Shown here: positions 1 through 64,000 of the stretch, piece after piece
Position numbering within the stretch: position 1 is the stretch's first letter
Layout of the letters: each line of letters begins with the position of its first letter
Origin: Blastopirellula sediminis
GTDB taxonomy: Bacteria > Planctomycetota > Planctomycetia > Pirellulales > Pirellulaceae
Length of the DNA stretch: 64,000 nucleotides
Reading direction: 5' to 3'
Assembly (NCBI RefSeq): GCF_020966755.1
Contig: NZ_JAJKFT010000004.1
Location: forward strand, 1,116,001-1,180,000
Notes under the pieces: generated by a model
Databases searched by the model: none
What the model saw: only the letters and a program-made list of their open reading frames with translations
What the model was told of the DNA's origin: nothing
Position numbers and translations under genes: made by a program

Positions 1-1022
1 AACGTGCGGTGACCGAAACGCGGCGGCAACTCGCTTACTTGCTTGGCGTGCGCGAAGCGGATCGGGTCATCTTCACCTTCAACGGCACCGACTCGCTCAA
101 TACCGTCATGCATGGTTTCCTGCGCGAAGGGGATCATGTCGTCGCCACAACGCTTGAACATAACTCGGTGCTTCGTCCGCTCAACTATCTGGAGTCGCAT
201 CGTGGGATCGAAGTTCGCCATGTCGCCGCTGATGAACAGGGAATCGTCACGCCGCAGTCGATTGAAGAGGCGCTGACCCACAGGACCCGTTTGATCACGA
301 TCAGTCATGCGTCGAACGTCACCGGCGCGATCCAGCCGATCGAAGAGATCACCGAAATGGCTCATCGCCGCGGCATCCGCGTGTTGGTCGACGGCGCGCA
401 AGCGGCCGGGCACATCCCGGTTCGCATGGATGATAGCGGCGTCGACTTTTACGCTTGCTCTGGCCACAAGGGCCTGCTCGGTCCGCTCGGCGTCGGCGTC
501 CTCTATCTGGCGCCTGGCGCCGAAGAAGAGACCGAGAGTTTCCGCCAAGGAGGAACCGGCACGCTCAGTCAAAGTCCGCAGCAGCCTGACACGCTGCCGG
601 ACAAGTACGAGAGCGGCAATCCCAACGTCACGGCGATCTTGGGACTGCAAGCGGCAGTGGAGTTCCTGCGGGATAAGACGGTCTCTGCCGTCGAGCGACA
701 GATACGCGAACGAACGGCCCATCTGCTCGAAGGTTTAGCGGGAATGCCGCAAATCGAAGTATACGGGCCTCTCTCCGCGGCGAGCCGCGTTGGCGTAGTC
801 AGTCTGAACGTTCCTGGCTTTGACCCGCATGAGCTCGCGAGTTTTCTCGACTCGGCGCACCATATTCAGGTGCGAGCCGGGCTCCATTGCTCGCCGCTGA
901 TGCACCAGCAACTGGGGACCAGCGATCGAGGCGGCGCGGTCCGATTTAGCGTAGGCGCCTTTACGACGGCGGCTGAGATTGAGAAAGTGCTATCAGCGCT
1001 CAGCACGCTCGTTCACCACTAG
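1..1022 (+). CDS. Class V aminotransferase / cysteine desulfurase-like protein (5' truncated)
   Basis: PLP-dependent enzyme of the group II cysteine desulfurase (SufS/CsdB-like) fold, expected to remove sulfur from cysteine as an enzyme persulfide. The PLP lysine lies in SGHKG (Lys154 counting from the GTG at 9), the cofactor Asp in VDGAQAAGH near residue 128, and the persulfide-type cysteine in RAGLHCSPL (Cys294). The frame stays open to base 3 and only about 337 residues are present, whereas the family usually has 380-400. The GTG at 9 is therefore probably internal and the true start lies left of the window. The next gene starts 55 bases downstream on the same strand. Without neighbouring suf/isc genes the physiological acceptor is unknown. 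Confidence 0.85.
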   Translation, partial: RAVTETRRQLAYLLGVREADRVIFTFNGTDSLNTVMHGFLREGDHVVATTLEHNSVLRPLNYLESHRGIEVRHVAADEQGIVTPQSIEEALTHRTRLITISHASNVTGAIQPIEEITEMAHRRGIRVLVDGAQAAGHIPVRMDDSGVDFYACSGHKGLLGPLGVGVLYLAPGAEEETESFRQGGTGTLSQSPQQPDTLPDKYESGNPNVTAILGLQAAVEFLRDKTVSAVERQIRERTAHLLEGLAGMPQIEVYGPLSAASRVGVVSLNVPGFDPHELASFLDSAHHIQVRAGLHCSPLMHQQLGTSDRGGAVRFSVGAFTTAAEIEKVLSALSTLVHH

Positions 1023-1077
1023 CCAGTCGCCGCCGCTAGCCAGCGGCTTTGCAATAGCCAGATTGAAAAGGGATCTG

Positions 1078-1494
1078 ATGTCGAACTCTCCTTGGTATCG
1101 CGACGGATTGCGTTTTGAGTGCTCGCAGTGCGGCGATTGCTGCACTGGCGCTCCTGGCTATGTCTGGGTCAATGACGACGAAATCGCTCAACTTGCGGCG
1201 AGCGTCGAGCTTCCGGTCGATCAATTTGAAACGACGTACGTACGGAAGGTGGGCTTACGCAAAAGTTTGCGTGAGTACGCCGGCGGCGAGTGCGTCTTCT
1301 TTGATACGAAGTCGCGCGGCTGCACCGTCTACTCAGCGCGGCCGCGGCAGTGTCGAACCTGGCCCTTCTGGGATTCCAACATCCGGAGCGAAGAAGATTG
1401 GCAAGCGACCTGCGAAATTTGCCCCGGAAGTGGGAAGGGGCCCCTCTACCAGTTGGAAGAGATCGAAGAGCGTCGAAGTCAGATTCGGATTTAA
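1078..1494 (+). CDS. YkgJ family cysteine-cluster protein
   Basis: Small (138 aa) protein of the YkgJ/CxxCxxCC family, thought to bind zinc or an iron-sulfur centre; function unknown. Visible cysteines are CSQCGDCC near the N-terminus (residues 14-21), GECVFF and GCTVY in the middle, RQCRTWPF, and CEIC near the C-terminus, matching the spacing of the family. The ATG at 1078 starts immediately before the conserved WYRDGLRFECSQC block. An in-frame upstream start at 979 would overlap the previous gene and adds unlike sequence, so I rejected it. The same-strand position after a cysteine desulfurase-like gene would fit a metal/sulfur-related role, but that is only inference. Confidence 0.85.
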   Translation: MSNSPWYRDGLRFECSQCGDCCTGAPGYVWVNDDEIAQLAASVELPVDQFETTYVRKVGLRKSLREYAGGECVFFDTKSRGCTVYSARPRQCRTWPFWDSNIRSEEDWQATCEICPGSGKGPLYQLEEIEERRSQIRI

Positions 1495-1757
1495 GCAATT
1501 CCCCGAATCGGGCCGAAGAGTTCAAGATTGACGGTTGTATCGCCGATAACGTCTAGTGGGTGCTACCAGCAGTCGCAGGCGAACAAAGTGCGTGACGACT
1601 GTCCCGGTGGTGTTACTTGTTTTCCCGTAAGGACTTACGGCTTTGCAGGTCCGCCCCGAGTCATCACTTGGCTCGTAAGCTCTTTGACAATCGAAACTTA
1701 CTAAGATTTTCCCACGTCCCAAACGCGAACGATTTTTCGTGTTGTGACGTGACGATC

Positions 1758-1777
1758 TAGGCGAGAGAATTCGCCTA
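1758..1777. promoter_or_regulatory. Inverted repeat upstream of the HU promoter
   Basis: Perfect 7-bp arms, TAGGCGA and TCGCCTA, separated by six bases. It ends 14 bases before the proposed -35 box of the HU-like gene, so it could be an operator. No regulator is identifiable from the sequence. Confidence 0.35.
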
Positions 1778-1791
1778 AGTCGTGATTGATC

Positions 1792-1820
1792 TTGACTCTA
1801 GTGCTTATGACACCTACACT
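1792..1820 (+). promoter_or_regulatory. Sigma70-type promoter for the HU-like gene
   Basis: TTGACT (1792-1797), a 17-base spacer and TACACT (1815-1820) give a good match to the -35/-10 consensus. The predicted start of transcription is near 1827, about 50 bases before the GTG start codon. The rest of the gap 1495-1791 shows no convincing gene, tRNA or repeat. Confidence 0.55.
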
Positions 1821-1876
1821 TGGAGCGACGTTGGGGTCGTTTGGTTGGCCCGCAAAACTCGATCAGGAGCCGCGTC

Positions 1877-2299
1877 GTGACCAAGAAAGAGATAGTGAAG
1901 ACGATTTCAGAAGAAATTGGTCTCACCCAGCTGAAAACCAAGGAAATCGTCCAAAAGACGTTCAATGCCATCGTTGATACCTTGGTGGAAGATGGTCGAA
2001 TCGAGTTGCGAAATTTTGGCGTCTTTGAAGTCAAAAAGCGTGCGGCTCGCAAAGCGCGAAACCCGCGTACCGGCGAGAAGGTTTATGTTCCGTCGAAATT
2101 CGTCGTAACCTTCAAGCCTGGTAAGGAGATGGAAGAACGCGTCCGCCAAATGGAAGAAGCGGAACGTCGCCGCGAAGAGGCCGAAGCGATGGCCTCGGGT
2201 AACCTGGATATGATGGGCGGCTCACCGAGCCCCTCTAACCAGTCTCCTGAACCCCCAACCAATACATTCGCCCCCCCGCAAGGCGATTTCGACCATTGA
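1877..2299 (+). CDS. HU/IHF-family DNA-binding protein
   Basis: Nucleoid-associated DNA-bending protein, 140 aa. The HU core spans about residues 1-90: [15 protein letters not shown], the beta-arm region with the [12 protein letters not shown]-intercalating motif near residue 58, and the [13 protein letters not shown] end. A 45-50 residue tail follows, first acidic/charged ([13 protein letters not shown]) and then rich in Pro, Ser and Asn; it is longer than in ordinary 90-aa HU. The GTG start at 1877 is preceded by AGGAG (1866-1870) at good spacing and fits the family N-terminus, whereas the open frame upstream does not. A promoter lies at 1792-1820. Confidence 0.92.
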
Positions 2300-2452
2300 T
2301 CAATCGGCGCGTCCTACGTTGACGCGTTCTAAGATCTATCTGTATAAGCGTTTGCCGTGATTGGAGTCGCGGCTGCGCAAAACAAATCACGCTTGTCGGA
2401 ACCGTAGGACGATTTGGAGTCCTGCGGAGCCACTGCTTCATGGAGGAATGCA

Positions 2453-2671
2453 ATGCGCAAGTTGATCCTGAGCGCCCTGTTGGGCGTCACTTTGATGGCG
2501 AACGTCGGTTGCTTCGTGCCGATTTACTCGGCCGACCCCGCGCGTCGTACCAACCAATTGCTCTACACGTCGGAAGATCTGCGCACCGTGCTCGACGAAT
2601 GGGAACGCATCTGGTTCCTCGATCAGCCGAGCCACATGAAGCCTTACCGTACCCACGGCGGCATCATCTAA
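2453..2671 (+). CDS. Small putative lipoprotein
   Basis: A 72-aa protein with a typical export signal: MRK, a hydrophobic stretch (LILSALLGVTLMANVG) and a cysteine at residue 20, consistent with a lipoprotein signal peptide although the lipobox is not perfect. The mature part is about 50 residues with aromatic and charged residues (DEWERIWFLDQPSHMKPYRTHGGII) and no recognisable domain. The start is supported by GGAGG (2442-2446) seven bases upstream of the ATG. Tiny lipoproteins ending in a similar THGGI-type tail are, as I recall, common in planctomycetes, but I cannot name a function. Confidence 0.7.
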   Translation: MRKLILSALLGVTLMANVGCFVPIYSADPARRTNQLLYTSEDLRTVLDEWERIWFLDQPSHMKPYRTHGGII

Positions 2672-2822
2672 GTCGTGAATACGCGGCTTGCGGATATGCG
2701 TAGCAAAGCGTGAGCGCGTCTCCCGACAGGGGAGCCGCGCGCTATGGCGCCGCATTGTCGCTAAACGCCCCAGGGGATAGGATGAACGCTCGTCGTTTGA
2801 TCCGTATCCCCTTGGTCTGTTG

Positions 2823-3788
2823 ATGTCTCTGCCCATGCCTGCCAGCTTGTCGGTCGAAATTGGTTCTCTGCGACTGGCAAACCCGATTCTGGTCGCTTCC
2901 GGCACCTTCGGATACGCGCGTGAAATGGCCGGCATGGTCGATGTCGGCCGGCTCGGCGGCATCGTTCCGAAGACCATCACCCAAGCTCCACGGCCGGGGA
3001 ACGCTCCTTGGCGAACGATCGAAACGACCGCTGGTCTCTTGAATTCGATCGGGCTCGATAACGACGGCATCGACGCGTTCATCGCCCATCATTTGCCCTA
3101 TCTCGGCTCGCTCGGTTCGCCGGCCATCGTCAGCATCGCCGGTCGCACCTCGGAAGAGTTCGCCCAGATGGCGGCTCGCTTGTCGCAGTATGACGAAGTC
3201 GCCGCGATCGAACTGAACATCTCCTGCCCCAACGTCAGCGGCGGGGTCGACTTCGGCATCTGTCCCGAAAGCTGCCGCGAATTGATCGCCGGCGTTCGCC
3301 AGCATTGCACCAAGCCGCTTCTCGCGAAGCTGACCCCCAACGTCGCGCGCATCGCCGACGTCGCCGCAGCGGCCGAAGACGGGGGCGCCGACGGCATCTC
3401 GGCGATCAACACGCTGCTCGGCATGGCGGTCGATTGGCGACGTCGCAAGCCGCTGCTCGGCAACATCATGGGCGGTCTGAGCGGTCCAGCGATCAAGCCG
3501 GTTGCGCTCCGCTGCGTCTATCAGATCGCCCAGCGGGTGAAGATCCCGGTCATCGGCATCGGCGGGATCGGCACGATCGACGACGTGATGGAGTTCCTGG
3601 TCGCCGGCGCTACCGCGGTGCAGATCGGCACGGCGAACTTCAACGATCCGACGGTGTCGACCAGAATACTCGATCAGTTGCCTGGGGCGCTCGCCGAGAT
3701 TGGCGCTTCGTCGGTCCAAGAGATCATCGGCACGATCCAGACCGCGCCGCAGCCGGCGCCAAACGTGGTCGGCTCGCCGGTCGCGTAA
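2823..3788 (+). CDS. pyrD: Dihydroorotate dehydrogenase, class 1B catalytic subunit
   Basis: Fourth step of pyrimidine synthesis, dihydroorotate to orotate, in the cytoplasm. 321 aa TIM-barrel FMN enzyme. The N-terminal strand region (IGSLRLANPILVASGTFG), the catalytic NISCPN motif (Cys135; class 2 enzymes have Ser here), the GAPTI-like substrate region (KLTPN) and the C-terminal phosphate-binding GIGGIGTIDD are all visible. Cys at this place and the 320-aa length point to class 1B, which normally partners with PyrK; pyrK is not in the window. No clear ribosome-binding site precedes the ATG at 2823, and an ATG at 2835 is an alternative. It is followed by trpS after 42 bases. Confidence 0.9.
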   Translation: MSLPMPASLSVEIGSLRLANPILVASGTFGYAREMAGMVDVGRLGGIVPKTITQAPRPGNAPWRTIETTAGLLNSIGLDNDGIDAFIAHHLPYLGSLGSPAIVSIAGRTSEEFAQMAARLSQYDEVAAIELNISCPNVSGGVDFGICPESCRELIAGVRQHCTKPLLAKLTPNVARIADVAAAAEDGGADGISAINTLLGMAVDWRRRKPLLGNIMGGLSGPAIKPVALRCVYQIAQRVKIPVIGIGGIGTIDDVMEFLVAGATAVQIGTANFNDPTVSTRILDQLPGALAEIGASSVQEIIGTIQTAPQPAPNVVGSPVA

Positions 3789-3830
3789 CGTAGTTTCTAT
3801 ATCCAATCCTTTACTCGCTGTACGTGAATC

Positions 3831-4799
3831 ATGCGCGTTTTGTCCGGCATTCAGCCCACCGGAAGATTCCACTGGGGGAACTACTTCGGCGCCATTCGGC
3901 AGTACATCGACCTGCAGAATGAGGAAGCGTCGTACTACTTCATCGCCAACCTCCACGCGCTGACGACGGTTCGCGATAAAACGCAGCTCGAAGAGAACAC
4001 GCGTGACGCGGCGCTGGATCTGCTTGCGCTTGGCCTCGATCCAAACAAGGCGAGTCTCTTCCTGCAGTCGGACGTGCCTGAAGTCTCCGAGCTCTGCTGG
4101 ATTCTGATGACCGGCACGCCGATGGGACTGCTTGAACGCTGCGTTTCCTACAAAGACAAAGTCGCTCGTGGAATCAACGCCGGCGCGGGGCTGTTCACCT
4201 ATCCGGTGCTGATGGCGGCCGACATCTTGGCGTACGACGCCAACATTGTCCCGGTCGGAGCCGACCAGGTGCAGCATATCGAAGTGACCCGCGACCTGGC
4301 TCAAAGCTTCAACCATCACTTCGGCGAAGTTTTTGTGTTGCCGCAGGCGAAGCTGCTCGACGCGTCGGCCAAGGTGGTCGGCACCGACGGCGAGAAGATG
4401 TCGAAGAGCTACGACAACACGATCGGCATCTTCGAAGACGCCAAAGCGATGCGGAAGAAGATCATGCGGATCGTCACCGACTCTCGGCCGATGGAAGATC
4501 CGAAGGATCCGGAGACCGATCATCTCTTCCTGTTGTTCCGCTTGTTCGCCACGCCGGAAGCGCTTCAGGAGATGGCCGACCTCTATAACAAAGGGGGCTT
4601 CGGCTACGGTCATGTCAAAAAGGCGTTGGCCGACGCCGCCGACGAATACTTTGGCGAGTTTCGCGCCAAACGCGCAGAGCTGGCCGCGCAGCCGGACAAG
4701 GTTCGCGAAATCTTGGGAGATGGCGCCGCCGCCGCTCGCAAACAAGCGGGCGCGGTTCTGCGTCGCGCTCAAGAGGCGTGCGGGCTGATGCCGGCGTAA
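3831..4799 (+). CDS. trpS: Tryptophanyl-tRNA synthetase
   Basis: Charges tRNA-Trp. 322 aa, normal for bacterial TrpS. The N-terminus [11 protein letters not shown] leads into the HIGH-type signature as FHWGNYFGA (residues 13-21), and the KMSKS loop is present as [10 protein letters not shown] (near residue 190). The tryptophan-pocket region [15 protein letters not shown] is also conserved. It lies between pyrD and acpS, 18 bases before the latter, so the three may be co-transcribed. Confidence 0.95.
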
Positions 4800-4817
4800 C
4801 AGGGCAGGGGAAGAGCA

Positions 4818-5231
4818 ATGAACGTCGTTGGAATCGGTACCGACATCATCGAATGTCTCCGCATCGCCCAGATGATCGAACGCCATGGTGAGCTGTTCAT
4901 CAACCGCGTCTTTACGCCGCGCGAGATCGACTATTGCAGCTCGCGGAAAGCGGCGACGCAGCATTACGCCGGACGCTGGGCGGCGAAAGAAGCGGTCCTG
5001 AAAGCGATCGGCACCGGCTGGATCAAAGGAATCGCATGGCGCGACGTCGAAGTTGAAAACCTCTTCGGCGGCAAGCCGCGCATCAACTTGAGCGGGGGCG
5101 CCCTCGAATCGGCCCAGCGCCGCGGCATCCTCGACATCATGATCAGCATCTCCCACTGCCGATCTCACGCGATCGCCTACGCGACCGCAATCGGCGGCGA
5201 CGATTTCACGAACCTCGGCGGCCGCGAATAA
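4818..5231 (+). CDS. acpS: Holo-[acyl-carrier-protein] synthase
   Basis: Transfers 4'-phosphopantetheine from CoA to the serine of acyl carrier proteins. 137 aa, the size of trimeric AcpS. Motifs: GIGTDIIECLRI at the N-terminus (metal-binding Asp), FTPREIDYC and the central GRWAAKEAVLKAIGTG with the conserved Glu and Lys, and the SISHCRSHAIAYA C-terminal block. Substrates in this window would include the two ACP-like proteins at 24962 and 34295. GGGGAAGAG lies just upstream of the ATG as a plausible ribosome-binding site. Confidence 0.93.
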   Translation: MNVVGIGTDIIECLRIAQMIERHGELFINRVFTPREIDYCSSRKAATQHYAGRWAAKEAVLKAIGTGWIKGIAWRDVEVENLFGGKPRINLSGGALESAQRRGILDIMISISHCRSHAIAYATAIGGDDFTNLGGRE

Positions 5232-5255
5232 TCGATCGCCTGATCGTCCCCTCAT

Positions 5256-5287
5256 TAGTAGCCCGAAGCGCCAGCGAGGGAAATGCG
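5256..5287 (+). repeat. Solo copy of the TAGCCCG...GGGAATGCG repeat
   Basis: Begins TAGTAGCCCGAAGCGCCAGC and ends GAGGGAAATGCG; followed by a short GTCCGCAAG-like stretch also seen after the copy at 6526. It is a single arm of the family that occurs as long inverted pairs at 21486-21630, 25866-26032 and 56263-56412. No matching inverted arm is visible nearby. Confidence 0.6.
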
Positions 5288-5467
5288 TCCGCAAGCTGAA
5301 AACACGGACGCCACGATTCATCCCGCCCAACGACCCGCCAGTCGACAAGAATCCGCCGCCGCCCGGGCGATTCATCGCAAGATCGACCGAAAAGAGTCGA
5401 ACATCCTCTAGGTTGCGCGATGACCTATGGCGCATGCCGCTCGTCCTTCTAGTCGTGGGAGAGATTC

Positions 5468-5728
5468 ATGGTCGATTGGTCCCTGCTTGCCCAACAAAAC
5501 GATGGCGCCGCTGTAGTCGGTTTGGGGATGGGCCTTATCTGCATGCTGGCCTTCGGGCTGTTGCTCTCCATCTTCTGGGTCTGGGCTCTGATCGACGCGA
5601 TCCGTAATCCTCGGTTGTCGAGCAATCAGCGATTGATCTGGGTGATCGTCATTCTGCTTACGCAAATCCTGGGAGCGATCATCTACCTGCTGATCGGGCG
5701 AGAAGGTGATCAATCGGGCTCCGGATAA
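5468..5728 (+). CDS. PLDc_N (phospholipase D nuclease N-terminal) domain membrane protein
   Basis: 86-aa inner-membrane protein with two hydrophobic helices, about residues 17-40 and 55-75. Between and after them are WALIDAIRNPRLSSNQRLIWVIVILL and ending IIYLLIGR, the signature of the PLDc_N family, in which a short cytoplasmic loop joins the helices. In larger proteins this module precedes cardiolipin synthase catalytic domains; here it stands alone, as often seen. The start is supported by GGGAGAG at 5458-5464 before the ATG. Function unknown. Confidence 0.75.
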   Translation: MVDWSLLAQQNDGAAVVGLGMGLICMLAFGLLLSIFWVWALIDAIRNPRLSSNQRLIWVIVILLTQILGAIIYLLIGREGDQSGSG

Positions 5729-5751
5729 TCACGAAGCCAGAATCTTTGAGG

Positions 5752-6260
5752 AGTGGACCGCAGCGCCCAATTTTTTTCTTGGGATGCGCATCTTCCGTAG
5801 GGTCCGCTGTGCGGACCACTGATGCGACGATCGGCTTAGCCAATCGGCTTTCGCTTCCCGTGGACCACACAGCGGACCCGACGAGTGGAGTGGACTGGAC
5901 CGCGGCGCATTTTTTTTCGGGACCACCTCGGAAGCCCTCAAAATGCGTTCTGGTAATCTGCGTCCCTTTGGCGATCTTGCATCTTGCCTGGTTTTCCTAT
6001 CATGTGGACCGCTGCGCTCATTTTTTTTCAACACGGAGTGGACTGGACCGTGCGCGTTTTTTTTGAAACCGGGTGGCCCGTCCAGTCTCCCAAAGACTGG
6101 GCGGGTCGCGCAGCGACAAGATGCCGCGCCATCCGATCGGATCCCTTCATGGGACGTGCCCACGAAACTGGACTGGACCGCCGCACTCATTTTTTTCCTC
6201 ACGGAGTGGACTGGACTGCACGCATTTTTTTTCTGCTCACGCATCGACTGGACCGCGGTA
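5752..6260 (+). repeat. Cluster of short GTGGACTGGACCG...T8 repeats
   Basis: Gene-free DNA holding six copies of a 30-37 base motif that reads roughly GGAGTGGACTGGACCG, a GC-rich spacer of about 7-8 bases, then a run of 7-8 T followed by C or G. T-runs are at 5771-5777, 5910-5917, 6021-6028, 6057-6064, 6190-6196 and 6225-6232. A seventh copy near 6244-6260 lacks the T-run. Copies 3-4 and 5-6 form two tandem pairs with unit spacing of 35-36 bases. Between copies 1 and 2 lies a partly matching inverted pair (GGTCCGC..GCGGACC at 5801-5817 and its counterpart at 5860-5880). The open frames across it are repeat artefacts (VDWTxxHFF on one strand). Confidence 0.7.
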
Positions 6261-6525
6261 AGCCCGCTCCGTCCCGGCAGCGCATACCGGTAGCGCAAAC
6301 GCGACCCCGATCGCGAATTCAAGTTGTTGAAAATCCGTCGGCCAACAAAGCCGACGGCACGCTCTTCCCAGAGCAAAACGCGCCGCAGAATAGACGCCCT
6401 GTTCCTTCAAGCCACCCCGAAGTCGACCACAATTCCGTGCGCTTTGTCAACAGACAAAGTTAGGGCGAAAGCAGCGTAACGACGCCTCGCCCTATTGAGC
6501 CTGTTTCCCTACTGGAAAACCCTCA

Positions 6526-6556
6526 ACACTAGCCCGCAGCGCAAGCAAGGGAATGC
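6526..6556 (+). repeat. Solo copy of the TAGCCCGC...GGGAATGCG repeat
   Basis: CACTAGCCCGCAGCGCAAGC continuing to GGGAATGCG. It matches the left arm of the inverted pair at 56263-56412 almost base for base. The remaining DNA from 6261 to 6525 and 6557 to 6722 shows no gene that I can support. Confidence 0.6.
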
Positions 6557-6722
6557 GGCCGCAAGGTTAACAGAGATGTCGATACCAACATGACAAGCCG
6601 GGCAGAGCTCGTTATTTCGTCGAGCAAAGACTCGCCATTCTCTAGGCGATGCCATACAATCCGGACTGAAAACCTCTGCAAATGGGAATCGCCCTTGGCC
6701 GTCTCTCTTGAAGGCGCCCGGT

Positions 6723-8555
6723 ATGACCAAAGACCTGCGTCCACTTTCCTTGGGCGCCGACCCGGCCGCTGACAAACCAGCCGATGCGCCCCAGCGTGCC
6801 GCCGTGTCGATCGCCGGTCTCTATCGTGCCCTTTGGCTTTATGCGTACGGCACGCGCTGGCGGTTGGTGTTGGCGATGGTGCTGCTCCTCGCTTCCAGCG
6901 CGGTAAAGCTCGCGGTTCCTTGGCTTTCGGCCCAGGCGATCAACGCGCTGCAAACCGAAGGGGGCGAGGCCGTGATGGAGGCGGGCAAATGGGCCGCCCT
7001 GGTGATCGCGGCTCATGCCCTCTCGTGGGCGATGCACGGGCCGGGGCGAGTGCTCGAACGCGTGGTTAGCGTCCATGTGCGCCAGCAACTTTCCGACGCG
7101 CTCTATCTCCACTTGATGCACGCGCCGCTCGCGTGGCACGAGCGGCAGCATTCGGGCGAACTGCAGCACCGCATCATGCAAGCGACGCTGGCCCTGTATG
7201 GGTTTGCGCAGAACCAGTTCGTCTACCTGCAGATCCTGGTCAACTTCTTCGGGCCGCTAGTGGCGCTCTACCTGCTGTCGCCCCCTAGCGGCTTGATCGC
7301 GATGGTTGGCGGAGTGGTCATCGCACTGATCGTCGCCCGGATTGACCGTACCTTGATGCGGCTGGCTGCGGAAGAGAACCAGGCGGAACGCCGCTATGCC
7401 GCGGCGCTGCTCGAAGCGCTCGGCCACGTCGGCACCGTTCTTTCGCTCCGGCTGGGGACAGCGATGCGGGGGCTGCTCGAGCGCCGCCTGCAGGCCGTTT
7501 TCGCGCCCCTCAAACGTCAGATCGTGCTGAACGAGGCGAAGTGGTTCACGGTTGATATGCTGGTCCTCGCGCTGACGTGGGGACTGGTCGCGGCCTACGT
7601 ATGGCAGCATTACTCGGCCGGCGAGGCGCTGCTGATCGGCAGCGTCTTTATGCTTTATCAATACGCGCAGCAAGCGGGCGGCGTGCTCGGGCAATTGGCG
7701 GGGCAGTTCCAGAGCATGGCCCGCACCCGCACCGACTACGCGAGCGCCGACGTTGTCTGGAACGCGCCGCAGACGGCGCCGCCTGGGGCGGCCGTCCCCG
7801 AAGATTGGCAGCGTTTGCACGTCGACCGACTGCGGTACGAACATCCGCGTCATCACCAGGCGGCGGACGGTCGCGCGCCGAGCGGCCTGCACGGACTGAG
7901 CCTGACTTTGGAACGCGGCAGCCGCGTCGCGTTGATCGGCCCGAGTGGCGCCGGCAAGAGTACGCTGCTGCGCGTGCTGGCCGGGCTGTACGAACCAATC
8001 GCCGGCGACTGGACGTTGGACGACGCGTCGATCCCCGGTCTGCGTCAGCCGGCCAATGTCGCCGCCTTGATGCCGCAAGAGGCGGATGTGTTCGAGGCGA
8101 GCGTCCGCGAGAACATCGCCTTCGACTTCGCCCCCGACGAGACCGAGCTCGAGCGTGCGCTGCACGTCAGCGCCTTTGACGAGGTGGCGGAGCGCCTGCC
8201 GAGCGGTCTGGAGACGCCGATCTCGGAACGAGGTTTTAACCTTTCCGGCGGCGAGCGCCAGCGGCTTTGCTTGGCGCGCGGCGTCATCGCTTCCGAGGGT
8301 AGAAGCCTGCTGCTGCTCGATGAGCCGACCAGTGCACTCGACGCACTAACCGAAGCGCGGGTGCTGGAACGATTGCACGCCCATTTTCCGGAGGCCTGTA
8401 TGGTCGCCTCCATCCATCGGCTCAGCCTGCTGCCGCAGTTCGACACCGTAGTGCTGATGGAAGCCGGCCTGGTGGTCGACCAGGGAACGGTCCGCGAGTT
8501 GACCGAGCGCCAACCGCTGATGCGGCGTTTGCTAAGCGGGGCTGACTCGGAGTAG
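6723..8555 (+). CDS. ABC transporter, fused permease/ATPase (exporter type)
   Basis: 610-aa half-transporter of the ABC-B/MsbA-like exporter fold. The N-terminal part (about residues 35-330) carries hydrophobic helices such as LVLAMVLLLASSAVKLAV and ALYLLSPPSGLIAMVGGVVIALIV. The ATPase domain fills the rest: Walker A GPSGAGKST (about residue 406), ABC signature LSGGERQR, Walker B LLLLDEPTSALD and an H-loop SIHR. It probably works as a homodimer exporting a lipid or small compound; the substrate cannot be read from the sequence. I prefer the ATG at 6723 to the TTG at 6708. It follows the repeat-rich gap and has no partner gene beside it. Confidence 0.88.
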   Translation: MTKDLRPLSLGADPAADKPADAPQRAAVSIAGLYRALWLYAYGTRWRLVLAMVLLLASSAVKLAVPWLSAQAINALQTEGGEAVMEAGKWAALVIAAHALSWAMHGPGRVLERVVSVHVRQQLSDALYLHLMHAPLAWHERQHSGELQHRIMQATLALYGFAQNQFVYLQILVNFFGPLVALYLLSPPSGLIAMVGGVVIALIVARIDRTLMRLAAEENQAERRYAAALLEALGHVGTVLSLRLGTAMRGLLERRLQAVFAPLKRQIVLNEAKWFTVDMLVLALTWGLVAAYVWQHYSAGEALLIGSVFMLYQYAQQAGGVLGQLAGQFQSMARTRTDYASADVVWNAPQTAPPGAAVPEDWQRLHVDRLRYEHPRHHQAADGRAPSGLHGLSLTLERGSRVALIGPSGAGKSTLLRVLAGLYEPIAGDWTLDDASIPGLRQPANVAALMPQEADVFEASVRENIAFDFAPDETELERALHVSAFDEVAERLPSGLETPISERGFNLSGGERQRLCLARGVIASEGRSLLLLDEPTSALDALTEARVLERLHAHFPEACMVASIHRLSLLPQFDTVVLMEAGLVVDQGTVRELTERQPLMRRLLSGADSE

Positions 8556-8677
8556 ATCGGTCAACGGTTGTCTGGCGATGTTGGATCTCGTCCAGTGGTC
8601 ATGGTAAAGTGACGCCAGTCGACCCGTTCAAACGTCGCTTTCTCTTGTCCAGCACCAAACGCTCGAAGACATTCCGG

Positions 8678-8884
8678 ATGACTCGCACCAAACTTCGCCC
8701 TGCTGCCCGCGTTCTGCTGACTTTGGCCGCAGGTTTGTTTCTGATGTACGGCTGCCGCGTGGGGTTGATTGAGGTGGTGATTCTGTTCGCGGTCGCCAGA
8801 TTTGGGTACGGCTATTGGCGGAAGTTCGCTCGGTCGAAGACTCCTGTGCGACCGGCCGTAGCTTCCGGCTCAACCGTCAGCTGA
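8678..8884 (+). CDS. Small hypothetical membrane protein
   Basis: A 68-aa open frame with basic N-terminus (MTRTKLRPAARV), two short hydrophobic stretches (LLTLAAGLFLMYG and VGLIEVVILFAVARFGYGYW) and a basic/Ser-rich tail. The pattern fits a small inner-membrane protein but no family is recognised. The upstream in-frame ATG at 8609 would add 23 residues of unconvincing sequence, and no clear ribosome-binding site decides between them. It could be a chance frame. Confidence 0.4.
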   Translation: MTRTKLRPAARVLLTLAAGLFLMYGCRVGLIEVVILFAVARFGYGYWRKFARSKTPVRPAVASGSTVS

Positions 8885-8980
8885 ACGCTGGCGCACCTAA
8901 CATAGTGGCAGGTCAGGCCTTGGCCGGATGCAGGTTGACGCGACCGCCGCTACTTTGGCGACATCGCCGGCCGCACTACG

Positions 8981-9880
8981 TCAGGCGGAAACTTGACTGG
9001 CCTTTGGCGTGATTCGCGTCATGTCGCGTACTGGCGTTGCGGAGGTAGGACGCGCGCTGCGGCGCCAGGAGCACGCCGATTTGACGCGTGAGATCAGTTT
9101 GCGGGTCTTCGCTTTCGACTTTCGATCGAGATACCGCAAGAGGTATTGGAGGAGGGAGGTGGAACTGCTGGGCGCATCCTGGTTGGTTGCATGAATGTCC
9201 TTCCAGCCCAAGCCCTCGAGGGCGAGCACTTTCATGAAGTCGCGGCCGGACAGCCAATCGCCGTCGACGTCGTTACCGAAAGGCCCGGCCGAATGTTGGG
9301 GAAAGGAGATCGGTGTGGGACGTCCTTGTTGGCAAGTAATCACGCGATTCGCGTAGACGTCGCTGACAGTGCCGCCGTCGACCAGTTTGAACGCGTTGTA
9401 GCCTCCCTGGGCGACCAGCAGCGCAAAGATTTCAACCGAATGCGACTCGGAAGAGACGTAGGGCGGGAAAATGCCGGCGCAAAACAGTGCCCGTAAGATT
9501 TGGGCGTCGTAGTGTTCGATGTCAATTTTGACGTAGTGAGGCGTTCCGTAGCGTTCGACGACCTCGGTGATCGTTTGCGAGGGAAGCGTGACTCGCTCGA
9601 ATTGCTCCATTTCGCTCGCCGCCGGCGGAGGCAACTGACTCAGGACATGGTTCGACCGATGAATGTAGAAGTCGACCTCGCCTGATTCCCCCTCGGCGTT
9701 AATGACGCAGTTCTCGACGACCAGGCGGCCTTGCTCGATTTCGGACTTGTATTTCTGGCCGATGAATTTGCACAGAACGGGGTTCGCTTCCACGGCGACG
9801 ACCAGGTCCGACTTCAAGAGATAGTACGGAATGTCGTCGCCGGTATTGGCGCCCAGATCGTAAATTACCTTCGTCGTCAT
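8981..9880 (-). CDS. FkbM family methyltransferase
   Basis: SAM-dependent methyltransferase, 299 aa. The SAM-binding motif I is VIYDLGANTGDD at residues 5-16; VVAVEANPVLC is the motif II region; and YVKIDIEHYDAQIL (near residue 117) is the FkbM signature with the conserved Asp/Glu. Such enzymes O-methylate sugars in surface polysaccharide or natural products. The last 60 residues after LLRYLDRKS are basic and unlike the family. No glycosyltransferase cluster surrounds it; the gene stands alone between a small protein and decayed DNA, which hints at an orphan or acquired gene. Confidence 0.85.
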   Translation of the reverse strand: MTTKVIYDLGANTGDDIPYYLLKSDLVVAVEANPVLCKFIGQKYKSEIEQGRLVVENCVINAEGESGEVDFYIHRSNHVLSQLPPPAASEMEQFERVTLPSQTITEVVERYGTPHYVKIDIEHYDAQILRALFCAGIFPPYVSSESHSVEIFALLVAQGGYNAFKLVDGGTVSDVYANRVITCQQGRPTPISFPQHSAGPFGNDVDGDWLSGRDFMKVLALEGLGWKDIHATNQDAPSSSTSLLQYLLRYLDRKSKAKTRKLISRVKSACSWRRSARPTSATPVRDMTRITPKASQVSA

Positions 9881-10566
9881 GGCGGCTAATCCATTTGTAC
9901 CCAGGGCAAGTTCTCGAACGACGATTTTCGTTGGTTGATGGATTTGGCGGAGGCGATTGGGGCCACGCTATTTTGCGATCAGGCCGACGCCATTTCGTCG
10001 CTATCAGATCGATTGCTCGCCAAATTGACGGTTTTTAACTTTTCGTGCGTTCAGGCGGTTCATGGAGCTCCATACTGAGGGGTGTCGAAACTCTTTATCG
10101 ACGTCAAATGCGGGGGGCGTTCAAAAAAGTCAGGGGGAAACCAGGAGCAGAATAACGCTTTCTTGGGGGGATCGATAGCAAATGGGCGGTCTACGTTAAT
10201 TGCGAGTATTTCCAGATCACGAATGATCGATTTCGACGAGCGGCGAGCCCGTATTGGACCATGGCGTTTGTTGCTGCGAGCGAATGCTAATAGACGAGGA
10301 ATACGCCCATGTCAAGATTGACGCAGCTTTGTAGCCAGTGGAGGAGCTCATGCAAGCAAGGCAGCGTCGACCGACTGAGGTAGGTCGGAAAGTCGGCGTG
10401 GAGCTGTTCGTAGATGGGAAGCTTGCGACTCCCTATGACGCGGCGGTCCCAACGGCGCTTCAGACCGGTTAGCCCGTAGATCGGTGCATGCATCGCTACC
10501 AGGGCAGGGCGGTCGAGCGGGATTGGAACGTCATCTGTTTGAAGCTTTGACTTCGGAGCAAGGTCG
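9881..10566. other. Gene-poor stretch with possible gene remnants
   Basis: No complete gene is convincing here. On the plus strand a stop-free stretch (about 9890-10079) reads like protein (FRWLMDLAEAIGATLFCDQA) but has no good start. On the minus strand about 10287-10570 reads PIPLDRPALVAMHAPIYGLT and continues to a stop at 10287, overlapping the end of the next gene in another frame. Both may be decayed ends of genes once next to the FkbM methyltransferase; I cannot name a family. Confidence 0.3.
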
Positions 10567-11235
10567 CTACGCAGACTTCTCCGTCGCTTGAATCAACGAT
10601 TGCATCAGCGCCAGCGCCGTTTGCGTGACCGCTTTTCCCATCGGATCGTTTTGCATCGCGTTCATCGGTCCCATGCCGATATGAATGCCGGCGGGAGTGA
10701 GGATGTTGATCAGCATCATCCCTTGGCTCGGCGGATCAGGATGCGCTTCGTCCCATGGTTGGGTGTTGTCGCCGACTTGTTGGGCGACATCGAGAAAGAT
10801 GTCGATCAACTCGTTCATCTCGGGCGTTTCGGTATCCCAGATGATGACCGAGCCTGCCTGGTTGAAATAGCGAGCCGAATGATCCTGGTACGCCGCGACT
10901 GAATCGACGCCCATTTCCAAGCCGACTTCGACGACCATGCCGATCGCTCGCCGGCGAGTTTCTTCGTCCGGCGTCACGCCGAGCGCTCGCAAGTAATGCC
11001 AGGCCTGCAGATAGGTGCGTGATTCGACCTGAGGCATGGTCAAGATATGGCGGAGGTGCTGCTCGGCCTCGGCTTTGTCGGTCGACGCAACCCGCTGAGC
11101 GGCGGCGAAGTGAAACCAGGGGGACGCCGGATCGTCCTCTCCCTTGTCGTACGAGGCGGCTTTCTCCAGCGTCTCACTGGCCAGGATCGAGCCGCGGAGT
11201 TGTTCGTAGGGGGAAGGAGGAGTGGTTGGATTCAT
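10567..11235 (-). CDS. Hypothetical protein, 222 aa
   Basis: No recognised family. Soluble, acidic protein without signal peptide or membrane segment. The first 90 residues (YEQLRGSILASETLEKAA.., HFAAAQRVASTDKAEAEQHL, QAWHYLRALG) look helical and TPR-like. The second half is a mixed region with DTETPEMNELIDIFLDVAQ and a C-terminal MNAMQNDPMGKAVTQTALAL. The start at the ATG 11235 is preferred over the TTG at 11241. It lies about 100 bases downstream of the NHL-like gene on the same strand. Confidence 0.7.
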   Translation of the reverse strand: MNPTTPPSPYEQLRGSILASETLEKAASYDKGEDDPASPWFHFAAAQRVASTDKAEAEQHLRHILTMPQVESRTYLQAWHYLRALGVTPDEETRRRAIGMVVEVGLEMGVDSVAAYQDHSARYFNQAGSVIIWDTETPEMNELIDIFLDVAQQVGDNTQPWDEAHPDPPSQGMMLINILTPAGIHIGMGPMNAMQNDPMGKAVTQTALALMQSLIQATEKSA

Positions 11236-11309
11236 TTTCAACCAGTTGGATATTGGCGGGGCGTCTTTGAGGGATCTTTAAGCAGCGGACGCAGGCGTGT
11301 CCGTTATGC

Positions 11310-11327
11310 GTCAGGCCAAGGCCTGAC
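11310..11327. repeat. GTCAGGCC hairpin between minus-strand genes
   Basis: GTCAGGCC-AA-GGCCTGAC, a perfect 8-bp stem, sits just after the stop of the NHL-like gene (which reads leftwards) and before the next gene. It has no T-run. It may act as an RNA 3'-end stabiliser or be a dispersed palindrome; a related CAGGTCAGGCCTTGGCC sequence is at about 8910. Confidence 0.4.
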
Positions 11328-11344
11328 CTACAACTGACCTACGC

Positions 11345-13396
11345 TTACTGCGCCTGCACCGGCCCAATCAGCGGCGTTTTTACCGGTTTCGCCAATCCGT
11401 AAAAGACGACCGTGCCATTTCCACCGAAGCGGGTCGAGAGGGCCAGGTCAGGCTCTTCTTTAAAACCTTCGTCGGGGCGATCCCAGTTGTTGGCGACCCA
11501 AAGGTTGCCGGCCGGGTCGACGTCAACGTCGGTGATGATCTGCAGACCGCCGATGTAACCGCCAGGGGGCGAAATTGCGTCGCCGGTCTGGAAGCCAGGC
11601 GGGCAAGTTTCGGGACGGACGCCGCATAGCTGCGTGACCGATCGGCCGGTCGAGTTGGCGACCCAGATGTTGTCGTTGCCGTCGACGGCGATTCCCCAGG
11701 GACCGGTGATCGTCTTGCCGGCATGAAACGGTCCGAGCACTTTGCCGTCCGGTCGAATCAGCGAAACGTCGCCGCCGGGGAAACGCTGGAGGATTTCGTA
11801 GAGATTGATCCACTCTTTCGCTTCCTGATCCGCTTTCGACTCGGTACCGATTCGCGATTCAATCGCCGCTTTGAGTTTGGCCTGGATCAGGGCCAGTTTT
11901 TCGCGCGTATCGGGATGGCCGACCGTGTTGCAGACCCACGCGTTCCCTTGGCTGTCGATCGCCACCGCCCGCGGCGCAAATCCGACGGTAAAGACTTCGA
12001 ACTTACTGGGGTCTTTCGCGGGAAAGCGAATCACGGTGTTGGCGCCGCTGTTGGTGATCCAGATGCGGTCTTGTTGATCGATCGCCAGGTGGAAGGGGGA
12101 CTTGAGAGGAAGCGTAACGCCGCTGCCGTTTCCATTTTCCGTTGCGGTGAAAATCTTGCCGCGCGATGCGTCGCCTTGCGGGAGGTAAACAACTTGACTG
12201 TTGCCGTTGTCGAGGGCCCAGACGTCGCCGTTGGGAGCGACGATGATTCCCTGCATCGAACCAAGTTTGCCGCCGAAGTCGTAGCCTGACTCGGGCGAGA
12301 GAGGCTTGCCGGTCTTGCGATCAAAGACCGAGATGTTCTTGCCGGCCAGGCTGGTCGCCCAGACTTTATCATCGGCCGAAATGGCGATGCCGAAGCCAGG
12401 GCCGTCGATGCCGCCGCCCCGATAACCGAGGGTCATCGGCGACAGAGGACGACCATTCGGAGCGATTTTCCCGAGACCGCCGCCGAACGACTGGTAGATG
12501 GTCGATTGCGCGCCGACGAGAAAGTTGAGGTCGGCCCACATGTTTCCTTCGCCGTCGATCGCGATGCCGCCGAGCGAATTAAGTCCGCCGCCGGCGAAGA
12601 CGAGCGACAACGTCCATGCGCGGGGCGCGAAGCTGAGATAAGGAATGAAGGGAGTATCGCGCCAACGCTTACCGGCCGGAACCGGGTGGAACTGATCGAG
12701 CAGCGCGTAGATCTCCTTTACGTTATGCCACGGATAGCGCGCGATGTTTTGCATCGCCGAGAGGGTATCGGTCGGAGTCGCTCCGCCCGGCGGCGTCGCC
12801 ACGGCGAATAGTTGCTCGCACGCTTGCGGATCGTTTACGCAGGCCGACAGCAAAATCGCGAGCGTGTTGAACTTGGCGAGCGTCGTCGTTTGCGAACTGT
12901 TCAGCGGATCTTGAATGACAGGGCCGAGTTCGCCGGTTTCGAGGTCGACCAGATTCGGAACGTTGCCGGCGGCGATCCGTAGGCCGAGGGCGTTGCCGCG
13001 AAGCGCACTGCCGGACAGAAACTGCGCTCCGGTCCATGCCGATGCGAGGGTGGTCAATTCATTGACGGTGACGCGCTTGGGGGGCGATTCTCCCAGCGTC
13101 GCCATCAGCGTGATCGCGGGGCCCTTTTGAGCGATCAAGTAAAAGACTCCGGCGCCGACTTTCTTTGCGGGAAGCGGCATCTCGAAACTGCCGTCCTCCG
13201 CCGTCAGCACGGCGGCGATTTCTCGCGGCGCGTCGGGACTGGCCAACAACAGGGAAACCTTGGCGCCAGCGATTGGTTGGCGTCCCCCTGCAACGCGTCC
13301 TGCGATTTGGTCGGCCGCGACGACCGACGATTGCATGCCGACCAGCAAAAGGAAGATGGCGAACGATCGCAGCATTCTCGAGAAAGGGGGACTCAT
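11345..13396 (-). CDS. Secreted NHL/SMP-30-like beta-propeller protein
   Basis: 683 aa, exported: N-terminal signal peptide (SFAIFLLLVGMQSSVVAADQ). Residues about 30-110 look like a carboxypeptidase-regulatory/Ig-like domain (IAGRVAGGRQPIAGAKVSL.., AEDGSFEMPLP). From about residue 260 onwards come repeated strands of the NHL/Vgb type: GGIAIDGEGNMWAD, FGIAISADDKVWATS, GIIVAPNGDVWALDNGN, HLAIDQQDRIWITNSGAN, AVAIDSQGNAWVCNT, GIAVDGNDNIWVANSTG and DVDVDPAGNLWVANN. This gives at least seven blades, so a propeller in the periplasm or outside the cell. Ligand and role unknown. An ATG seven codons downstream is an alternative start. Confidence 0.8.
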   Translation of the reverse strand: MSPPFSRMLRSFAIFLLLVGMQSSVVAADQIAGRVAGGRQPIAGAKVSLLLASPDAPREIAAVLTAEDGSFEMPLPAKKVGAGVFYLIAQKGPAITLMATLGESPPKRVTVNELTTLASAWTGAQFLSGSALRGNALGLRIAAGNVPNLVDLETGELGPVIQDPLNSSQTTTLAKFNTLAILLSACVNDPQACEQLFAVATPPGGATPTDTLSAMQNIARYPWHNVKEIYALLDQFHPVPAGKRWRDTPFIPYLSFAPRAWTLSLVFAGGGLNSLGGIAIDGEGNMWADLNFLVGAQSTIYQSFGGGLGKIAPNGRPLSPMTLGYRGGGIDGPGFGIAISADDKVWATSLAGKNISVFDRKTGKPLSPESGYDFGGKLGSMQGIIVAPNGDVWALDNGNSQVVYLPQGDASRGKIFTATENGNGSGVTLPLKSPFHLAIDQQDRIWITNSGANTVIRFPAKDPSKFEVFTVGFAPRAVAIDSQGNAWVCNTVGHPDTREKLALIQAKLKAAIESRIGTESKADQEAKEWINLYEILQRFPGGDVSLIRPDGKVLGPFHAGKTITGPWGIAVDGNDNIWVANSTGRSVTQLCGVRPETCPPGFQTGDAISPPGGYIGGLQIITDVDVDPAGNLWVANNWDRPDEGFKEEPDLALSTRFGGNGTVVFYGLAKPVKTPLIGPVQAQ

Positions 13397-13678
13397 CAGT
13401 TTCTCGCTTCGCGGTAGATAGGCTAGGGCGTTACGTCAAAGGAGCGAAAGCGTCGCTGGTTTCCTTCGATGCGGGGGAAAAGCGAACGCATGGGGATGAG
13501 AATACCCGCTGCACCATGGCGGTTCAATCAAATTGCCCGATTGGCGCCTCTTGACGGCGTTTGCATCCGAACTTCACGATCGCCCGCCGAAAGGCTACGA
13601 TTTTGCCAAGGAAAACGGACGCCGTCTTCTTTGGCTCGATGTATGGGCCGCTTTCAATGCGTCGGGAGGGGATCCGCG

Positions 13679-14635
13679 ATGATCGTCAGTAGAAATCTTA
13701 GTTTTCAACAGGTGCTCTTCTACGCCTGGAAGAGCCTCCTCTATTTCTCCACTTTGTCGATCGCCGTTTATTTTCTGCATTACGAGTTGGCGATTCCGAA
13801 TCTGACGGTCCCGTTCGAAGCGGTGGCGCTGCTCAGTACGGCGCTGGCGATCTTTCTCGGTTTTAAAAACAACAACGCGTATGACCGGTGGTGGGAAGCG
13901 CGGAAGATCTGGGGGATGCTGGTCAACTACAGTCGCGCCTGGGGACGCGAAGTGTTGACGCTCGGCATCGACGAATCCGGCAAGCCGAGCGAAGAGTTGG
14001 CCCAGTGGCAACGGCGACTGATTTATCGCCATATCGCCTTCGTTCACGCGCTGCGGGTCTTTCTGCGCCAGCGCCGCGCTTATAACAAATATCAGGACGA
14101 GTTCTTCGAAACCTCGAACACGTACGATGACATTCGGCCGTTCCTGACGACCGACGAAGCGGAAGAAGTGCTCGCCAAGGATAATCCGCCGAATTACCTG
14201 CTGATGATTCAGGGGCGGGAATTGCAAGAAGCGTATCAGCGCGGTTGGCTCTCCGACTATCGCTTCGTGAAGCTCTCGCAAACGCTGACCGAATTCAACA
14301 ATCACCAGGGAATGAGCGAGCGAATCAAAAACACGCCGCTGCCGCGGGCCTACAGCTATTACTCGCGGATCTTCGTCTTTCTGCATGGGACGCTGGTGCC
14401 GTTCGCGTTCGTCGACTTCTTGGGAGTCTTCAACATTCCGCTGGCGATGCTGATCAACTTCATCTTTTTGAGTCTCGATCAGATCGGCGAACGGACCGAA
14501 GATCCGTTTGAAAATCGCCCCGGCGACACTCCGCTCACGTCGATCAGCGTCACGATCGAAGGAAACCTGAAAGAGATGCTGGGCGAGACCGATATGCCAG
14601 AGAAGCCGGCGATGATTAAGGGAATTGTGCTGTAG
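13679..14635 (+). CDS. Bestrophin-family (RFP-TM, UPF0187) membrane channel
   Basis: 318-aa inner-membrane protein of the bacterial bestrophin family, pentameric anion or cation channels. Visible family features are the N-terminal SFQQVLFYAWKSLLYFSTLSIAV helix, then LGFKNNNAYDRWWEARKIWGMLVN (the highly conserved N-x-AYxRWWEAR block near residue 62), and the C-terminal YSRIFVFLHGTLVPFAFV and DQIGERTEDPFEN (calcium-clasp-like acidic region). The ATG at 13679 is preceded by GGGAGGGG, whereas the long in-frame extension upstream to 13469 lacks family similarity. Confidence 0.88.
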   Translation: MIVSRNLSFQQVLFYAWKSLLYFSTLSIAVYFLHYELAIPNLTVPFEAVALLSTALAIFLGFKNNNAYDRWWEARKIWGMLVNYSRAWGREVLTLGIDESGKPSEELAQWQRRLIYRHIAFVHALRVFLRQRRAYNKYQDEFFETSNTYDDIRPFLTTDEAEEVLAKDNPPNYLLMIQGRELQEAYQRGWLSDYRFVKLSQTLTEFNNHQGMSERIKNTPLPRAYSYYSRIFVFLHGTLVPFAFVDFLGVFNIPLAMLINFIFLSLDQIGERTEDPFENRPGDTPLTSISVTIEGNLKEMLGETDMPEKPAMIKGIVL

Positions 14636-14737
14636 TCGGGCGGTCGCCGGGGGCCTTGCTTGTTTGGGGGATGCGGGGGGACTATAGTCGAAATCGCCCT
14701 CCATGCATCTCTTAGTTTTTACTGTGAGCCCCCTCTC

Positions 14738-15709
14738 ATGACGTCTGTTCGTGTACTGATTGCGTTTGCCATTTTCTCTCTCTCCCTGATTGCGACGAAC
14801 GCCGCTGAACCGACCGGCGATGCGAGCGTGGTCGAAAAGACTCCGGGACTGGTCGCGTTTTGGACGTTTGGCGAAGAGCCTGGCAATCCGCGGGCTTCGG
14901 TTGCCGGCGACGCGCCGCATCCATTGGCCGAAGAAGGGGGCGCAGTGGCTCGCGCCGATGGCGGGCCGTACTCTGGTTACTCGGCGCAGTTTCTGGGACG
15001 CCAATACTTTCGCATCCTGCATGACCAACTTGGCAAGCTCGATATCCATGGCAAAGATGCGCAGGTGTCGATGTTCGCCGTCGTTCGTCTCGAGGAGATG
15101 AAGAAGGGGGTGACGATCGCCGGGATCTGGAACGAAGGAGAAGGGAAGGGGGATGACCGGGGCGTTCGCCAATATGCGATGCTGCTGAACATGCCCACCT
15201 ATGGCGGTCCGCGTCAGTTGACGCCCCATATCTCGGCCGAAGGAGGCGTTACCCGACGCGCCGACGGCAGCCCCTTCCCGTGGTGCTGCGACTACGCCGC
15301 GTCGATCTCGCAGGTGCCGGAGAAAGAATGGGTGACGCTGGGCTTTACCTATGACGGCAAGTACATTCGCGCTTACTTCAACGGCGTCTTGGAAGAGCGT
15401 GAGCTGGATGCGAAGAAGGACAAACGCGAAGATCGCTATTTCACGACCGAAGGCCCGGACGGGGGCGATCGCGGGATGAACCCGTACTACCACGGCCGCG
15501 GCATCTTCACGTACGACGTGGAGAAGCACAAAGAAATGAAGCCGAGCGGCCCCGCCGACTTCACCGTCGGCGCTCGTTACGCCGTCGGCAGCATTTTCAG
15601 CGAAACGCTGAAAGGAAAAATAGGCGGTCTGGCCGTCTTCGATCGCGCGCTGAGCGACGAAGAGATGAAGAAGCTGCACGATTCGGCGAATATCAAGGAA
15701 TTGCCGTAA
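14738..15709 (+). CDS. Secreted LamG-like (concanavalin A-like) domain protein
   Basis: 323 aa with a signal peptide (VLIAFAIFSLSLIATNAAE). The mature protein has the LamG/jelly-roll layout common in planctomycetes: GLVAFWTFGE near the start, VSMFAVVRLEE in the middle, WVTLGFTYDGKYIRAYFNGVLEER, and the end block IGGLAVFDRALSDEEMKKLHDSA, which is the hallmark of LamG-3 domains. Probably binds carbohydrate or protein in the periplasm or outside; partner unknown. The ATG at 14738 fits the signal peptide; the frame upstream to 14660 does not. Confidence 0.82.
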   Translation: MTSVRVLIAFAIFSLSLIATNAAEPTGDASVVEKTPGLVAFWTFGEEPGNPRASVAGDAPHPLAEEGGAVARADGGPYSGYSAQFLGRQYFRILHDQLGKLDIHGKDAQVSMFAVVRLEEMKKGVTIAGIWNEGEGKGDDRGVRQYAMLLNMPTYGGPRQLTPHISAEGGVTRRADGSPFPWCCDYAASISQVPEKEWVTLGFTYDGKYIRAYFNGVLEERELDAKKDKREDRYFTTEGPDGGDRGMNPYYHGRGIFTYDVEKHKEMKPSGPADFTVGARYAVGSIFSETLKGKIGGLAVFDRALSDEEMKKLHDSANIKELP

Positions 15710-15733
15710 CCCGCGCGTTGCCCGTAAACGGAT

Positions 15734-15761
15734 GGTTGGGTGCGTTTCGCCGCACCCAACC
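15734..15761. terminator. Hairpin between convergent LamG-like gene and topA
   Basis: GGTTGGGTGCG and CGCACCCAACC form a perfect 11-bp stem with loop TTTCGC. It lies midway between two convergent stop codons and may end both transcripts, but neither side has a T-run, so it could also be a dispersed palindrome. Confidence 0.45.
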
Positions 15762-15768
15762 TAACTGA

Positions 15769-18558
15769 CTACCACTTGTCGGTGTTTTTCGGCTTCTTCG
15801 GTTTCTTTTCGGCGGTCGCTTTCTTCGTGGTTTTCTTGGTCGTCGCCTTCTTGGTGGCGGTCTTTTTCGGCGTGGCCTTTTTGGCGCTCGCCTTTTTGGT
15901 CGCCTTCTTTTTCTTCGGCGGCGCCTTGGCGGCCCGATCGGCCAACAGGGCGAGCGCCTGGTCGAGGGTCACCTCTTCGACCGTCACACCCTTCGGCAGC
16001 GATGCGTTCGTCTGACCGTCGGTCAGGTACGGTCCATAGCGGCCTTCCATCAGTTTGATCGGCTCTTCGGTGACCGGCGACGCTTCAAAGGTACGGAGCG
16101 GTTCTTTCGCCGCGCCACGGCCGCGACCAGCCGCTTTCGGTTGGGCGAGCAGCGCGAGCGCCTGTTCGAGCGTCACATCGACCGGCGAGATGTCGCCGAG
16201 CGAGCGGGTCTCGGCGCCGCACTTGATGTACGGGCCAAAGCGGCCGTTCTGCGAGATGATCGGTTCGTTCGATTCGGGGTGAACGCCCACTTCGCGCGGC
16301 AGCGACAACAGCTTTAGCGCCACTTCCAGCGTGATGTCGCTGGCCTGCATCCCCTTCAGCAGCGAGGCGTTTTTCGGCTTCTCTTTGTCGGCCGCCTTCT
16401 TTTTCCCCTTCGGCTTTTCTTCCGCTTCTTCTTCGACCGGCTCTTCGTCGGTTTCGAGCAGGCCCAGTTGGACGTAGTCGCCGAAGCGGCCGGTCTTGAT
16501 GAAGACCGGGCGTCCGGTGGCCGGATCGTATCCAAGCGGCTCATCGCCGAGCTGCGCCTTGTCGAGCAGTTCGAGCGCCTTGTCGAGCGTCACTTCATCG
16601 GGGGCCAAGTCCGACGGAATGCTGCCGCGACGTTCCCCTTGTTCGACGAACGGTCCATAGCGACCGACGCGGACGACTACTTCGTCCTGGAACTGGCCAT
16701 TGGCCGGTTTGCCGAGCGAAATCGAGTTCACGACGCGAGCGTCGACGTCTTTGATTTTCCCTTGGACGATCTCTTTCAGGCCATGTTCATCTTGGCCGAA
16801 GTAGAAGTCGCGCAAGTAAGAGCCTTGATCCGCTTCGCCGCGGCTGATCGCGTCGAGATCGTCTTCCATCTTCGCGGTGAATTGGTAGTCGATCAGCTTC
16901 GGCAGATGCTCTTCGAGCAGCTTGGCGACGGCGAAACCGAGCCAGGTCGGCGCGAGCGCCGTTCCCTTCTTGAAGACATATTCGCGATCGAGAATCGTAT
17001 CGATAATCGACGCGTACGTACTCGGGCGACCGATCCCCATTTCTTCCAGTGCACGGGTCAGCGACGCTTCGCTGAAACGCGCCGGAGGCTGCGTGGTATG
17101 GCTCTTCGGCTCGAACGTTTCTTTGTCGACCGGCTGACCTTGCCTCATCGCCGGGAGCAGCGTTTCGCGATCGGCGAGTTCGGCGTCAGGATCGTCCGAA
17201 CCTTCGACGTAAGCTCGCAAAAAGCCGGGGAATTCGATCGTTTTGCCGCTGACGTAGAACTTGGCGCCGCCGCCGCCCAGAGTGATCGCAATGCGGAAGC
17301 CGCGCGCGTCCGACATCTGGCTGGCGATCGTCCGTTTCCAGATCAACTCGAACAGACGGAACTCGTCGTTGTTGAGCGTTCCCTTCAGCGCTTCCGGCTT
17401 TTGGAACGGGTGACCGGCGGGACGAATCGCTTCGTGAGCTTCCTGCGCGTTCTTCACCTTCGAGGCGTACACGCGCGGCTTCTCCGGCAGATAGTCGGCG
17501 CCATATTCGCTTTTCACCAGATCACGGGCCGCATCGATCGCCACCTCGGCCAGGTTGGTCGAGTCGGTACGCATGTAAGTGATATGACCGTTTTCGTACA
17601 AGCTCTGCGCGATTCGCATCGTGTGACGCGCGGTGAAGCCAAGCTTGCGGTTCGCTTCCTGCTGCAGGGTGCTGGTCGTAAACGGTGCGGCCGGCTTGTT
17701 GGTGAACGGTTTGTTCTCGAGCGATTCGACCGAGAATTGAGCGCTTTGCAGACGCTGCAAAAGGCTCTCGGCGCCCGCTTCATCGAGCAGCAGCATCGCG
17801 GCCGGATTCTTCAACTGTCCATTGGTGGTGTCAAAATCTTTGCCCGACGGAATGCGGCGTCCGTCCGCTTCGGTCAGGACGGCGTTGAATTTTTTACCGT
17901 CGGCGATGAAGGTTCCGACGAGGTCCCAGTAGGTGGCCGAATGGAACGCCATCCGTTCCCGTTCACGCTCGACAATCAGGCGAACGGCGACGCTTTGGAC
18001 GCGACCGGCGGAAAGCCGCGGGCGAACCTTATACCAGAGCAACGGCGAAACTTCGTAACCGTACAAACGGTCGAGAATGCGGCGCGTTTCCTGGGCACGG
18101 ACCAGGCCGTCGTCGATCATGCGCGGGTGCGCAACGGCGTTCAGGATCGCTTCTTTGGTGATTTCGTGAAAAACCAGTCGTTTGACCGGGACTTTCGGTT
18201 GCAAAATCTCTTGCAAATGCCAGCTGATCGCTTCCCCTTCGCGGTCTTCGTCCGTCGCGAGGTAAAGTTCGTCGGCCTCTTTGAGTAGCTTTTTCAGCTT
18301 GGTGACTTGCTGTTTTTTGCCGGGCGGAACGATGTAGACCGGCTCGAAGTTCTCGTTGACGTTAACGCCAAGATAACTCCACTCTTCATTCTTAAATTGT
18401 TCGGGCATCTCCTTCGCGCCATGCGGCAGGTCGCGAACGTGCCCAATACTCGCTTCAACGGTATAACCCGAGCCCAGATACTTCGAGATCGTGCGCGCTT
18501 TCGCCGGAGATTCGACGATGACTAGTGCGTTCTTCGAGGGCTTTGCAGCTTTCGCCAT
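15769..18558 (-). CDS. topA: DNA topoisomerase I
   Basis: Type IA topoisomerase that relaxes negative supercoils; 929 aa. The Toprim domain is at the N-terminus (LVIVESPAKARTISKYLG, ATDEDREGEAISWHL with DxDxE acids). The active-site tyrosine lies in GHITYMRTDSTN (about residue 330). The C-terminal part carries several glycine-rich repeats (GRYGPFVEQG, GRFGDYVQLG, GRFGPYIKCG, GRYGPYLTDG) in place of four-cysteine zinc fingers. It ends in about 50 residues made almost only of Lys, Ala and Thr, resembling a histone H1-type tail and probably adding nonspecific DNA binding. Divergent from the PpiD-like gene across a 400-base gap. Confidence 0.95.
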   Translation of the reverse strand: MAKAAKPSKNALVIVESPAKARTISKYLGSGYTVEASIGHVRDLPHGAKEMPEQFKNEEWSYLGVNVNENFEPVYIVPPGKKQQVTKLKKLLKEADELYLATDEDREGEAISWHLQEILQPKVPVKRLVFHEITKEAILNAVAHPRMIDDGLVRAQETRRILDRLYGYEVSPLLWYKVRPRLSAGRVQSVAVRLIVERERERMAFHSATYWDLVGTFIADGKKFNAVLTEADGRRIPSGKDFDTTNGQLKNPAAMLLLDEAGAESLLQRLQSAQFSVESLENKPFTNKPAAPFTTSTLQQEANRKLGFTARHTMRIAQSLYENGHITYMRTDSTNLAEVAIDAARDLVKSEYGADYLPEKPRVYASKVKNAQEAHEAIRPAGHPFQKPEALKGTLNNDEFRLFELIWKRTIASQMSDARGFRIAITLGGGGAKFYVSGKTIEFPGFLRAYVEGSDDPDAELADRETLLPAMRQGQPVDKETFEPKSHTTQPPARFSEASLTRALEEMGIGRPSTYASIIDTILDREYVFKKGTALAPTWLGFAVAKLLEEHLPKLIDYQFTAKMEDDLDAISRGEADQGSYLRDFYFGQDEHGLKEIVQGKIKDVDARVVNSISLGKPANGQFQDEVVVRVGRYGPFVEQGERRGSIPSDLAPDEVTLDKALELLDKAQLGDEPLGYDPATGRPVFIKTGRFGDYVQLGLLETDEEPVEEEAEEKPKGKKKAADKEKPKNASLLKGMQASDITLEVALKLLSLPREVGVHPESNEPIISQNGRFGPYIKCGAETRSLGDISPVDVTLEQALALLAQPKAAGRGRGAAKEPLRTFEASPVTEEPIKLMEGRYGPYLTDGQTNASLPKGVTVEEVTLDQALALLADRAAKAPPKKKKATKKASAKKATPKKTATKKATTKKTTKKATAEKKPKKPKNTDKW

Positions 18559-18820
18559 GGGGTGTCATTCTCAATGTGGGGGAAGGCTTCACGCGGCGTC
18601 TTGCGTCTGTCGTCATTACATATCTGACAGATTGCGTGTTCTTCCTAAGTTACGTATTTGTGTGTTGGTTATTCGTTAATACCCGAGTAATCAAAATTCC
18701 CGGCACATGGGGGGCGAATTGTGAAAAAACAACGCTCCGCGCCGCGTGAAGTTTTGACTTCCGGCCAAGGCGCGGCCAAGGGGAACGACCCAACTTGAGC
18801 ATCGCTAGGCGATACTGGGA

Positions 18821-18848
18821 TTGAATTTAGGGCGCGTCCCCCTACAAT
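18821..18848 (+). promoter_or_regulatory. Sigma70-type promoter for the PpiD-like gene
   Basis: TTGAAT (18821-18826), a 16-base spacer and TACAAT (18843-18848), about 113 bases before the ATG at 18961. The gap 18559-18960 between topA and this gene is otherwise A/T-richer than its surroundings near 18600-18720 and contains no gene that I can support. Confidence 0.5.
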
Positions 18849-18960
18849 CGGTCGAATTCGTCCGCGAGCCTGAGCCGCAGCAAACCAATAATGCGTCTGG
18901 TATCGCGATGTCAAGAGGTGACGCTGGCGCCAGAAGCGCCGGTGTTAAGGATTGGAACCT

Positions 18961-21393
18961 ATGCGCAACCCGTTTCATTTCTTCCGTAAAAATCAAAAAG
19001 CCCTGCTGGCTGTCTTCGGCGTCTTGCTGATGATCGTCTTCACCATTGGTGGCGTCATCACCAGCTTTTTTCCGCAGCGTGCCGCCTATGAAGAGCAGGA
19101 CAAAACCGTCGTCAAGATTGACGGCAATCCGCTGACCGCGCCGGAGATTGATCGGCTGCGAGCCGATGCGAGCCTAGTCTCGTTGATCACCGGATTGGCG
19201 ATGGCCCGCACGCAGGAAGTGGGCGGTTTTCCGAATCCGCCGGCTCCGCCGATTTCGGGTTTGCGTTTTCAACCGGCCTCGGGTCCGAATTCGCCCGGCG
19301 GTCCGGTTCGCGAAGAAATCTCGACCCGTCAGGTCATCACCGACCATCTCTTCTCGCTGGAAGGGGACCGCTTGGGAATCGCGATCAGCGACGACATGGT
19401 TCGCGAGTTCATGACCTCGGTCACCGGCGGGATCATCACCCCGGATCAATACAACGAACTGCTGACGCAGGCCGTGGGTAACGAGGGGCAGATCACCTAC
19501 GACCAGATGTTCGAGATGTTCCGTCGTGCGATCCAGGTGCAGAAGACGAAGCGTCTGCTCTTGGAAGGGATCAGCACTGCGACTCCGGCGACCGCGTGGG
19601 TCAACTATCGCAACTTGAATCGCACGATCGACGTGCAACTCTACCCGGTCAAGACCTCCGACTACTTGTCGAAGGTGACGCAAAAGCCGAGCGACGCCGA
19701 ACTGCGTAAGCTGTTCAACAAATACAACGACCAGATCCGCAATCCGCAGACCGGCGATCCCGGCTTCCTGCAATTGGACAAAGCGGCGGTCGCCTTCGTG
19801 AAGGCCGACTACAACAAGTTCCTGGAAGCGGAATTGGCGAAGATCTCTGACGAGCAAGTCAAAGAATTCTACGAAGCGAACAAGGACAGCAGCTTCCGCA
19901 AGCCGATCACCGACGCCGAAACGCCGCTGGGCCAACCGGCCGCCGAACCGGCGACCGAAGAAAAGCCGGCGGAAGAGGCCAAGATGGAAGCTCCGGCGAC
20001 CGAAGAAAAGCCGGCGGCCGAAGCTCCGATGACCGAGAAACCGGCTGCGGAAGAAAAGCCTGCCGCTGAAGAAAAACCGGCGACCGAAACTCCGGCGGAA
20101 GAGAAACCCGCTACCGAAGAGAAGCCGGCCGAAGAAAAACCGGCCGCGGAAGAATCGAGCTTCCTCAGCCGTGGTCCGGAAGCGATGCTCGTCGCGTTCC
20201 AGGACGAAACGCCCGCAGAAGAGGACAAACCGGCCGAAGAAAAGCCGGCGACCGAAGCTCCGAAGACCGAAACCCCGGCGACCGAAACCCCGGCGACGGA
20301 AACTCCGGCGACGGAGCCGAAGAAGGAAGAAGCCCCCGCGGCCGAAATGAAGCCGATGGGTGAAGCGGCCGCTCCGATGGGCGAAACGCCGGCTGCCGAA
20401 CAGCCGCCGGTCGAATACCGTCCGCTGGATGAAGTCAAAGATCAGATCAAAACGTCGATCGCTCGCCCCTTGGCTCAGGCCGCGGTGAAGACGGCGCTGC
20501 AAAACGTGGCTGACATTTTGCAGCGTGAATACGACGACAACTTCTACGCCGACGTGCAGGAAGCGAACCCGTTCAAAAAGCTCGACCTGAAGAAGCTCGC
20601 GCAAGAAAACGGCCTTGAATTCGGTGAGATCCCGCTGATGGATTACCTGGCGGCGATGGAGTCGCCGTACGGTCAGATCTCGCACGCCGAGTTCAGCTTC
20701 AATCCGCAACAGGGCGGTCTGCAGCGGAACGATCAGCGGTTCATTGACGCGATCTTCGGTACGAAGTCGCAGCTCTACAGCCCGCAAGAATTTCCTGGTC
20801 CGAGCTCGGCCAGTATGTTCTCGATGCCGGCTGATCAGCAGTTCGTCTTCTGGAAGACCGACGAAAAGAAAGGCTTCGTGCCGACGTTTGAAGACGTGAA
20901 AGATCAAGTGCTCGACGCTTGGAAAGAGCAGCAAGCGGCGAAGTTGGCCGACGCCGAAGCGGAAAAAATCGCCGAATCCGCGAAGGGTGACGCTCCGCTG
21001 AACGAAGTCGTTCCGGCCAAAGACGCGGTAATCGTCGCCGACAACATCACCTACTACCAGGAAATTCGCCAACCGGGACAATACCTCCCGGCCGAAATCC
21101 CCGGCGTCGAAAAGACCGGCATCGAAACGCTCGACGCGGTCTTCGCCTCGCCGGTCGGTAAGACCTTCGTCGTGCCGAACGCCGACAAGTCGGTCTGGTA
21201 CGTCGCTCGCGTCACCGGCGAACGAAAGACTGAAGCCGAACTTCGCGACCAGCTGAAGTCGGAAATGAACGGCGAGTACCCGTTCAGCGTCGTCTACCTG
21301 GAAGGGATGCGTTCGCAAATCCGCTGGGGCGAAGTGCAAGACGACCTGTTCGAGCGATTCAACGTCCAGTGGCAAATGATTCCGGAGAACTAA
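18961..21393 (+). CDS. PpiD/SurA-like membrane-anchored periplasmic folding protein
   Basis: 810 aa. One N-terminal transmembrane segment (LLAVFGVLLMIVFTIGGVITSFF, residues 13-36) and a large periplasmic part. Residues about 40-290 resemble the SurA_N_3 chaperone region of PpiD (VVKIDGNPLTAPEIDRLR, STRQVITDHLFSLEGDRLGI, ELRKLFNKYNDQI). About residues 315-480 is a low-complexity insert of repeated EEKPA/ETPAT units. The C-terminal third (LDEVKDQIKTSIARPLAQ, FEDVKDQVLDAWKEQQAAKLA) has the helical pattern following PpiC domains, but I see no clear parvulin active site. Probable outer-membrane protein chaperone. The start is chosen by AAGGA at 18947-18951. A strong terminator follows. Confidence 0.75.
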   Translation: MRNPFHFFRKNQKALLAVFGVLLMIVFTIGGVITSFFPQRAAYEEQDKTVVKIDGNPLTAPEIDRLRADASLVSLITGLAMARTQEVGGFPNPPAPPISGLRFQPASGPNSPGGPVREEISTRQVITDHLFSLEGDRLGIAISDDMVREFMTSVTGGIITPDQYNELLTQAVGNEGQITYDQMFEMFRRAIQVQKTKRLLLEGISTATPATAWVNYRNLNRTIDVQLYPVKTSDYLSKVTQKPSDAELRKLFNKYNDQIRNPQTGDPGFLQLDKAAVAFVKADYNKFLEAELAKISDEQVKEFYEANKDSSFRKPITDAETPLGQPAAEPATEEKPAEEAKMEAPATEEKPAAEAPMTEKPAAEEKPAAEEKPATETPAEEKPATEEKPAEEKPAAEESSFLSRGPEAMLVAFQDETPAEEDKPAEEKPATEAPKTETPATETPATETPATEPKKEEAPAAEMKPMGEAAAPMGETPAAEQPPVEYRPLDEVKDQIKTSIARPLAQAAVKTALQNVADILQREYDDNFYADVQEANPFKKLDLKKLAQENGLEFGEIPLMDYLAAMESPYGQISHAEFSFNPQQGGLQRNDQRFIDAIFGTKSQLYSPQEFPGPSSASMFSMPADQQFVFWKTDEKKGFVPTFEDVKDQVLDAWKEQQAAKLADAEAEKIAESAKGDAPLNEVVPAKDAVIVADNITYYQEIRQPGQYLPAEIPGVEKTGIETLDAVFASPVGKTFVVPNADKSVWYVARVTGERKTEAELRDQLKSEMNGEYPFSVVYLEGMRSQIRWGEVQDDLFERFNVQWQMIPEN

Positions 21394-21420
21394 TCCGGGA
21401 CCTGGCAGCTAAAAATAAGA

Positions 21421-21451
21421 AAGAGCCGGCGAGCGATTGCCGGCTCTTTTT
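21421..21451 (+). terminator. Rho-independent terminator after the PpiD-like gene
   Basis: Stem AAGAGCCGGC (21421-21430) with GCCGGCTCTT (21439-21448), an eight-base loop and a T-run; 28 bases after the stop codon. Confidence 0.85.
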
Positions 21452-21485
21452 GCTTCTTGTTCTTCGACGTATGCGAGGCCGTGCA

Positions 21486-21630
21486 ATACTAGCCCGAGGC
21501 GCGAGCCGAGGGAATGCATTGGGAAATGTCGAATGACGAAATCAGAATGTCGAACGCTTTAACATTCTGGCTGCGACAATCATTGTTTACTTGCGAGCGC
21601 ATTCCCTCGGCTCGCGCCTCGGGCTAGTAT
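21486..21630. repeat. Long inverted repeat, perfect 32-bp arms
   Basis: Left arm 21486-21517 begins ATACTAGCCCGAGGCGCGAG and ends GGGAATGC; the right arm 21599-21630 is its exact reverse complement. The 81-base middle is A/T-richer and contains ATGTCGAATGACGAAAT-type sequence. Related pairs are at 25866-26032 and 56263-56412, and single arms at 5256 and 6526. It lies between convergent genes, so it may be a non-autonomous mobile or REP-like element. Confidence 0.75.
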
Positions 21631-21652
21631 CGGCGCACGGCGTGACTTGCGC

Positions 21653-21686
21653 AAAAAAAGAGCCGATCCAACAGGACCGGCTCTTT
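21653..21686 (-). terminator. Rho-independent terminator after glgB
   Basis: Read on the minus strand: AAAGAGCCGGTCC, loop TGTT, GGATCGGCTCTTT followed by more T. It starts 27 bases beyond the glgB stop. Confidence 0.75.
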
Positions 21687-21712
21687 CGTCGTTCGATTTG
21701 TCGGCGTTCGCC

Positions 21713-23920
21713 TTAGCAGGGCTTCACCACCACGCAGGCCAGCGGCGGGATGTCCAACATGATCGAGTTGTCGCGGCCGTTCCATTGGACCGGGGCCGAT
21801 TCCAGCTCGTCGATGTTGATGACGTTACTGCCGGCGTAGCGAGCGTTGTCGGAGTTGAAGATCTCGCGATACGATCCGGCCTGCGGCACGCCGATGCGGT
21901 AGCCGTTGTAGACGACCGGAGTGAAGTTGCAGATCGTGATTGTGAAGTCGCTCGGATCTTTTCCTTTGCGGACGTAGGCGACGACGCTGGCTTCCCAGTT
22001 ATCGCAGTCGATCCACTCGAAGCCGTCTCCCTTGAAGTCGACCTGGTGCAGCGACGACTCGTGGCGGTACATCGCGTTCAAGTCCGAGATCAACTGCTGA
22101 ACGCCCTTGTGCGATTCCCACTCGAGCAGGTCCCATTGCAGTTCGCCGTTGGCGTTCCACTCGTTCCACTGGGCGATTTCGCCCCCCATGAACAACAGCT
22201 TCTTGCCAGGATGGCTCCACATGTACGAGTAGAGCAATCGCAGGTTGGCGAATCGCTGCCACAGGTCGCCCGGCATTTGATCGAGCAGCGAACCTTTGCC
22301 GTGCACCACTTCGTCATGCGACAAGGGCAAGCAGAAGTTTTCGGTGAACGCGTAGATCAAGCTGAAGGTCAGTTCGCCGTGGTGGAACTTGCGGTGAATC
22401 GGATCTTTCCGCATGTAGCGGAGGGTATCGTTCATCCAGCCCATATTCCACTTCAGGCTGAAGCCGAGACCGCCGGTCGAGGTCGGGTGCGAAACGCCGC
22501 CCCACGCGGTCGACTCTTCGGCGATGGTCAGGATGCCTGGGTATTGCAGGTGAGCTTGTTCGTTAAACTCGCGGAGGAACGAGATCGCTTCGATGTTCTC
22601 GCGACCGCCGTACTGATTCGGGACCCACTCGTCATGCTTGCGGCTGTAGTCCAGATACAGCATTGAAGCGACGGCGTCGACGCGGAGACCGTCGATGTGG
22701 AACTTGTCGAACCAGAAGAGCGCGTTCGAGATCAGGAAGTTTTTGACCTCGTTGCGGCCGTAGTTGAAGATCAGCGTTCCCCAGTCGGGATGTTCGCCCT
22801 TGCGGGGATCGTCATGTTCGTACAGCGCCGTGCCGTCGAACTGACGCAGACCGTGATCGTCTTTGGGGAAGTGAGCCGGCACCCAGTCGATGATCACGCC
22901 CAAGCCATGCTTGTGGCAGTAATCGACGAAGTACATGAAGTCTTCCGGCGTGCCGTAACGGCTGGTCGCGGCGAAGTAGCCGACCGCCTGGTAGCCCCAG
23001 CTGCCGGTGAACGGATGCTCGGAAATCGGCATCAGCTCAATGTGGGTGAAGTTCTGCTCTAGGCAGTATTCGACCAACTGGTGAGCCAAATCGCGATAGT
23101 TGTACCAGCCCGACTTCGATTCGCTGTTCCACTTCCAGCTGCCGAGGTGAACCTCGTAGACCGAGATCGGTCGTTCCAGCTGGTTTTGTTCGGCGCGGCG
23201 AGCCATGTATTCGGCGTCGTCCCACGTGTAGGTCGACAAGTCCGAGACGATGTTCGCCGTGCGCGGCGGAACTTCGGCGGCGAACGCATAGGGATCGCAC
23301 TTGTCGACGGTCCGGTCATGCTGATTTACGCGGTACTTGTACTGCACGCCCGCCGTCAGATCGGGGATGAAAAGCTCCCAGATGCCGCTGGAGCCGAGCC
23401 GGCGCATCGGATGGACGCGGCCGTCCCATTTGTTGAATTGGCCGACGACGGCGACGCTCTTGGCGTTCGGAGCCCAGACGGCGAAGTTCACGCCGCTGAC
23501 GCCGTTCACCGTGCGCAACTGGGCGCCGAGTTTGTCGTACGACTTCCAGTGGGCGCCTTCGCCCAACAGGTAGAGATCGTAGTCGCTGAAGTAGGAAGGA
23601 AACGCGTAGGGGTCTCGGACTGAGTTCATCTGGCCGCTCTGGTCACTGGTGCGCAATTGATATTGTCCCGACTTCATGATTTCATCCTCTGGACAAATCG
23701 CCTCGAACAAACCGCTCGGATGGATCCGCCGCATGGGCATGCTGTTATTATGACCTGGATGGAACACCCATGCTTGCTCCGAATCGGGCAAGTAGGCCCG
23801 AACGGCGATCGCAGGTTCACCACGGTGCTCGACTTGATGGGGACCAAGAATGCGGAACGGGTCCTCCGAACGGCATTCAATTAAAGCCCCCATGTTATCT
23901 AATGTAACATTCGTCCGCAC
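21713..23920 (-). CDS. glgB: 1,4-alpha-glucan branching enzyme
   Basis: Forms alpha-1,6 branches in glycogen; 735 aa, the full length of bacterial GlgB. An N-terminal CBM48 domain (FAVWAPNAKSVAVVGQFNKWDG) is followed by the GH13 barrel. Active-site blocks: nucleophile Asp in HIDGLRVDAVASMLYLDY, acid Glu in LTIAEESTAWGGVS, and the third Asp in LPLSHDEVVHGKGSL. The GTG at 23920 is chosen because GAGGAG precedes it at six to seven bases; an ATG at 23893 is the alternative. No other glycogen gene is nearby. It is transcribed toward the terminator at 21653-21686. Confidence 0.95.
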   Translation of the reverse strand: MRTNVTLDNMGALIECRSEDPFRILGPHQVEHRGEPAIAVRAYLPDSEQAWVFHPGHNNSMPMRRIHPSGLFEAICPEDEIMKSGQYQLRTSDQSGQMNSVRDPYAFPSYFSDYDLYLLGEGAHWKSYDKLGAQLRTVNGVSGVNFAVWAPNAKSVAVVGQFNKWDGRVHPMRRLGSSGIWELFIPDLTAGVQYKYRVNQHDRTVDKCDPYAFAAEVPPRTANIVSDLSTYTWDDAEYMARRAEQNQLERPISVYEVHLGSWKWNSESKSGWYNYRDLAHQLVEYCLEQNFTHIELMPISEHPFTGSWGYQAVGYFAATSRYGTPEDFMYFVDYCHKHGLGVIIDWVPAHFPKDDHGLRQFDGTALYEHDDPRKGEHPDWGTLIFNYGRNEVKNFLISNALFWFDKFHIDGLRVDAVASMLYLDYSRKHDEWVPNQYGGRENIEAISFLREFNEQAHLQYPGILTIAEESTAWGGVSHPTSTGGLGFSLKWNMGWMNDTLRYMRKDPIHRKFHHGELTFSLIYAFTENFCLPLSHDEVVHGKGSLLDQMPGDLWQRFANLRLLYSYMWSHPGKKLLFMGGEIAQWNEWNANGELQWDLLEWESHKGVQQLISDLNAMYRHESSLHQVDFKGDGFEWIDCDNWEASVVAYVRKGKDPSDFTITICNFTPVVYNGYRIGVPQAGSYREIFNSDNARYAGSNVINIDELESAPVQWNGRDNSIMLDIPPLACVVVKPC

Positions 23921-23980
23921 GCGCTTCTCCTCAGTGATTTTGTGTTCAGTAGGGGGGATAATAAATACCGCGATAGGAAA

Positions 23981-24493
23981 TCAGCCCGCGGCGGCTGTAA
24001 GTTCTTGATCTTCAATGCGAATCGTGCGCCGGTTGCGACGCTGGCCAAAATGTGTTCGCTCGACTGGCAATTGGTCGTCGTCATGCTCCTCGGCGTCGAT
24101 CGCCTCGAACCGCCAAGGGCGACAATCAACCCGGTGAAATTGCATCGCTTGGGCGATGCGCTGCCATAGATCAGCGTCGCGAACCGGGGCCAAGCGGCCG
24201 AACCGTTCCCAGCGGAAGCCCGACTCGCGCCAGACCGACAAGCCGTAGCGGAATCCGCGGCTGACGTAGCGCGAAGGAGTGAGCAGGGTGACGCGAGATG
24301 GCTCTGGAAGCGCTTCTAGTCCGCGGACGACCGACAAGAGGGCCAACCGATCACGATCGCGCCAAGTTTCCTCTCCCGAGGCGACAAGACGTTCCGATTG
24401 GCCAACGCATTCCAGGACGAATCGCCAGGTGCCGCCGTAGGGGCTATCGGCCGATTCGCAAAATAACAGGTAAAGGGGAGTCGATTCGTTCAT
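23981..24493 (-). CDS. RNase HI-like protein lacking catalytic acids
   Basis: 170 aa with the RNase HI fold pattern but not its chemistry. Aligned by eye with Escherichia coli RNase HI: LYLLFCESADSPYGGTW matches the FTDGSCLGNPGPGGY strand with the first Asp missing; RLALLSVVRGLEAL matches MELMAAIVALEAL with Ala51 in place of Glu48; LLTPSRYVSRG matches LSTDSQYVRQG with Pro73 in place of Asp70; LAPVRDADLWQRIAQAM matches the PVKNVDLWQRLDAAL block. The C-terminal His/Asp loop is replaced by a charged basic tail. Probably a nucleic-acid-binding or structural paralogue, not a nuclease. The ATG at 24493 is preferred; a TTG at 24547 would add 18 residues. It reads toward glgB. Confidence 0.65.
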   Translation of the reverse strand: MNESTPLYLLFCESADSPYGGTWRFVLECVGQSERLVASGEETWRDRDRLALLSVVRGLEALPEPSRVTLLTPSRYVSRGFRYGLSVWRESGFRWERFGRLAPVRDADLWQRIAQAMQFHRVDCRPWRFEAIDAEEHDDDQLPVERTHFGQRRNRRTIRIEDQELTAAAG

Positions 24494-24806
24494 CGCGGCA
24501 TTCAGGTGGCGACTGCTGGATTGGTAAATCCGCTCCGTCCCCGACAATCTGACGATTGCTCGTCAAATGCTAGCTTTCCTTGCCCGCACGGTTTGCTTAT
24601 CGGCAATCCAAACCTAAACTCCCCAGTTTATCCTGCGTGAAAACTTCACCTTCTTGGCACATTTTCAAGAATTGGGGGCGTTTGGTTCGCCGCTGACGCT
24701 GCAAAGTGCCTGTCCGCTTCTGCTCGCTCGTAGCAATTCCAGGACTGGATTGCTAGAATCTGGCTGAATCTCCTGTTCAATAATCACCACCTTTGGGCCT
24801 CCGTCG
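24494..24806. other. Divergent intergenic region
   Basis: No gene seen. It contains a perfect 7-bp inverted repeat, TAGCAAT (24731-24737) and ATTGCTA (24749-24755), about 50 bases upstream of the micro-protein start; a TAGAAT at 24754-24759 could be a -10 box. Nothing else is recognisable. Confidence 0.3.
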
Positions 24807-24932
24807 ATGGATTTGATCGCGCACATTACGAATCACGAATTCCCCACTGTTTTGGTCGCTCTGGCGAGCGGCATCATGATCGGAACGGTTTTGACTTGGG
24901 CGACGATGCGTTTTTGGGGACGCGGCCGATAG
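24807..24932 (+). CDS. Single-span micro-protein next to acyl carrier protein
   Basis: 41 residues, ATG to TAG: a short polar N-terminus (MDLIAHITNHEFP), one hydrophobic helix (TVLVALASGIMIGTVLTWATM) and a basic end (RFWGRGR), so the tail probably faces the cytoplasm. It ends 29 bases before the ACP-like gene on the same strand. No ribosome-binding site is obvious. No family is recognised; support is the coherent membrane-protein pattern and its position. Confidence 0.45.
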   Translation: MDLIAHITNHEFPTVLVALASGIMIGTVLTWATMRFWGRGR

Positions 24933-24961
24933 ACGCTTCACTCGACTAACTTGCGGAGGGG

Positions 24962-25222
24962 ATGATGGGGACCGAAGCAAACTCACCGCCGCCTGAAGTT
25001 TTCACGTGGCTGCGCAAGGAAATCGCGGAACGACGTCAGATTCGGATCGACTTGATCCAGCCTGAGAGTTCCTTGGCCGAAGATTTGATTCCTGACTCGT
25101 TCGAATTGATCGAGTTGGCGACCGCCGTCGAGCAACATTTCGGCGTGCGGATCGACTTCGATGAAGTCGCCGACATTGATACGCTTGGCGACTTCAGCGC
25201 CTTGATCGAAAGCAAACGCTAA
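24962..25222 (+). CDS. Acyl carrier protein-like (phosphopantetheine-binding) protein
   Basis: 86 aa, PP-binding domain. The attachment serine is Ser46 in [20 protein letters not shown], where the usual DSL reads DSF. The acidic helix II ([11 protein letters not shown]) and [16 protein letters not shown] match the ACP fold. Ahead of it is a 15-residue extension. GGAGG at 24955-24959 sits just before tandem ATGs at 24962 and 24965; the second has better spacing. This is a specialised ACP, perhaps serving the acyl-assembly genes at 28.9-39.7 kb, but that is inference. It would be activated by AcpS. Confidence 0.8.
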
Positions 25223-25254
25223 GTCTCTCTCCCTCTCCCAACGCGACGAACAAC

Positions 25255-25842
25255 ATGCCTGCGAAAAAAATCTTGATGCTGGTCGGCGACTTCGTGGAAG
25301 ACTACGAAGTGATGGTGCCGTTTCAGATGTTGCTGATGGTCGGCCACCAGGTCGATGCGGTTTGCCCTGATAAGAAAGCGGGCGAATCGGTCGCTACGGC
25401 GATTCACGATTTTGTCGGCTATCAGACTTACATCGAAAAGCAGGGGCACAACTTCACGCTGAACGCGACGTTCAGCGAGATCGACCCGGCCAGCTACGAC
25501 GCGCTGGTCATCCCCGGTGGTCGCGCTCCGGAGTACCTGCGGCTTAATCCCCGTGTGATCGAGATCGTGCAGCACTTCGCCAAGGCGGACAAGCCGATCG
25601 CTTCGCTCTGTCACGGACCGCAAATCCTGGCGGCGGCTGGCGTCCTCGACGGCAAGTCATGCAGCTGCTACCCGGCGGTCTCGCCCGAAGTGTCGCTCAG
25701 CGGCGGGACGTTCGTACCGGCGAGCGAAGGCTATGACAACGCACATGTCGACGGCAATCTGGTTACCGCGCCCGCCTGGCCGGCTCACCCGGCGTGGATC
25801 CGAGCTTTCTTGGAAGTGCTCGGGACGAAGATCACGCTGTAG
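25255..25842 (+). CDS. DJ-1/PfpI family protein
   Basis: 195 aa, class I glutamine amidotransferase-like fold. The nucleophile elbow is [13 protein letters not shown] (Cys near residue 122) with the conserved Glu in FVEDYEV (near residue 15) and the GGRAPEYLR strand. C-terminal [21 protein letters not shown] is typical of PfpI/YhbO-type proteins, which act as stress chaperones, glyoxalases or deglycase-like enzymes. The exact reaction cannot be predicted. It begins 33 bases after the ACP-like gene, so the two may share a transcript. Confidence 0.85.
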
Positions 25843-25865
25843 CCGGCGAAGGTCCCAACCCAAAC

Positions 25866-26032
25866 ATTAGCCCGAGGCGCGAGCCGAGGGAATGCGTTGG
25901 GAAATGTCGAATGACTAATGACTATTGTCTAATGCTGAGAACCTCCTCTCATTCATTAGGCCTTAGTCATTAGGCCTTAGTCATTTGCTTGCTTGCGACC
26001 GCTTTCCCTCGGCTCGCGCCTCGGGCTAGTAT
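25866..26032. repeat. Long inverted repeat, about 30-bp arms
   Basis: Left arm 25866-25896 (ATTAGCCCGAGGCGCGAGCC..GGGAATGCG) and right arm ending at 26032, with one or two mismatches (CTTTCCC instead of CATTCCC). The middle contains short direct repeats of TTAGTCATTAGGCC type. Same family as 21486-21630; again between two convergent genes. Confidence 0.7.
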
Positions 26033-26060
26033 TGCGGTTGGCATTTGGCGCCGCGTTGTT

Positions 26061-27278
26061 CTAGACCGCGTTGCGGAGCGGCATTTTGCCGCTGGGCGCC
26101 GTGGCGAGCTGCTCTAGGCAATACTGCCAGTTCGCTGGGCTGCCGGGCGTGATGCGTCCCAAGACGCGGGCCGCTTTCGATCCGGTCAGCATCGTCACGT
26201 CGGCCGGAAAGCGTTCGAGGAACGAGAAGGCCAGTAGTGCGGCGACGGCGGGGCCGTGAATGCGGGGGCTCCAGCCGAGATCTAGCGCCGTTTCGACCGT
26301 CAGCTCGGTTCGATCCCGAATCTTGTCGGCGATCTCGTCGACGCCAAGCGGTTCGCCTAGCAGCACAATTCGCTGAGCCGCAGCCGAGGTCGGCAAATCG
26401 GCTTGGATCGCGTGTGCGACTTGTTCTTGCCAGAAGCGGCGCAACAGCGCTTCTCCCTGGCTTTCGTCAACGCGCCCATCCGCTGCGGCGGCGAAAGGAG
26501 CGAGATCAAACAGATCGGGACGCCAGATCGGCGTTTGATAGAGCGATTCGATTTCGCGCCAAGCGCTGAGAACCGCTTCGAATTTGCTTTTGCCGGCGGC
26601 GGCCGGTTGAATCTGTTCTAGCTGGTCCTGAAGCAAGCGACCCGGCGCAACCGGCGACCAGTAGATCGCCGGAATCTCGACGCCGACGCGCCGCGGCGGA
26701 ATGAAATAGGCGTCGACCGTTTCGTCAAACGTGACCGCGATCGTCGGGCGGCCGGCGCTGGACCATTGCGGCGGCGAGAACAAGAGCCAGAGCGGCAGCG
26801 CATCGAGCGGACCGCCGGTTCCGCCGGCGGCGATGTTTCGTTCCGCGAAGGCGTCGATGACCGTCGCGCCGGTCGCTTCGGCGACCAGTTCCGGTGCGCC
26901 GATCGTTTCGGGCGCCCAAGCTTCGCCCAGCGGACGCCAGGCGGTTGGCCCCGACAAGCCGACGGCAACTTGTCGTGCATCAAGATCGACCTCGTGGAGC
27001 AGTCGTTCGACGACGACTGTTTGCAGTTCGGCGATTTGCCGCGAGAGTTCAACCCGTTCGCTCGGCGAAATTGGTTCGCCATGCAGATGTTGGCGCAGCG
27101 TGATCGCGATCGGCTTCGGCAGTTCGACGTAGCCTTCGCTGACGACTTCGACGGTCGCTTCCAAGCCGCGGCCGCGCGTGGCGATCACCACGCCGTCAAC
27201 CGTTTCAGCGCGCAGCCCTACGGCTGCGCCGAGAAACCAGCGACGTCGTTCGAGCGAGATGGCTGCGTCCGATCTCAC
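26061..27278 (-). CDS. Divergent anhydro-N-acetylmuramic acid kinase (AnmK)-like protein
   Basis: 405 aa. The order of blocks suggests the AnmK branch of the ASKHA kinases: an N-terminal strand followed by TVDGVVIATRG where AnmK has SGTSLDGVD; ELSRQIAELQTVVVERLL; NIAAGGTGGPLDALPLWLL, matching the VAAGGQGAPL core motif of AnmK; and AALLAFSFLERFPADVTMLTG-type helices near the end. The canonical SGTSLDG nucleotide loop is not preserved, so the activity or substrate may differ. The GTG start at 27278 is preceded by AAGGGGCGG. Alternatively a pseudokinase. Reads toward the inverted repeat at 25866-26032. Confidence 0.55.
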   Translation of the reverse strand: MRSDAAISLERRRWFLGAAVGLRAETVDGVVIATRGRGLEATVEVVSEGYVELPKPIAITLRQHLHGEPISPSERVELSRQIAELQTVVVERLLHEVDLDARQVAVGLSGPTAWRPLGEAWAPETIGAPELVAEATGATVIDAFAERNIAAGGTGGPLDALPLWLLFSPPQWSSAGRPTIAVTFDETVDAYFIPPRRVGVEIPAIYWSPVAPGRLLQDQLEQIQPAAAGKSKFEAVLSAWREIESLYQTPIWRPDLFDLAPFAAAADGRVDESQGEALLRRFWQEQVAHAIQADLPTSAAAQRIVLLGEPLGVDEIADKIRDRTELTVETALDLGWSPRIHGPAVAALLAFSFLERFPADVTMLTGSKAARVLGRITPGSPANWQYCLEQLATAPSGKMPLRNAV

Positions 27279-27451
27279 GGCCGCCCCTTCGCGAAGAGGA
27301 ATGGTTCAGCTATCCGTGCCAACGAGAAATTCCCCAGGGACCGGTCAGCATGTGCGCGGACCGATCCAATAGTTGGCCAGAAGAGGCTACGTCCCGCGAC
27401 CGATTGCGGGCTCGGTCGCGGGACGCCCCAGCTTTTGCTTATCGACTATCT

Positions 27452-27595
27452 GCCTGTTGAAAAATGCCGTCGTGGCATTTTTCAATCTCGCCAGGCTCAG
27501 AGCGAAGCTCTTCGCGGCTCGCAAAATATCGACTTACGTCGCTATTTTGGGGTCGCATCCATGCGAGCCAGCAGCCTGCCGAGAAGTCAACAGGC
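27452..27595. mobile_element. MITE-like element with 9-bp terminal inverted repeats
   Basis: GCCTGTTGA at 27452-27460 is repeated inverted as TCAACAGGC at 27587-27595. Just inside the left end is a perfect 12-bp hairpin, TTGAAAAATGCC / GGCATTTTTCAA (27457-27485, loop GTCGT). Further hairpins are GCGAAGCTCTTCGC (about 27503) and TCGCATCCATGCGA (about 27553). It codes for nothing. CCTGTTGAAAAA-type ends are familiar from bacterial insertion sequences, so this is probably a non-autonomous derivative. The right end nearly touches the stop codon of the next gene. Confidence 0.55.
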
Positions 27596-27597
27596 TG

Positions 27598-28356
27598 CTA
27601 AGCGCCAGCGACGACCGGAGTGCGGGGGACGCCGTACTGGGCATGAATTCCTTCGATAAACTCTTCGAAGATCCGTTGATCCAGGGCCGAGGCCGATTCG
27701 GCTTCGGGATGGAACTGCGTGCCGATGGCGACCCAATCGTCGCCGGCCCATTCGATCGCTTCGATCAGGCCATCGGGAGCGCGAGCGGCGACTTGGAAAC
27801 CGGGCGCGAGTTCGTCAATCGCCATGTGGTGCATGCTGTTGACGCGAACTTCGCCGTCACCATAAATGCGGTCCATGATCGTACCGGGAACCACTTCCAA
27901 GCCGTGACGATGACCCGCGTCGATCGGATCTTTGTGCGGCAAAGCGGTCGGCACGTCGGCCGGAATATGGAAGAACAAGTTGCCGCCCATCGTAATGTTG
28001 AGCAATTGCAGGCCAACGCCGATGCCGAACACGGGCATACGACGACGAACGACCAGCGACATTAGGGTGCGATCGAGATCTTCACGGCGCGACTCCATCG
28101 GGCGAACCGACGCGTGGCGCATGAATCCGTCGCGATGCGGATCGAGATCGGGTCCACCGATAAACACGATCCCATGCAGTCGATCGAGAATCGCTTCCAT
28201 ATCCGCCGCTTCGGCGACCGGTGGAATTACTACGGGAATGCCGCCAGCAGCGATAATCGAGTCGTAGTAACCTGCCCCGACAAACGAAAAGGCGGGACGG
28301 TCATGGGTAGCCGGGCGAAAATTGGCGTTCAAGCCGATCAACGGTTTGGATTGCAT
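27598..28356 (-). CDS. Peptidase C26 (PuuD-like glutamine amidotransferase) homologue without the catalytic Cys
   Basis: 252 aa, gamma-glutamyl-GABA hydrolase-like fold. Family blocks are PLIGLNANFR, VFIGGPDLDPHRDG (PuuD GGxDV region), LQLLNITMGGNLFFHI, VNSMHHMAIDELAPGF and IGTQFHPEAESA (the catalytic His-Glu). The nucleophile elbow, normally GICRGxQ, reads GIGVGLQ: residue 113 is Gly (GGC) where Cys (TGC/TGT) is expected. Hydrolase activity is therefore unlikely; it may be a binding or regulatory pseudo-enzyme. It diverges from oleA across 585 bases, and the MITE-like element lies right behind its stop. Confidence 0.75.
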   Translation of the reverse strand: MQSKPLIGLNANFRPATHDRPAFSFVGAGYYDSIIAAGGIPVVIPPVAEAADMEAILDRLHGIVFIGGPDLDPHRDGFMRHASVRPMESRREDLDRTLMSLVVRRRMPVFGIGVGLQLLNITMGGNLFFHIPADVPTALPHKDPIDAGHRHGLEVVPGTIMDRIYGDGEVRVNSMHHMAIDELAPGFQVAARAPDGLIEAIEWAGDDWVAIGTQFHPEAESASALDQRIFEEFIEGIHAQYGVPRTPVVAGA

Positions 28357-28881
28357 CTGGGACTTTCCTGTGTGGGCACATCATGTGCCGGAACATTGGT
28401 AACCTGCCCAAGACGACGGATCACAGGCTAGCGAACCACAGGTCAGATTTCACAAATCCAGTTTCTAGCGACAATCCTGCGCTGCAATGACGTTGATCTT
28501 GTCCAGAGATCACGGCTTTGCTACATAGATTGCCCGCGTAAATTCGGCTTATGTGGCAGGCATGCCGCAGTCCTTCAGAATGCCTTCCCTGACCGAATTC
28601 GCACAGAAACGAATTTTTGTTTGTGAAACCCTTTCTTGGTTTCGCTAACCACAGACCTCCATATCCGTAGCGTCTCGGGCAACGACCAGTCCAAGTCAGC
28701 CCAGATTGATAGCAAGACAGTCGCAGAGTTTAAGGATTGCGCCGACTTTAGCAATCGTTGTCACGATTTTGGGTTTGCGCCAAAGTGCTTGCACAACATC
28801 TTGTGTTGACTCGGTTTTCGAGTATTTCGGGGCCACAGCGACGCAACCTCGATTCTCCGCAGGCGAGCAGTTGCTTAATCG
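28357..28881. other. Divergent intergenic region between C26 homologue and oleA
   Basis: About 525 bases without a supported gene. It is lower in G+C than the flanking genes and should hold promoters for both directions. I found no clear -35/-10 pair. The inverted repeat nearest oleA is listed separately. Confidence 0.3.
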
Positions 28882-28908
28882 ACCCTAAATGCTTACATTT
28901 AGTAGGGT
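28882..28908. promoter_or_regulatory. Operator-like inverted repeat upstream of oleA
   Basis: ACCCTAAATG (28882-28891), loop CTTA, then CATTTAG-T-AGGGT (28896-28908): a near-perfect 12-bp dyad with one extra base, ending 33 bases before the oleA start. Size and place suit an operator for a dimeric repressor, or a hairpin in the oleA leader. No regulator gene is nearby. Confidence 0.45.
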
Positions 28909-28941
28909 TATCGCTTTCTTTACGCCCTACTCGGCCGCTGC

Positions 28942-30084
28942 ATGAATTTTCATAACGTCTGTCTAGAGTCGTTCGGATACGTATTGCCGGCCGAAATCGT
29001 CACCTCGGATCAGCTGGAAGCCCGCTTGGCTCCGCTGTACGAGCGTCTGCGTCTACCGGCAGGACGGCTGGAATTGATGACCGGCATTCGCGAGCGACGC
29101 TTCTGGTCGCCTGAGACGATGCCGAGCGAGATCAGCATCGAGAGCGGTCGCAACGCGATCGAAGCGGCCGGTATCGACGTCGGCGAAATTGGCGCGCTGG
29201 TCCATGGTTCGGTCTGTCGCGACCATCTGGAACCAGCGACCGCTTGCCGCGTGCATCATGAGCTCGGGCTGCGACAAGACTGCGTCATCTACGACGTCTC
29301 GAACGCTTGCCTGGGCCTGCTGAGCGGCGCACTGCAGATCGCCAGCATGATTGAGCTGGGCCAGATCCGCGCCGGGCTGGTGGTTGGAACTGAAAATGGG
29401 CGTCAGCTGGTCGACAACACGATCCGCACGCTCAACGAAGATATGAGCCTGACGCGCAACCAGATCAAGCTGGCGGTCGCGTCGCTGACGATCGGCTCGG
29501 CCAGCTGCGCGATGCTGCTGTGCGATCGCGAGCTGAGCCAGACGCAGAACTTGCTGCATGCCGCCGCCGTGCGTGCTCATACGCAGCATCATCAACTTTG
29601 TCACAGCATCGCCGGATCAGGCGAGACCGGCGTCGGCAGCCCGCTGATGCAGACCGACTCGGAACGGCTGATGCTGGAAGGGATCGAAGTTGGCGGCGCC
29701 ACGTTCGACGACTTCCTCCGCAACTCACGCTGGAGCCGCGAAGAAATCCAGCGGACCTTCAGTCACCAGGTCGGCCTGACCCATCGCAAGCTCGTCTTGG
29801 AACGTTTGGGCCTGACGACCGACAACGATTTCGCCACGGTGCAGTGGCTCGGCAATACCGGCTCGGCCGCGCTGCCGGTCACGATGGCGATCGGCGCCCA
29901 GACCGGACGAATCCGCCAAGGGGATAACGTCGCGATGCTCGGCATCGGCTCCGGCATCAATTGCGTGATGATGGGAGTCGATTGGCAAGAGGCCCGCGTC
30001 CGCGGGGCAGGGGAGTTGCCGGCCGAAGTACTGCAAGTCGATCGCGATCAAGACGCAACTACTTGTTCATCGTCCGCTCAATAA
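28942..30084 (+). CDS. oleA: OleA-type acyl condensing enzyme (thiolase superfamily, annotated elsewhere as FabH-like)
   Basis: 380 aa. OleA joins two fatty acyl chains head to head into a 2-alkyl-3-keto acid, the first step of long-chain olefin or beta-lactone synthesis. The catalytic cysteine is Cys123 in [12 protein letters not shown]; the Glu essential in OleA is matched by Glu97 in [10 protein letters not shown]; the His is in FSHQVGLTH; the Asn is in [11 protein letters not shown]; the end reads [13 protein letters not shown]. These agree closely with the Xanthomonas OleA sequence as I remember it (SRDYLEPST, DVANACLAFINGM, LLGIGSGLNC). FabH lacks the Glu-containing block. Its 3' end overlaps fabI on the other strand by 26 bases. 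Confidence 0.82.
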
Positions 30085-30862
30085 TGTCGCGATCGAAGTA
30101 GTTGATCGACATCCCCGCGTCGACCACCAGGTTCTGCGCCTGGATGCCGCTGCTTCGCGGGCTGAGCAAAAAGATCGCCACGCTGGCCGCTTCGTCGGTT
30201 TGCAGCGCCTTCTTCCGCGGGATCGCTTGTTCGGCGAACAGGTAGGCGTCGACATAGCCGGGAATCCCGGCCGACGCCGACGTCTTCAGCAAGCTCGGAC
30301 CCACGGCGTTGAAGCGAACGTGCGAAAACTGGCTGAAACTCTTCGCCAGAAACGCGAGCGACGAATCGAGCGCCGCTTTGATCGGGGCCATGAAGCCGTA
30401 GTTCTCGCTCGCCATCCGCGTGGTTGAAATCGAAATCGTCACCACCGATGCGTCGTGCGCGAAGAGATCCTTCAGCGCGTTCGATAAGGCGACTAGCGAG
30501 AAGCAACTGATGTCGACCGCTTGCAGGAACTGCTTCTTGGTCGTTTCGTGGAACGGCCGCATCCCTTCGCTGTAGTCGGCGAAGGCGATCGAGTGAACCA
30601 GCCCGTTGATCACCTGGTGATTCGCGGCGATCTTGTCCGTTAGGGCGGCGATTTCCTCTTCACGCTCGACGTCGCAGACATGCACTTCGCGGTCGGCCAG
30701 CAGCTTCGCCAGGCTTTCTTTGCGGGCCTCGCTACGGACGACGTAGACGACTTTGGCGCCTTCGCCTTCGAGCATCTCCGCGATCTTCCACGCGATGCTC
30801 TTCCGGTTGGCGACGCCGGTGACGACGAAGGTTTTGCCGGCCAGTTGCAGGAAATCGCTCAC
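30059..30862 (-). CDS. fabI: Enoyl-ACP reductase, FabI-like
   Basis: 267 aa NAD(P)H-dependent short-chain reductase that reduces the enoyl-ACP in each elongation round. [16 protein letters not shown] (residues 16-31) is the FabI-type dinucleotide motif. The catalytic pair keeps FabI spacing: Tyr155 and Lys162 in [15 protein letters not shown] (Tyr-x6-Lys). [11 protein letters not shown] and [15 protein letters not shown] fit the substrate loop. The GTG at 30862 starts four bases beyond the fabZ-like stop, preceded by GGGAGAG, so it is coupled to that gene. An upstream frame to 30907 would overlap fabZ and was rejected. Last gene of the ten-gene run, overlapping oleA tail-to-tail. Confidence 0.85.
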
Positions 30863-30866
30863 GCGG

Positions 30867-31298
30867 TTACTCTCCCGGCGCCGGAGCCAAGGTGCAGGCG
30901 AAATCAAACCGAACCGCGACTTTCCCTTCGCAGGTCGCTTTCCCCTGCATGAAGAAGGCGTCCGCCATCCGCTCGGTCAGCTTCACTTCCATTTCGATGG
31001 TGTCGCCGGGGCGGATCATCTTTTTGAACTTCACGTCGCTCAAGCGGGTCGCAACGGGAACTCCCTTGCCTTCGGCGGCGAACTTCGACAGCAGGATCGC
31101 GCCGCACTGCATCGTCGCTTCGCACAGGATGACGCCGGGGACGAGCGGGAAGTCGGGGTAATGCCCTTGGAAGAAGTACTCGTCAGCGTGGAAGGTCTTG
31201 CGGCAGACGATCGTATCTTCGGTTTGGCTGACGATCTCGTCGACCAGCAGCATCGGCGGTCGGTGCGGGATCGCCGCGTAAATAGCCTGGCGAGTCAT
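30867..31298 (-). CDS. fabZ: 3-hydroxyacyl-ACP dehydratase, FabZ-like
   Basis: 143 aa hot-dog fold enzyme that dehydrates 3-hydroxyacyl-ACP. [13 protein letters not shown] opens the protein as in FabZ. Catalytic His46 lies in [15 protein letters not shown] and Glu60 in [28 protein letters not shown] is the second conserved strand region. Five bases after the CrtI-like gene and four before fabI on the same strand, so translationally linked. It is probably a pathway-specific paralogue rather than the housekeeping dehydratase, because it sits with ACP, FabF, FAD oxidoreductases and ole genes; substrate chain length is unknown. Confidence 0.85.
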
Positions 31299-31303
31299 GT
31301 AGC

Positions 31304-32755
<1,452 letters not shown>

Positions 32756-32825
32756 GCGTGAACTCGATCTGATTCTGAAGCTATTGGATGTGACTGGGCC
32801 GCGTCGCGAGGAGTACGGCGACCGA

Positions 32826-34217
32826 CTAGCTGGCGGACTGCAAGACGTGCCGATTGGCGATCGACAAGCCGCTGACGATCGACCCTATGATACCGACAAA
32901 ACCTTGGTCTGTCCCGCAGATGTAGAGGTCTTTCAGGTGCGTTTCGCCGCTCAATCGCTTGTCGGGGGCGCCATACACCGCGCCGTTGTCGTGCCACGTG
33001 TAACGATGGATCGTTTTCGGCGTGAACATGTCGGTCGCGACGATATGCCGGCGGAAGTCAGGGATAAACCGGACCGCCGAAGCGACCGCCGCGTCGTACC
33101 ACTTGAGCTTCGCCAGTCGATACTCATCGTCCGACATCGTAGTCCAGCGGTCGAAATTGGCCAGGGTCGTGATTCGCATGAACCCTTCGTCCAGCTGCGC
33201 TTCGCCGGGATAGACGAAGTTGTTGGGAGAGCAGATCACGCCGGTCCGCGTATCGCAGATCTCGCCGCGGGGCATCTCCCAGTGGAACTTTTCGGAATCG
33301 TTGTAGAAGACGATGGTCGGATCGAAGCCGACGTCGCGCGGTTGCTTGTCGAGGACCGAGATGCTCTCGATAAAGCTAAGCACCCCCGGCGAGCCTTCCA
33401 GCTTCTCTTGAGGTTGCCCGCACATCCGCATCGTCTCGAACCAACCGGCCGAGGAGATGATCTTGCGGGCTTGCAACTCTTCGCCGCTGTCGAGGACGAC
33501 GCCGACGGCGCGATCTCCTTCCTGCACGATTCGCTGCACGCCGTTCCGCAGTCGCAACTCGCCGCCGAGTTCGCGATACTTGCGAACCAGGTTCTTCAGC
33601 AGTAAACGAACGCCCTTGTACGGTCGGGCGAAACCTTCCAGGAAGATGCTGCGGAACATGATGCAGAACTGTCCCCAGTCCATGTCCCGTTCTCGCGCGT
33701 TGCCGTACCACATCAGCGGGCAGAGGATCATCTCGACCAACAGCGGATCGCCGAGCGTCTCGTACAAAATATCGCGAGCCGATCCGGCGTAGTTGTCGTC
33801 GGAGATGTCGTCGTAGTCGATGATGTTGTCGAGCAGCCGCTGAAACGCGTCGGCCTTGCCGGGGAACTTGGCGGCGACTTCGCTCTTGAGCAATTCGATA
33901 TCGTTATCGAACGCCAAGGTGACGTCCGGAAACGAAATCAACGAGCCGCGTTGTTCGCAGAGGGCGAACTCTTCCCACTTGAACCGCAACTGCCGCAGCA
34001 GCCGACCGAGCGGACCGCGACGGTCTCCCTTCGGCGCATAGTTGGTCACCGCATGCAAACCGACGTCGAAATCGCGTCCGGCCATCCGGTAGAACGAGTT
34101 GAGCCCGCCGATCGTGTAGTGGCGCTCGAGGATGCAAACGTTCTGTCCGTAGTAAGCGAGCCGAATTCCGGCCGACAAACCCGACATCCCAGCGCCAATG
34201 ATGATCGCGTCGTACAT
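32826..34217 (-). CDS. CrtI/phytoene desaturase-like FAD oxidoreductase 2
   Basis: 463 aa, paralogous in layout to the protein at 31304-32755. FAD motif [24 protein letters not shown] with [23 protein letters not shown], and C-terminal [33 protein letters not shown] stretch [22 protein letters not shown] differs from the first protein, so the two probably act on different positions or steps. Between them they could desaturate or isomerise an ACP-bound chain. 77 bases after the ACP gene; same transcript likely. Confidence 0.8.
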
Positions 34218-34294
34218 GGAACAATAGCTGGGAAAAGCGAACGGTTACGGTTGCGAGCGGCGCGCGAGACGCGCCGCTTGCCGATAGGGCCTGT

Positions 34295-34546
34295 TTACAG
34301 GTCTTTCATGAGGGGTTCGAGATAAGCGACGGTGCTCGCCATCGAACCGAGTTCCGGATAGTCTTCTTCCGGAATCTGAACGCGGTGACGCTTGCGGAGT
34401 TCCATGACGATGTCGAGGAAGTCCATGCTGTCGAGTTCGAGTTGTTCGCGAAACGGCTTCGCGTCGTCGATGTCGGAAATGTCGTCATCTGGAGCGATGT
34501 CGCGCAAGATGTCTAGAACTTCCTCACGAATTTCCGCTGGCGTCAC
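34295..34546 (-). CDS. Acyl carrier protein (pathway-specific)
   Basis: 83 aa. The phosphopantetheine serine is Ser40 in ELDSMDFLDIVMELRKRH; the first helix (IREEVLDILRDIAPDDDI) is standard. The Asp-Ser-Met-Asp-Phe motif and the basic helix LRKRHRVQIP differ from housekeeping AcpP, whose helix II is strongly acidic, suggesting dedicated partner enzymes. 25 bases after the FabF-like gene. Likely carrier for chains built by FabF/FabZ/FabI here; activated by AcpS (4818-5231). Confidence 0.85.
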   Translation of the reverse strand: MTPAEIREEVLDILRDIAPDDDISDIDDAKPFREQLELDSMDFLDIVMELRKRHRVQIPEEDYPELGSMASTVAYLEPLMKDL

Positions 34547-34571
34547 TGCGTTATCTCTCCTGCGTTGCCGC

Positions 34572-35825
34572 TTAAAGTTTGCGAATGATGGCTACTGAGT
34601 TGATCCCTAACATACCGAACGAATTGTTCAGGATGTAACGGACCGGCCCGATTTCTTTGGGCTGATTGATCACGAGTCCTGGCAGTTCGCAATCGGGGTC
34701 GAGGTCGTCGACGTTGATGGTCGCATGGACGACGCCGTCTGCAAACGCCGGCAAGTTGCCGGCCATTTCCAAAGCGCCGGCGGCGCCCATCGCGTGGCCG
34801 ATGAAGCTCTTCGTGTTGTTAATGTACGTCTTTTCGCTCTTACCGAAGATTCGCCGCAATGCGTCGCATTCCTGCGAGTCGCCGAGCGTCGTGCCGGTGG
34901 CGTGCGTGCTGACGATGTCGATTTGTTCGGCGGCGAGTCCGGCTCGCTTCAGGGCGAGTTCAACGCACTCGGCCTGACGTTCGGGGTTCGGCAGAACGAA
35001 GTCGGTCGCGTCGGTATTCATCGCGTAACCGGCCAGTTCGCCATAGATCTTGGCGCCGCGCTTCTTCGCGTCCGAGAGACGCTCCAGCACGTAAACGCAG
35101 CCCCCTTCCGCGACGACGATGCCGTTACGGGCTTTGTCGAAGGGGCGCGACGCCTTTTCCGGCGTGTCGTGATGGGCCAGCGCGCCTTGGCTTTTGAAGC
35201 CGGCGAAAATGCCGAAGGTGTGAATGCTTTCCGAGATCCCGCCGGCCAGGGCGACGTCGCATTCGTCCAGACGCAACATCTGGGCGCCTTGGATCAAACC
35301 CGCGTTCCCGGCGGCACAAGCGGCGCCGATCGTGTAATGCGGTCCGGTGATCGCCCGGTTCAGGCAGATTTCGCCGGCCGGGTTGTTGGCGACGGTCCGC
35401 GGGTTGTGGTGGTGCGACCAACAGCTGGTGTCGTAGTCGTACCCCTTCAGCTCGTAGACTTCGTTTTCGGTCTCGACGTTGCCATGTTCGGTGACGCCCA
35501 TGTAGACGCCGACGCGGCTTTTGTCGGTGTTTTCCCAGTCGATGCCGGAGTCGGCGATCGCTTCGGCCGAGCAGTAGATGCCGATGCTGCCGGCTCGGGT
35601 ACCGCGACGGACTTCCCGTTTCGTCTGGTAGCGTGTCGCCTCGAAGTCGCAGATGCCGGCCAGCGTGTCGCCGACATATCGGATGTGGTAGTTCTGAACG
35701 CCGCTCTTACCTTCCAACAGCGCAGACCGGTACTCGGCATACGAATTGCCATTCGGAGAGGTCAAACCGATCCCCGTAATGACGATGCGCTGCGAATCCG
35801 GAAGTTGGTCGGGGCCCGCGATCAT
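34572..35825 (-). CDS. Beta-ketoacyl-ACP synthase, FabF-like (KAS II family)
   Basis: 417 aa elongating condensing enzyme. Catalytic triad: Cys170 in TIGAACAAGNAG, His308 in STHATGTTLGD, Lys339/His344 in NNTKSFIGHAMGAAG. It begins RIVITGIGLTSPNG, the usual KAS N-terminus, and ends NNSFGMLGINSVAIIRK, the family tail with GGxN replaced by LGIN. Nearby CWSHHHNPRTVANNPAGEI is a distinctive insert compared with FabF. This marks a specialised KAS of the kind found in polyene and ladderane-candidate clusters. Between oleD (91 bases upstream) and ACP. Confidence 0.88.
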   Translation of the reverse strand: MIAGPDQLPDSQRIVITGIGLTSPNGNSYAEYRSALLEGKSGVQNYHIRYVGDTLAGICDFEATRYQTKREVRRGTRAGSIGIYCSAEAIADSGIDWENTDKSRVGVYMGVTEHGNVETENEVYELKGYDYDTSCWSHHHNPRTVANNPAGEICLNRAITGPHYTIGAACAAGNAGLIQGAQMLRLDECDVALAGGISESIHTFGIFAGFKSQGALAHHDTPEKASRPFDKARNGIVVAEGGCVYVLERLSDAKKRGAKIYGELAGYAMNTDATDFVLPNPERQAECVELALKRAGLAAEQIDIVSTHATGTTLGDSQECDALRRIFGKSEKTYINNTKSFIGHAMGAAGALEMAGNLPAFADGVVHATINVDDLDPDCELPGLVINQPKEIGPVRYILNNSFGMLGINSVAIIRKL

Positions 35826-35916
35826 GAAGTGCTACCGAAGGGTCCAGAGAAACAATCCAAACTACCGCTTCGCCTGCATGTTGACAAGATATGGACGACG
35901 AATGGAGGAGCGTCGA

Positions 35917-36903
35917 TTAGAGGGTTTCGGCCAGTCGCCGCATCCCTTCTTGCGTGTTAATTTTTGGGGCATAGCCGAAATCATGACGCGCCGCGGCGAT
36001 GTTGAAATAATGGTTGGTCGCCAACTGAGCCGCCAAAAATCGGGTCATCCGCGGTTCGCTGTTGTATTTCCCGAGGATTCGGTAGCCCCACTCCATCAGC
36101 CAGCCGATCGCATACGCGGCGCGATACGAGATTTTCCGGGTCAGCGGAGGAATTTTAGCCAATTTCAGCAGCTCATTAATCCATACCCAGCACATGACCG
36201 GCTCCCCCTGGCTGAGGAAGTACGCTTTTCCGCAAACCTTGCCCCCCTCGCGCAGCGCGTCGGCCGCCTGAAGATGGGCGAAGGCGGCGTTTTCGACATA
36301 AATCATGTCGACCATATTCCGGCCATGCCCGACAATCCGCAGTTTGCCTGATTTCGCGCGTTCGATCAGTCGCGGAATCAGGTGCTGGTCGCGTGGCCCC
36401 CAGATCAGATGGGGACGCAAGGCGCAGGTTAGCAGCTTGCCTGGCTGATTGGCCTTCAGCACGTACTGCTCGGCGATCGCTTTGCTGCGGGGGTAATGGG
36501 CGAGCCAGCGAGTCGGGTAGGGGACCGATTCGCCGACGCCGTTCTGATCGGTTCCGTCGAACGTGACGCTCGGGCTGCTGGTATAAACCAGGCGGCTGAC
36601 GCCATGCTCGTGACAGCCGGCGACGACGTTCTCGGTCCCGACGACGTTCGCCTGATAGAAATCTTCCCAGCGTCCCCAGATGCCGGCGATCGCGGCGGTA
36701 TGAAAGACGACGTCCATGCCGGCACAGGCCTGGGAGACAATGTTGGCGTCGGCGACGTCGCCGCGCACGCATTCGACTCCCAGCGCCGTCAAGTCAGGAT
36801 AGTCGCGGCGTCCGAGAACGCGCACCTGATCGCCGCGCGCGAGCAATTGCTCGACGACGTATCGTCCAAGAAAACCTCCACCGCCGGTGACGAGCGCACG
36901 CAC
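35917..36903 (-). CDS. oleD: OleD-type NAD(P)-dependent reductase (3-beta-HSD/epimerase family)
   Basis: 328 aa. OleD reduces the 2-alkyl-3-ketoacid made by OleA to the 3-hydroxy acid. Extended SDR fold: GGGGFLGRYVVEQLLARG (residues 7-24) binds NAD(P); RLVYTSSPSVTFDG carries the catalytic Ser; Tyr137 and Lys141 lie in HYPRSKAIAEQ. Blocks VFHTAAIAGIWG, ALRPHLIWGPRDQHLIPRL, VDMIYVENAAFAH, AYFLSQGEPV and the end DFGYAPKI..GMRRL closely follow Xanthomonas OleD as I recall it. 33 bases behind the zinc-ribbon protein gene and 91 before fabF-like. Alternatives such as a sterol dehydrogenase are less likely given oleA and oleC nearby. Confidence 0.82.
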   Translation of the reverse strand: MRALVTGGGGFLGRYVVEQLLARGDQVRVLGRRDYPDLTALGVECVRGDVADANIVSQACAGMDVVFHTAAIAGIWGRWEDFYQANVVGTENVVAGCHEHGVSRLVYTSSPSVTFDGTDQNGVGESVPYPTRWLAHYPRSKAIAEQYVLKANQPGKLLTCALRPHLIWGPRDQHLIPRLIERAKSGKLRIVGHGRNMVDMIYVENAAFAHLQAADALREGGKVCGKAYFLSQGEPVMCWVWINELLKLAKIPPLTRKISYRAAYAIGWLMEWGYRILGKYNSEPRMTRFLAAQLATNHYFNIAAARHDFGYAPKINTQEGMRRLAETL

Positions 36904-36936
36904 CAGATCCGCCTTTCTTTGCTGCTTTGTCGAGAG

Positions 36937-37935
36937 TTAGTCGAGACCTTGGATCATCGAGCGGGGGACTTTGAATCGGAACGATCCCCCTCCGCCGACT
37001 GCCTGACCCGGCAGGTCAAGATAGAGATTTTGCACCGTCTTCGGATTGAAGTTTTCGCCGACGTCGAAAACGATCGAATCGGTTCCGTCTTCCTTCGGCT
37101 CGAACGTCTTTTCGGGCGTGTTCCACTTCAGCTTGGCGATGTCGTCAAAGCGAAGGGGATAGTAGACATTCCGTTGTTCGTCCGAGAGCTGCGCGGTGCG
37201 GAAACCGGCCGGCGATTTGAACTCGGTGCCGTACCACGTTTTGAAGTCAATCGGTTTGCTGGAACGGTTGCCGATCTCGAGGAAGACGACCATGAACGGC
37301 TGTCCGGAAGTGACCAGTTCGCCGCGCTCATCCTGGCCGCGAACTTCGCCCCACTCGACGTGATGAACTTTGACCTTCAGGCCGTCAATGTTCAGGCTTT
37401 TCCTGGTCGCATCGGCCCAGTTGATGTAGAAGTCAGGATCGTTCTCCGCGCGATCCATCACGTCCTGAATCTTGTTGCCGACGTTGGTGTTGGTTTCGGT
37501 CGCGACCGTGTTGTCGGGCTCTTCAACGCTTCCGCTGCCGACAAACAGATACTTGCCGACCGCGAAGACCAGGAACAAGGCGACCGCGCCGACGCCGCCG
37601 GCCACGATGTTGAAGATCAGCTTTTCATTCTTCTTGAAGAACGAAACTTCTTCGTCACTTTCGGTCGCTTCTCCTTCAGCGCCGGGAGCGGCCGGTTTCG
37701 GCTTTTTCGGCGCTGGGGTCCGGCGACCAGGGGCGTTCGGTCGCGTTTGTAGGGACGGAGCTTGAAGAGTTGGCGGCTGCGGCGCTTGCATGACCGGAGG
37801 AGCCGGCGGAGCGGCCGGAGTCGCCGCGAGATCCGGAACCATGAACTGACCGCTGCAGCTAGGGCATTGCACCTGGGTACCGGCAGGCGATTGGATTTCG
37901 AGCACAGTCGAACAGTGAGGGCATCGCATTTGCAT
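36937..37935 (-). CDS. Zinc-ribbon, single-span membrane protein
   Basis: 332 aa, no named family. Residues 1-30 form a zinc ribbon (MRCPHCSTVLEI..VQCPSCSGQFMVPD). A Pro/Ala-rich linker follows, then a predicted transmembrane helix (IFNIVAGGVGAVALFLVFAVGKYLFVG near residue 150). The remainder (VHHVEWGEVRGQDERGELV, PFMVVFLEIGNRSSKPIDFKTW) reads as a beta-rich DUF4352-like domain outside the membrane. Start chosen where the zinc ribbon begins (ATG AAA-type reads MQMRCPHC), with GGAG upstream; longer frames are unlike the family. It sits inside the ole gene run between oleC (37 bases) and oleD (33 bases), so a link to the pathway or its membrane site is possible but unproven. Confidence 0.7.
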   Translation of the reverse strand: MQMRCPHCSTVLEIQSPAGTQVQCPSCSGQFMVPDLAATPAAPPAPPVMQAPQPPTLQAPSLQTRPNAPGRRTPAPKKPKPAAPGAEGEATESDEEVSFFKKNEKLIFNIVAGGVGAVALFLVFAVGKYLFVGSGSVEEPDNTVATETNTNVGNKIQDVMDRAENDPDFYINWADATRKSLNIDGLKVKVHHVEWGEVRGQDERGELVTSGQPFMVVFLEIGNRSSKPIDFKTWYGTEFKSPAGFRTAQLSDEQRNVYYPLRFDDIAKLKWNTPEKTFEPKEDGTDSIVFDVGENFNPKTVQNLYLDLPGQAVGGGGSFRFKVPRSMIQGLD

Positions 37936-37972
37936 CGGGCAGGAACTCCAGACTCTTTGTAACGCTTCTATT

Positions 37973-39661
37973 TTAGTCTTGCGGCGGCTGGTCGAGTCGC
38001 TCCTCGGCCCAAACCGCCAGCTTTTCCCGGAAAATCTTCGCATTGTGGCGAATATCGACCGGAAACGCGGGATGTAAAAGGAAGTCGTGAATCGATTCGG
38101 TCAGCGGATGCGGCGCGCACTGCTCACCCACTTCGGCCAATAGCGCGGTAATCGCTTCTTTGGTCTGCGGATACTTGTCCGGCCATGGTTCCACGATCAT
38201 CACGGGAAACTGTTGACCAGGTTCCCCCACGCCGACCAATGCGCTCCGGTAGATCGCGGGATGATTGTTGGCGATCGCTTCGCACGGAATTGTGAACATG
38301 TCGCCGTCGGGCGTTTGCACGCGATGCGCTTTACGACCGCAGAACCAGAAGCGATCGTCGGCGTCGAGATAACCGACGTCTCCCATTCGATGCCAGATCC
38401 GATCTCCATCAGCGATCTTCGCCAGCTTCGTCGCTTCTTCGCTGGTGAAGTAGCGCCGCGTAACGACCGGGCCAGAGACGATCAACTCGCCGATTTCTCC
38501 AGCGTCGACGGCTTCGCAATCGTCGATCGTCGCGATCGGCGCGTCGCTGATCCGGATAACGCGCCACTCGATGCCGCTGAAGCGACGACCAACGCAAGTG
38601 CCGGCGCCTTGTTGCGATTGCAGTTCGGTCCCTTCGAGCACTTCGCTCGCGGCAATCGAAGCGATTGGCAATGCTTCGGTCGCGCCGTACGGCGTGTGGA
38701 TGTCTCCTTCGGGATGAATCACGTTCTTCATCCGCCGCAGCACATGCGGCGGAACTGGCGCGCCAGCCGAGAGGACGCGCTTCAGCGTGGGGAGACGAAT
38801 CTGATGCTGCTCGCAGTAGAGTCCGACCTTGTTCCAGACGGCTGGCGATGCGAACGACTGCGAGATCTGCCAGTCGTGGATCGGTTCGATGATGTTCAGC
38901 GGATTAACCGCAGCGGGACGACTCGCGTCCATTTCCGGTATGACCGACGTCACCCCCATCGCGCTGTTGAACAGGCCGAACAGCGGAAAACCAGGCAAGT
39001 CGATTTCGCCCGGCTGAATGTCGTAGCGATCGCGAATCTGCTGGACTTGTTCGTAAAACCCTTCATGCCGGAAGAGAACGCCCTTCGGCGGTCCGGTGCT
39101 GCCGGTCGTGAAGATGATCGCCGCCGGATCATCGTCCGCTGCAGCGAACGGTTGAAACTGAGTGACGTCCGCTTTCCGCAGGTCTTCGATCGTCGGGCCG
39201 CCCCAAAACCAGCGGCGGCCGACGGTGACGTTCTTTTTCGCTCGGGCGTAGCGGCGTCCCATCAAGACGCGGACAGCCTGCACGATCGAGATCGCGACGA
39301 ACCCTTCCGGCTCGACCTGATCAAGACAGCGAAGCAGATTTTTACGTCCCATGCCGGGATCGATCAGCACGCTCACCGCGCCGACTTTGAATAGGGCGAA
39401 GACGAGCGAGACGAAGTCGATGCTCGGTTTGACCAGTAGGGCGAGCCGCGTCCCCGGCGTTACTCCCATCTCCGCCAATCCAGCGGCCAGTCGAGTACTA
39501 TCCGCTTCTAGCTGGGCGAACGTAATCGTCTTGTAGATGCGCCGGCCATCTGGTCCGCGACGACCTGGGGTCGCAATCGCGACAGCATCGGGGCGCTCCT
39601 CAGCGACTTGTGCCAGGAGAAAGCCGACGTTCTTGGTGGTGGTCGAAGCGGCGGTCGCCAC
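37973..39661 (-). CDS. oleC: OleC-type AMP-dependent beta-lactone synthetase
   Basis: About 562 aa, ANL (acyl-CoA ligase) superfamily. OleC uses ATP to close the 2-alkyl-3-hydroxy acid to a beta-lactone. The ATP loop is IIFTTGSTGPPKGVLFRHEG; TPYGATEALP is the A5 motif; RMGDVGYLDADDRFWFCGRKAHRV is the A7-A8 region. The end HPAFPVDIRHNAKIFREKLAVWA is nearly the same as in Xanthomonas OleC as I remember it; that C-terminus separates OleC from ordinary fatty acid ligases. The start is uncertain: the frame is open to a TTG at 39733, which would overlap the ATP-grasp gene by 26 bases; GTG at 39661 is my choice. Confidence 0.82.
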   Translation of the reverse strand: MATAASTTTKNVGFLLAQVAEERPDAVAIATPGRRGPDGRRIYKTITFAQLEADSTRLAAGLAEMGVTPGTRLALLVKPSIDFVSLVFALFKVGAVSVLIDPGMGRKNLLRCLDQVEPEGFVAISIVQAVRVLMGRRYARAKKNVTVGRRWFWGGPTIEDLRKADVTQFQPFAAADDDPAAIIFTTGSTGPPKGVLFRHEGFYEQVQQIRDRYDIQPGEIDLPGFPLFGLFNSAMGVTSVIPEMDASRPAAVNPLNIIEPIHDWQISQSFASPAVWNKVGLYCEQHQIRLPTLKRVLSAGAPVPPHVLRRMKNVIHPEGDIHTPYGATEALPIASIAASEVLEGTELQSQQGAGTCVGRRFSGIEWRVIRISDAPIATIDDCEAVDAGEIGELIVSGPVVTRRYFTSEEATKLAKIADGDRIWHRMGDVGYLDADDRFWFCGRKAHRVQTPDGDMFTIPCEAIANNHPAIYRSALVGVGEPGQQFPVMIVEPWPDKYPQTKEAITALLAEVGEQCAPHPLTESIHDFLLHPAFPVDIRHNAKIFREKLAVWAEERLDQPPQD

Positions 39662-39707
39662 TGATGTTACCGTTCGGGGAAAGCGAAAGGGATCAAAGCT
39701 CGGTAAT

Positions 39708-40616
39708 CTAGGCCGATGAGCGGCTCTCCACAACCGCCCGAACGTGGGAAAGCGTTTCCGCGGCGATATCGGCCTGACAGGCGGCGGCCAGCGCTTTCCA
39801 GCCGGGAACGCCGTTCACCTCCAAGAGATAAAGGCTTCCATCCTTGCCTGGCAGCAGATCGACGCCGGCCATGTCGAGCTGCAGCGCGTCGAGCGATTGG
39901 AGGGCGATCTCGAGCTGTTCATCTGTTGGAGCGTGCGGTCGACTCTCGGCGCCGCGCTGGACGTTGGTTCGCCAATCGCTGACGCTATGCCGCGTCATTC
40001 CCCAGATTTTGCCGCCGATAGCGAGGACTCGGATGTCGTAGCCGTCATGCGGTACGAACTTCTGGAGAAAGAGAACTGAGTCGGTCCGCGATAGCGTTTT
40101 GAAGACCCGCTCGGCCAGATCGGGAGATTCGACCCGCAGAATTCCACGGCCTTCCCCTCCGAACAGCGGTTTGACGACGACGTCGCCGCCGAGGGTCTCG
40201 TAGGCGGCGAGGGCATCTTCCCACGTTTCGCAGAGATAGGTCTCGGGAACCAAGATTCCGCGAGCCGCGAGCCGCGAGAGGGTCAGATACTTGTCGATGG
40301 CGATTTCAAGACTGCGGGGGGCGTTCAGAACGACGGCGCCCTGGCGTTCATATTCGGCGAGCCAGTTCATGCGGTAGATGACTTGCTCGAGACTGCCGAG
40401 CGGCATCGTCCGGACTAGCAACGCTTGCAGCAGGTCGGCATTTTGCTGATCGCCGTGCGAGAATTGGGCCGCTTTGCCGACGGTCGCCTGCAGGCGGCGG
40501 AAGTCGACCGTCGTGACGTCAATCTCCCCCAGTTTGGCGGCGGCGCGGGTCAGATCTTGGGCGTACCAGCTATCTGGCGCCGCGAGCAATCCGACCTGTA
40601 GAGGGGGCTTGGCCAT
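39708..40616 (-). CDS. RimK-like ATP-grasp ligase
   Basis: 302 aa ATP-grasp enzyme that probably ligates an amino acid to a carboxylate. ATP-grasp blocks: IAIDKYLTLSRLAARGILVPET, DVVVKPLFGGEGRGILRV (phosphate loop), LFLQKFVPHDGYDIRVLAIGGKIWGMTRHS and AGVDLLPGKDGSLYLLEVNGVPGWKAL (metal-binding Asp/Glu/Asn). It resembles RimK/MptN, which adds glutamate to ribosomal protein S6 or to tetrahydromethanopterin; mch at 43282 makes the cofactor role plausible. It heads the minus-strand run and its end meets or overlaps oleC, so it could instead serve that pathway. Confidence 0.78.
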   Translation of the reverse strand: MAKPPLQVGLLAAPDSWYAQDLTRAAAKLGEIDVTTVDFRRLQATVGKAAQFSHGDQQNADLLQALLVRTMPLGSLEQVIYRMNWLAEYERQGAVVLNAPRSLEIAIDKYLTLSRLAARGILVPETYLCETWEDALAAYETLGGDVVVKPLFGGEGRGILRVESPDLAERVFKTLSRTDSVLFLQKFVPHDGYDIRVLAIGGKIWGMTRHSVSDWRTNVQRGAESRPHAPTDEQLEIALQSLDALQLDMAGVDLLPGKDGSLYLLEVNGVPGWKALAAACQADIAAETLSHVRAVVESRSSA

Positions 40617-40794
40617 CGAAAACCGCCAGACGCGGGGCTTTGATCTGAATAATCAGGAAAATGGAAACAATCGATTCAATCGTTAGAGTCGAACTGCCGA
40701 TCACCATAGTGACAGAATCTTATGCACGCTAGCCGTGGCCGCAAAACCAAGGGCAACAAGCCGAAGTCATAGTTCAGGGTCGGGAACCGAAAAA

Positions 40795-41163
40795 ATGCAA
40801 GTCAAAGTCTACGTACCGAAAACCGTCGAAATTCCGAGCGAATACCTGCCGGCTCTCGTTCAACGCGCCAACGACAATCTGGGCGACGCTGGACGTAGCG
40901 TTGCGGCCTCGCGCGGTCACCTGGTTCGCCAAGCCGTTCGTGACGGCCTGCTTCGCGAACTGGATCACCTGATGAGCGAGGACGACGCGGTCGATCTCTA
41001 CTGCGATCCGGGTAGCGAGATTCCGTTGGAAATCGAAAATCGCACCGTCACGCTAACCGAACTTCTCGAAGCTTTGCAGAACAAGAAAGCTTCCTGGGGG
41101 ATTAAATCCGAAGATCTCTCCGACAAACAGCCCGGCATTACTCCGCGACGCCGGGCCGCCTAG
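40795..41163 (+). CDS. Hypothetical protein, 122 aa
   Basis: No named family. Soluble protein: VKVYVPKTVEIPSEYLPALVQRANDN, a helical RGHLVRQAVRDGLLRELDHLM, and VDLYCDPGSEIPLEIENRTVTLTELLEALQNKKASWGI, ending in a basic PRRRAA. The ATG at 40795 is preferred; a GTG at 40735 would add 20 Ser/Arg-rich residues. A strong hairpin follows at 41204. On the plus strand between two minus-strand transcription units. Confidence 0.6.
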   Translation: MQVKVYVPKTVEIPSEYLPALVQRANDNLGDAGRSVAASRGHLVRQAVRDGLLRELDHLMSEDDAVDLYCDPGSEIPLEIENRTVTLTELLEALQNKKASWGIKSEDLSDKQPGITPRRRAA

Positions 41164-41203
41164 TTTCCAGGATTGCGGCCGAAAATTGGGCATCGAAAAC
41201 CAG

Positions 41204-41237
41204 GCAGGACGTGCTATCGCAGCACGTCCTGCTCTCA
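41204..41237 (+). terminator. Probable terminator after the hypothetical gene
   Basis: GCAGGACGTGCT, loop ATCGC, AGCACGTCCTGC: a perfect 12-bp stem followed by TCTCATTTCTT, a weak T-rich tract. It begins 41 bases after the stop codon. Confidence 0.6.
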
Positions 41238-41446
41238 TTTCTTGGGGGGCTGCATGGGGCCTAGTCGACTTTTCGGTTTGGCGGAACTCTAGCGGCCAAG
41301 TTAGCTGTCCCATCCAAGTTCGTTTGATGCCGCATGGTCCCTGTTAAAACCCGATCATCTCCTACATCAAGGAACACTGTTATTTCGATGGCAAGGATCG
41401 GAATAACTAGTTAGGGGTCAGCGAATACGGGCAGGCGGAACCGAAA

Positions 41447-43285
41447 ATGCATACGGGGCTAACGAGTCGCAGGGCTGATTGTCCGCTATGCGGAACAGCT
41501 CTGAAGCGCGACGAAGATAGCGTCCGCGATTTGTGGAATTGCCACAGTTGCGGATTGTCGATCGAGCTTGCGCAGCCGCGTGACTCGATGCCAGATCTGG
41601 CCCCAGCCCGCAGCGGTCCGCTGTGCGACGACAAAGACGAAGATCAACTCGATCGTTGGCTCGCCGGCAAGCCGATCGAACGCAAAGTTCCCCCTCTGAC
41701 TCGCCGGCTGCAGCGTTGGTCCCAGGAAAACTGGGGAGCGGTTACGTGCTTTCTGATTGCGATGCTCGGCGTCTCCGGCATTGCGGCTCATGCGATGCAA
41801 AACAGCGTCGTCGCCCAGCGACAATTGGCGGATGAACGTGCCGCCCATGCTACGACCCGCGAGCAAGCGGAACAGCGCGACGAACAGCTGCGGCTGTTGG
41901 TCGACTCGGCCCAAATCAAAGCGCGGGCGCTCGGTAAGCAGCTGGATCAGGCCCGCTTGGAATCGCGGCGCGACTTGTCGCTGCGTCTGGCGGATGAAGC
42001 GACGCGGCTGGAGCAAGCGGCGCCGCAACGTTCGCTGATGTTGGCGGCCGAATCGGTGCAGATCGCTCGCGACTCGCGGCATTTTCCGGCCGCCGGGGCG
42101 GTTCAAGTTTTGTTCGATCAGTTGCAGGATCAATCGCGGCTTCGCGCATCCGGACATAGCGACGTGGTCCGCTCGATCGCCTTTAGCGGCGACGGCACGA
42201 TGTGGGCCAGCGGCGGCGACGACAATCGCGCCATTCTGCATAGCTTCGACGGACGACGAACTTCGATTCCGCTGGAAGCTCACTGGAGCCGCGTCAGCCA
42301 GGTCAAGTTTTCGCCCGATTCGCGCAAGTTGGCGACCGCCAGCTTTGACGCGACGATCTGCTTGTGGGACGTCCGCAGCAGCGAAGTGGCGCAGTCGCCG
42401 GTCGTGTTGTCGGGACATGACGAACGGGTCCTGTCGATCGACTTCAGCGCTGACTCGCGTTGGCTCCTCTCGAGCGCTCAAGCGGCGCCGGGGAGTCCGA
42501 GCGAAATCTTGTTGTGGGATCTGCAAGCGAAGGGGCACCCGCAAGTCACGCAGACGTTGGGTCAGCATTTCGGTCGCGTCCATGCGGCGCAGCTCAGCCC
42601 CGATGGACGCTGGGCCTTTACCGCTTCGGCCGATGGATTCGTCCAGCTATGGCGGCTCAATCCGAAGAGCGGCGATCGAATGACGGTCGCGATGCGGGCC
42701 CAGCATGGTTTGACCGATCGGGTCTGTTTCTCGCCCGATAGTTCGCAATTGGTGACGGTTTCGGAAGGGAGTAATGGGGAGTGCGTCATTCGCCGTTGGC
42801 AGTTGGGCGAAATGATTCGTCCCGAGACGATCGCAACCTTGAAGATCGCTCCCTTGGCGGCGGACGTTGATTTCAAGAATGAAAACGTCGTGATCGGCGG
42901 CCAGCGTGGCGAACTGAAGGTGGTCAATTGGAATCTGCGGACGATCACCCCGGTGGTTGGCCATGAGCAGCGAATCCAATTGGTTCGTTTTCTGCCGGAT
43001 GGAGCGCTGGCCTCGGTCGATCAGCAAGGACTTGTACGCCGGACGCTTCTGGGTGGCAAAGACGAAATGGCGCTCGGCGTGAAGTTGCCGCAAGTTACCG
43101 GCCAAATCGAAGCGGCGGCGATTTCCGCCGATGGTCAGTGGGTCGCGGTGACCAATGAAAAGCGGGAAGTGATGATCCGCCAACTCGATCCAACGATCTT
43201 GATGGGGGTTGCGTTCGATCGACTGCAATCGCTCAGCGGCGACGTCGAAGTGATCGCCTCACAGCCGAGCGAAGAACGTCGCTAG
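41447..43285 (+). CDS. Zinc-ribbon/transmembrane/WD40 repeat protein
   Basis: 612 aa. Residues 12-36 form a zinc ribbon (CPLCGTALKRDED..NCHSCG). A transmembrane helix lies near residues 103-120 (VTCFLIAMLGVSGIAAHAM), then a coiled coil to about 210 (QLADERAAHATTREQAEQRDEQ, RLADEATRLEQAAP). From about 235 onwards come WD40 repeats: HSDVVRSIAFSGDGTMWASGG, HWSRVSQVKFSPDSRKLATAS with ATICLWDV, HDERVLSIDFSADSRWLLSS with EILLWDL, and more. This is the membrane-WD40 layout common in planctomycetes, often with kinase domains, here absent. Probably a scaffold; partners unknown. It is convergent with mch, whose stop is close to its own. Confidence 0.78.
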   Translation: MHTGLTSRRADCPLCGTALKRDEDSVRDLWNCHSCGLSIELAQPRDSMPDLAPARSGPLCDDKDEDQLDRWLAGKPIERKVPPLTRRLQRWSQENWGAVTCFLIAMLGVSGIAAHAMQNSVVAQRQLADERAAHATTREQAEQRDEQLRLLVDSAQIKARALGKQLDQARLESRRDLSLRLADEATRLEQAAPQRSLMLAAESVQIARDSRHFPAAGAVQVLFDQLQDQSRLRASGHSDVVRSIAFSGDGTMWASGGDDNRAILHSFDGRRTSIPLEAHWSRVSQVKFSPDSRKLATASFDATICLWDVRSSEVAQSPVVLSGHDERVLSIDFSADSRWLLSSAQAAPGSPSEILLWDLQAKGHPQVTQTLGQHFGRVHAAQLSPDGRWAFTASADGFVQLWRLNPKSGDRMTVAMRAQHGLTDRVCFSPDSSQLVTVSEGSNGECVIRRWQLGEMIRPETIATLKIAPLAADVDFKNENVVIGGQRGELKVVNWNLRTITPVVGHEQRIQLVRFLPDGALASVDQQGLVRRTLLGGKDEMALGVKLPQVTGQIEAAAISADGQWVAVTNEKREVMIRQLDPTILMGVAFDRLQSLSGDVEVIASQPSEERR

Positions 43286-44256
43286 AGTTCAAAACTCTCG
43301 CGTAACAGCGCTTCCGACGTTTCGCCGAATGAGTGAAGTCGGTCGTTATTGACGTTGATCCACGTCACCTGCGCTGGGCTGAAGAGCATCGGGTCGATTT
43401 GATAGAAATCGAACTTGGCGTCGCGCAAGATCTTCTCAAACGGCGTGCCGAAGGCAGGCGAACTGCTGCTGGGCAATTGGCGGCCGACGTCGCTGATTTC
43501 TTCGTCTTCGGCGTCGACCCATAACGTGACGTGTCCGCCGTAGAGGATCGCATCGTTGGTGCGGCCAATCCCTTGAACGTCGTTTTTCGCCAGCGGCGGC
43601 AGCGGGGCCGTTCCCTCGGCTTTGACAATCTTTTTCAGATCAAAATGAAGCTCGTGCAGCTTGTGCAAAGCTGTTTCGACGCTGCGCGCGACGATCTGCA
43701 CATGCCCCGCGACGCTGGCGGTACGTGCGACGAGCAATCGCAACTGATTCGGCTGAACGCCGCACTGCTTGGCGATTTCAACGCAAACTTCCTCCGGCGG
43801 AAGCTGCGCCGTCTCTAGTACTCCGACCGCGACGTCGGCCGACTCCGCAAGTCCCAGTTCGGCAATCAGCGGCTCTTTGCCAGCGAGCGCTCGCATTGGA
43901 CCGGAAGCCATCGCGAAGAACTCGCCGTGCAACACCTTCCAGCCGGCATATTGCGAACCCATGCAAGCGACGACCGGCTGATCCGTCTTCACATGCACGT
44001 CGAGAGGTACGCCGGCGAGACTTCCCAGCGTGAACTTGACTTCCCCTAATCCGGAAAGGCAAACCTCGGCCAACTTCAGTCCGGCGGATTGTCCGCCGGC
44101 CGCTCCGATTCCCAGGTCGAGAATCTGCGTCCCGCACGGGCTTTCGTGGACGATGGCCTGATATTGCTCGGGCTGGTCGATGATCGCCTGAGCGGCGGCC
44201 CATGCTCGTTGGTTAAGGTTCAAAAGGGGGCTCCGTAGATGAAATTGCTTACCCAT
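43282..44256 (-). CDS. mch: Methenyltetrahydromethanopterin cyclohydrolase
   Basis: 324 aa. Hydrolyses methenyl-H4MPT to formyl-H4MPT in tetrahydromethanopterin-linked one-carbon metabolism, used in archaea, methylotrophs and planctomycetes. Family blocks seen: LDLGIGAAGGQSAGLKLAEVCLSG, VVACMGSQYAGW, FFAMASGPMRALAGKE, ADVAVGVLETAQLPP, LLVARTASVAGHVQIVARSVETALHKLHELHFD (the most diagnostic, near residue 200) and GRTNDAILYGGHVTLWV. Length matches known Mch. The only other H4MPT candidate here is the ATP-grasp ligase at 39708. It ends four bases inside the stop of the WD40 gene on the opposite strand. Start at ATG 44256; no clear ribosome-binding site. Confidence 0.92.
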   Translation of the reverse strand: MGKQFHLRSPLLNLNQRAWAAAQAIIDQPEQYQAIVHESPCGTQILDLGIGAAGGQSAGLKLAEVCLSGLGEVKFTLGSLAGVPLDVHVKTDQPVVACMGSQYAGWKVLHGEFFAMASGPMRALAGKEPLIAELGLAESADVAVGVLETAQLPPEEVCVEIAKQCGVQPNQLRLLVARTASVAGHVQIVARSVETALHKLHELHFDLKKIVKAEGTAPLPPLAKNDVQGIGRTNDAILYGGHVTLWVDAEDEEISDVGRQLPSSSSPAFGTPFEKILRDAKFDFYQIDPMLFSPAQVTWINVNNDRLHSFGETSEALLRESFEL

Positions 44257-44361
44257 GTTGTTTCAGCAAAACGGGTTACTTGCAAGTCCGGCGCGGCGGG
44301 TCGATTGTTCCGGCGGCCTGCTCTTCGTAGAATTGGCGGTCGCTACTGACAGGAGAGTTGA

Positions 44362-45024
44362 GTGCAAAATCTGACGATAGAGAATTACGTAAAAGCGATT
44401 TACCAGGTCTGCGCCCGCGGAGACAAAGAAGCGGCGTCGACCGGCGAGTTGGCGGTCGCGCTCTCGGTGTCGCCGGGGACGGTGACCAGCATGCTGAAGA
44501 CGCTCAGCGAAGCGGGGCTGGCCGAGTACATGAAGTACGAAGGGGTCAGTCTGACGCCGGCCGGGCGAACGCTCGCGCTTCGCGTGCTTCGTCGGCATCG
44601 CTTGATTGAAGTCTTTTTGGTTCGGACGCTCGATCTGACGTGGGACGAAGTCCACGAAGAAGCGGAGCACATGGAACATGCCGTCAGCGATCTATTAATC
44701 GATCGGATCGACGAGTATCTCGGTCATCCCGAAACCGATCCGCACGGCGATCCAATCCCACGGGCCGACGGCAGCATGGTCAACATCGACACCAAGAAGC
44801 TGACCAAGTGGGAACCGTCGCAGCCGTTTCGGTTGATTCGGGTGATGGATCAGACTTCCGACTTCTTGCGTTATCTGACCGAAGAGTCGCTCGCGCCGGG
44901 CTGCGAAGGAAAGATTGTCTCGTTCCGCGCCGAAGCTGGCGTGATCACGATTGAAGTCGAAGGACGTCAGACGACGCTTGGATTGGACGCAGCAGAGAAA
45001 CTGTTGGTCTCGGCCCTGACGTGA
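44362..45024 (+). CDS. DtxR/MntR-family metal-dependent regulator
   Basis: 220 aa. N-terminal winged helix (TIENYVKAIYQVC, STGELAVALSVSPGTVTSMLKTLSEAGLAEY). Dimerisation/metal-binding domain with RRHRLIEVFLVRTLDLTWDEVHEEAEHMEHAVSDLLIDRID, where the Glu/His ligands of MntR/IdeR sit, followed by HPETDPHGDPIP. A C-terminal SH3-like (FeoA-type) domain (FRLIRVMDQTSDFLRYLTE..GKIVSFRAEAGVITIEV) is present, so it is the longer IdeR-type. Probably represses iron or manganese uptake genes elsewhere. GTG start at 44362 with AGGAG upstream. It diverges from mch across 105 bases and could regulate that promoter too. Confidence 0.9.
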   Translation: MQNLTIENYVKAIYQVCARGDKEAASTGELAVALSVSPGTVTSMLKTLSEAGLAEYMKYEGVSLTPAGRTLALRVLRRHRLIEVFLVRTLDLTWDEVHEEAEHMEHAVSDLLIDRIDEYLGHPETDPHGDPIPRADGSMVNIDTKKLTKWEPSQPFRLIRVMDQTSDFLRYLTEESLAPGCEGKIVSFRAEAGVITIEVEGRQTTLGLDAAEKLLVSALT

Positions 45025-45041
45025 CGACGGCACCCGTTAAT

Positions 45042-45551
45042 TTACGTCTGCGGTTGCGGGGCGTTGATCGGTTCGTGACCGAGGGAGCGGCGCACGACGG
45101 ACAACTGCCCGGTGTGCATCCCTTCGTGCCAGACCGCCGTTTCGAAGACCGCGCCGACGTCGTTTAAGAAGTCAGGCGATCCGGCCGGCGCCGCGGCCGA
45201 CATCCCTTCTTCCGTGATTTCGTCGAAGGCGGCCATCAATGCGGCGCGACGCTGACGCAAATAAGCGAGCACTTCTTCCGCCGCCGGGTATTGGTCAGGA
45301 TCAGCGACCGGATGCGAACCGACGCCGAAGAGCAACTGATACTCGTCTCGCGGCTCCGCCTTGTCGGGGGCGATTTGGCTGAGGAAGAAGTTGTCCATCA
45401 GCGCCAAGTGTCCGGCGATCCAAAGAGCGTGATTCGTCTGATGACAGACCTGCTGCGTCCATTCTTCTGGAGTGTGGAAGTCTTGCAGCAAGCGTTCGGT
45501 GAACTCGCGGGCCGCGATCAGTCGTTTGCGTAGTCGCTCTTTCGGAGTCAT
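45042..45551 (-). CDS. DinB-family protein
   Basis: 169 aa four-helix DinB/YfiT-like protein. Metal-site histidines are seen in HQTNHALWIAGHLAL (residues 36-50) and WHEGMHTGQLSVVRRSLG (residues 141-158). The rest (AAREFTERLLQDFHTPEEW, VLAYLRQRRAALMAAFDEI) fits the DinB_2 layout. These proteins are often thiol-dependent transferases or damage-inducible and of unknown substrate. Convergent with the DtxR-type gene; only 17 bases separate their stops. Confidence 0.85.
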   Translation of the reverse strand: MTPKERLRKRLIAAREFTERLLQDFHTPEEWTQQVCHQTNHALWIAGHLALMDNFFLSQIAPDKAEPRDEYQLLFGVGSHPVADPDQYPAAEEVLAYLRQRRAALMAAFDEITEEGMSAAAPAGSPDFLNDVGAVFETAVWHEGMHTGQLSVVRRSLGHEPINAPQPQT

Positions 45552-45790
45552 TCGCTGATCCTGTCAAAGTTGTCGGCGGGAAGGGGAACTTCCCGTCCTC
45601 TGTGATGCCGCGCAGCATCGTGAGAAACCGTTCGACTTGGTCATCCTGAAAGTTGGTAAGTGACGGGACGCATGGCGCCCCCAACTGATAGGAGAGCGAA
45701 CGATCGCGGCAAGACGGCCTATAGGGCGCAAATAGTCGGAATACCAATAAACGAAATTCTAGGGATCGCCGTGGCGATGGGACAAGCGTC

Positions 45791-45820
45791 TTGATTGATC
45801 GAACGCCAGAGGCCTACAAT
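45791..45820 (+). promoter_or_regulatory. Sigma70-type promoter for the dnaJ-like gene
   Basis: TTGATT (45791-45796), 18-base spacer, TACAAT (45815-45820), about 75 bases before the ATG at 45895. The rest of the gap 45552-45790 shows no gene. Confidence 0.5.
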
Positions 45821-45894
45821 ACTTGCTGTCGATTTTTGCACTACGTAACGGATTTTACCGCAACGGTTTAGGGCCTTTAGCCCGCCTGACCTCC

Positions 45895-46845
45895 ATGCCT
45901 GAAGACTTCTACAAAACCTTAGGCGTTTCGCGGGGAGCGACTTCTGACGAGATTCAGAAGGCGTACCGCAAGCTCGCCAAGAAATACCATCCGGACGTCA
46001 ATCCTGACGACAAAAAGGCGCAAGAACGCTTCAAAGAGATCCAAAACGCCTACGACGTTTTGGGGGATGCGGAAAAGCGGACCAAGTACGATCAGTTCGG
46101 CCATGGCTTCGAGCAGATGGGCGCCGGCCCCCAAGGCGGAGCATGGCGACATGCTGGCGGCGGCGGTGGAGCGCAAGAGTTCGACTTTAGCGACCTCTTT
46201 GGTGGCGGCGGAGGAGGAGGAGGGGGAGACGCCGGCGGTTTCTCCGACATCTTCCGGCAATTTACCGGCGGAGGAGGGCGGCGTGCCCGTTCGGCCCCGA
46301 TGCGCGGCGCCGATCTTCACCACGAAGTAACGGTTCCATTTCGGACCGCGGTTGAAGGGGGGGAAGTGATGCTGAGCGTTCGGCGCGGCAACAGCGTCGA
46401 AACGATCTCGGCCCAGATTCCCGCTGGCATCGAAGATGGCAAGAAGATCCGTCTCCGCGGCCAGGGAGAACCCGGCCCAAACGGCGGACCGGCCGGCGAT
46501 ATCCTGATCAACGTCCATATCGACTCGCATCGCTGCTTCGTCCGCAACGGCAAGAATCTGGAAGTCAAAGTGCCGATCACGCTCGAAGAAGCGGCGCTCG
46601 GCGGCAAGATCGACGTTCCGACTCCGCACGGCACGATCACGCTGACCATTCCGCCGAATTCCTCGAGCGGCAAACGTCTTCGTATTCGGGGCCAAGGGGT
46701 CAAGCAGAAGTCGAGCGAGCCGGGTGACCTGTACGCCGAATTGCAGATCAAAATGCCGGCCGAACTGGATGAAAAGGGGCAAGAGCTCGTTCGCCAACTC
46801 GGCAAGCTCTACACCGAAAGCCCGCGCAAAGACCTTGCCTGGTGA
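45895..46845 (+). CDS. DnaJ C-terminal-domain chaperone (CbpA-type, no zinc finger)
   Basis: 316 aa Hsp40 co-chaperone that stimulates DnaK. J domain at residues 4-70 with the HPD signature in [11 protein letters not shown] Gly/Phe-rich linker ([19 protein letters not shown]..., residues 82-130) follows, then two C-terminal substrate domains ([40 protein letters not shown]). The CxxCxGxG zinc-finger repeats of true DnaJ are missing, so it is a type II protein such as CbpA. The ATG at 45895 opens the J domain. It is followed by rnpA after four bases, so co-transcribed. Confidence 0.92.
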
Positions 46846-46849
46846 GTGG

Positions 46850-47227
46850 ATGAATAACCAGGAGGATCGCGGGTTCGGCAAAGAAAAACGCCTGCTCCGC
46901 AGCGCTCAGTTTGACCAGGTCTTCGCCGGCAAGTGCTCGGCCGCCGACGGTATTCTGATCGTCTATGTCGCCGAAAATGAGGGGCTAGGGCCCCGAATCG
47001 GCCTGGTCGTTTCGAAGAAGGCAGGCAACGCCGTTCGCCGCAATCGGTGGAAGCGGCGTCTCCGCGAAGCGTTTCGGATCCAGCAATCTCGCCTGCCGGA
47101 AAACTGCGATCTGGTTGTGATTCCGCGGGCCGCAGTCGAACCGCCGTTCGAGCGCCTTTGCCGTAGCCTGGTCGAAACGGCGCGTCGTGCTCGCAAGAAG
47201 CTGCGCCAGCGAGGCTCGGAAGGATGA
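46850..47227 (+). CDS. rnpA: Ribonuclease P protein component
   Basis: 125 aa basic protein that helps RNase P RNA process tRNA precursors. The RNR motif region is [18 protein letters not shown] (residues 59-76), with [17 protein letters not shown] at the N-terminus and [12 protein letters not shown] ahead of it, all typical. The start at 46850 is four bases after the dnaJ-like stop and its end overlaps the yidD start (ATGA). The usual upstream neighbour rpmH is absent; dnaJ-like takes that place. Confidence 0.9.
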
Positions 47228-47472
47228 ACTTGCTCGAAATCTTGCTGCAGGCCCTCGATGGGCTGCTAGCGGAGACGATGATCTTTGCGGTGCGGCTTTA
47301 CCAATTCTTTTTGAGCCCGATCTTCGGGCGGCAGTGCATTTACCAGCCTACCTGTAGTCACTACTTTATCGGCGCCGTCAAAAAGTATGGGCCGATCAGC
47401 GGACTGCTGCGGGGAGCGTGGCGAATCTGCCGCTGCAATCCGTTCTGTCAGGGCGGTTACGATCCTCCGTAA
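47224..47472 (+). CDS. yidD: Membrane protein insertion efficiency factor YidD
   Basis: 82 aa, helps YidC/Sec insert inner-membrane proteins. The conserved block is present: [53 protein letters not shown], with all the family cysteines. It begins at the ATG overlapping the rnpA stop, with GGAAGG upstream. In many bacteria yidD lies between rnpA and yidC; no yidC follows here. Confidence 0.93.
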
Positions 47473-47599
47473 AACGTTTCGTAAATCGGCCTTGACCGTG
47501 CTATCAGATTAAAATAGCCTTCGCCCCGAAACTTCGACCTCAATGCGCCGCAAGGATTCGCGGCGCGAGAAGCCACGTCGACACGGAGCGTCGCACGCT

Positions 47600-49387
47600 A
47601 TGACTACTCGGGCACTTCAATCTCGTTCACGTACCGCCGCCGTTTTGCTGGTCGCCGGCGGCTTGCTGGTTTCGCCTGGGTGCGTCTCGTGGTTTCATGA
47701 CGAGGAACCGCCGGCCATCGTCGACACTTCGCCCGCCGAGTGGGAACTATCGCGGGTTGTCGGCGATTTGACCGTTCCGGTTGGTCTAGAACCGGCGAAG
47801 ATCCAAGCGGTTTCGATGGTGGTCGGTCTCGACAACACCGGTAGCGATCCCCCGCCGTCGCCGCTGCAAGAATCGCTGATCAACGAGATGCGGATTCGCA
47901 AAATCGCGAATCCCAATACCGAACTCGCGTCGCCGCGCACGTCGCTGGTGATCGCCGAAGCGTACATTCCGCCAGGTGCTCGAGCCGGCGACCGCGTTGA
48001 TATCCGCGTGCTGACGCCGCGCGACTCGGAAACGACCAGTCTGGTCGGCGGCTGGATGTTGGAAGCGGCCCTGTCGGAATCGGCCGTTCTCGAAGGTCGC
48101 TTGCGTAAAGGGGAAACCTTCGTTCGCGGCCATGGCGCCATTCTCACGGACAACGTCCGCCAAGGTCAGGACGATGCTGAATTGCTCCTGAAACGGGGCG
48201 TGATTCTCGGCGGCGGCATCCTGAAGAAGGATCGTCCGATTGGGCTGGCGATGGGCGCCAGCGACGTTTCGATCCAGGCCAGCGCTCGCGTCGGCCAGGC
48301 GATCAATGGCCGCTTTTTCAGCTATCAAAACGGGGGCGGCAAGACCGGCGTCGCCAATCCGCTGGACGACAAAAAGATCGAACTGCGAGTTCATCCGAAA
48401 TACTACGAAAACGTTCCCCGCTTTCTCCGCGTCGTCCGCTACATCCCGATCGGCGACACGACTGAAGAACGCTTGCAACGGATTACCAACGCCGAAGCGG
48501 AGATGCTGATCCCGGAAACGGCCGAAGCGGGCGCTATGAAGCTCGAAGCGCTCGGCAAAGATTCGCTCGATTCGCTGAAGAAGGGGCTCGTCTCGAAGAG
48601 CCCACTGGTTCGCTTCTGTGCGGCGGAATCGCTCGCCTATCTGGATGATCCGGCGGCGATTCCGACGTTGACCGAAGCGGCTCGCAGCCAAAGCGAGTTC
48701 CGCCATCGGGCGTTTCTCGCCTTCGGCACGCTCGACGATCTGTCGGTGATCGACGAACTGGAAGGACTGCTCCACTGCGAAAGCGTCGAAGCTCGCTACG
48801 GCGCGTTTGACACGCTGCTCAAAAAGACCGGCAAGGCGCCGATCGTCCGCGGCGTCGACATGAAGGGGCGATTCGTCTTCCATTCGATCCGCACCAACTC
48901 GCCGCCGCTGATTCACTTCCGCATGACTGAACGCTCGGAAGTGGTCGTCTTTGGCGATCAAATTCCGGTCCGGACCGACGCCGTCTTGCTAATGCCGAAG
49001 GGGTTGACCATCACCGGCACGACCGATGGCAAGCTGAAGGTGACCCGCGTGGTCGCCGGCCGCGAGAATCAGGCGTTCGTCTGCGAGCCGATCGTGGGCG
49101 AGCTGATCAAGGGAATCGTCGACGCCGAAGGGGACTATCCGGAGGTGATGAAGGCGATTTACAGCCTGAAGCAGCAGGGCGCCATCGACGCCAAGGTCGA
49201 AGCCGATTCGCTCGCCAGTAACGATCGCGTCTATTATCTCGATCGGGAGGAGATTGACGATTCGGCAGAATGGGCTGCGGATGAGTCGGAAACGGAAGCG
49301 GTTGAAGAGGATACGGCGGAGGCCGACTCAGAAGAAATTGCTTCCAGCGAGAAATCGGACGAGAAAAGTTGGTGGCGGTTTTGGTAA
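47600..49387 (+). CDS. FlgI (flagellar P-ring)-like lipoprotein with HEAT-like repeats
   Basis: 595 aa. Lipoprotein signal peptide: TAAVLLVAGGLLVSPGC, cysteine near residue 27. Residues about 65-330 resemble FlgI: IQAVSMVVGLDNTGSDPPPS for the LVxGLxGTGD motif, SLVIAEAYIPPGARAGDRVDIRVL for the vtA-lPpfa-xGxxiDvtV motif, and TTSLVGGWMLEAAL for SLxGGtLLxTPL. Residues about 345-440 look like HEAT/PBS repeats (SPLVRFCAAESLAYLDDPAAIPTL, FRHRAFLAFGTLDDLSVIDEL). The tail is acidic and ends WWRFW. No flagellar gene is nearby, so it is more likely a periplasmic ring or surface protein than a true P-ring. An ATG at 47543 is an alternative start. Confidence 0.7.
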   Translation: MTTRALQSRSRTAAVLLVAGGLLVSPGCVSWFHDEEPPAIVDTSPAEWELSRVVGDLTVPVGLEPAKIQAVSMVVGLDNTGSDPPPSPLQESLINEMRIRKIANPNTELASPRTSLVIAEAYIPPGARAGDRVDIRVLTPRDSETTSLVGGWMLEAALSESAVLEGRLRKGETFVRGHGAILTDNVRQGQDDAELLLKRGVILGGGILKKDRPIGLAMGASDVSIQASARVGQAINGRFFSYQNGGGKTGVANPLDDKKIELRVHPKYYENVPRFLRVVRYIPIGDTTEERLQRITNAEAEMLIPETAEAGAMKLEALGKDSLDSLKKGLVSKSPLVRFCAAESLAYLDDPAAIPTLTEAARSQSEFRHRAFLAFGTLDDLSVIDELEGLLHCESVEARYGAFDTLLKKTGKAPIVRGVDMKGRFVFHSIRTNSPPLIHFRMTERSEVVVFGDQIPVRTDAVLLMPKGLTITGTTDGKLKVTRVVAGRENQAFVCEPIVGELIKGIVDAEGDYPEVMKAIYSLKQQGAIDAKVEADSLASNDRVYYLDREEIDDSAEWAADESETEAVEEDTAEADSEEIASSEKSDEKSWWRFW

Positions 49388-49506
49388 ACTAAGAGACTCC
49401 GCGTACGTATAGTACGGGGAAACTCATTAACTACCATAGATGGCTGCCCGCGCTTGCGCGGTAGGCTGCCGGTTTACCTTTACCTCCCCCGCAATCGTCT
49501 GTTTCT

Positions 49507-52500
49507 ATGCTGAAGGCGCTCGAACTTGTCGGTTTCAAGAGCTTCGCCGACAAAACGCGGTTCGAGTTTCCCCCCGGCATTACGGTGGTGGTTGGGCCCA
49601 ATGGTTCCGGTAAGTCGAATATCGTCGACGCCATCAAGTGGGCTTTAGGCGAACAAAGCGCAAAAAGTCTCCGCGGCAAAGAGATGGCGGACGTCATCTT
49701 CAAAGGTGCCGCCTCGGGTGCCCGCAAGCCGGCCAATTCGGCCGAAGCGACGATCGTCTTCGACAATAGTGAAGGCCAGCTCTCGATCGACTCGCCTGAG
49801 GTCCATGTTTCCCGCCGCGTTTACCGCAGCGGCGAAGCCGAATACCTGATCAATCGCCATCCCTGCCGTTTGCGCGACGTCCGCGATCTGTGCAGCGGAA
49901 CCGGCGTCGGCGCCGACGCCTACGCGATCATCGAGCAAGGGAAGGTCGACACGCTGCTGCAAGCGTCGTCGAAAGATCGCCGCGCGATCTTTGAAGAAGC
50001 GGCCGGGATCAGCCGGTTCAAATCGAAAAAGCTGGAAACGCAGCGGCGGCTCGAGCGAGTTGAGCAGAACCTGCTCCGCTTGGCCGATATCGTCGACGAA
50101 GTGGGCGGTCGTTTGAAAAGCGTCCGCGCTCAGGCCGGCAAGGCGCAGCGTTACCGGGAATATAGTCAACGTCTGCAAGATTTGCGGGTTAGCGTCGGCC
50201 TCGTCGATTGGCGAGCCCTCACCGCACGGCTCGAAGAATACGAAGTCGAGCTGTCGCAACTTCGCGAAGAAGCGGCCTCGCTGACGCAAGCAGTGAAAGC
50301 GTCGGAAGAGCGGAGCGCAGCGCTGGAGACCGAAGCGCGGGCTCTGACTGACGGCATGGCCCAGGCCGAAGGGGATCTTTCCCGCGCCGAACAGCGGGTT
50401 GCCACGCTTTCCGCCGCCTCCAACATGCAATATCGCCAGTTGCATGAGCTGACCCGCGACATCGCCAGCCGGCGTGAACGGGTTTCGCGGCTCAAATCGG
50501 CCGAAGCCTCGCTGACGATCGACGTCAAATCAATCCGCGGTTTGCTCGACGCGGCACGCTTGCAGTACGAAACGGTCGTTGAAGAACTCCATAGCGTCGA
50601 AGAAACGGCCGCCGACCTGGAGGCTGGCGTCGAACAACTTCGCAAAGACCGGGAAGAGCGTCGCCAGCGGCACGTCGAACTGCTGAAGGAAGCTTCGAGC
50701 CTGGAAAACTCGATCGGCGCCATCGAAGCCGAAGTCGCCGCCGCTCAGCGCCGGTTGAGCGAAGTGGCCGAGCAATACAGCGAGATCTGCGCCGCGATCG
50801 CCGCCCAGCAAAGCGAGCTGGAGGCCTTTGAAGAAGAAGGCGCCCGGGTCGCGATCGACCTGGAGAAGAAGCAGGAGCGGCTCGATCAGACGCAAGATCG
50901 TTTGTCGCGGCAGCGTGACGACCTGCGAACGCGGCAAGACGCGCTCACTACCCTTTCTCATCGTCGTGCGGCGATTCACGAGCGAGCCAAGGTCCTCGAC
51001 GAGCTGGAAAAGCGGTACGAAGGGCTCAACGCCGGCGTGAAGGAAGTGCTGTCACGCGCTCGGGACGAAAAGGAATATCACTTCCGCTCGGTCGCCGGCC
51101 TGGTCGCCGACGTCTTTCAGGTCGACGTCCAAATCGCCACCCTGATCGAAATCGCCCTCGGCGACGCCGCCCATTACGTGGTGCTGCGCGACGCCGCGCT
51201 GGTCGACGCTATCGAAAATGGCCGCGTTCATTTTCCGGGACGCGTCGGCTTGATCGAGCTGGAAAGCTGTCTTCCCCGCGTTGGCGAAGATGACGAAGAG
51301 CAGCTAGCAGAAGATGGCGACGTTCGCGGGCGAGCCGATCGCTTTGTCGAGACGGCCGAAGAATTCGCTCCGCTGGTCAGCCAACTGTTGGGTGACGCCT
51401 GGATTGTGACCGATCTGGCGGCCGCTCGTCGTTTGCATCGGCAATACCCGCGTCGCCGCTTTGTGGCGGAGACAGGGGAAATGCTCGAAGCGGACGGCCG
51501 AATCTACGTCGGTCCACGAGCCAACGCCTCTGGCATCATTTCGCGACGTAGCGAACTGCGCTCGCTTCGCGATCAGCTGGCCGATTTGGACGAGGAAATT
51601 GAAACAGGCCGCGGCGAAATCACCGCGCTGCAACACGAAATCGCCGAAGCGGACGACGAACTGCGCAGCGCCATCGACGAACATCGTCAGGCGACCCTCG
51701 CCCAGTCGGAGCATCGCGCTCGTCTGGCCGCAGTGCAGCAGCAGCTCGAACATCTGGCCCGCGATCAACATCGAAGCGGCCAAGAGCAGGAATCGATCCG
51801 CCGGCAGATTGAGGATGGGGACTCGCGACTTCAGTCGGTGCGTCACTCCTTGGCCGAAAAACAGCGGGAAACGGCCAATTTGGAGCGAGCGGCCGACGAC
51901 GACCACGCCAAGGCGGCGATGCTCGAGAGCGAACGAGCCCAGGTCGGGCAGCAAGCGACCAGCTTGAAAATCGAGCTCGCCAAAAGCGAGCAGCAGGTCA
52001 CTTCGCTCGGGCAGCAAGCGAAACAGACCGAACAGGCCTTGGCCGAGAAATCGCAGGCGATCGCGGAAAACCGAGATCGTCTGACCGGCGAGCAAAAACA
52101 GTATTCGACCCTGGAGCGGGAAATCCTCTCCGCCAACGGCGAATTGGCCCATTTGTACCTGATTCGCGAACAGCGTTATCGCGAAGTCCACTCGGGCCGC
52201 GTCCGTCGCCGCGCGATTGAAACGCAGCGAGCCGAAATCACCGCCGATTCGCAACGGATGCGGCGCGAGATGGAAGGAATCGCCGAGCGAATGCATCGCA
52301 AAGAGCTGGCTGGCGGCGATCTGCGACATGAACGAGGAACGCTAGCGGCTCGTTTGCTCGAAGATTACGGCATCGAAATCAACAAGTATGCCGACAAAGA
52401 GGATCTTGAGCCGATCGAGGATCGCCAGGCGGTCGACGAAGAGATCGCCGACCTGCGCCGCAAAGTGACCAACATCGGCGCCGTAAACGTCGACGCGCTG

Positions 52501-53136
52501 CAGGAATTGGACGAGTTGGAGCAGCGTTACGCCCATCTGTCCGGTCAGCTGAACGATTTAACCGAAGCGAAGCAGTCGCTCGAAAAGATCATTCACAAGA
52601 TCAACGCCGACAGTCGCCGGCTGTTTGAAGAGACGCTGACGACGGTGCGGGATAACTTCCGCCAGCTCTTCCGCAAGGTGTTCGGCGGCGGCTCGGCCGA
52701 CATCATCCTCGAAGAGGGAGTCGACGTCCTGGAGGCCGGGGTCGACATCGTGGCGACTCCGCCAGGTAAGAACACGCTCCACATCTCGCTGCTGAGCGGC
52801 GGTGAGCGCGCGCTGACGGCAGTGACGCTGCTGCTAGCGATATTCCAGTTCCGCCCGAGTCCTTTCTGTATTTTGGACGAAGTGGACGGTCCGCTCGATG
52901 AAGCGAACATTGGACGCTTCGTCGACGTCTTAAGAGGGTTCCTCGACTGGACGCGGTTTGTGATCGTCACGCACTCCAAGGCGACGATGGCTGCGGCCTC
53001 GACGTTGTATGGGGTGACGATGCAAGAGTCGGGCGTGTCGAAGCGGGTCTCGGTGCAGTTCGACGACGTCAGCGAAGACGGCCAGATTTCGCAGGCCGCC
53101 GTCGACCGAGATGGCGGTGACGCGCAGGTTGCGTGA
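49507..53136 (+). CDS. smc: Chromosome segregation protein SMC
   Basis: 1209 aa condensin ATPase, full length. N-terminal head with Walker A GPNGSGKSNIVDAIKWALG (residues 32-50) and the R-loop region; long coiled coils to about residue 505 and again 680-1015; hinge near 520-670 (KYEG..VAGLVADVFQVD, VVLRDAALVDAIENGRVHFPG). C-terminal head with signature LLSGGERALTAVTLLLAIF and Walker B FCILDEVDGPLDEANIGRF. ScpA/ScpB are not in the window. The long predicted helices explain the charged, E/R-rich composition. Confidence 0.96.
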   Translation: MLKALELVGFKSFADKTRFEFPPGITVVVGPNGSGKSNIVDAIKWALGEQSAKSLRGKEMADVIFKGAASGARKPANSAEATIVFDNSEGQLSIDSPEVHVSRRVYRSGEAEYLINRHPCRLRDVRDLCSGTGVGADAYAIIEQGKVDTLLQASSKDRRAIFEEAAGISRFKSKKLETQRRLERVEQNLLRLADIVDEVGGRLKSVRAQAGKAQRYREYSQRLQDLRVSVGLVDWRALTARLEEYEVELSQLREEAASLTQAVKASEERSAALETEARALTDGMAQAEGDLSRAEQRVATLSAASNMQYRQLHELTRDIASRRERVSRLKSAEASLTIDVKSIRGLLDAARLQYETVVEELHSVEETAADLEAGVEQLRKDREERRQRHVELLKEASSLENSIGAIEAEVAAAQRRLSEVAEQYSEICAAIAAQQSELEAFEEEGARVAIDLEKKQERLDQTQDRLSRQRDDLRTRQDALTTLSHRRAAIHERAKVLDELEKRYEGLNAGVKEVLSRARDEKEYHFRSVAGLVADVFQVDVQIATLIEIALGDAAHYVVLRDAALVDAIENGRVHFPGRVGLIELESCLPRVGEDDEEQLAEDGDVRGRADRFVETAEEFAPLVSQLLGDAWIVTDLAAARRLHRQYPRRRFVAETGEMLEADGRIYVGPRANASGIISRRSELRSLRDQLADLDEEIETGRGEITALQHEIAEADDELRSAIDEHRQATLAQSEHRARLAAVQQQLEHLARDQHRSGQEQESIRRQIEDGDSRLQSVRHSLAEKQRETANLERAADDDHAKAAMLESERAQVGQQATSLKIELAKSEQQVTSLGQQAKQTEQALAEKSQAIAENRDRLTGEQKQYSTLEREILSANGELAHLYLIREQRYREVHSGRVRRRAIETQRAEITADSQRMRREMEGIAERMHRKELAGGDLRHERGTLAARLLEDYGIEINKYADKEDLEPIEDRQAVDEEIADLRRKVTNIGAVNVDALQELDELEQRYAHLSGQLNDLTEAKQSLEKIIHKINADSRRLFEETLTTVRDNFRQLFRKVFGGGSADIILEEGVDVLEAGVDIVATPPGKNTLHISLLSGGERALTAVTLLLAIFQFRPSPFCILDEVDGPLDEANIGRFVDVLRGFLDWTRFVIVTHSKATMAAASTLYGVTMQESGVSKRVSVQFDDVSEDGQISQAAVDRDGGDAQVA

Positions 53137-53405
53137 CCGTATAACCCGCGTAATCGCTACCATCCGCACGACTCGCTCTATCTTCCGCGCCTATAATTTA
53201 AGTATTAGCGAAGAAATCGTTGGCGGGGGCATGCCTAGGGCTGTCCATTCTAACCCGGCTAATGAGAACGACTTGCATCGGCCCAATTCGATCGGATTCG
53301 GATGGCGACGGTCGCTCCGTAAGGCACGATTTTGCTTGTTGGCAGCATCTATCCGGAAAGATGCTAAAGAAAAGCCCCCGATTGATTCGAAATTAAGCTT
53401 CGGAA

Positions 53406-53631
53406 GGTTTGTTCTGTCGAGTCACGTCACCTAAACGCGGCTCAAAGACAAACCGGCAAGGGGGGTACATCTCAATCAGGGCGTAAGCCGCATCGTTTCG
53501 CAAACGGACGGGATGCGAAACGAGGTGGAGGTACGTCTTCTCTGAGGGGATCCCTTATGCCGCCACCTCGCCGAATCATTGGATTCGAAGCGACGCGAAG
53601 GCGATGGGAAAAGATTTCTCACCCTCTTCGC
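53406..53631 (+). ncRNA. Possible structured RNA/leader with alternative hairpins
   Basis: Within the 738-base gap after smc, several perfect stems follow one another. GGTTTGT 53406-53412 pairs with ACAAACC 53448-53454. TCGTTTCGCA 53493-53502 pairs with TGCGAAACGA 53514-53523. CGAGGTGG 53521-53528 pairs with CCACCTCG 53563-53570. GCGAAG 53595-53600 pairs with CTTCGC 53626-53631. The second and third share bases 53521-53523, so they compete. This could be a leader controlling the downstream HTH gene or a separate small RNA. It does not match tmRNA, RNase P, SRP or 6S signatures I know. Nothing else is seen in 53137-53874. Confidence 0.3.
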
Positions 53632-53874
53632 TGAGATTCGCTTTCAGTGGTTTAGAGACTTGAGGCGCGGAGTCAGAAGGAACTGAACACGAGCCACAGA
53701 GCGATGCATTTTTATCAGCCCTAACCCAGATGTTTGCGAACGCCGGACAAGTCCCACTGTCGACGCGAGGGAAGAAGCGTCAAGGCGATTAGCGAGCAAG
53801 GGCTGGACGCGTGTTTCCGATTTACGGGAACGCGGTGGAGGTCAACTCAACTAGAGAGTAACGGAGAGCCTGAG

Positions 53875-54447
53875 ATGAAGGTCTTCACAACAGGACAGGT
53901 CGCGAAGATCTGTAAAGTGGCCCCGCGCACGGTAAGCAAGTGGTTCGATTCGGGCCGTCTTAAAGGTTACCGGATTCCGGGATCGCAAGATCGCCGAATT
54001 CCGCGGGAATATCTGATTAAGTTCTTGAAAGAGCACGGGATGCCCTTGGGCGACCTGGAAGACGAAGCCATGGCCAAGTGCCTGATCGTCGCTCAAGATC
54101 AAGTCTTGGTCGAAAATCTGCGTCGTGAATTGCCGCCCGAAAAGTCGTTCAAGGTCGCTGTGGCCGCGAGCGGTTTTGAAGCCGGTATTCAAGCCGAAGG
54201 TTTCCACCCGGACTGCATCATCGTCGACTTTTCAATCGGTCGCGTCGAAGCGTTGCAGATTTGCCAAAATCTGCGTCGCAACATCGACTTCGCCGAAACG
54301 ATCCTCATCGCCCTGCTGCCGGATGACGGCAACCCGATGAGCTTCGATCGCTCGACGATCAATGAAACCTTTAAGAAGCCGTTCGACGCCGCTTTGCTGG
54401 CCGAGCGCCTTCGCACGCTGATTGGCGCCAAGAAAGAATTGGTCTAG
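53875..54447 (+). CDS. Excisionase/MerR-type HTH protein with receiver-like domain
   Basis: 190 aa. Residues 1-50 form a helix-turn-helix of the excisionase (MerR-like) type: VFTTGQVAKICKVAPRTVSKWFDSGRLKGYRIPGSQDRRIPREYLIKFL. Residues about 65-185 resemble a CheY-type receiver: AKCLIVAQDQ, phospho-acceptor-like Asp in CIIVDFSIG, ILIALLPDD and the conserved Lys in FKKPFD; one acidic residue of the usual N-terminal pair is lacking. Putting DNA binding first and the receiver second is the reverse of ordinary response regulators. GGAGAG supports the ATG at 53875. A terminator follows, so it is a single-gene unit. Target unknown. Confidence 0.75.
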   Translation: MKVFTTGQVAKICKVAPRTVSKWFDSGRLKGYRIPGSQDRRIPREYLIKFLKEHGMPLGDLEDEAMAKCLIVAQDQVLVENLRRELPPEKSFKVAVAASGFEAGIQAEGFHPDCIIVDFSIGRVEALQICQNLRRNIDFAETILIALLPDDGNPMSFDRSTINETFKKPFDAALLAERLRTLIGAKKELV

Positions 54448-54480
54448 TCAGTAATCGATATAGAATCGCCGATTCGCATT

Positions 54481-54514
54481 ACGCCGCGGACAGACCCCCG
54501 CGGCGTTTTTTTTT
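54481..54514 (+). terminator. Rho-independent terminator after the HTH/receiver gene
   Basis: ACGCCGCGG, eight-base loop, CCGCGGCGT and a run of nine T. It begins 34 bases after the stop. Confidence 0.9.
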
Positions 54515-54685
54515 GCGCTCGCCCCAATCTTTCCCACCTCCGGCCAAAAGTGCGGTTATCTACGGGCCCCGCTTACGGTTGGAAAGCTGGGGACCCGCAA
54601 TGGTTTATGGTCAAAAGGCCTCTTTTCAAGGTCGGTTGGCAGGGTACCATGGTGGGTTGTCCTAAGTTCAACCCAGACAGCGGAT

Positions 54686-55198
54686 ATGGCCGGCGAACTG
54701 ACCCATTTCGACGACTCCGGCGCCAGCCGAATGGTCGACGTCAGCGCCAAGCCGACGACGGTCAGAACGGCCAAAGCCGAAGCTTCCGTCGTTATGGCGG
54801 CGGCGACGGCGGCGAGGATCGCCCAACGCGATCTCGGCAAAGGGGACGTCCTGGAAGTCGCTCGCTTGGCCGGCATCATGGCGGCCAAGCGGACCGGCGA
54901 GTGGATCCCGCTTTGCCATCCGATTCCGCTGGAAGGGGTGACGATTGACTTTCGCTTTGTCGATGCGACGACCCTGGTGATCGAAGCGTCGACGCGAACC
55001 ACCGGCAAGACCGGCGTCGAGATGGAAGCGCTTACCGCCGCTTCCGCCGCCGCTCTCACCGTGTACGACATGTGTAAATCGATCGATCGAGAGATGGAGA
55101 TTCGCGCGGTTCGACTGTTGGAAAAGACAGGCGGGCGCTCGGGTCACTTTGTCCGATCTGCCGATGGCGACCAAGCGGACTCCGCATCATCGCGGTAA
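54686..55198 (+). CDS. moaC: Cyclic pyranopterin monophosphate synthase MoaC
   Basis: 170 aa, second step of molybdenum cofactor synthesis together with MoaA. MVDVSAKPTTVRTAKAEA at residues 16-33, GIMAAKRTGEWIPLCHPIPLEGV (conserved His and substrate region) and GVEMEALTAASAAALTVYDMCKSID (catalytic Glu and Asp) are all present. Ends in a short polar tail. The ATG at 54686 fits family length. The polyprenyl synthase follows after 39 bases. Confidence 0.92.
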   Translation: MAGELTHFDDSGASRMVDVSAKPTTVRTAKAEASVVMAAATAARIAQRDLGKGDVLEVARLAGIMAAKRTGEWIPLCHPIPLEGVTIDFRFVDATTLVIEASTRTTGKTGVEMEALTAASAAALTVYDMCKSIDREMEIRAVRLLEKTGGRSGHFVRSADGDQADSASSR

Positions 55199-55237
55199 CG
55201 CCGATTTTTCGACTGACAGTTTTAGGGCGATTTTGTT

Positions 55238-56254
55238 GTGAGCCAAGCAGCCAACGGCGTACCCCGCTCTTTACCCGCTGACGCCCAGTTTCTTTCCTCG
55301 GCGTACGGCGGCATCGCGCACGAAATGGCGGCGGTCGAAAAGATCCTGACCCGCGAGATGAGCTCGCGCTACGAAGCGGTCAACGAAGTCGTTTCGTACG
55401 GCTGCATGCTCGGCGGCAAACGGATGCGTCCCGCGCTATTGCTGTTGGCGGCCAAAGCCTGCGGCAACGTGACCGACGCCCACTACACGCTCGGCGCCGT
55501 GATCGAGATGATTCACACTGCGACGCTCGTCCATGACGACGTCCTCGATGAAGCCGATCAGCGCCGTCATTTGGCGACCGTCAACTCGCGCTGGAACAAC
55601 GAGACCAGCGTCCTGCTCGGCGACTTCCTCTTTTCGCACGCGTTCTACCTGGCGACCACTTTGCCGACCACTTGCGCCGCTCGCATGATCGGTCGTTCGA
55701 CCAACGTCGTCTGCGAAGGGGAACTGCGCCAGATCGCCAGTCGCCAGGCGTTTGAAACGAGCGAAGAGGAATACCTCGAAATCATCGACGCCAAAACGGC
55801 GGAGCTCTGCGCTTGTGCTTGTGAACTCGGCGCTCGCTACGCGGAAGCGAGCGAAGAGCAAGTCGCCGCGCTCGAGAAGTTCGGCCGTGATCTGGGCGTC
55901 GCATTCCAGATCGCTGACGATCTGCTCGACGTCGAAGGAAACGAAGTCGAAACCGGCAAGTCGCTCGGCACTGATCTCGAAAAGCAAAAGCCGACGCTGC
56001 CGTTGATCTACGCCCTGCAATACTTCCAGGGTGACGAACGGGAACAAGTTCTCGCGATCGTCGAAGGCCCGGCCGAACGCCGCGGCATCGATCTCAAGCC
56101 TTGGCTCGCCCAGTGCGACGCTCTGGGATATGCTCGCCGCCGCGCCAACGAATACGTCCAATCGGCGATCGACGCTCTCGCGGTTCTCCCGCCGTCCGAA
56201 GCCCGGACGACGCTGGAACAATTGGCCAGCTTCGTCACAGCTCGCTCGTGCTAA
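55238..56254 (+). CDS. Polyprenyl synthetase (trans-prenyltransferase)
   Basis: 338 aa. Builds C40-50-type prenyl diphosphates for quinones from FPP/GPP and IPP. First Asp-rich motif in TLVHDDVLDEADQRR (DDxxD, near residue 98), second in FQIADDLLDVEGNE (near residue 227). GGKRMRPALLLLAA and GKSLGTDLEKQKPTLPLIYA are the further conserved blocks (IPP binding and K/PT region). The large residue before DDxxD that sets product length cannot be judged by eye. GTG start at 55238. A pair of repeat arms follows. Confidence 0.88.
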   Translation: MSQAANGVPRSLPADAQFLSSAYGGIAHEMAAVEKILTREMSSRYEAVNEVVSYGCMLGGKRMRPALLLLAAKACGNVTDAHYTLGAVIEMIHTATLVHDDVLDEADQRRHLATVNSRWNNETSVLLGDFLFSHAFYLATTLPTTCAARMIGRSTNVVCEGELRQIASRQAFETSEEEYLEIIDAKTAELCACACELGARYAEASEEQVAALEKFGRDLGVAFQIADDLLDVEGNEVETGKSLGTDLEKQKPTLPLIYALQYFQGDEREQVLAIVEGPAERRGIDLKPWLAQCDALGYARRRANEYVQSAIDALAVLPPSEARTTLEQLASFVTARSC

Positions 56255-56262
56255 ACGCACAA

Positions 56263-56412
56263 CACTAGCCCGCAGCGCAAGCAAGGGAATGTGTTGGGCG
56301 ATTCTAGGAACGGCGGAACCTGGCGTTCGAACGAAATAGGATTCGTCGTATGAGCTTCAACACTAGCCATTTGCTTGCGCACGCATTCCCTCGCTTGCGC
56401 TGCGGGCTAGTG
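56263..56412. repeat. Long inverted repeat, 29-bp arms with one mismatch
   Basis: Left arm 56263-56291 (CACTAGCCCGCAGCGCAAGC..GGGAATG), right arm 56384-56412 its reverse complement except one base. The middle contains another partial CACTAGCC (56361). Same family as 21486-21630, but with the GCAGCGCAAGC variant also seen at 6526. It lies between convergent genes (polyprenyl synthase and nrdR). Confidence 0.7.
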
Positions 56413-56443
56413 GAAGAAGAGTGATCGCGAAGTCATCTAGCGC

Positions 56444-56920
56444 TTACTGCGGCGTATTCGGATTACGCGGCGTGTTCAGCATCGGCTGCAGCTCATCCAC
56501 GAAGTCGTGAACGTCTTTGAACTCGCGATAGACGCTCGCGAAGCGGACGTAGGCGACCTGGTCGATCTTCTGCAGATGACGCATCACCAGTTCGCCGATG
56601 TAGTGGCTTTCGACTTCCCCTTCGCACTCGGCATAGATGTCGCTTTCGACGCCGGAGACGATGCTCTCAATTTGCGATTCGCTGATCGGGCGTTTCCAGC
56701 AAGCCAGGGCCAACCCTTTTTTGATCTTTTCGGGCTGAAAAGGCTCGCGGACGTTATCCTTTTTGATAATCTTGATCGACATTTCCTCGACCCGCTCGTA
56801 CGTCGTATAGCGACGTTTGCAGCCCAGGCACTCGCGGCGGCGACGGATCGAGAACCCGTCCTGACTAGCGCGCGAGTCGATCACTTTGTCGTTATCCGTA
56901 CGGCAAAATGGGCATCGCAT
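56444..56920 (-). CDS. nrdR: Transcriptional repressor NrdR
   Basis: 158 aa repressor of ribonucleotide reductase genes. Zinc ribbon at residues 3-34 (CPFCRTDNDKVIDSR..RECLGCKRRYTTYERV), then the ATP-cone domain (SIKIIKKDNVREPFQPEKIKKGLALACWKRP), which senses ATP/dATP, and the VAYVRFASVYREFKDVHDFVDEL end. The ATG at 56920 gives the standard MRCPFC start; the frame upstream is foreign to the family. No nrd gene in the window. Confidence 0.95.
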   Translation of the reverse strand: MRCPFCRTDNDKVIDSRASQDGFSIRRRRECLGCKRRYTTYERVEEMSIKIIKKDNVREPFQPEKIKKGLALACWKRPISESQIESIVSGVESDIYAECEGEVESHYIGELVMRHLQKIDQVAYVRFASVYREFKDVHDFVDELQPMLNTPRNPNTPQ

Positions 56921-57163
56921 GCTAAATGATTCCGCGAGGGGGGAAGAAGCCCGATCAACGAGCGATTTCCTCAATATACACAAACGGGCCCGTTTGCGTG
57001 CGAAAAATCGGCCCGTTTCCTGCCCCCAAAGGTCAGGGGAAGGGATGCGTGCCGCCCCTATTTTGAACCGCTATAATGGCCCACTGGAGGCGGCCAAGAT
57101 TTCGCCGGCTGGAACGAATAAATAGACGAAATTCACCGTACGTCGCAGCAACAAGGTTACCCC

Positions 57164-57700
57164 ATGGATAAAGATGACTTCGCTGACAAGATGAAGCCTC
57201 GCGATGACAGTCGCCGTGACGACCCGGAAGAAAAGCTGTGGTCGGGCGATTATTCGGCCAAAGATATGTATGGCTCCTGGATTATCGCGGCCGTGCTATC
57301 GATCACGGCGCTGGTCGTCTCCGGCATCTTTTTCTTTCCGGCGATCCTGCCGGTGATCGGCGTCGTGGCGCTGGTTTGGATCATCCTCCTCTTCCGGTTG
57401 ATGTGGCGAAAGTGGAGCGTCCATTACGAGTTGACGACGCAGCGGTTCGTCCATGAAAAGGGAATTCTCAGCCGGACCACCGACCGGATCGAAGTGATCG
57501 ACATCGATGACGTCACATTCACGCAAAGCATCTTTGATCGTATGTTCGGCGTCGGGACGATTTCGATTACGTCGAGCGATCGCACCCATCCCTCGTTAGT
57601 GCTGGATGGAATCGAAGACGTCCGCCGGGTCGCCGAGATGATCGACAGCGCGCGTCGAAAAGAACGGATTCGCCGTGGAATTCACATCGAATCGATCTAG
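57164..57700 (+). CDS. Bacterial PH (DUF304) domain membrane protein
   Basis: 178 aa. A charged N-terminus, then two hydrophobic helices (SWIIAAVLSITALVVSGIFFF and AILPVIGVVALVWIILLFRLMW, about residues 36-85), then a PH-like domain of the YdbS/DUF304 type: HYELTTQRFVHEKGILSRTTDRIEVIDIDDVTFTQSIFDRMFGVGTISITSSD. This pattern is typical of membrane-linked PH proteins of unknown function. No clear operon partner. Confidence 0.85.
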   Translation: MDKDDFADKMKPRDDSRRDDPEEKLWSGDYSAKDMYGSWIIAAVLSITALVVSGIFFFPAILPVIGVVALVWIILLFRLMWRKWSVHYELTTQRFVHEKGILSRTTDRIEVIDIDDVTFTQSIFDRMFGVGTISITSSDRTHPSLVLDGIEDVRRVAEMIDSARRKERIRRGIHIESI

Positions 57701-57728
57701 TTTGTAAGTCAGCTTACGCAATCCGAAG

Positions 57729-57774
57729 AGTCGCCGGGTTTAACCGTTGTAAGCGGTGCTATCGGCGACTTTTC
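57729..57774 (+). terminator. Hairpin with short T-run after the PH-domain gene
   Basis: AGTCGCCG (57729-57736) pairs with CGGCGACT (57763-57770) followed by TTTTCC; a small inner stem (ACCG/CGGT) lies in the loop. It begins 28 bases after the stop. Confidence 0.5.
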
Positions 57775-57920
57775 CGTTTCCATCCACCTTGCCGGGCCCT
57801 TAAAGAACTTTCATCCGGACTTTTCGGAATCGTCGATACGTCAAGCAGTATCGGAATGCCAGGAAAATGCGTTCCGATGATTAGCTTGCGAATTAGTCGA
57901 CGCCCGGGGGCGGATGAACC

Positions 57921-59540
57921 GTGACGTGGAAACGAATCTTCTCGACGCAGCGACTGCTGGCGATTGCGTTTTTGGCGGCCGCATTGACGAGCACCGGCTG
58001 TCTCGTTGGGCCTGACCATTGTGATCCCGGCGCCCCGTTCTTGCCTCATTGGAGCCGTCCTCTTCCCGACGGAGTCAGTGACGCGCCGAACGATTCGGTC
58101 GCCTGGTGGACCAAGTTCAACGACCCGGTCCTCTCGGAAATGATGGTTAGGACCGCGCAGTCGAACTTGACCCTCGGTCAGGCCTACGAGCGGATCGCCC
58201 AAGCCCGCGCACGTCGTGCGATCGCGCGCGGCGGATTGTTTCCTGACTACTACATGGACGCCAGTTACTCGCGGGTCAAGTCAAGCGGCAACGGTAGCCC
58301 GTTCGGTTTGACGTTCAATACGCCGGCGTTTAACTACTGGAGCGCCTCGCTGGTCGACGCGTCGTGGGAAATCGACGTCTTCGGCGGCGTCCGACGTAAC
58401 TTGCAAGCGGCCAACGCCGACATTGACGTCGCGATCGAAGATCACAACGCGGTCCTCGTTTCGCTGCAAGGGGAAGTTGGCGCCAACTACGTGCAAGCTC
58501 GTACCCTGCAGCATCGCATCTTGATCGCCCAACGCAACGTGCAGTTGCAGCGTCAATCGTTGCAGATCGCCGAAACGAAGTTGGAGGCGGGTACGGTCAG
58601 CAAACTCGACGTTTATCAAGCTCGCTCCAACTTGTACTCCACCGAATCGAACATTCCGACGCTGCGTCAGAACCTCGATCTCTCCTATAACCGCTTGGCC
58701 GTGCTCCAGGGAATGCCGCCGCAAGACTTGACCAACGAAGTGATGGGAGCGCGTCAGCTCTTCAAGATTCCGGACCATATTGCGGTGGGGCTGCCGATCG
58801 ATTTGATCCGCCAACGTCCCGACATTCGTTCGGCGGAACGCCAGCTGGCCGCCCAGTCGGCTCGCATCGGCGTCGCGACCTCCGATCTGTTTCCGAAGTT
58901 TACTTTGACCGGCACCTTTGGCGTCAACGCGACCCATATCAACCAGTGGTTCACCACCGAGAGTATCGCGTACAACTTTGGTCCGACCGCTCGCTGGAAC
59001 GTGTTGAGCTTTGGTCGCGTCTGGGGCGACATCGAGTTCCAACGGGCTCGCTGGCGCGAATTGGTATACGCCTACCAGCAAACGGTGTTGGACGCTTCGG
59101 AAGAAGTGGAGAACGCGCTCATCTCGTATCGCTTCACGCAGGTCCGTGCTGAAGAGCTTCGCAAAGCGGTTGAAGCGGCTCAAGGCGCCTCGCAGATTTC
59201 CGAAGTGCAGTACGAAGGGGGTATCATCCCGTTCCAAACCTTGTTGGACGCTCAGCGTTTCCAGGCTGACCTCGAAGATCAATACGTCGCGGCTCGCGGC
59301 GACACCTACTTGTCGCTGATCAACCTCTACAAAGCGCTCGGCGGCGGCTGGCAAGAACCGTTCGCCTTCGGTTCGATCGACGAAGCGGCCGGCGTTCCTG
59401 GCGAACTGCAACTGGATCCGCAAGCGACGCTGCCGGGGCCGAACGCTCCTGGCGCCAACCCGCTGAACCCGGTCAATCCGGTCCCGCCTGGGGAACCCGT
59501 TCCGCCGCCGATGGTCATCCCGGCGCCGATGAACAACTAG
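57921..59540 (+). CDS. TolC/NodT-type outer-membrane efflux lipoprotein
   Basis: 539 aa outer-membrane factor of RND/tripartite pumps. Lipoprotein signal: LLAIAFLAAALTSTGCLVGPDH with cysteine near residue 27, typical of NodT/OprM. Two similar halves with the OEP periplasmic helices (LSEMMVRTAQSNLTLGQAYERIAQARARR; LRQRPDIRSAERQLAAQ-like VGLPIDLIRQRPDIRSAERQLAAQSARIGVA). A Pro/Asn-rich tail (NPLNPVNPVPPGEPVPPP) follows the barrel part. Inner-membrane and fusion partners are not adjacent. The GTG at 57921 is preceded by GGGGGCGG. A strong terminator follows. Confidence 0.88.
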   Translation: MTWKRIFSTQRLLAIAFLAAALTSTGCLVGPDHCDPGAPFLPHWSRPLPDGVSDAPNDSVAWWTKFNDPVLSEMMVRTAQSNLTLGQAYERIAQARARRAIARGGLFPDYYMDASYSRVKSSGNGSPFGLTFNTPAFNYWSASLVDASWEIDVFGGVRRNLQAANADIDVAIEDHNAVLVSLQGEVGANYVQARTLQHRILIAQRNVQLQRQSLQIAETKLEAGTVSKLDVYQARSNLYSTESNIPTLRQNLDLSYNRLAVLQGMPPQDLTNEVMGARQLFKIPDHIAVGLPIDLIRQRPDIRSAERQLAAQSARIGVATSDLFPKFTLTGTFGVNATHINQWFTTESIAYNFGPTARWNVLSFGRVWGDIEFQRARWRELVYAYQQTVLDASEEVENALISYRFTQVRAEELRKAVEAAQGASQISEVQYEGGIIPFQTLLDAQRFQADLEDQYVAARGDTYLSLINLYKALGGGWQEPFAFGSIDEAAGVPGELQLDPQATLPGPNAPGANPLNPVNPVPPGEPVPPPMVIPAPMNN

Positions 59541-59568
59541 TCGCTTTCTTCGCACCGATGCGTGTTGA

Positions 59569-59600
59569 AACCGCGGGAGAGTCATCTCCCGCGGTTTTTT
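59569..59600 (+). terminator. Rho-independent terminator after the TolC-type gene
   Basis: AACCGCGGGAGA, loop GTCA, TCTCCCGCGGTT and T-run. It begins 28 bases after the stop. Confidence 0.9.
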
Positions 59601-59732
59601 GCGTTCATGGCTCGACTTGCGTTGACTCGGCGGTGCGTTCAAAATGGCGACAACGCCTCCCAGTCCCACCGTCGCCGTCTTCCGCTTCTGCGATTCTGGC
59701 GTCCGCCCCCCGCTGCGAGAAACAACGACGCC

Positions 59733-61028
59733 ATGCATGTTCGCCTGTTTCTGCTGATTGCGCTCGCGATTGCGATTCCGCTAGGAACGTGGTTTGCGAT
59801 CCCTTATTTGCCGTCGGTTCGTCCCGAGAAGAGCGTCTTCGCTGGAGGAACGCACTATCCGGCGTCGCCGGTGAAGTTTGAGTTTCAGAATCTGGGAGGA
59901 GCGGTCGTCGACTTGCCGCTGATCGCCAATGTGCAAGTGATCGACTTCGACCAGGATGGACGAAACGACGTCATCGCCTGTGATGCGCGTGGCAATCGGG
60001 TCCTGCTGCTGAAACGAAACGCGGACGATACGTGGTCCGAATCGACGCTAATCTCGGACGTCGCCGTGCCGGCGCATGCGACGGTCGTCGACATTGATCA
60101 CGACGGCGACCAAGATGTGATCGTCTCGGTCTTGGGAAACATTCTTCCCGACGACGGCGTCATCGGGCGGGTGGAGCTCTTTGAAAACCAGGGGGAGCAA
60201 TTCGTGCGTCACGTTGTGCTCGACGACGTGCGACGCGTCGCCGACGTTCAAGTGGGAGACTTCGACGGCGATGACGATTTGGATCTTGCGGTCGCGGTCT
60301 TCGGTTACGCACGGGGCGGAGTCCTCTGGCTCGAAAACCAAGGGAACTGGAAGTTTCGCGACCATCAACTGCTGAGCGCGCCCGGCACAATTCATGTTCC
60401 CGTCGGTGATTTTGATGGAGATGGCGATCTCGACATTTCCGCGATCGTGACGCAGGACGAAGAAGAGTTGTGGGGGTTTGAAAATCAGGGAGACGGGAAG
60501 TTCGCCGCGCATCGAATCTGGATGACCTCCAACTTGGATCTCGGTGGCGCCGGCTTAGTCGCCGCCGATCTCGATAGCGACGGCGATCTCGATCTCGTGC
60601 TCCCGGCCGGCGACAACCTTGAAGACTTCGACGCCTACCCTCAGCCTTACCACGGATGCTATTGGTTCGAGAATCAAGGAAAGTGGGAGTTTGCGATGCA
60701 TCGGATCAGCGATCTCGGCGGAGCGTATTCGGCCGCGGTCGCCGACATCAACCAGGATGGGTTTCAGGACGTCGTGCTGGTTAGTCTGACCAACGACTGG
60801 CTCTCGCCCGAGAACGCCGCGGTCGTTTGGCTGCAGAATGACGGCAAGCAGAAGTTCCAGTCGTGGCAGATCGCCTCGCAGCCGCTTCACCTGGTGACCG
60901 TGGCGGTGGGGGACTTGAATGGAGATGACCGGCCAGACATCGTCGCCGGCAGCTTGAACGTTCGTCGGCCGCATCAGCGTTTGGGGCGGATCTCAGCCTG
61001 GTTGAATCAGGGAGACTCGCAACCATGA
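59733..61028 (+). CDS. FG-GAP/VCBS repeat secreted protein
   Basis: 431 aa with an N-terminal signal or anchor (LFLLIALAIAIPLGTWFAI). It carries at least seven calcium-binding DxDxDG-type loops of the FG-GAP/VCBS propeller: DFDQDGRND, DIDHDGDQD, DFDGDDDLD, DFDGDGDLD, DLDSDGDLD, DINQDGFQD and DLNGDDRPD, each followed by a hydrophobic strand and a LWLENQG-type turn. Such a seven-bladed propeller is exported and may bind polysaccharide or protein. The ATG at 59733 matches the signal peptide. The next gene starts with a four-base overlap (ATGA), so the two are coupled. Confidence 0.85.
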   Translation: MHVRLFLLIALAIAIPLGTWFAIPYLPSVRPEKSVFAGGTHYPASPVKFEFQNLGGAVVDLPLIANVQVIDFDQDGRNDVIACDARGNRVLLLKRNADDTWSESTLISDVAVPAHATVVDIDHDGDQDVIVSVLGNILPDDGVIGRVELFENQGEQFVRHVVLDDVRRVADVQVGDFDGDDDLDLAVAVFGYARGGVLWLENQGNWKFRDHQLLSAPGTIHVPVGDFDGDGDLDISAIVTQDEEELWGFENQGDGKFAAHRIWMTSNLDLGGAGLVAADLDSDGDLDLVLPAGDNLEDFDAYPQPYHGCYWFENQGKWEFAMHRISDLGGAYSAAVADINQDGFQDVVLVSLTNDWLSPENAAVVWLQNDGKQKFQSWQIASQPLHLVTVAVGDLNGDDRPDIVAGSLNVRRPHQRLGRISAWLNQGDSQP

Positions 61029-62407
61029 GAATCGCGATACGCGTTTTGTTGGTCTTGGTGGTGATCGAAACGTTGGCGGCGGTCGGCGTCATCGGTTGGC
61101 GGATGCTGCGAACTCCGGCTCAACTGCCCTTGGTTCAGCTCAATGATCCGCTGATCATTCCGCAGCTGAAAGAATTGGCGGAGAAAGCGGAATCGGGAAC
61201 CGCTCGCGACTGGACCCGATTGGGCGAGGCGCTGGTCGGCAAGGGTTTTTATGGGCATGCCGAATTGGCGTTTCGCGAGGCGCTGCAGCGCAATCCAACC
61301 AGTTTCGCCGCCCAGTTTGGGCTCGCCTTTTGTCTCGATCGAACGGGGCGAACCCAGGAAAGCTCCCAAGAGTACGAAAAGGCGTTGTCGCTGCAGGTCG
61401 GCAATTTTGAGCTTCCGTTCGCCAAGTATTACGCTTCCTACGCGATGGGGCGTAACGCACTGCGGCGCGAAAATGCAATCAACGCCCAGGATATGTTCGA
61501 GCGGAACGCCGATTTCGCCCCTGCCGACTATCAGTTGGCCAAGTTGCTGATCCGGTCGGATCATGCCGATCAGGCGTTGCCGATCATCGAGCGGAATCTA
61601 CAACGCATTCCCTTCTCGCTCGAGTTCCATTTTCTCCGCATGCAGGCGATGCACGCCCTGGGGCGAGAAGACGAAGCGTTTGAGTCGGCGTTGAAACTCG
61701 AACGCTCGGCGGCGCTGGTCTCGATGAACTTCAGCACCGACTACGTCTCCCCGTTGGATGGACGCACCGGGTTGTCGGTTCCATTGCGAGAATTGGCGGA
61801 ATCGGTAGAGAAGGGCGATCTCGACGAGATTGAAAAGCGCTCTCACGAGATCAAGTCGATCGTTGGCGAGAAGCCGGTCTTTGTGGTGCATGAAGTGGAC
61901 GATCGATTGATGGAAGCGGCGCTTCGCAGGAATGATCCAAAAGGGACGCTGCAGATCATTGAAGAAGTTCGCAGCGCGGGGCGAGACGATGCGGCGCTGC
62001 GGGAGTGGGAAGGGGACGCGTATGCGCTGATGGAAGGCGGCGGCGAACGTGCCGCCGATTGTTGGGAGCGGGCGCTGTTGGTGACGCCCAGCGCCAGACT
62101 GCATGAGAAGCTGGCCGCCTACTATGGCGACGCTGAGCCGGCTATTCGCGATCAGCATCTCGGTCGCGCCGCGTTTCTCAACGGCGTGGCCGAATATCGA
62201 AGCAATCGCCTGGAATCGGCGATCACGGCTTTGCAACAAGCGGCCGAACTCAACCCTGCTGATCCCGATCCTTGGTTCTATCTGGGGCAACTTCGTTATT
62301 ACCAGCGGCGATTCAACGATGCACAAGAAGCGTTCGATCGTTGTTTGTCTCTCCGCCCCGAACATGGACGAGCCGCCGAGATGTTTGATCATCTCCAGGG
62401 CAGATAG
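61025..62407 (+). CDS. TPR-repeat membrane-anchored protein
   Basis: 460 aa. N-terminal transmembrane anchor (VLLVLVVIETLAAVGVIGWRML), then TPR repeats: RDWTRLGEALVGKGFYGHAELAFREALQRNPTSFAAQFGLAFCL, DRTGRTQESSQEYEKALSLQ, DPWFYLGQLRYYQRRFNDAQEAFDRCLSLRPEHGRAAEMF and more. Translationally coupled to the FG-GAP protein, a pairing I recall as common in planctomycetes (CRTAC/VCBS with TPR). It probably scaffolds or anchors that propeller in the periplasm; the exact function is unknown. Confidence 0.85.
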   Translation: MRIAIRVLLVLVVIETLAAVGVIGWRMLRTPAQLPLVQLNDPLIIPQLKELAEKAESGTARDWTRLGEALVGKGFYGHAELAFREALQRNPTSFAAQFGLAFCLDRTGRTQESSQEYEKALSLQVGNFELPFAKYYASYAMGRNALRRENAINAQDMFERNADFAPADYQLAKLLIRSDHADQALPIIERNLQRIPFSLEFHFLRMQAMHALGREDEAFESALKLERSAALVSMNFSTDYVSPLDGRTGLSVPLRELAESVEKGDLDEIEKRSHEIKSIVGEKPVFVVHEVDDRLMEAALRRNDPKGTLQIIEEVRSAGRDDAALREWEGDAYALMEGGGERAADCWERALLVTPSARLHEKLAAYYGDAEPAIRDQHLGRAAFLNGVAEYRSNRLESAITALQQAAELNPADPDPWFYLGQLRYYQRRFNDAQEAFDRCLSLRPEHGRAAEMFDHLQGR

Positions 62408-62634
62408 CAGGCCCATAAAACGGCGAAGCGGAAACCAGTCCGCTATTGGCTGGAATTGGAGTTCTACGGCGTAGTTTCTTGCTTTCTCTCAATCTATGGA
62501 AGGGAATATTTTCACTGGTTGTGTTTGTATAAAAATTCCTATAAAATTACTTTCACTGAGAATTTTTGCGTCGATTCGCAGTGAAACTGCATACGCCATA
62601 TTGGCTATTTTAGATCCCCAAGAAAGAAGTAGGA

Positions 62635-63039
62635 ATGACTGGTCCAATTCGACTCCTCCTGGTTTGCACTTTGTTTGGGCTGGGAGCTTGGGGTTGTGCG
62701 AAATCTGCGTCCGACTTGCCGAACCTCTCGGAGATGAGCGGCGCGGTGACGCTAGACGGAAAGCCGGTCACAAACGCCGCCGTTTCGTTTGAGTCGGCGA
62801 ACGGCCAGGTCGCTTTTGGCAATACCGATTCGGAAGGACGCTACGAGTTGATCTTCCGCGACGGCGCCAAGGGGGCGGAGGTCGGCCCGAACACAGTCCG
62901 GATCGAAACGGTTCTGGAAGGTCCGCCTGCTCCCAACTATCGCGACCCAATTCCGGCCAAATACAACAAGGCCAGCACGTTGACCGTCGAAGTTACCCCC
63001 GACGCCCACACCCATGATTTCGCCTTAGAGTCGAAGTAA
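62635..63039 (+). CDS. Carboxypeptidase-regulatory-like domain lipoprotein
   Basis: 134 aa. Lipoprotein signal ending LFGLGAWGC (cysteine at residue 21). The mature part is a small transthyretin-like/CarboxypepD_reg fold: MSGAVTLDGKPVTNAAVSFE, GNTDSEGRYELIF, PNTVRIETVLEGPPAPNYRDPIPAKYN, LTVEVTPDAHTHDFAL. It is one of the many small lipoproteins next to DUF1559 genes in planctomycetes; the DUF1559 gene starts 181 bases on. Function unknown. The DNA upstream (62480-62634) is clearly A/T-rich and may contain the promoter (TATAAAAT near 62540). Confidence 0.8.
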   Translation: MTGPIRLLLVCTLFGLGAWGCAKSASDLPNLSEMSGAVTLDGKPVTNAAVSFESANGQVAFGNTDSEGRYELIFRDGAKGAEVGPNTVRIETVLEGPPAPNYRDPIPAKYNKASTLTVEVTPDAHTHDFALESK

Positions 63040-63220
63040 GACTCGGCGAACTCCATACCTACCGACAAACAGTCATATCCGCCGATTCGCCACTGGTCAG
63101 TCGGCTCCATTTCGCGGCGTTTTCGTCGCTGAATTTCACTTGCTCGTCGCCTGTTCGGCAGGCCGCGACGCACTACTTTCGTTTTTTATCTTCTCTTCCA
63201 TTTTGATGTGAGACACGAAC

Positions 63221-64000
63221 ATGGTCGCGCGGACTAGTCGTGATCCGTCAAGCAACGCCGGTTTTACGCTGGTTGAGTTGCTGGTGGTGATCGCCATTAT
63301 TGGAGTATTGATCGCTTTGTTGCTTCCCGCCGTTCAGCAGGCGCGAGAAGCGGCTCGTCGGATGAGTTGCTCGAACAACCTGAAGCAGATCGGGCTTGGT
63401 CTGCACAACTACCATGACACGCACTTGGCTTTTCCGGCCGGTTTTGTCGACAACAACCCAGACCACACCAGCGGTTCGGCACAGGGCGCCGACGGCAATC
63501 GTAACGGTTTGGCCTGGTCGGCGATGATTCTGCCGTTCGTCGAAGCCGGCAATCTATACGACCAGGTGCAAACGCAAACCGGTAACTTTGGACATCACTG
63601 GATGGACGGTAACCACGACGGCTCGGTGAACGATGCGATCGCTGCGTCTCGAATCGGCGTGGAAAACTATAGCTGCCCTTCGGACACGATGGACTTAATC
63701 AACACCAAGCGTAGTGGGTACGGCAAGACCAATTACCTGGCGAACTCAGGCAACTCCGCCGCGAACGACAAGAAAGGGATTTTCTGGGCCGCCTCGAACA
63801 CCAGGATTCGGGACATCACCGACGGAACTTCGAATACGATGATGGTCGGCGAAAGCAGTGGGACGAAAGATGGCGCTAACCAGTTGAACTGCGGCGGCGC
63901 CGTCTGCGATTTCAAAGCGGGTCTCTGGATCGGTGGACGCTTCGCCAACGGCGGCACGGCCCAAGGTTGGCATCCCGGCATTTATGGGCATGACGTCCTC
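63221..64000 (+). CDS. DUF1559 prepilin-type N-terminal domain protein (3' truncated)
   Basis: Frame is open from ATG 63221 to the end of the window (260 codons). The N-terminus has a type IV prepilin signal, [20 protein letters not shown], cleaved before Phe, then [36 protein letters not shown], the hallmark of the large DUF1559 pseudopilin family of planctomycetes. The body shows the family blocks [28 protein letters not shown] and [14 protein letters not shown]. Complete proteins have about 300-350 aa, so some 50-90 residues are missing to the right. Probably an exported pseudopilin-like surface protein. Confidence 0.95.

What the first reader, a model, noticed from the sequence alone, without database searches (positions are those of the whole stretch)
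28942..39733. Hybrid cluster: dedicated fatty-acid assembly genes interleaved with OleA, OleC and OleD
Motifs show an OleA-type condensing enzyme (Cys123, Glu97 in [10 protein letters not shown]) convergent with a co-directional run holding OleC, a zinc-ribbon membrane protein, OleD, a KAS II, an ACP, two CrtI-like FAD enzymes, FabZ-like and FabI-like. All gaps are under 92 bases. OleA-OleD-OleC is an established route to beta-lactones and olefins. Interleaving it with what looks like a private type II FAS and two polyene-type oxidoreductases suggests one pathway that builds an unusual, perhaps polyunsaturated, chain and fuses two of them head to head. That functional link is inference.
Basis: partly seen in the sequence, partly recalled or inferred. 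Interest (0 to 1): 0.85.

Follow-up and report, generated by a model that had tools for sequence, protein, structure and literature searches.

The report
Dedicated polyene hydrocarbon synthesis gene cluster
A planctomycete carries a linked set of genes that most likely builds a polyunsaturated fatty chain with separate small enzymes and then joins two such chains head to head into a membrane hydrocarbon, which could explain how bacteria without the known giant PUFA synthase make such oils.

Summary
In detail: OleA, OleC and OleD lie beside a co-directional KS, ACP, FabZ, FabI-like and two CrtI-like FAD genes. In 343 planctomycete genomes the CrtI1 orthologue occurs in 80; 78 of these have OleA and OleB, and the two misses are incomplete assemblies. 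A type I PUFA-synthase-like (PfaBC-like) gene occurs in 46 genomes, 43 of them with OleA, and never together with CrtI1. Sampled OleA proteins split into two clades by partner (28 against 16, support 100/100), even inside two families that hold both kinds. Ole and Fab genes are joined in at least five gene orders. OleB, absent from the run, is elsewhere in this genome, so an olefin rather than a beta-lactone is expected. Best reading: a dissociated (type II) polyene acyl synthase that stands in for the type I PUFA synthase as supplier to OleABCD, probably giving a C31:9-like hydrocarbon. The product and the FAD enzymes' reaction (desaturase or isomerase) are inferred. CrtI1 is within 20 kb of OleA in only 31 of 78 genomes, and no chemistry has been done.

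The parts
28942..30084 (+). OleA: head-to-head condensing enzyme, convergent with the rest
   Evidence: in the CrtI-partnered OleA clade
30059..30907 (-). FabI-like enoyl reductase; Tyr170 and Lys177 kept, upstream Tyr replaced by Ile160 in all 18 aligned sequences (window included)
30867..31298 (-). FabZ-type dehydratase (His46, Glu60 invariant in 18 aligned)
31304..32755 (-). CrtI1: CrtI-like FAD enzyme, own clade
32826..34217 (-). CrtI2: second CrtI-like FAD enzyme, own clade
34295..34546 (-). acyl carrier protein (Ser40 in DSMD)
34572..35825 (-). KAS II-type ketosynthase with C170, H308, K339, H344 and the clade signature TEHGNVETE and HHHNPR
35917..36903 (-). OleD: 2-alkyl-3-oxoalkanoate reductase
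36937..38043 (-). zinc-ribbon protein; lineage-specific neighbour, true start probably later
37973..39733 (-). OleC: beta-lactone synthetase (AMP-binding); true start probably later

Best explanation
The cluster encodes a dissociated (type II) polyene acyl synthase coupled to the Ole pathway. KS, ACP, FabZ and the FabI-like reductase elongate an ACP-bound chain; the ketoreductase, which in some other families sits inside the block, must here come from elsewhere. CrtI1 and CrtI2 put in, or move and set the geometry of, its double bonds. OleA joins two such chains head to head, OleD reduces the ketone, OleC makes the beta-lactone and the unlinked OleB removes CO2, giving a long polyunsaturated hydrocarbon, most likely of the C31:9/C31:8 kind. 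Shown: gene identities, conserved co-occurrence with OleA and OleB, exclusion of the type I PUFA-synthase-like gene, OleA co-inheritance. Inferred: that the chain is polyunsaturated, the C31 product, and the FAD enzymes' reaction.
For: 78 of 80 CrtI1-positive genomes of 343 have OleA and OleB; misses G273 (80% complete) and G341 (61%). 0 of 343 have both CrtI1 and the Pfa-type gene; 121 of 125 OleA genomes have exactly one of the two. An ORF of about 2,200 codons lies directly before OleA in L053, L057, L060 and L070; in L057 it has KS, acyltransferase and two FabA-like domains. The Pfa-type match is within 20 kb of OleA in 36 of 43. OleA tree: 28 of 78 CrtI-type and 16 of 43 Pfa-type OleA proteins were put in and fall on two sides of one branch, 100/100, although families f3 and f48 hold both. 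At least five joined gene orders. A ketoreductase-like ORF between CrtI1 and FabZ in loci of f7, f20, f30, f32, f34 and f48 (Pfam-tested in L056 only). CrtI1/CrtI2 models have the carotenoid-desaturase fold. Pfa plus Ole gives 31:9 in Shewanella (PMC6463001, passages). D. psychrophila makes C31:8 and C31:9 with no polyketide-type PUFA route but with phytoene-dehydrogenase-like genes, three in all, in its FASII clusters; C31 polyenes are also cited for planctomycetes (PMC2649909, parts of results and discussion and passages).
Against: Only 31 of 78 genomes have CrtI1 within 20 kb of OleA. Of 20 CrtI1 loci fetched because OleA was not near, 16 show no Ole gene on the stretch (some stretches are short), and in five f3 loci (L082, L084, L086, L087, L088) CrtI1 stands apart from the block KS. 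Of 80 named CrtI1 loci, many cut by contig ends, 18 show OleD, 5 OleA, 4 OleC, 2 OleB. Lineages are not independent, so the counts overstate the number of events. I have no lipid data for any genome with the block. CrtI1/CrtI2 score far under the crtI family cut-off (81.0 and 59.7 against 238.1 bits), so desaturation is not implied. D. psychrophila sequences could not be reached to test orthology.
Confidence: 0.72

Rival explanations
1. The two FAD enzymes are double-bond isomerases, not desaturases: FabZ leaves trans-2 bonds during elongation and CrtI1/CrtI2 shift them, as FabA-like domains are thought to do in type I PUFA synthases (recalled). The rest of the pathway is as above.
For: CrtI2's top NCBIfam hit is carotenoid isomerase (5.3e-25); for CrtI1 it is level with CrtD (1.9e-28 and 1.7e-28). 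The alternative gene has two FabA-like domains (L057) while the block's dehydratase is FabZ-type, so an isomerase is what the block lacks. FAD-dependent fatty acid isomerases of this fold exist (recalled: Propionibacterium acnes PAI).
Against: Structure search ranks a carotenoid desaturase first for both. Two enzymes are kept rather than one.
Confidence: 0.35
2. The block makes ordinary chains; the FAD enzymes act on the finished hydrocarbon or ketone, giving a polyene afterwards.
For: Carotenoid desaturases, the nearest folds, act on free hydrophobic chains.
Against: In the blocks seen with ACP, CrtI2, CrtI1 and FabZ on one run, both FAD genes lie between ACP and FabZ, and exclusion of the type I PUFA-synthase-like gene points to supply of the acyl chain.
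Confidence: 0.12
3. The product is a beta-lactone, as in oleACD clusters without oleB.
For: No OleB among the genes of this run.
Against: OleB is in this genome and in 78 of 80 CrtI1 genomes, and lies in the joined cluster in loci of families f7, f21, f25, f30 and f32.
Confidence: 0.04
4. The Fab block is a housekeeping or ladderane-type FAS that is next to ole genes by chance.
For: Anammox-like genomes have a similar FabZ-FabF-FabF-CrtI order. The block's FabI is the only FabI-type reductase found in this genome.
Against: Anammox-like CrtI proteins are 23-27% identical over long stretches and fall outside both clades, and the ten such genomes searched are not among the OleA hits. Five other stand-alone KS-like genes exist here at 27-36% identity, and the block KS has its own signature. 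Several gene orders.
Confidence: 0.04

Closest known systems
Pfa (PUFA synthase) plus OleABCD route to hentriacontanonaene in Shewanella and allies (PMC6463001, passages)
   Same: OleA-D joining two unsaturated chains; a dedicated synthase supplying OleA
   Different: Here separate KS, ACP, FabZ, FabI and two FAD enzymes take the place of the multidomain protein; the two kinds never co-occur in 343 genomes
'Type I' (pfaBC fusion) secondary lipid synthases with ole genes in Geobacter and Gemmata (PMC3098273, passages)
   Same: Proposed there as precursor suppliers for olefins; a gene of that build sits before OleA in L057
   Different: Multidomain, no CrtI-like enzymes named in the passages seen
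Anammox and Desulfotalea psychrophila FASII clusters with phytoene-dehydrogenase-like genes (PMC2649909, parts of results and discussion)
   Same: FASII genes with two or three CrtI-like genes; D. psychrophila makes C31:8 and C31:9; FASII-based PUFA synthesis already proposed there
   Different: No Ole link drawn (the word oleA is not in that text); radical SAM genes are prominent there, none among the genes tested from 28942 to 40616 here; anammox-like CrtI are distant
Xanthomonas OleABCD
   Same: OleA, OleC, OleD homology
   Different: Ordinary acyl-CoA supply, no FAS block (recalled)

Membership tests
OleABCD olefin pathway | OleA-type enzyme with Cys and Glu, distinct from FabH | tested here: met
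OleABCD olefin pathway | OleC | tested here: met
   Over the PRK09274 cut-off, next best hits are the OleC models, but under their equivalog cut-offs
OleABCD olefin pathway | OleD | tested here: inconclusive
   Best hits are the two OleD models, 405.0 and 398.7 against a cut-off of 580 bits
OleABCD olefin pathway | OleB beta-lactone decarboxylase in the genome | tested here: met
   G000:C4:1588421, 41% to L056 OleB and 52% to L100 OleB; these OleB are named by position and homology
OleABCD olefin pathway | Head-to-head hydrocarbon product | not testable with these tools
   needs GC-MS
Pfa-type PUFA synthase | Multidomain protein with tandem FabA-like dehydratase domains | tested here: not met
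   No match in G000 at E 1e-25
Type II FAS elongation module | KS Cys-His-His, ACP Ser, FabZ His/Glu, enoyl reductase Tyr/Lys | tested here: met
Type II FAS elongation module | Ketoreductase in the block | tested here: not met
   None in this run; a likely one in loci of six other families (one tested)
crtI carotenoid desaturase family (TIGR02734) | Score over curated cut-off | tested here: not met
   81.0 and 59.7 against 238.1 bits
CrtI / amine-oxidase FAD fold | Fold and N-terminal dinucleotide-binding motif | tested here: met
   Mean pLDDT 89; 4rep TM 0.73 and 0.76; FAD/NAD-binding Pfam hits
Anammox ladderane FASII cluster | CrtI orthologous to the anammox proteins | tested here: not met
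   23-27% identity, outside both clades

The most novel reading that the evidence does not exclude
This is a dissociated PUFA synthase, perhaps oxygen-independent: a previously unassigned type II system in which two CrtI-fold FAD enzymes, acting on the ACP-bound growing chain, take the place of the FabA-like domains of Pfa synthases. It would be the general engine for polyunsaturated hydrocarbons in OleA bacteria that lack Pfa, including the unexplained C31 polyenes of planctomycetes and perhaps of Desulfotalea psychrophila.
Probability: 0.5. Interest if true: 0.92.

Novelty: new variant of a known kind. Interest (0 to 1): 0.8.

Why it matters
C31 polyene hydrocarbons are cited for planctomycetes and were found in D. 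psychrophila, where no known PUFA pathway was seen (PMC2649909). A defined gene set that swaps with the type I PUFA-synthase-like gene as partner of OleA makes that question directly testable. If right, it gives a modular PUFA-building system made of single enzymes, and a point of comparison for the anammox ladderane clusters, whose CrtI-like enzymes made no lycopene when tested (PMC4790861, passages).

Tried and rejected
Beta-lactone product: disfavoured once OleB was found. Orthology with the anammox kuste3607/3336-type enzymes: rejected by identity and tree. That these genomes are anammox is my inference from hydrazine-synthase-alpha matches in frames of about 810-840 codons; the Pfam model itself rang in 58 of 343 genomes, many with several copies in other kinds of frame. 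The labels kuste3607-like and 3336-like rest on gene order. Type I PUFA-synthase-like dehydratase in this genome: none. Plasmid-borne CrtI1: none at E 1e-20. The Ile for Tyr in FabI seemed striking; less so because InhA has Phe there (recalled). FabZ's best PDB hits (7qv0, 8ayb, 8ayc, 8ayi) may be the Kuenenia enzyme (recalled; one search did not confirm it). Four OleA genomes have neither partner: G282 (54% complete), G253 (80%) and G289 (81%) lie on contigs of 4.5 to 16 kb; G003 has two OleA-like hits and no OleB, OleC or OleD on the stretch.

Literature: ten searches of open PMC papers, of which I saw the listed rows only, not all matches (for example 20 of 3,343). None of the listed titles or the passages I read links such a block with ole genes; subscription papers are mostly missing, so this is not proof of novelty. 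PMC10176705 and PMC7158056 (passages) already report oleC or ole genes in planctomycetes.

Presence outside the phylum is untested. Rows in the trees and alignments were chosen by me for family spread: 28 of 78 and 16 of 43 OleA, 9 CrtI1, 9 CrtI2, 21 KS, 18 FabZ, 10 ACP. Two OleA rows (G171, G220) come from genes whose matches fell in two pieces.
Full report
What is there. Between 28942 and 39733 lie OleA (+) and, convergent with it, a co-directional run of FabI-like, FabZ, CrtI1, CrtI2, ACP, KAS II, OleD, a zinc-ribbon protein and OleC. The largest gap is 91 bases and four junctions overlap. OleA scores 440.7 bits on PRK09258 (cut-off 285) and its best PDB matches (E 1.6e-51) are far ahead of the FabH-type ones. 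The catalytic residues of KS (C170, H308, K339, H344), ACP (S40) and FabZ (H46, E60) are invariant in 21, 10 and 18 aligned sequences, window included. The FabI-like protein keeps Tyr170 and Lys177 but has Ile160 where two FabI structures have a second Tyr, in all 18 aligned sequences.

The missing OleB. No gene of the run is OleB. The genome has one good homologue, about 0.43 Mb away (41% to L056 OleB, 52% to L100 OleB) and one weak one. An olefin is therefore expected rather than a beta-lactone, by the logic of PMC7064751 (passages).

Co-occurrence. The same 343 planctomycete genomes were searched with four proteins. OleA (E 1e-20) was found in 125, CrtI1 (1e-60) in 80, a Pfa-type dehydratase region (1e-25) in 46 and OleB (1e-35) in 126. 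CrtI1 goes with OleA in 78 of 80 and with OleB in the same 78; the misses are G273 (80% complete, CrtI1 a fragment) and G341 (61%). CrtI1 and the Pfa-type gene never meet (0 of 343). The Pfa-type gene goes with OleA in 43 of 46 (misses G065, G079, G123). Four OleA genomes have neither. CrtI1 occurs in 10 families of the sample, the Pfa-type gene in 21; f3 and f48 have both, in different genomes. The counts are not phylogenetically independent, so the Fisher value is not to be read as a probability.

OleA follows its partner. I put 44 OleA proteins in a tree: 28 of the 78 from CrtI-type genomes and 16 of the 43 from Pfa-type genomes. The two kinds fall on two sides of one branch with 100/100 support, also inside f3 and f48, where the family is the same and the partner differs (the bootstrap had not fully settled). 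It holds for f3 genomes in which OleA is far from the block.

Gene order. Where KS, ACP, CrtI2, CrtI1, FabZ and FabI are on one run they keep that order. They are joined to ole genes in different ways: OleC-OleD-block facing OleA (window, L033); OleABCD and block divergent (L049, L102, L103); OleABCD then block (L107, L109, L110); OleA-block-OleB-OleC (L099, L100, L101, L108); block-OleA-OleB (L056, and L112 from CrtI1 on). L117 has OleC-OleD-block-OleB, a variant of the first. CrtI1 is within 20 kb of OleA in 31 of 78 genomes, the Pfa-type gene in 36 of 43. Against this, 16 of the 20 loci fetched because OleA was not near show no Ole gene on the stretch, 7 of 18 further loci (L099-L116) show none, and in several f3 genomes the block itself is broken up. 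In 80 named loci only 18 show OleD, 5 OleA, 4 OleC and 2 OleB, many being short contigs.

The alternative engine. In L053, L057, L060 and L070 an ORF of about 2,200 codons lies directly before OleA. In L057, the one tested, it has KS, acyltransferase and two FabA-like domains, like the pfaBC fusions that PMC3098273 linked to ole genes and hentriacontanonaene in Geobacter and Gemmata (passages). The type II block thus stands where a PUFA-synthase-like gene stands in sister genomes. This is the main reason to expect a polyunsaturated chain.

The enzymes of the block. Between CrtI1 and FabZ, loci of f7, f20, f30, f32, f34 and f48 have an ORF that starts like a short-chain reductase; only that of L056 was tested, and it is one. 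The script did not find it in L099, L108 or L084. So the block can hold a whole elongation cycle, though this window's does not. The KS has TEHGNVETE and HHHNPR in 21 of 21 block proteins and GMLGIN in 19 of 21, and none of these in 11 other KS compared. CrtI1 and CrtI2 are each one clade (100/100), with good models (mean pLDDT 89) whose best structural match is gamma-carotenoid desaturase 4rep. They are far under the crtI family cut-off, and CrtI2's best family is carotenoid isomerase. Desaturation and isomerisation both remain open.

Is it private? The genome has seven other KS regions, 27-36% identical to the block KS, two of them in very long frames. But the block FabI is the only FabI-type reductase at E 1e-25, and FabK gives only 27 bits; FabV was not tested. 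The FabI may also serve general synthesis.

Relation to anammox. Genomes that I take to be anammox from a hydrazine-synthase match have FabZ-FabF-FabF-CrtI clusters (seven loci, an ACP hit in three), in the order listed for kuste3603-3607 in PMC4790861. Their CrtI proteins are 23-27% identical and fall outside both clades. The resemblance is one of design, not close orthology.

Prior knowledge. Rattray and others proposed in 2009 that FASII clusters with phytoene-dehydrogenase-like genes make PUFA in K. stuttgartiensis and D. psychrophila, found C31:8 and C31:9 in the latter and noted such hydrocarbons in planctomycetes. The Pfa-Ole link is known in gammaproteobacteria. What appears new, within the limits of my searches, is the link of a FASII-CrtI block with OleA-D, its exclusion of the Pfa-type gene, and OleA's co-inheritance with it.

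Verdict. The product and the FAD chemistry are inference. I rate it a new variant of a known pathway, with a real chance that the block is a new kind of PUFA synthase.

Noticed in passing
24962-25842: A second ACP gene followed by a DJ-1/PfpI gene; the pair is on the same stretch as OleA in L033, L035 and L036.
   Followed up: partly
27598-28356: A peptidase C26 gene beside OleA is kept in L033-L037 and in four named loci with OleA (L121, L132, L133, L134); role unknown.
   Followed up: partly
39708-44256: RimK-like ATP-grasp and MCH genes precede OleC directly in L077-L079, L117, L121, L135 and L153; in this window a WD40 gene and another ORF lie between them.
   Followed up: partly
L109:6570-7169 (similar ORFs in L052, L107, L110): A possible MarR-like regulator between OleD and the block KS in family f25; the Pfam match is weak (26.2 bits, cut-off 27).
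   Followed up: no
L249:4078-8006 (G003): Two OleA-like hits close together with no OleB, OleC or OleD on the stretch; may belong to another pathway.
   Followed up: no
L191, L193: Contigs titled Candidatus Kuenenia stuttgartiensis carry a CrtI1 69% identical to the window's, unlike the anammox-like genomes searched; perhaps mislabelled assemblies.
   Followed up: partly
L053, L057, L060, L070: PfaBC-like type I synthase genes partner OleA in many planctomycetes: 46 genomes of 21 families in the sample have the dehydratase region, 36 within 20 kb of OleA.
   Followed up: yes
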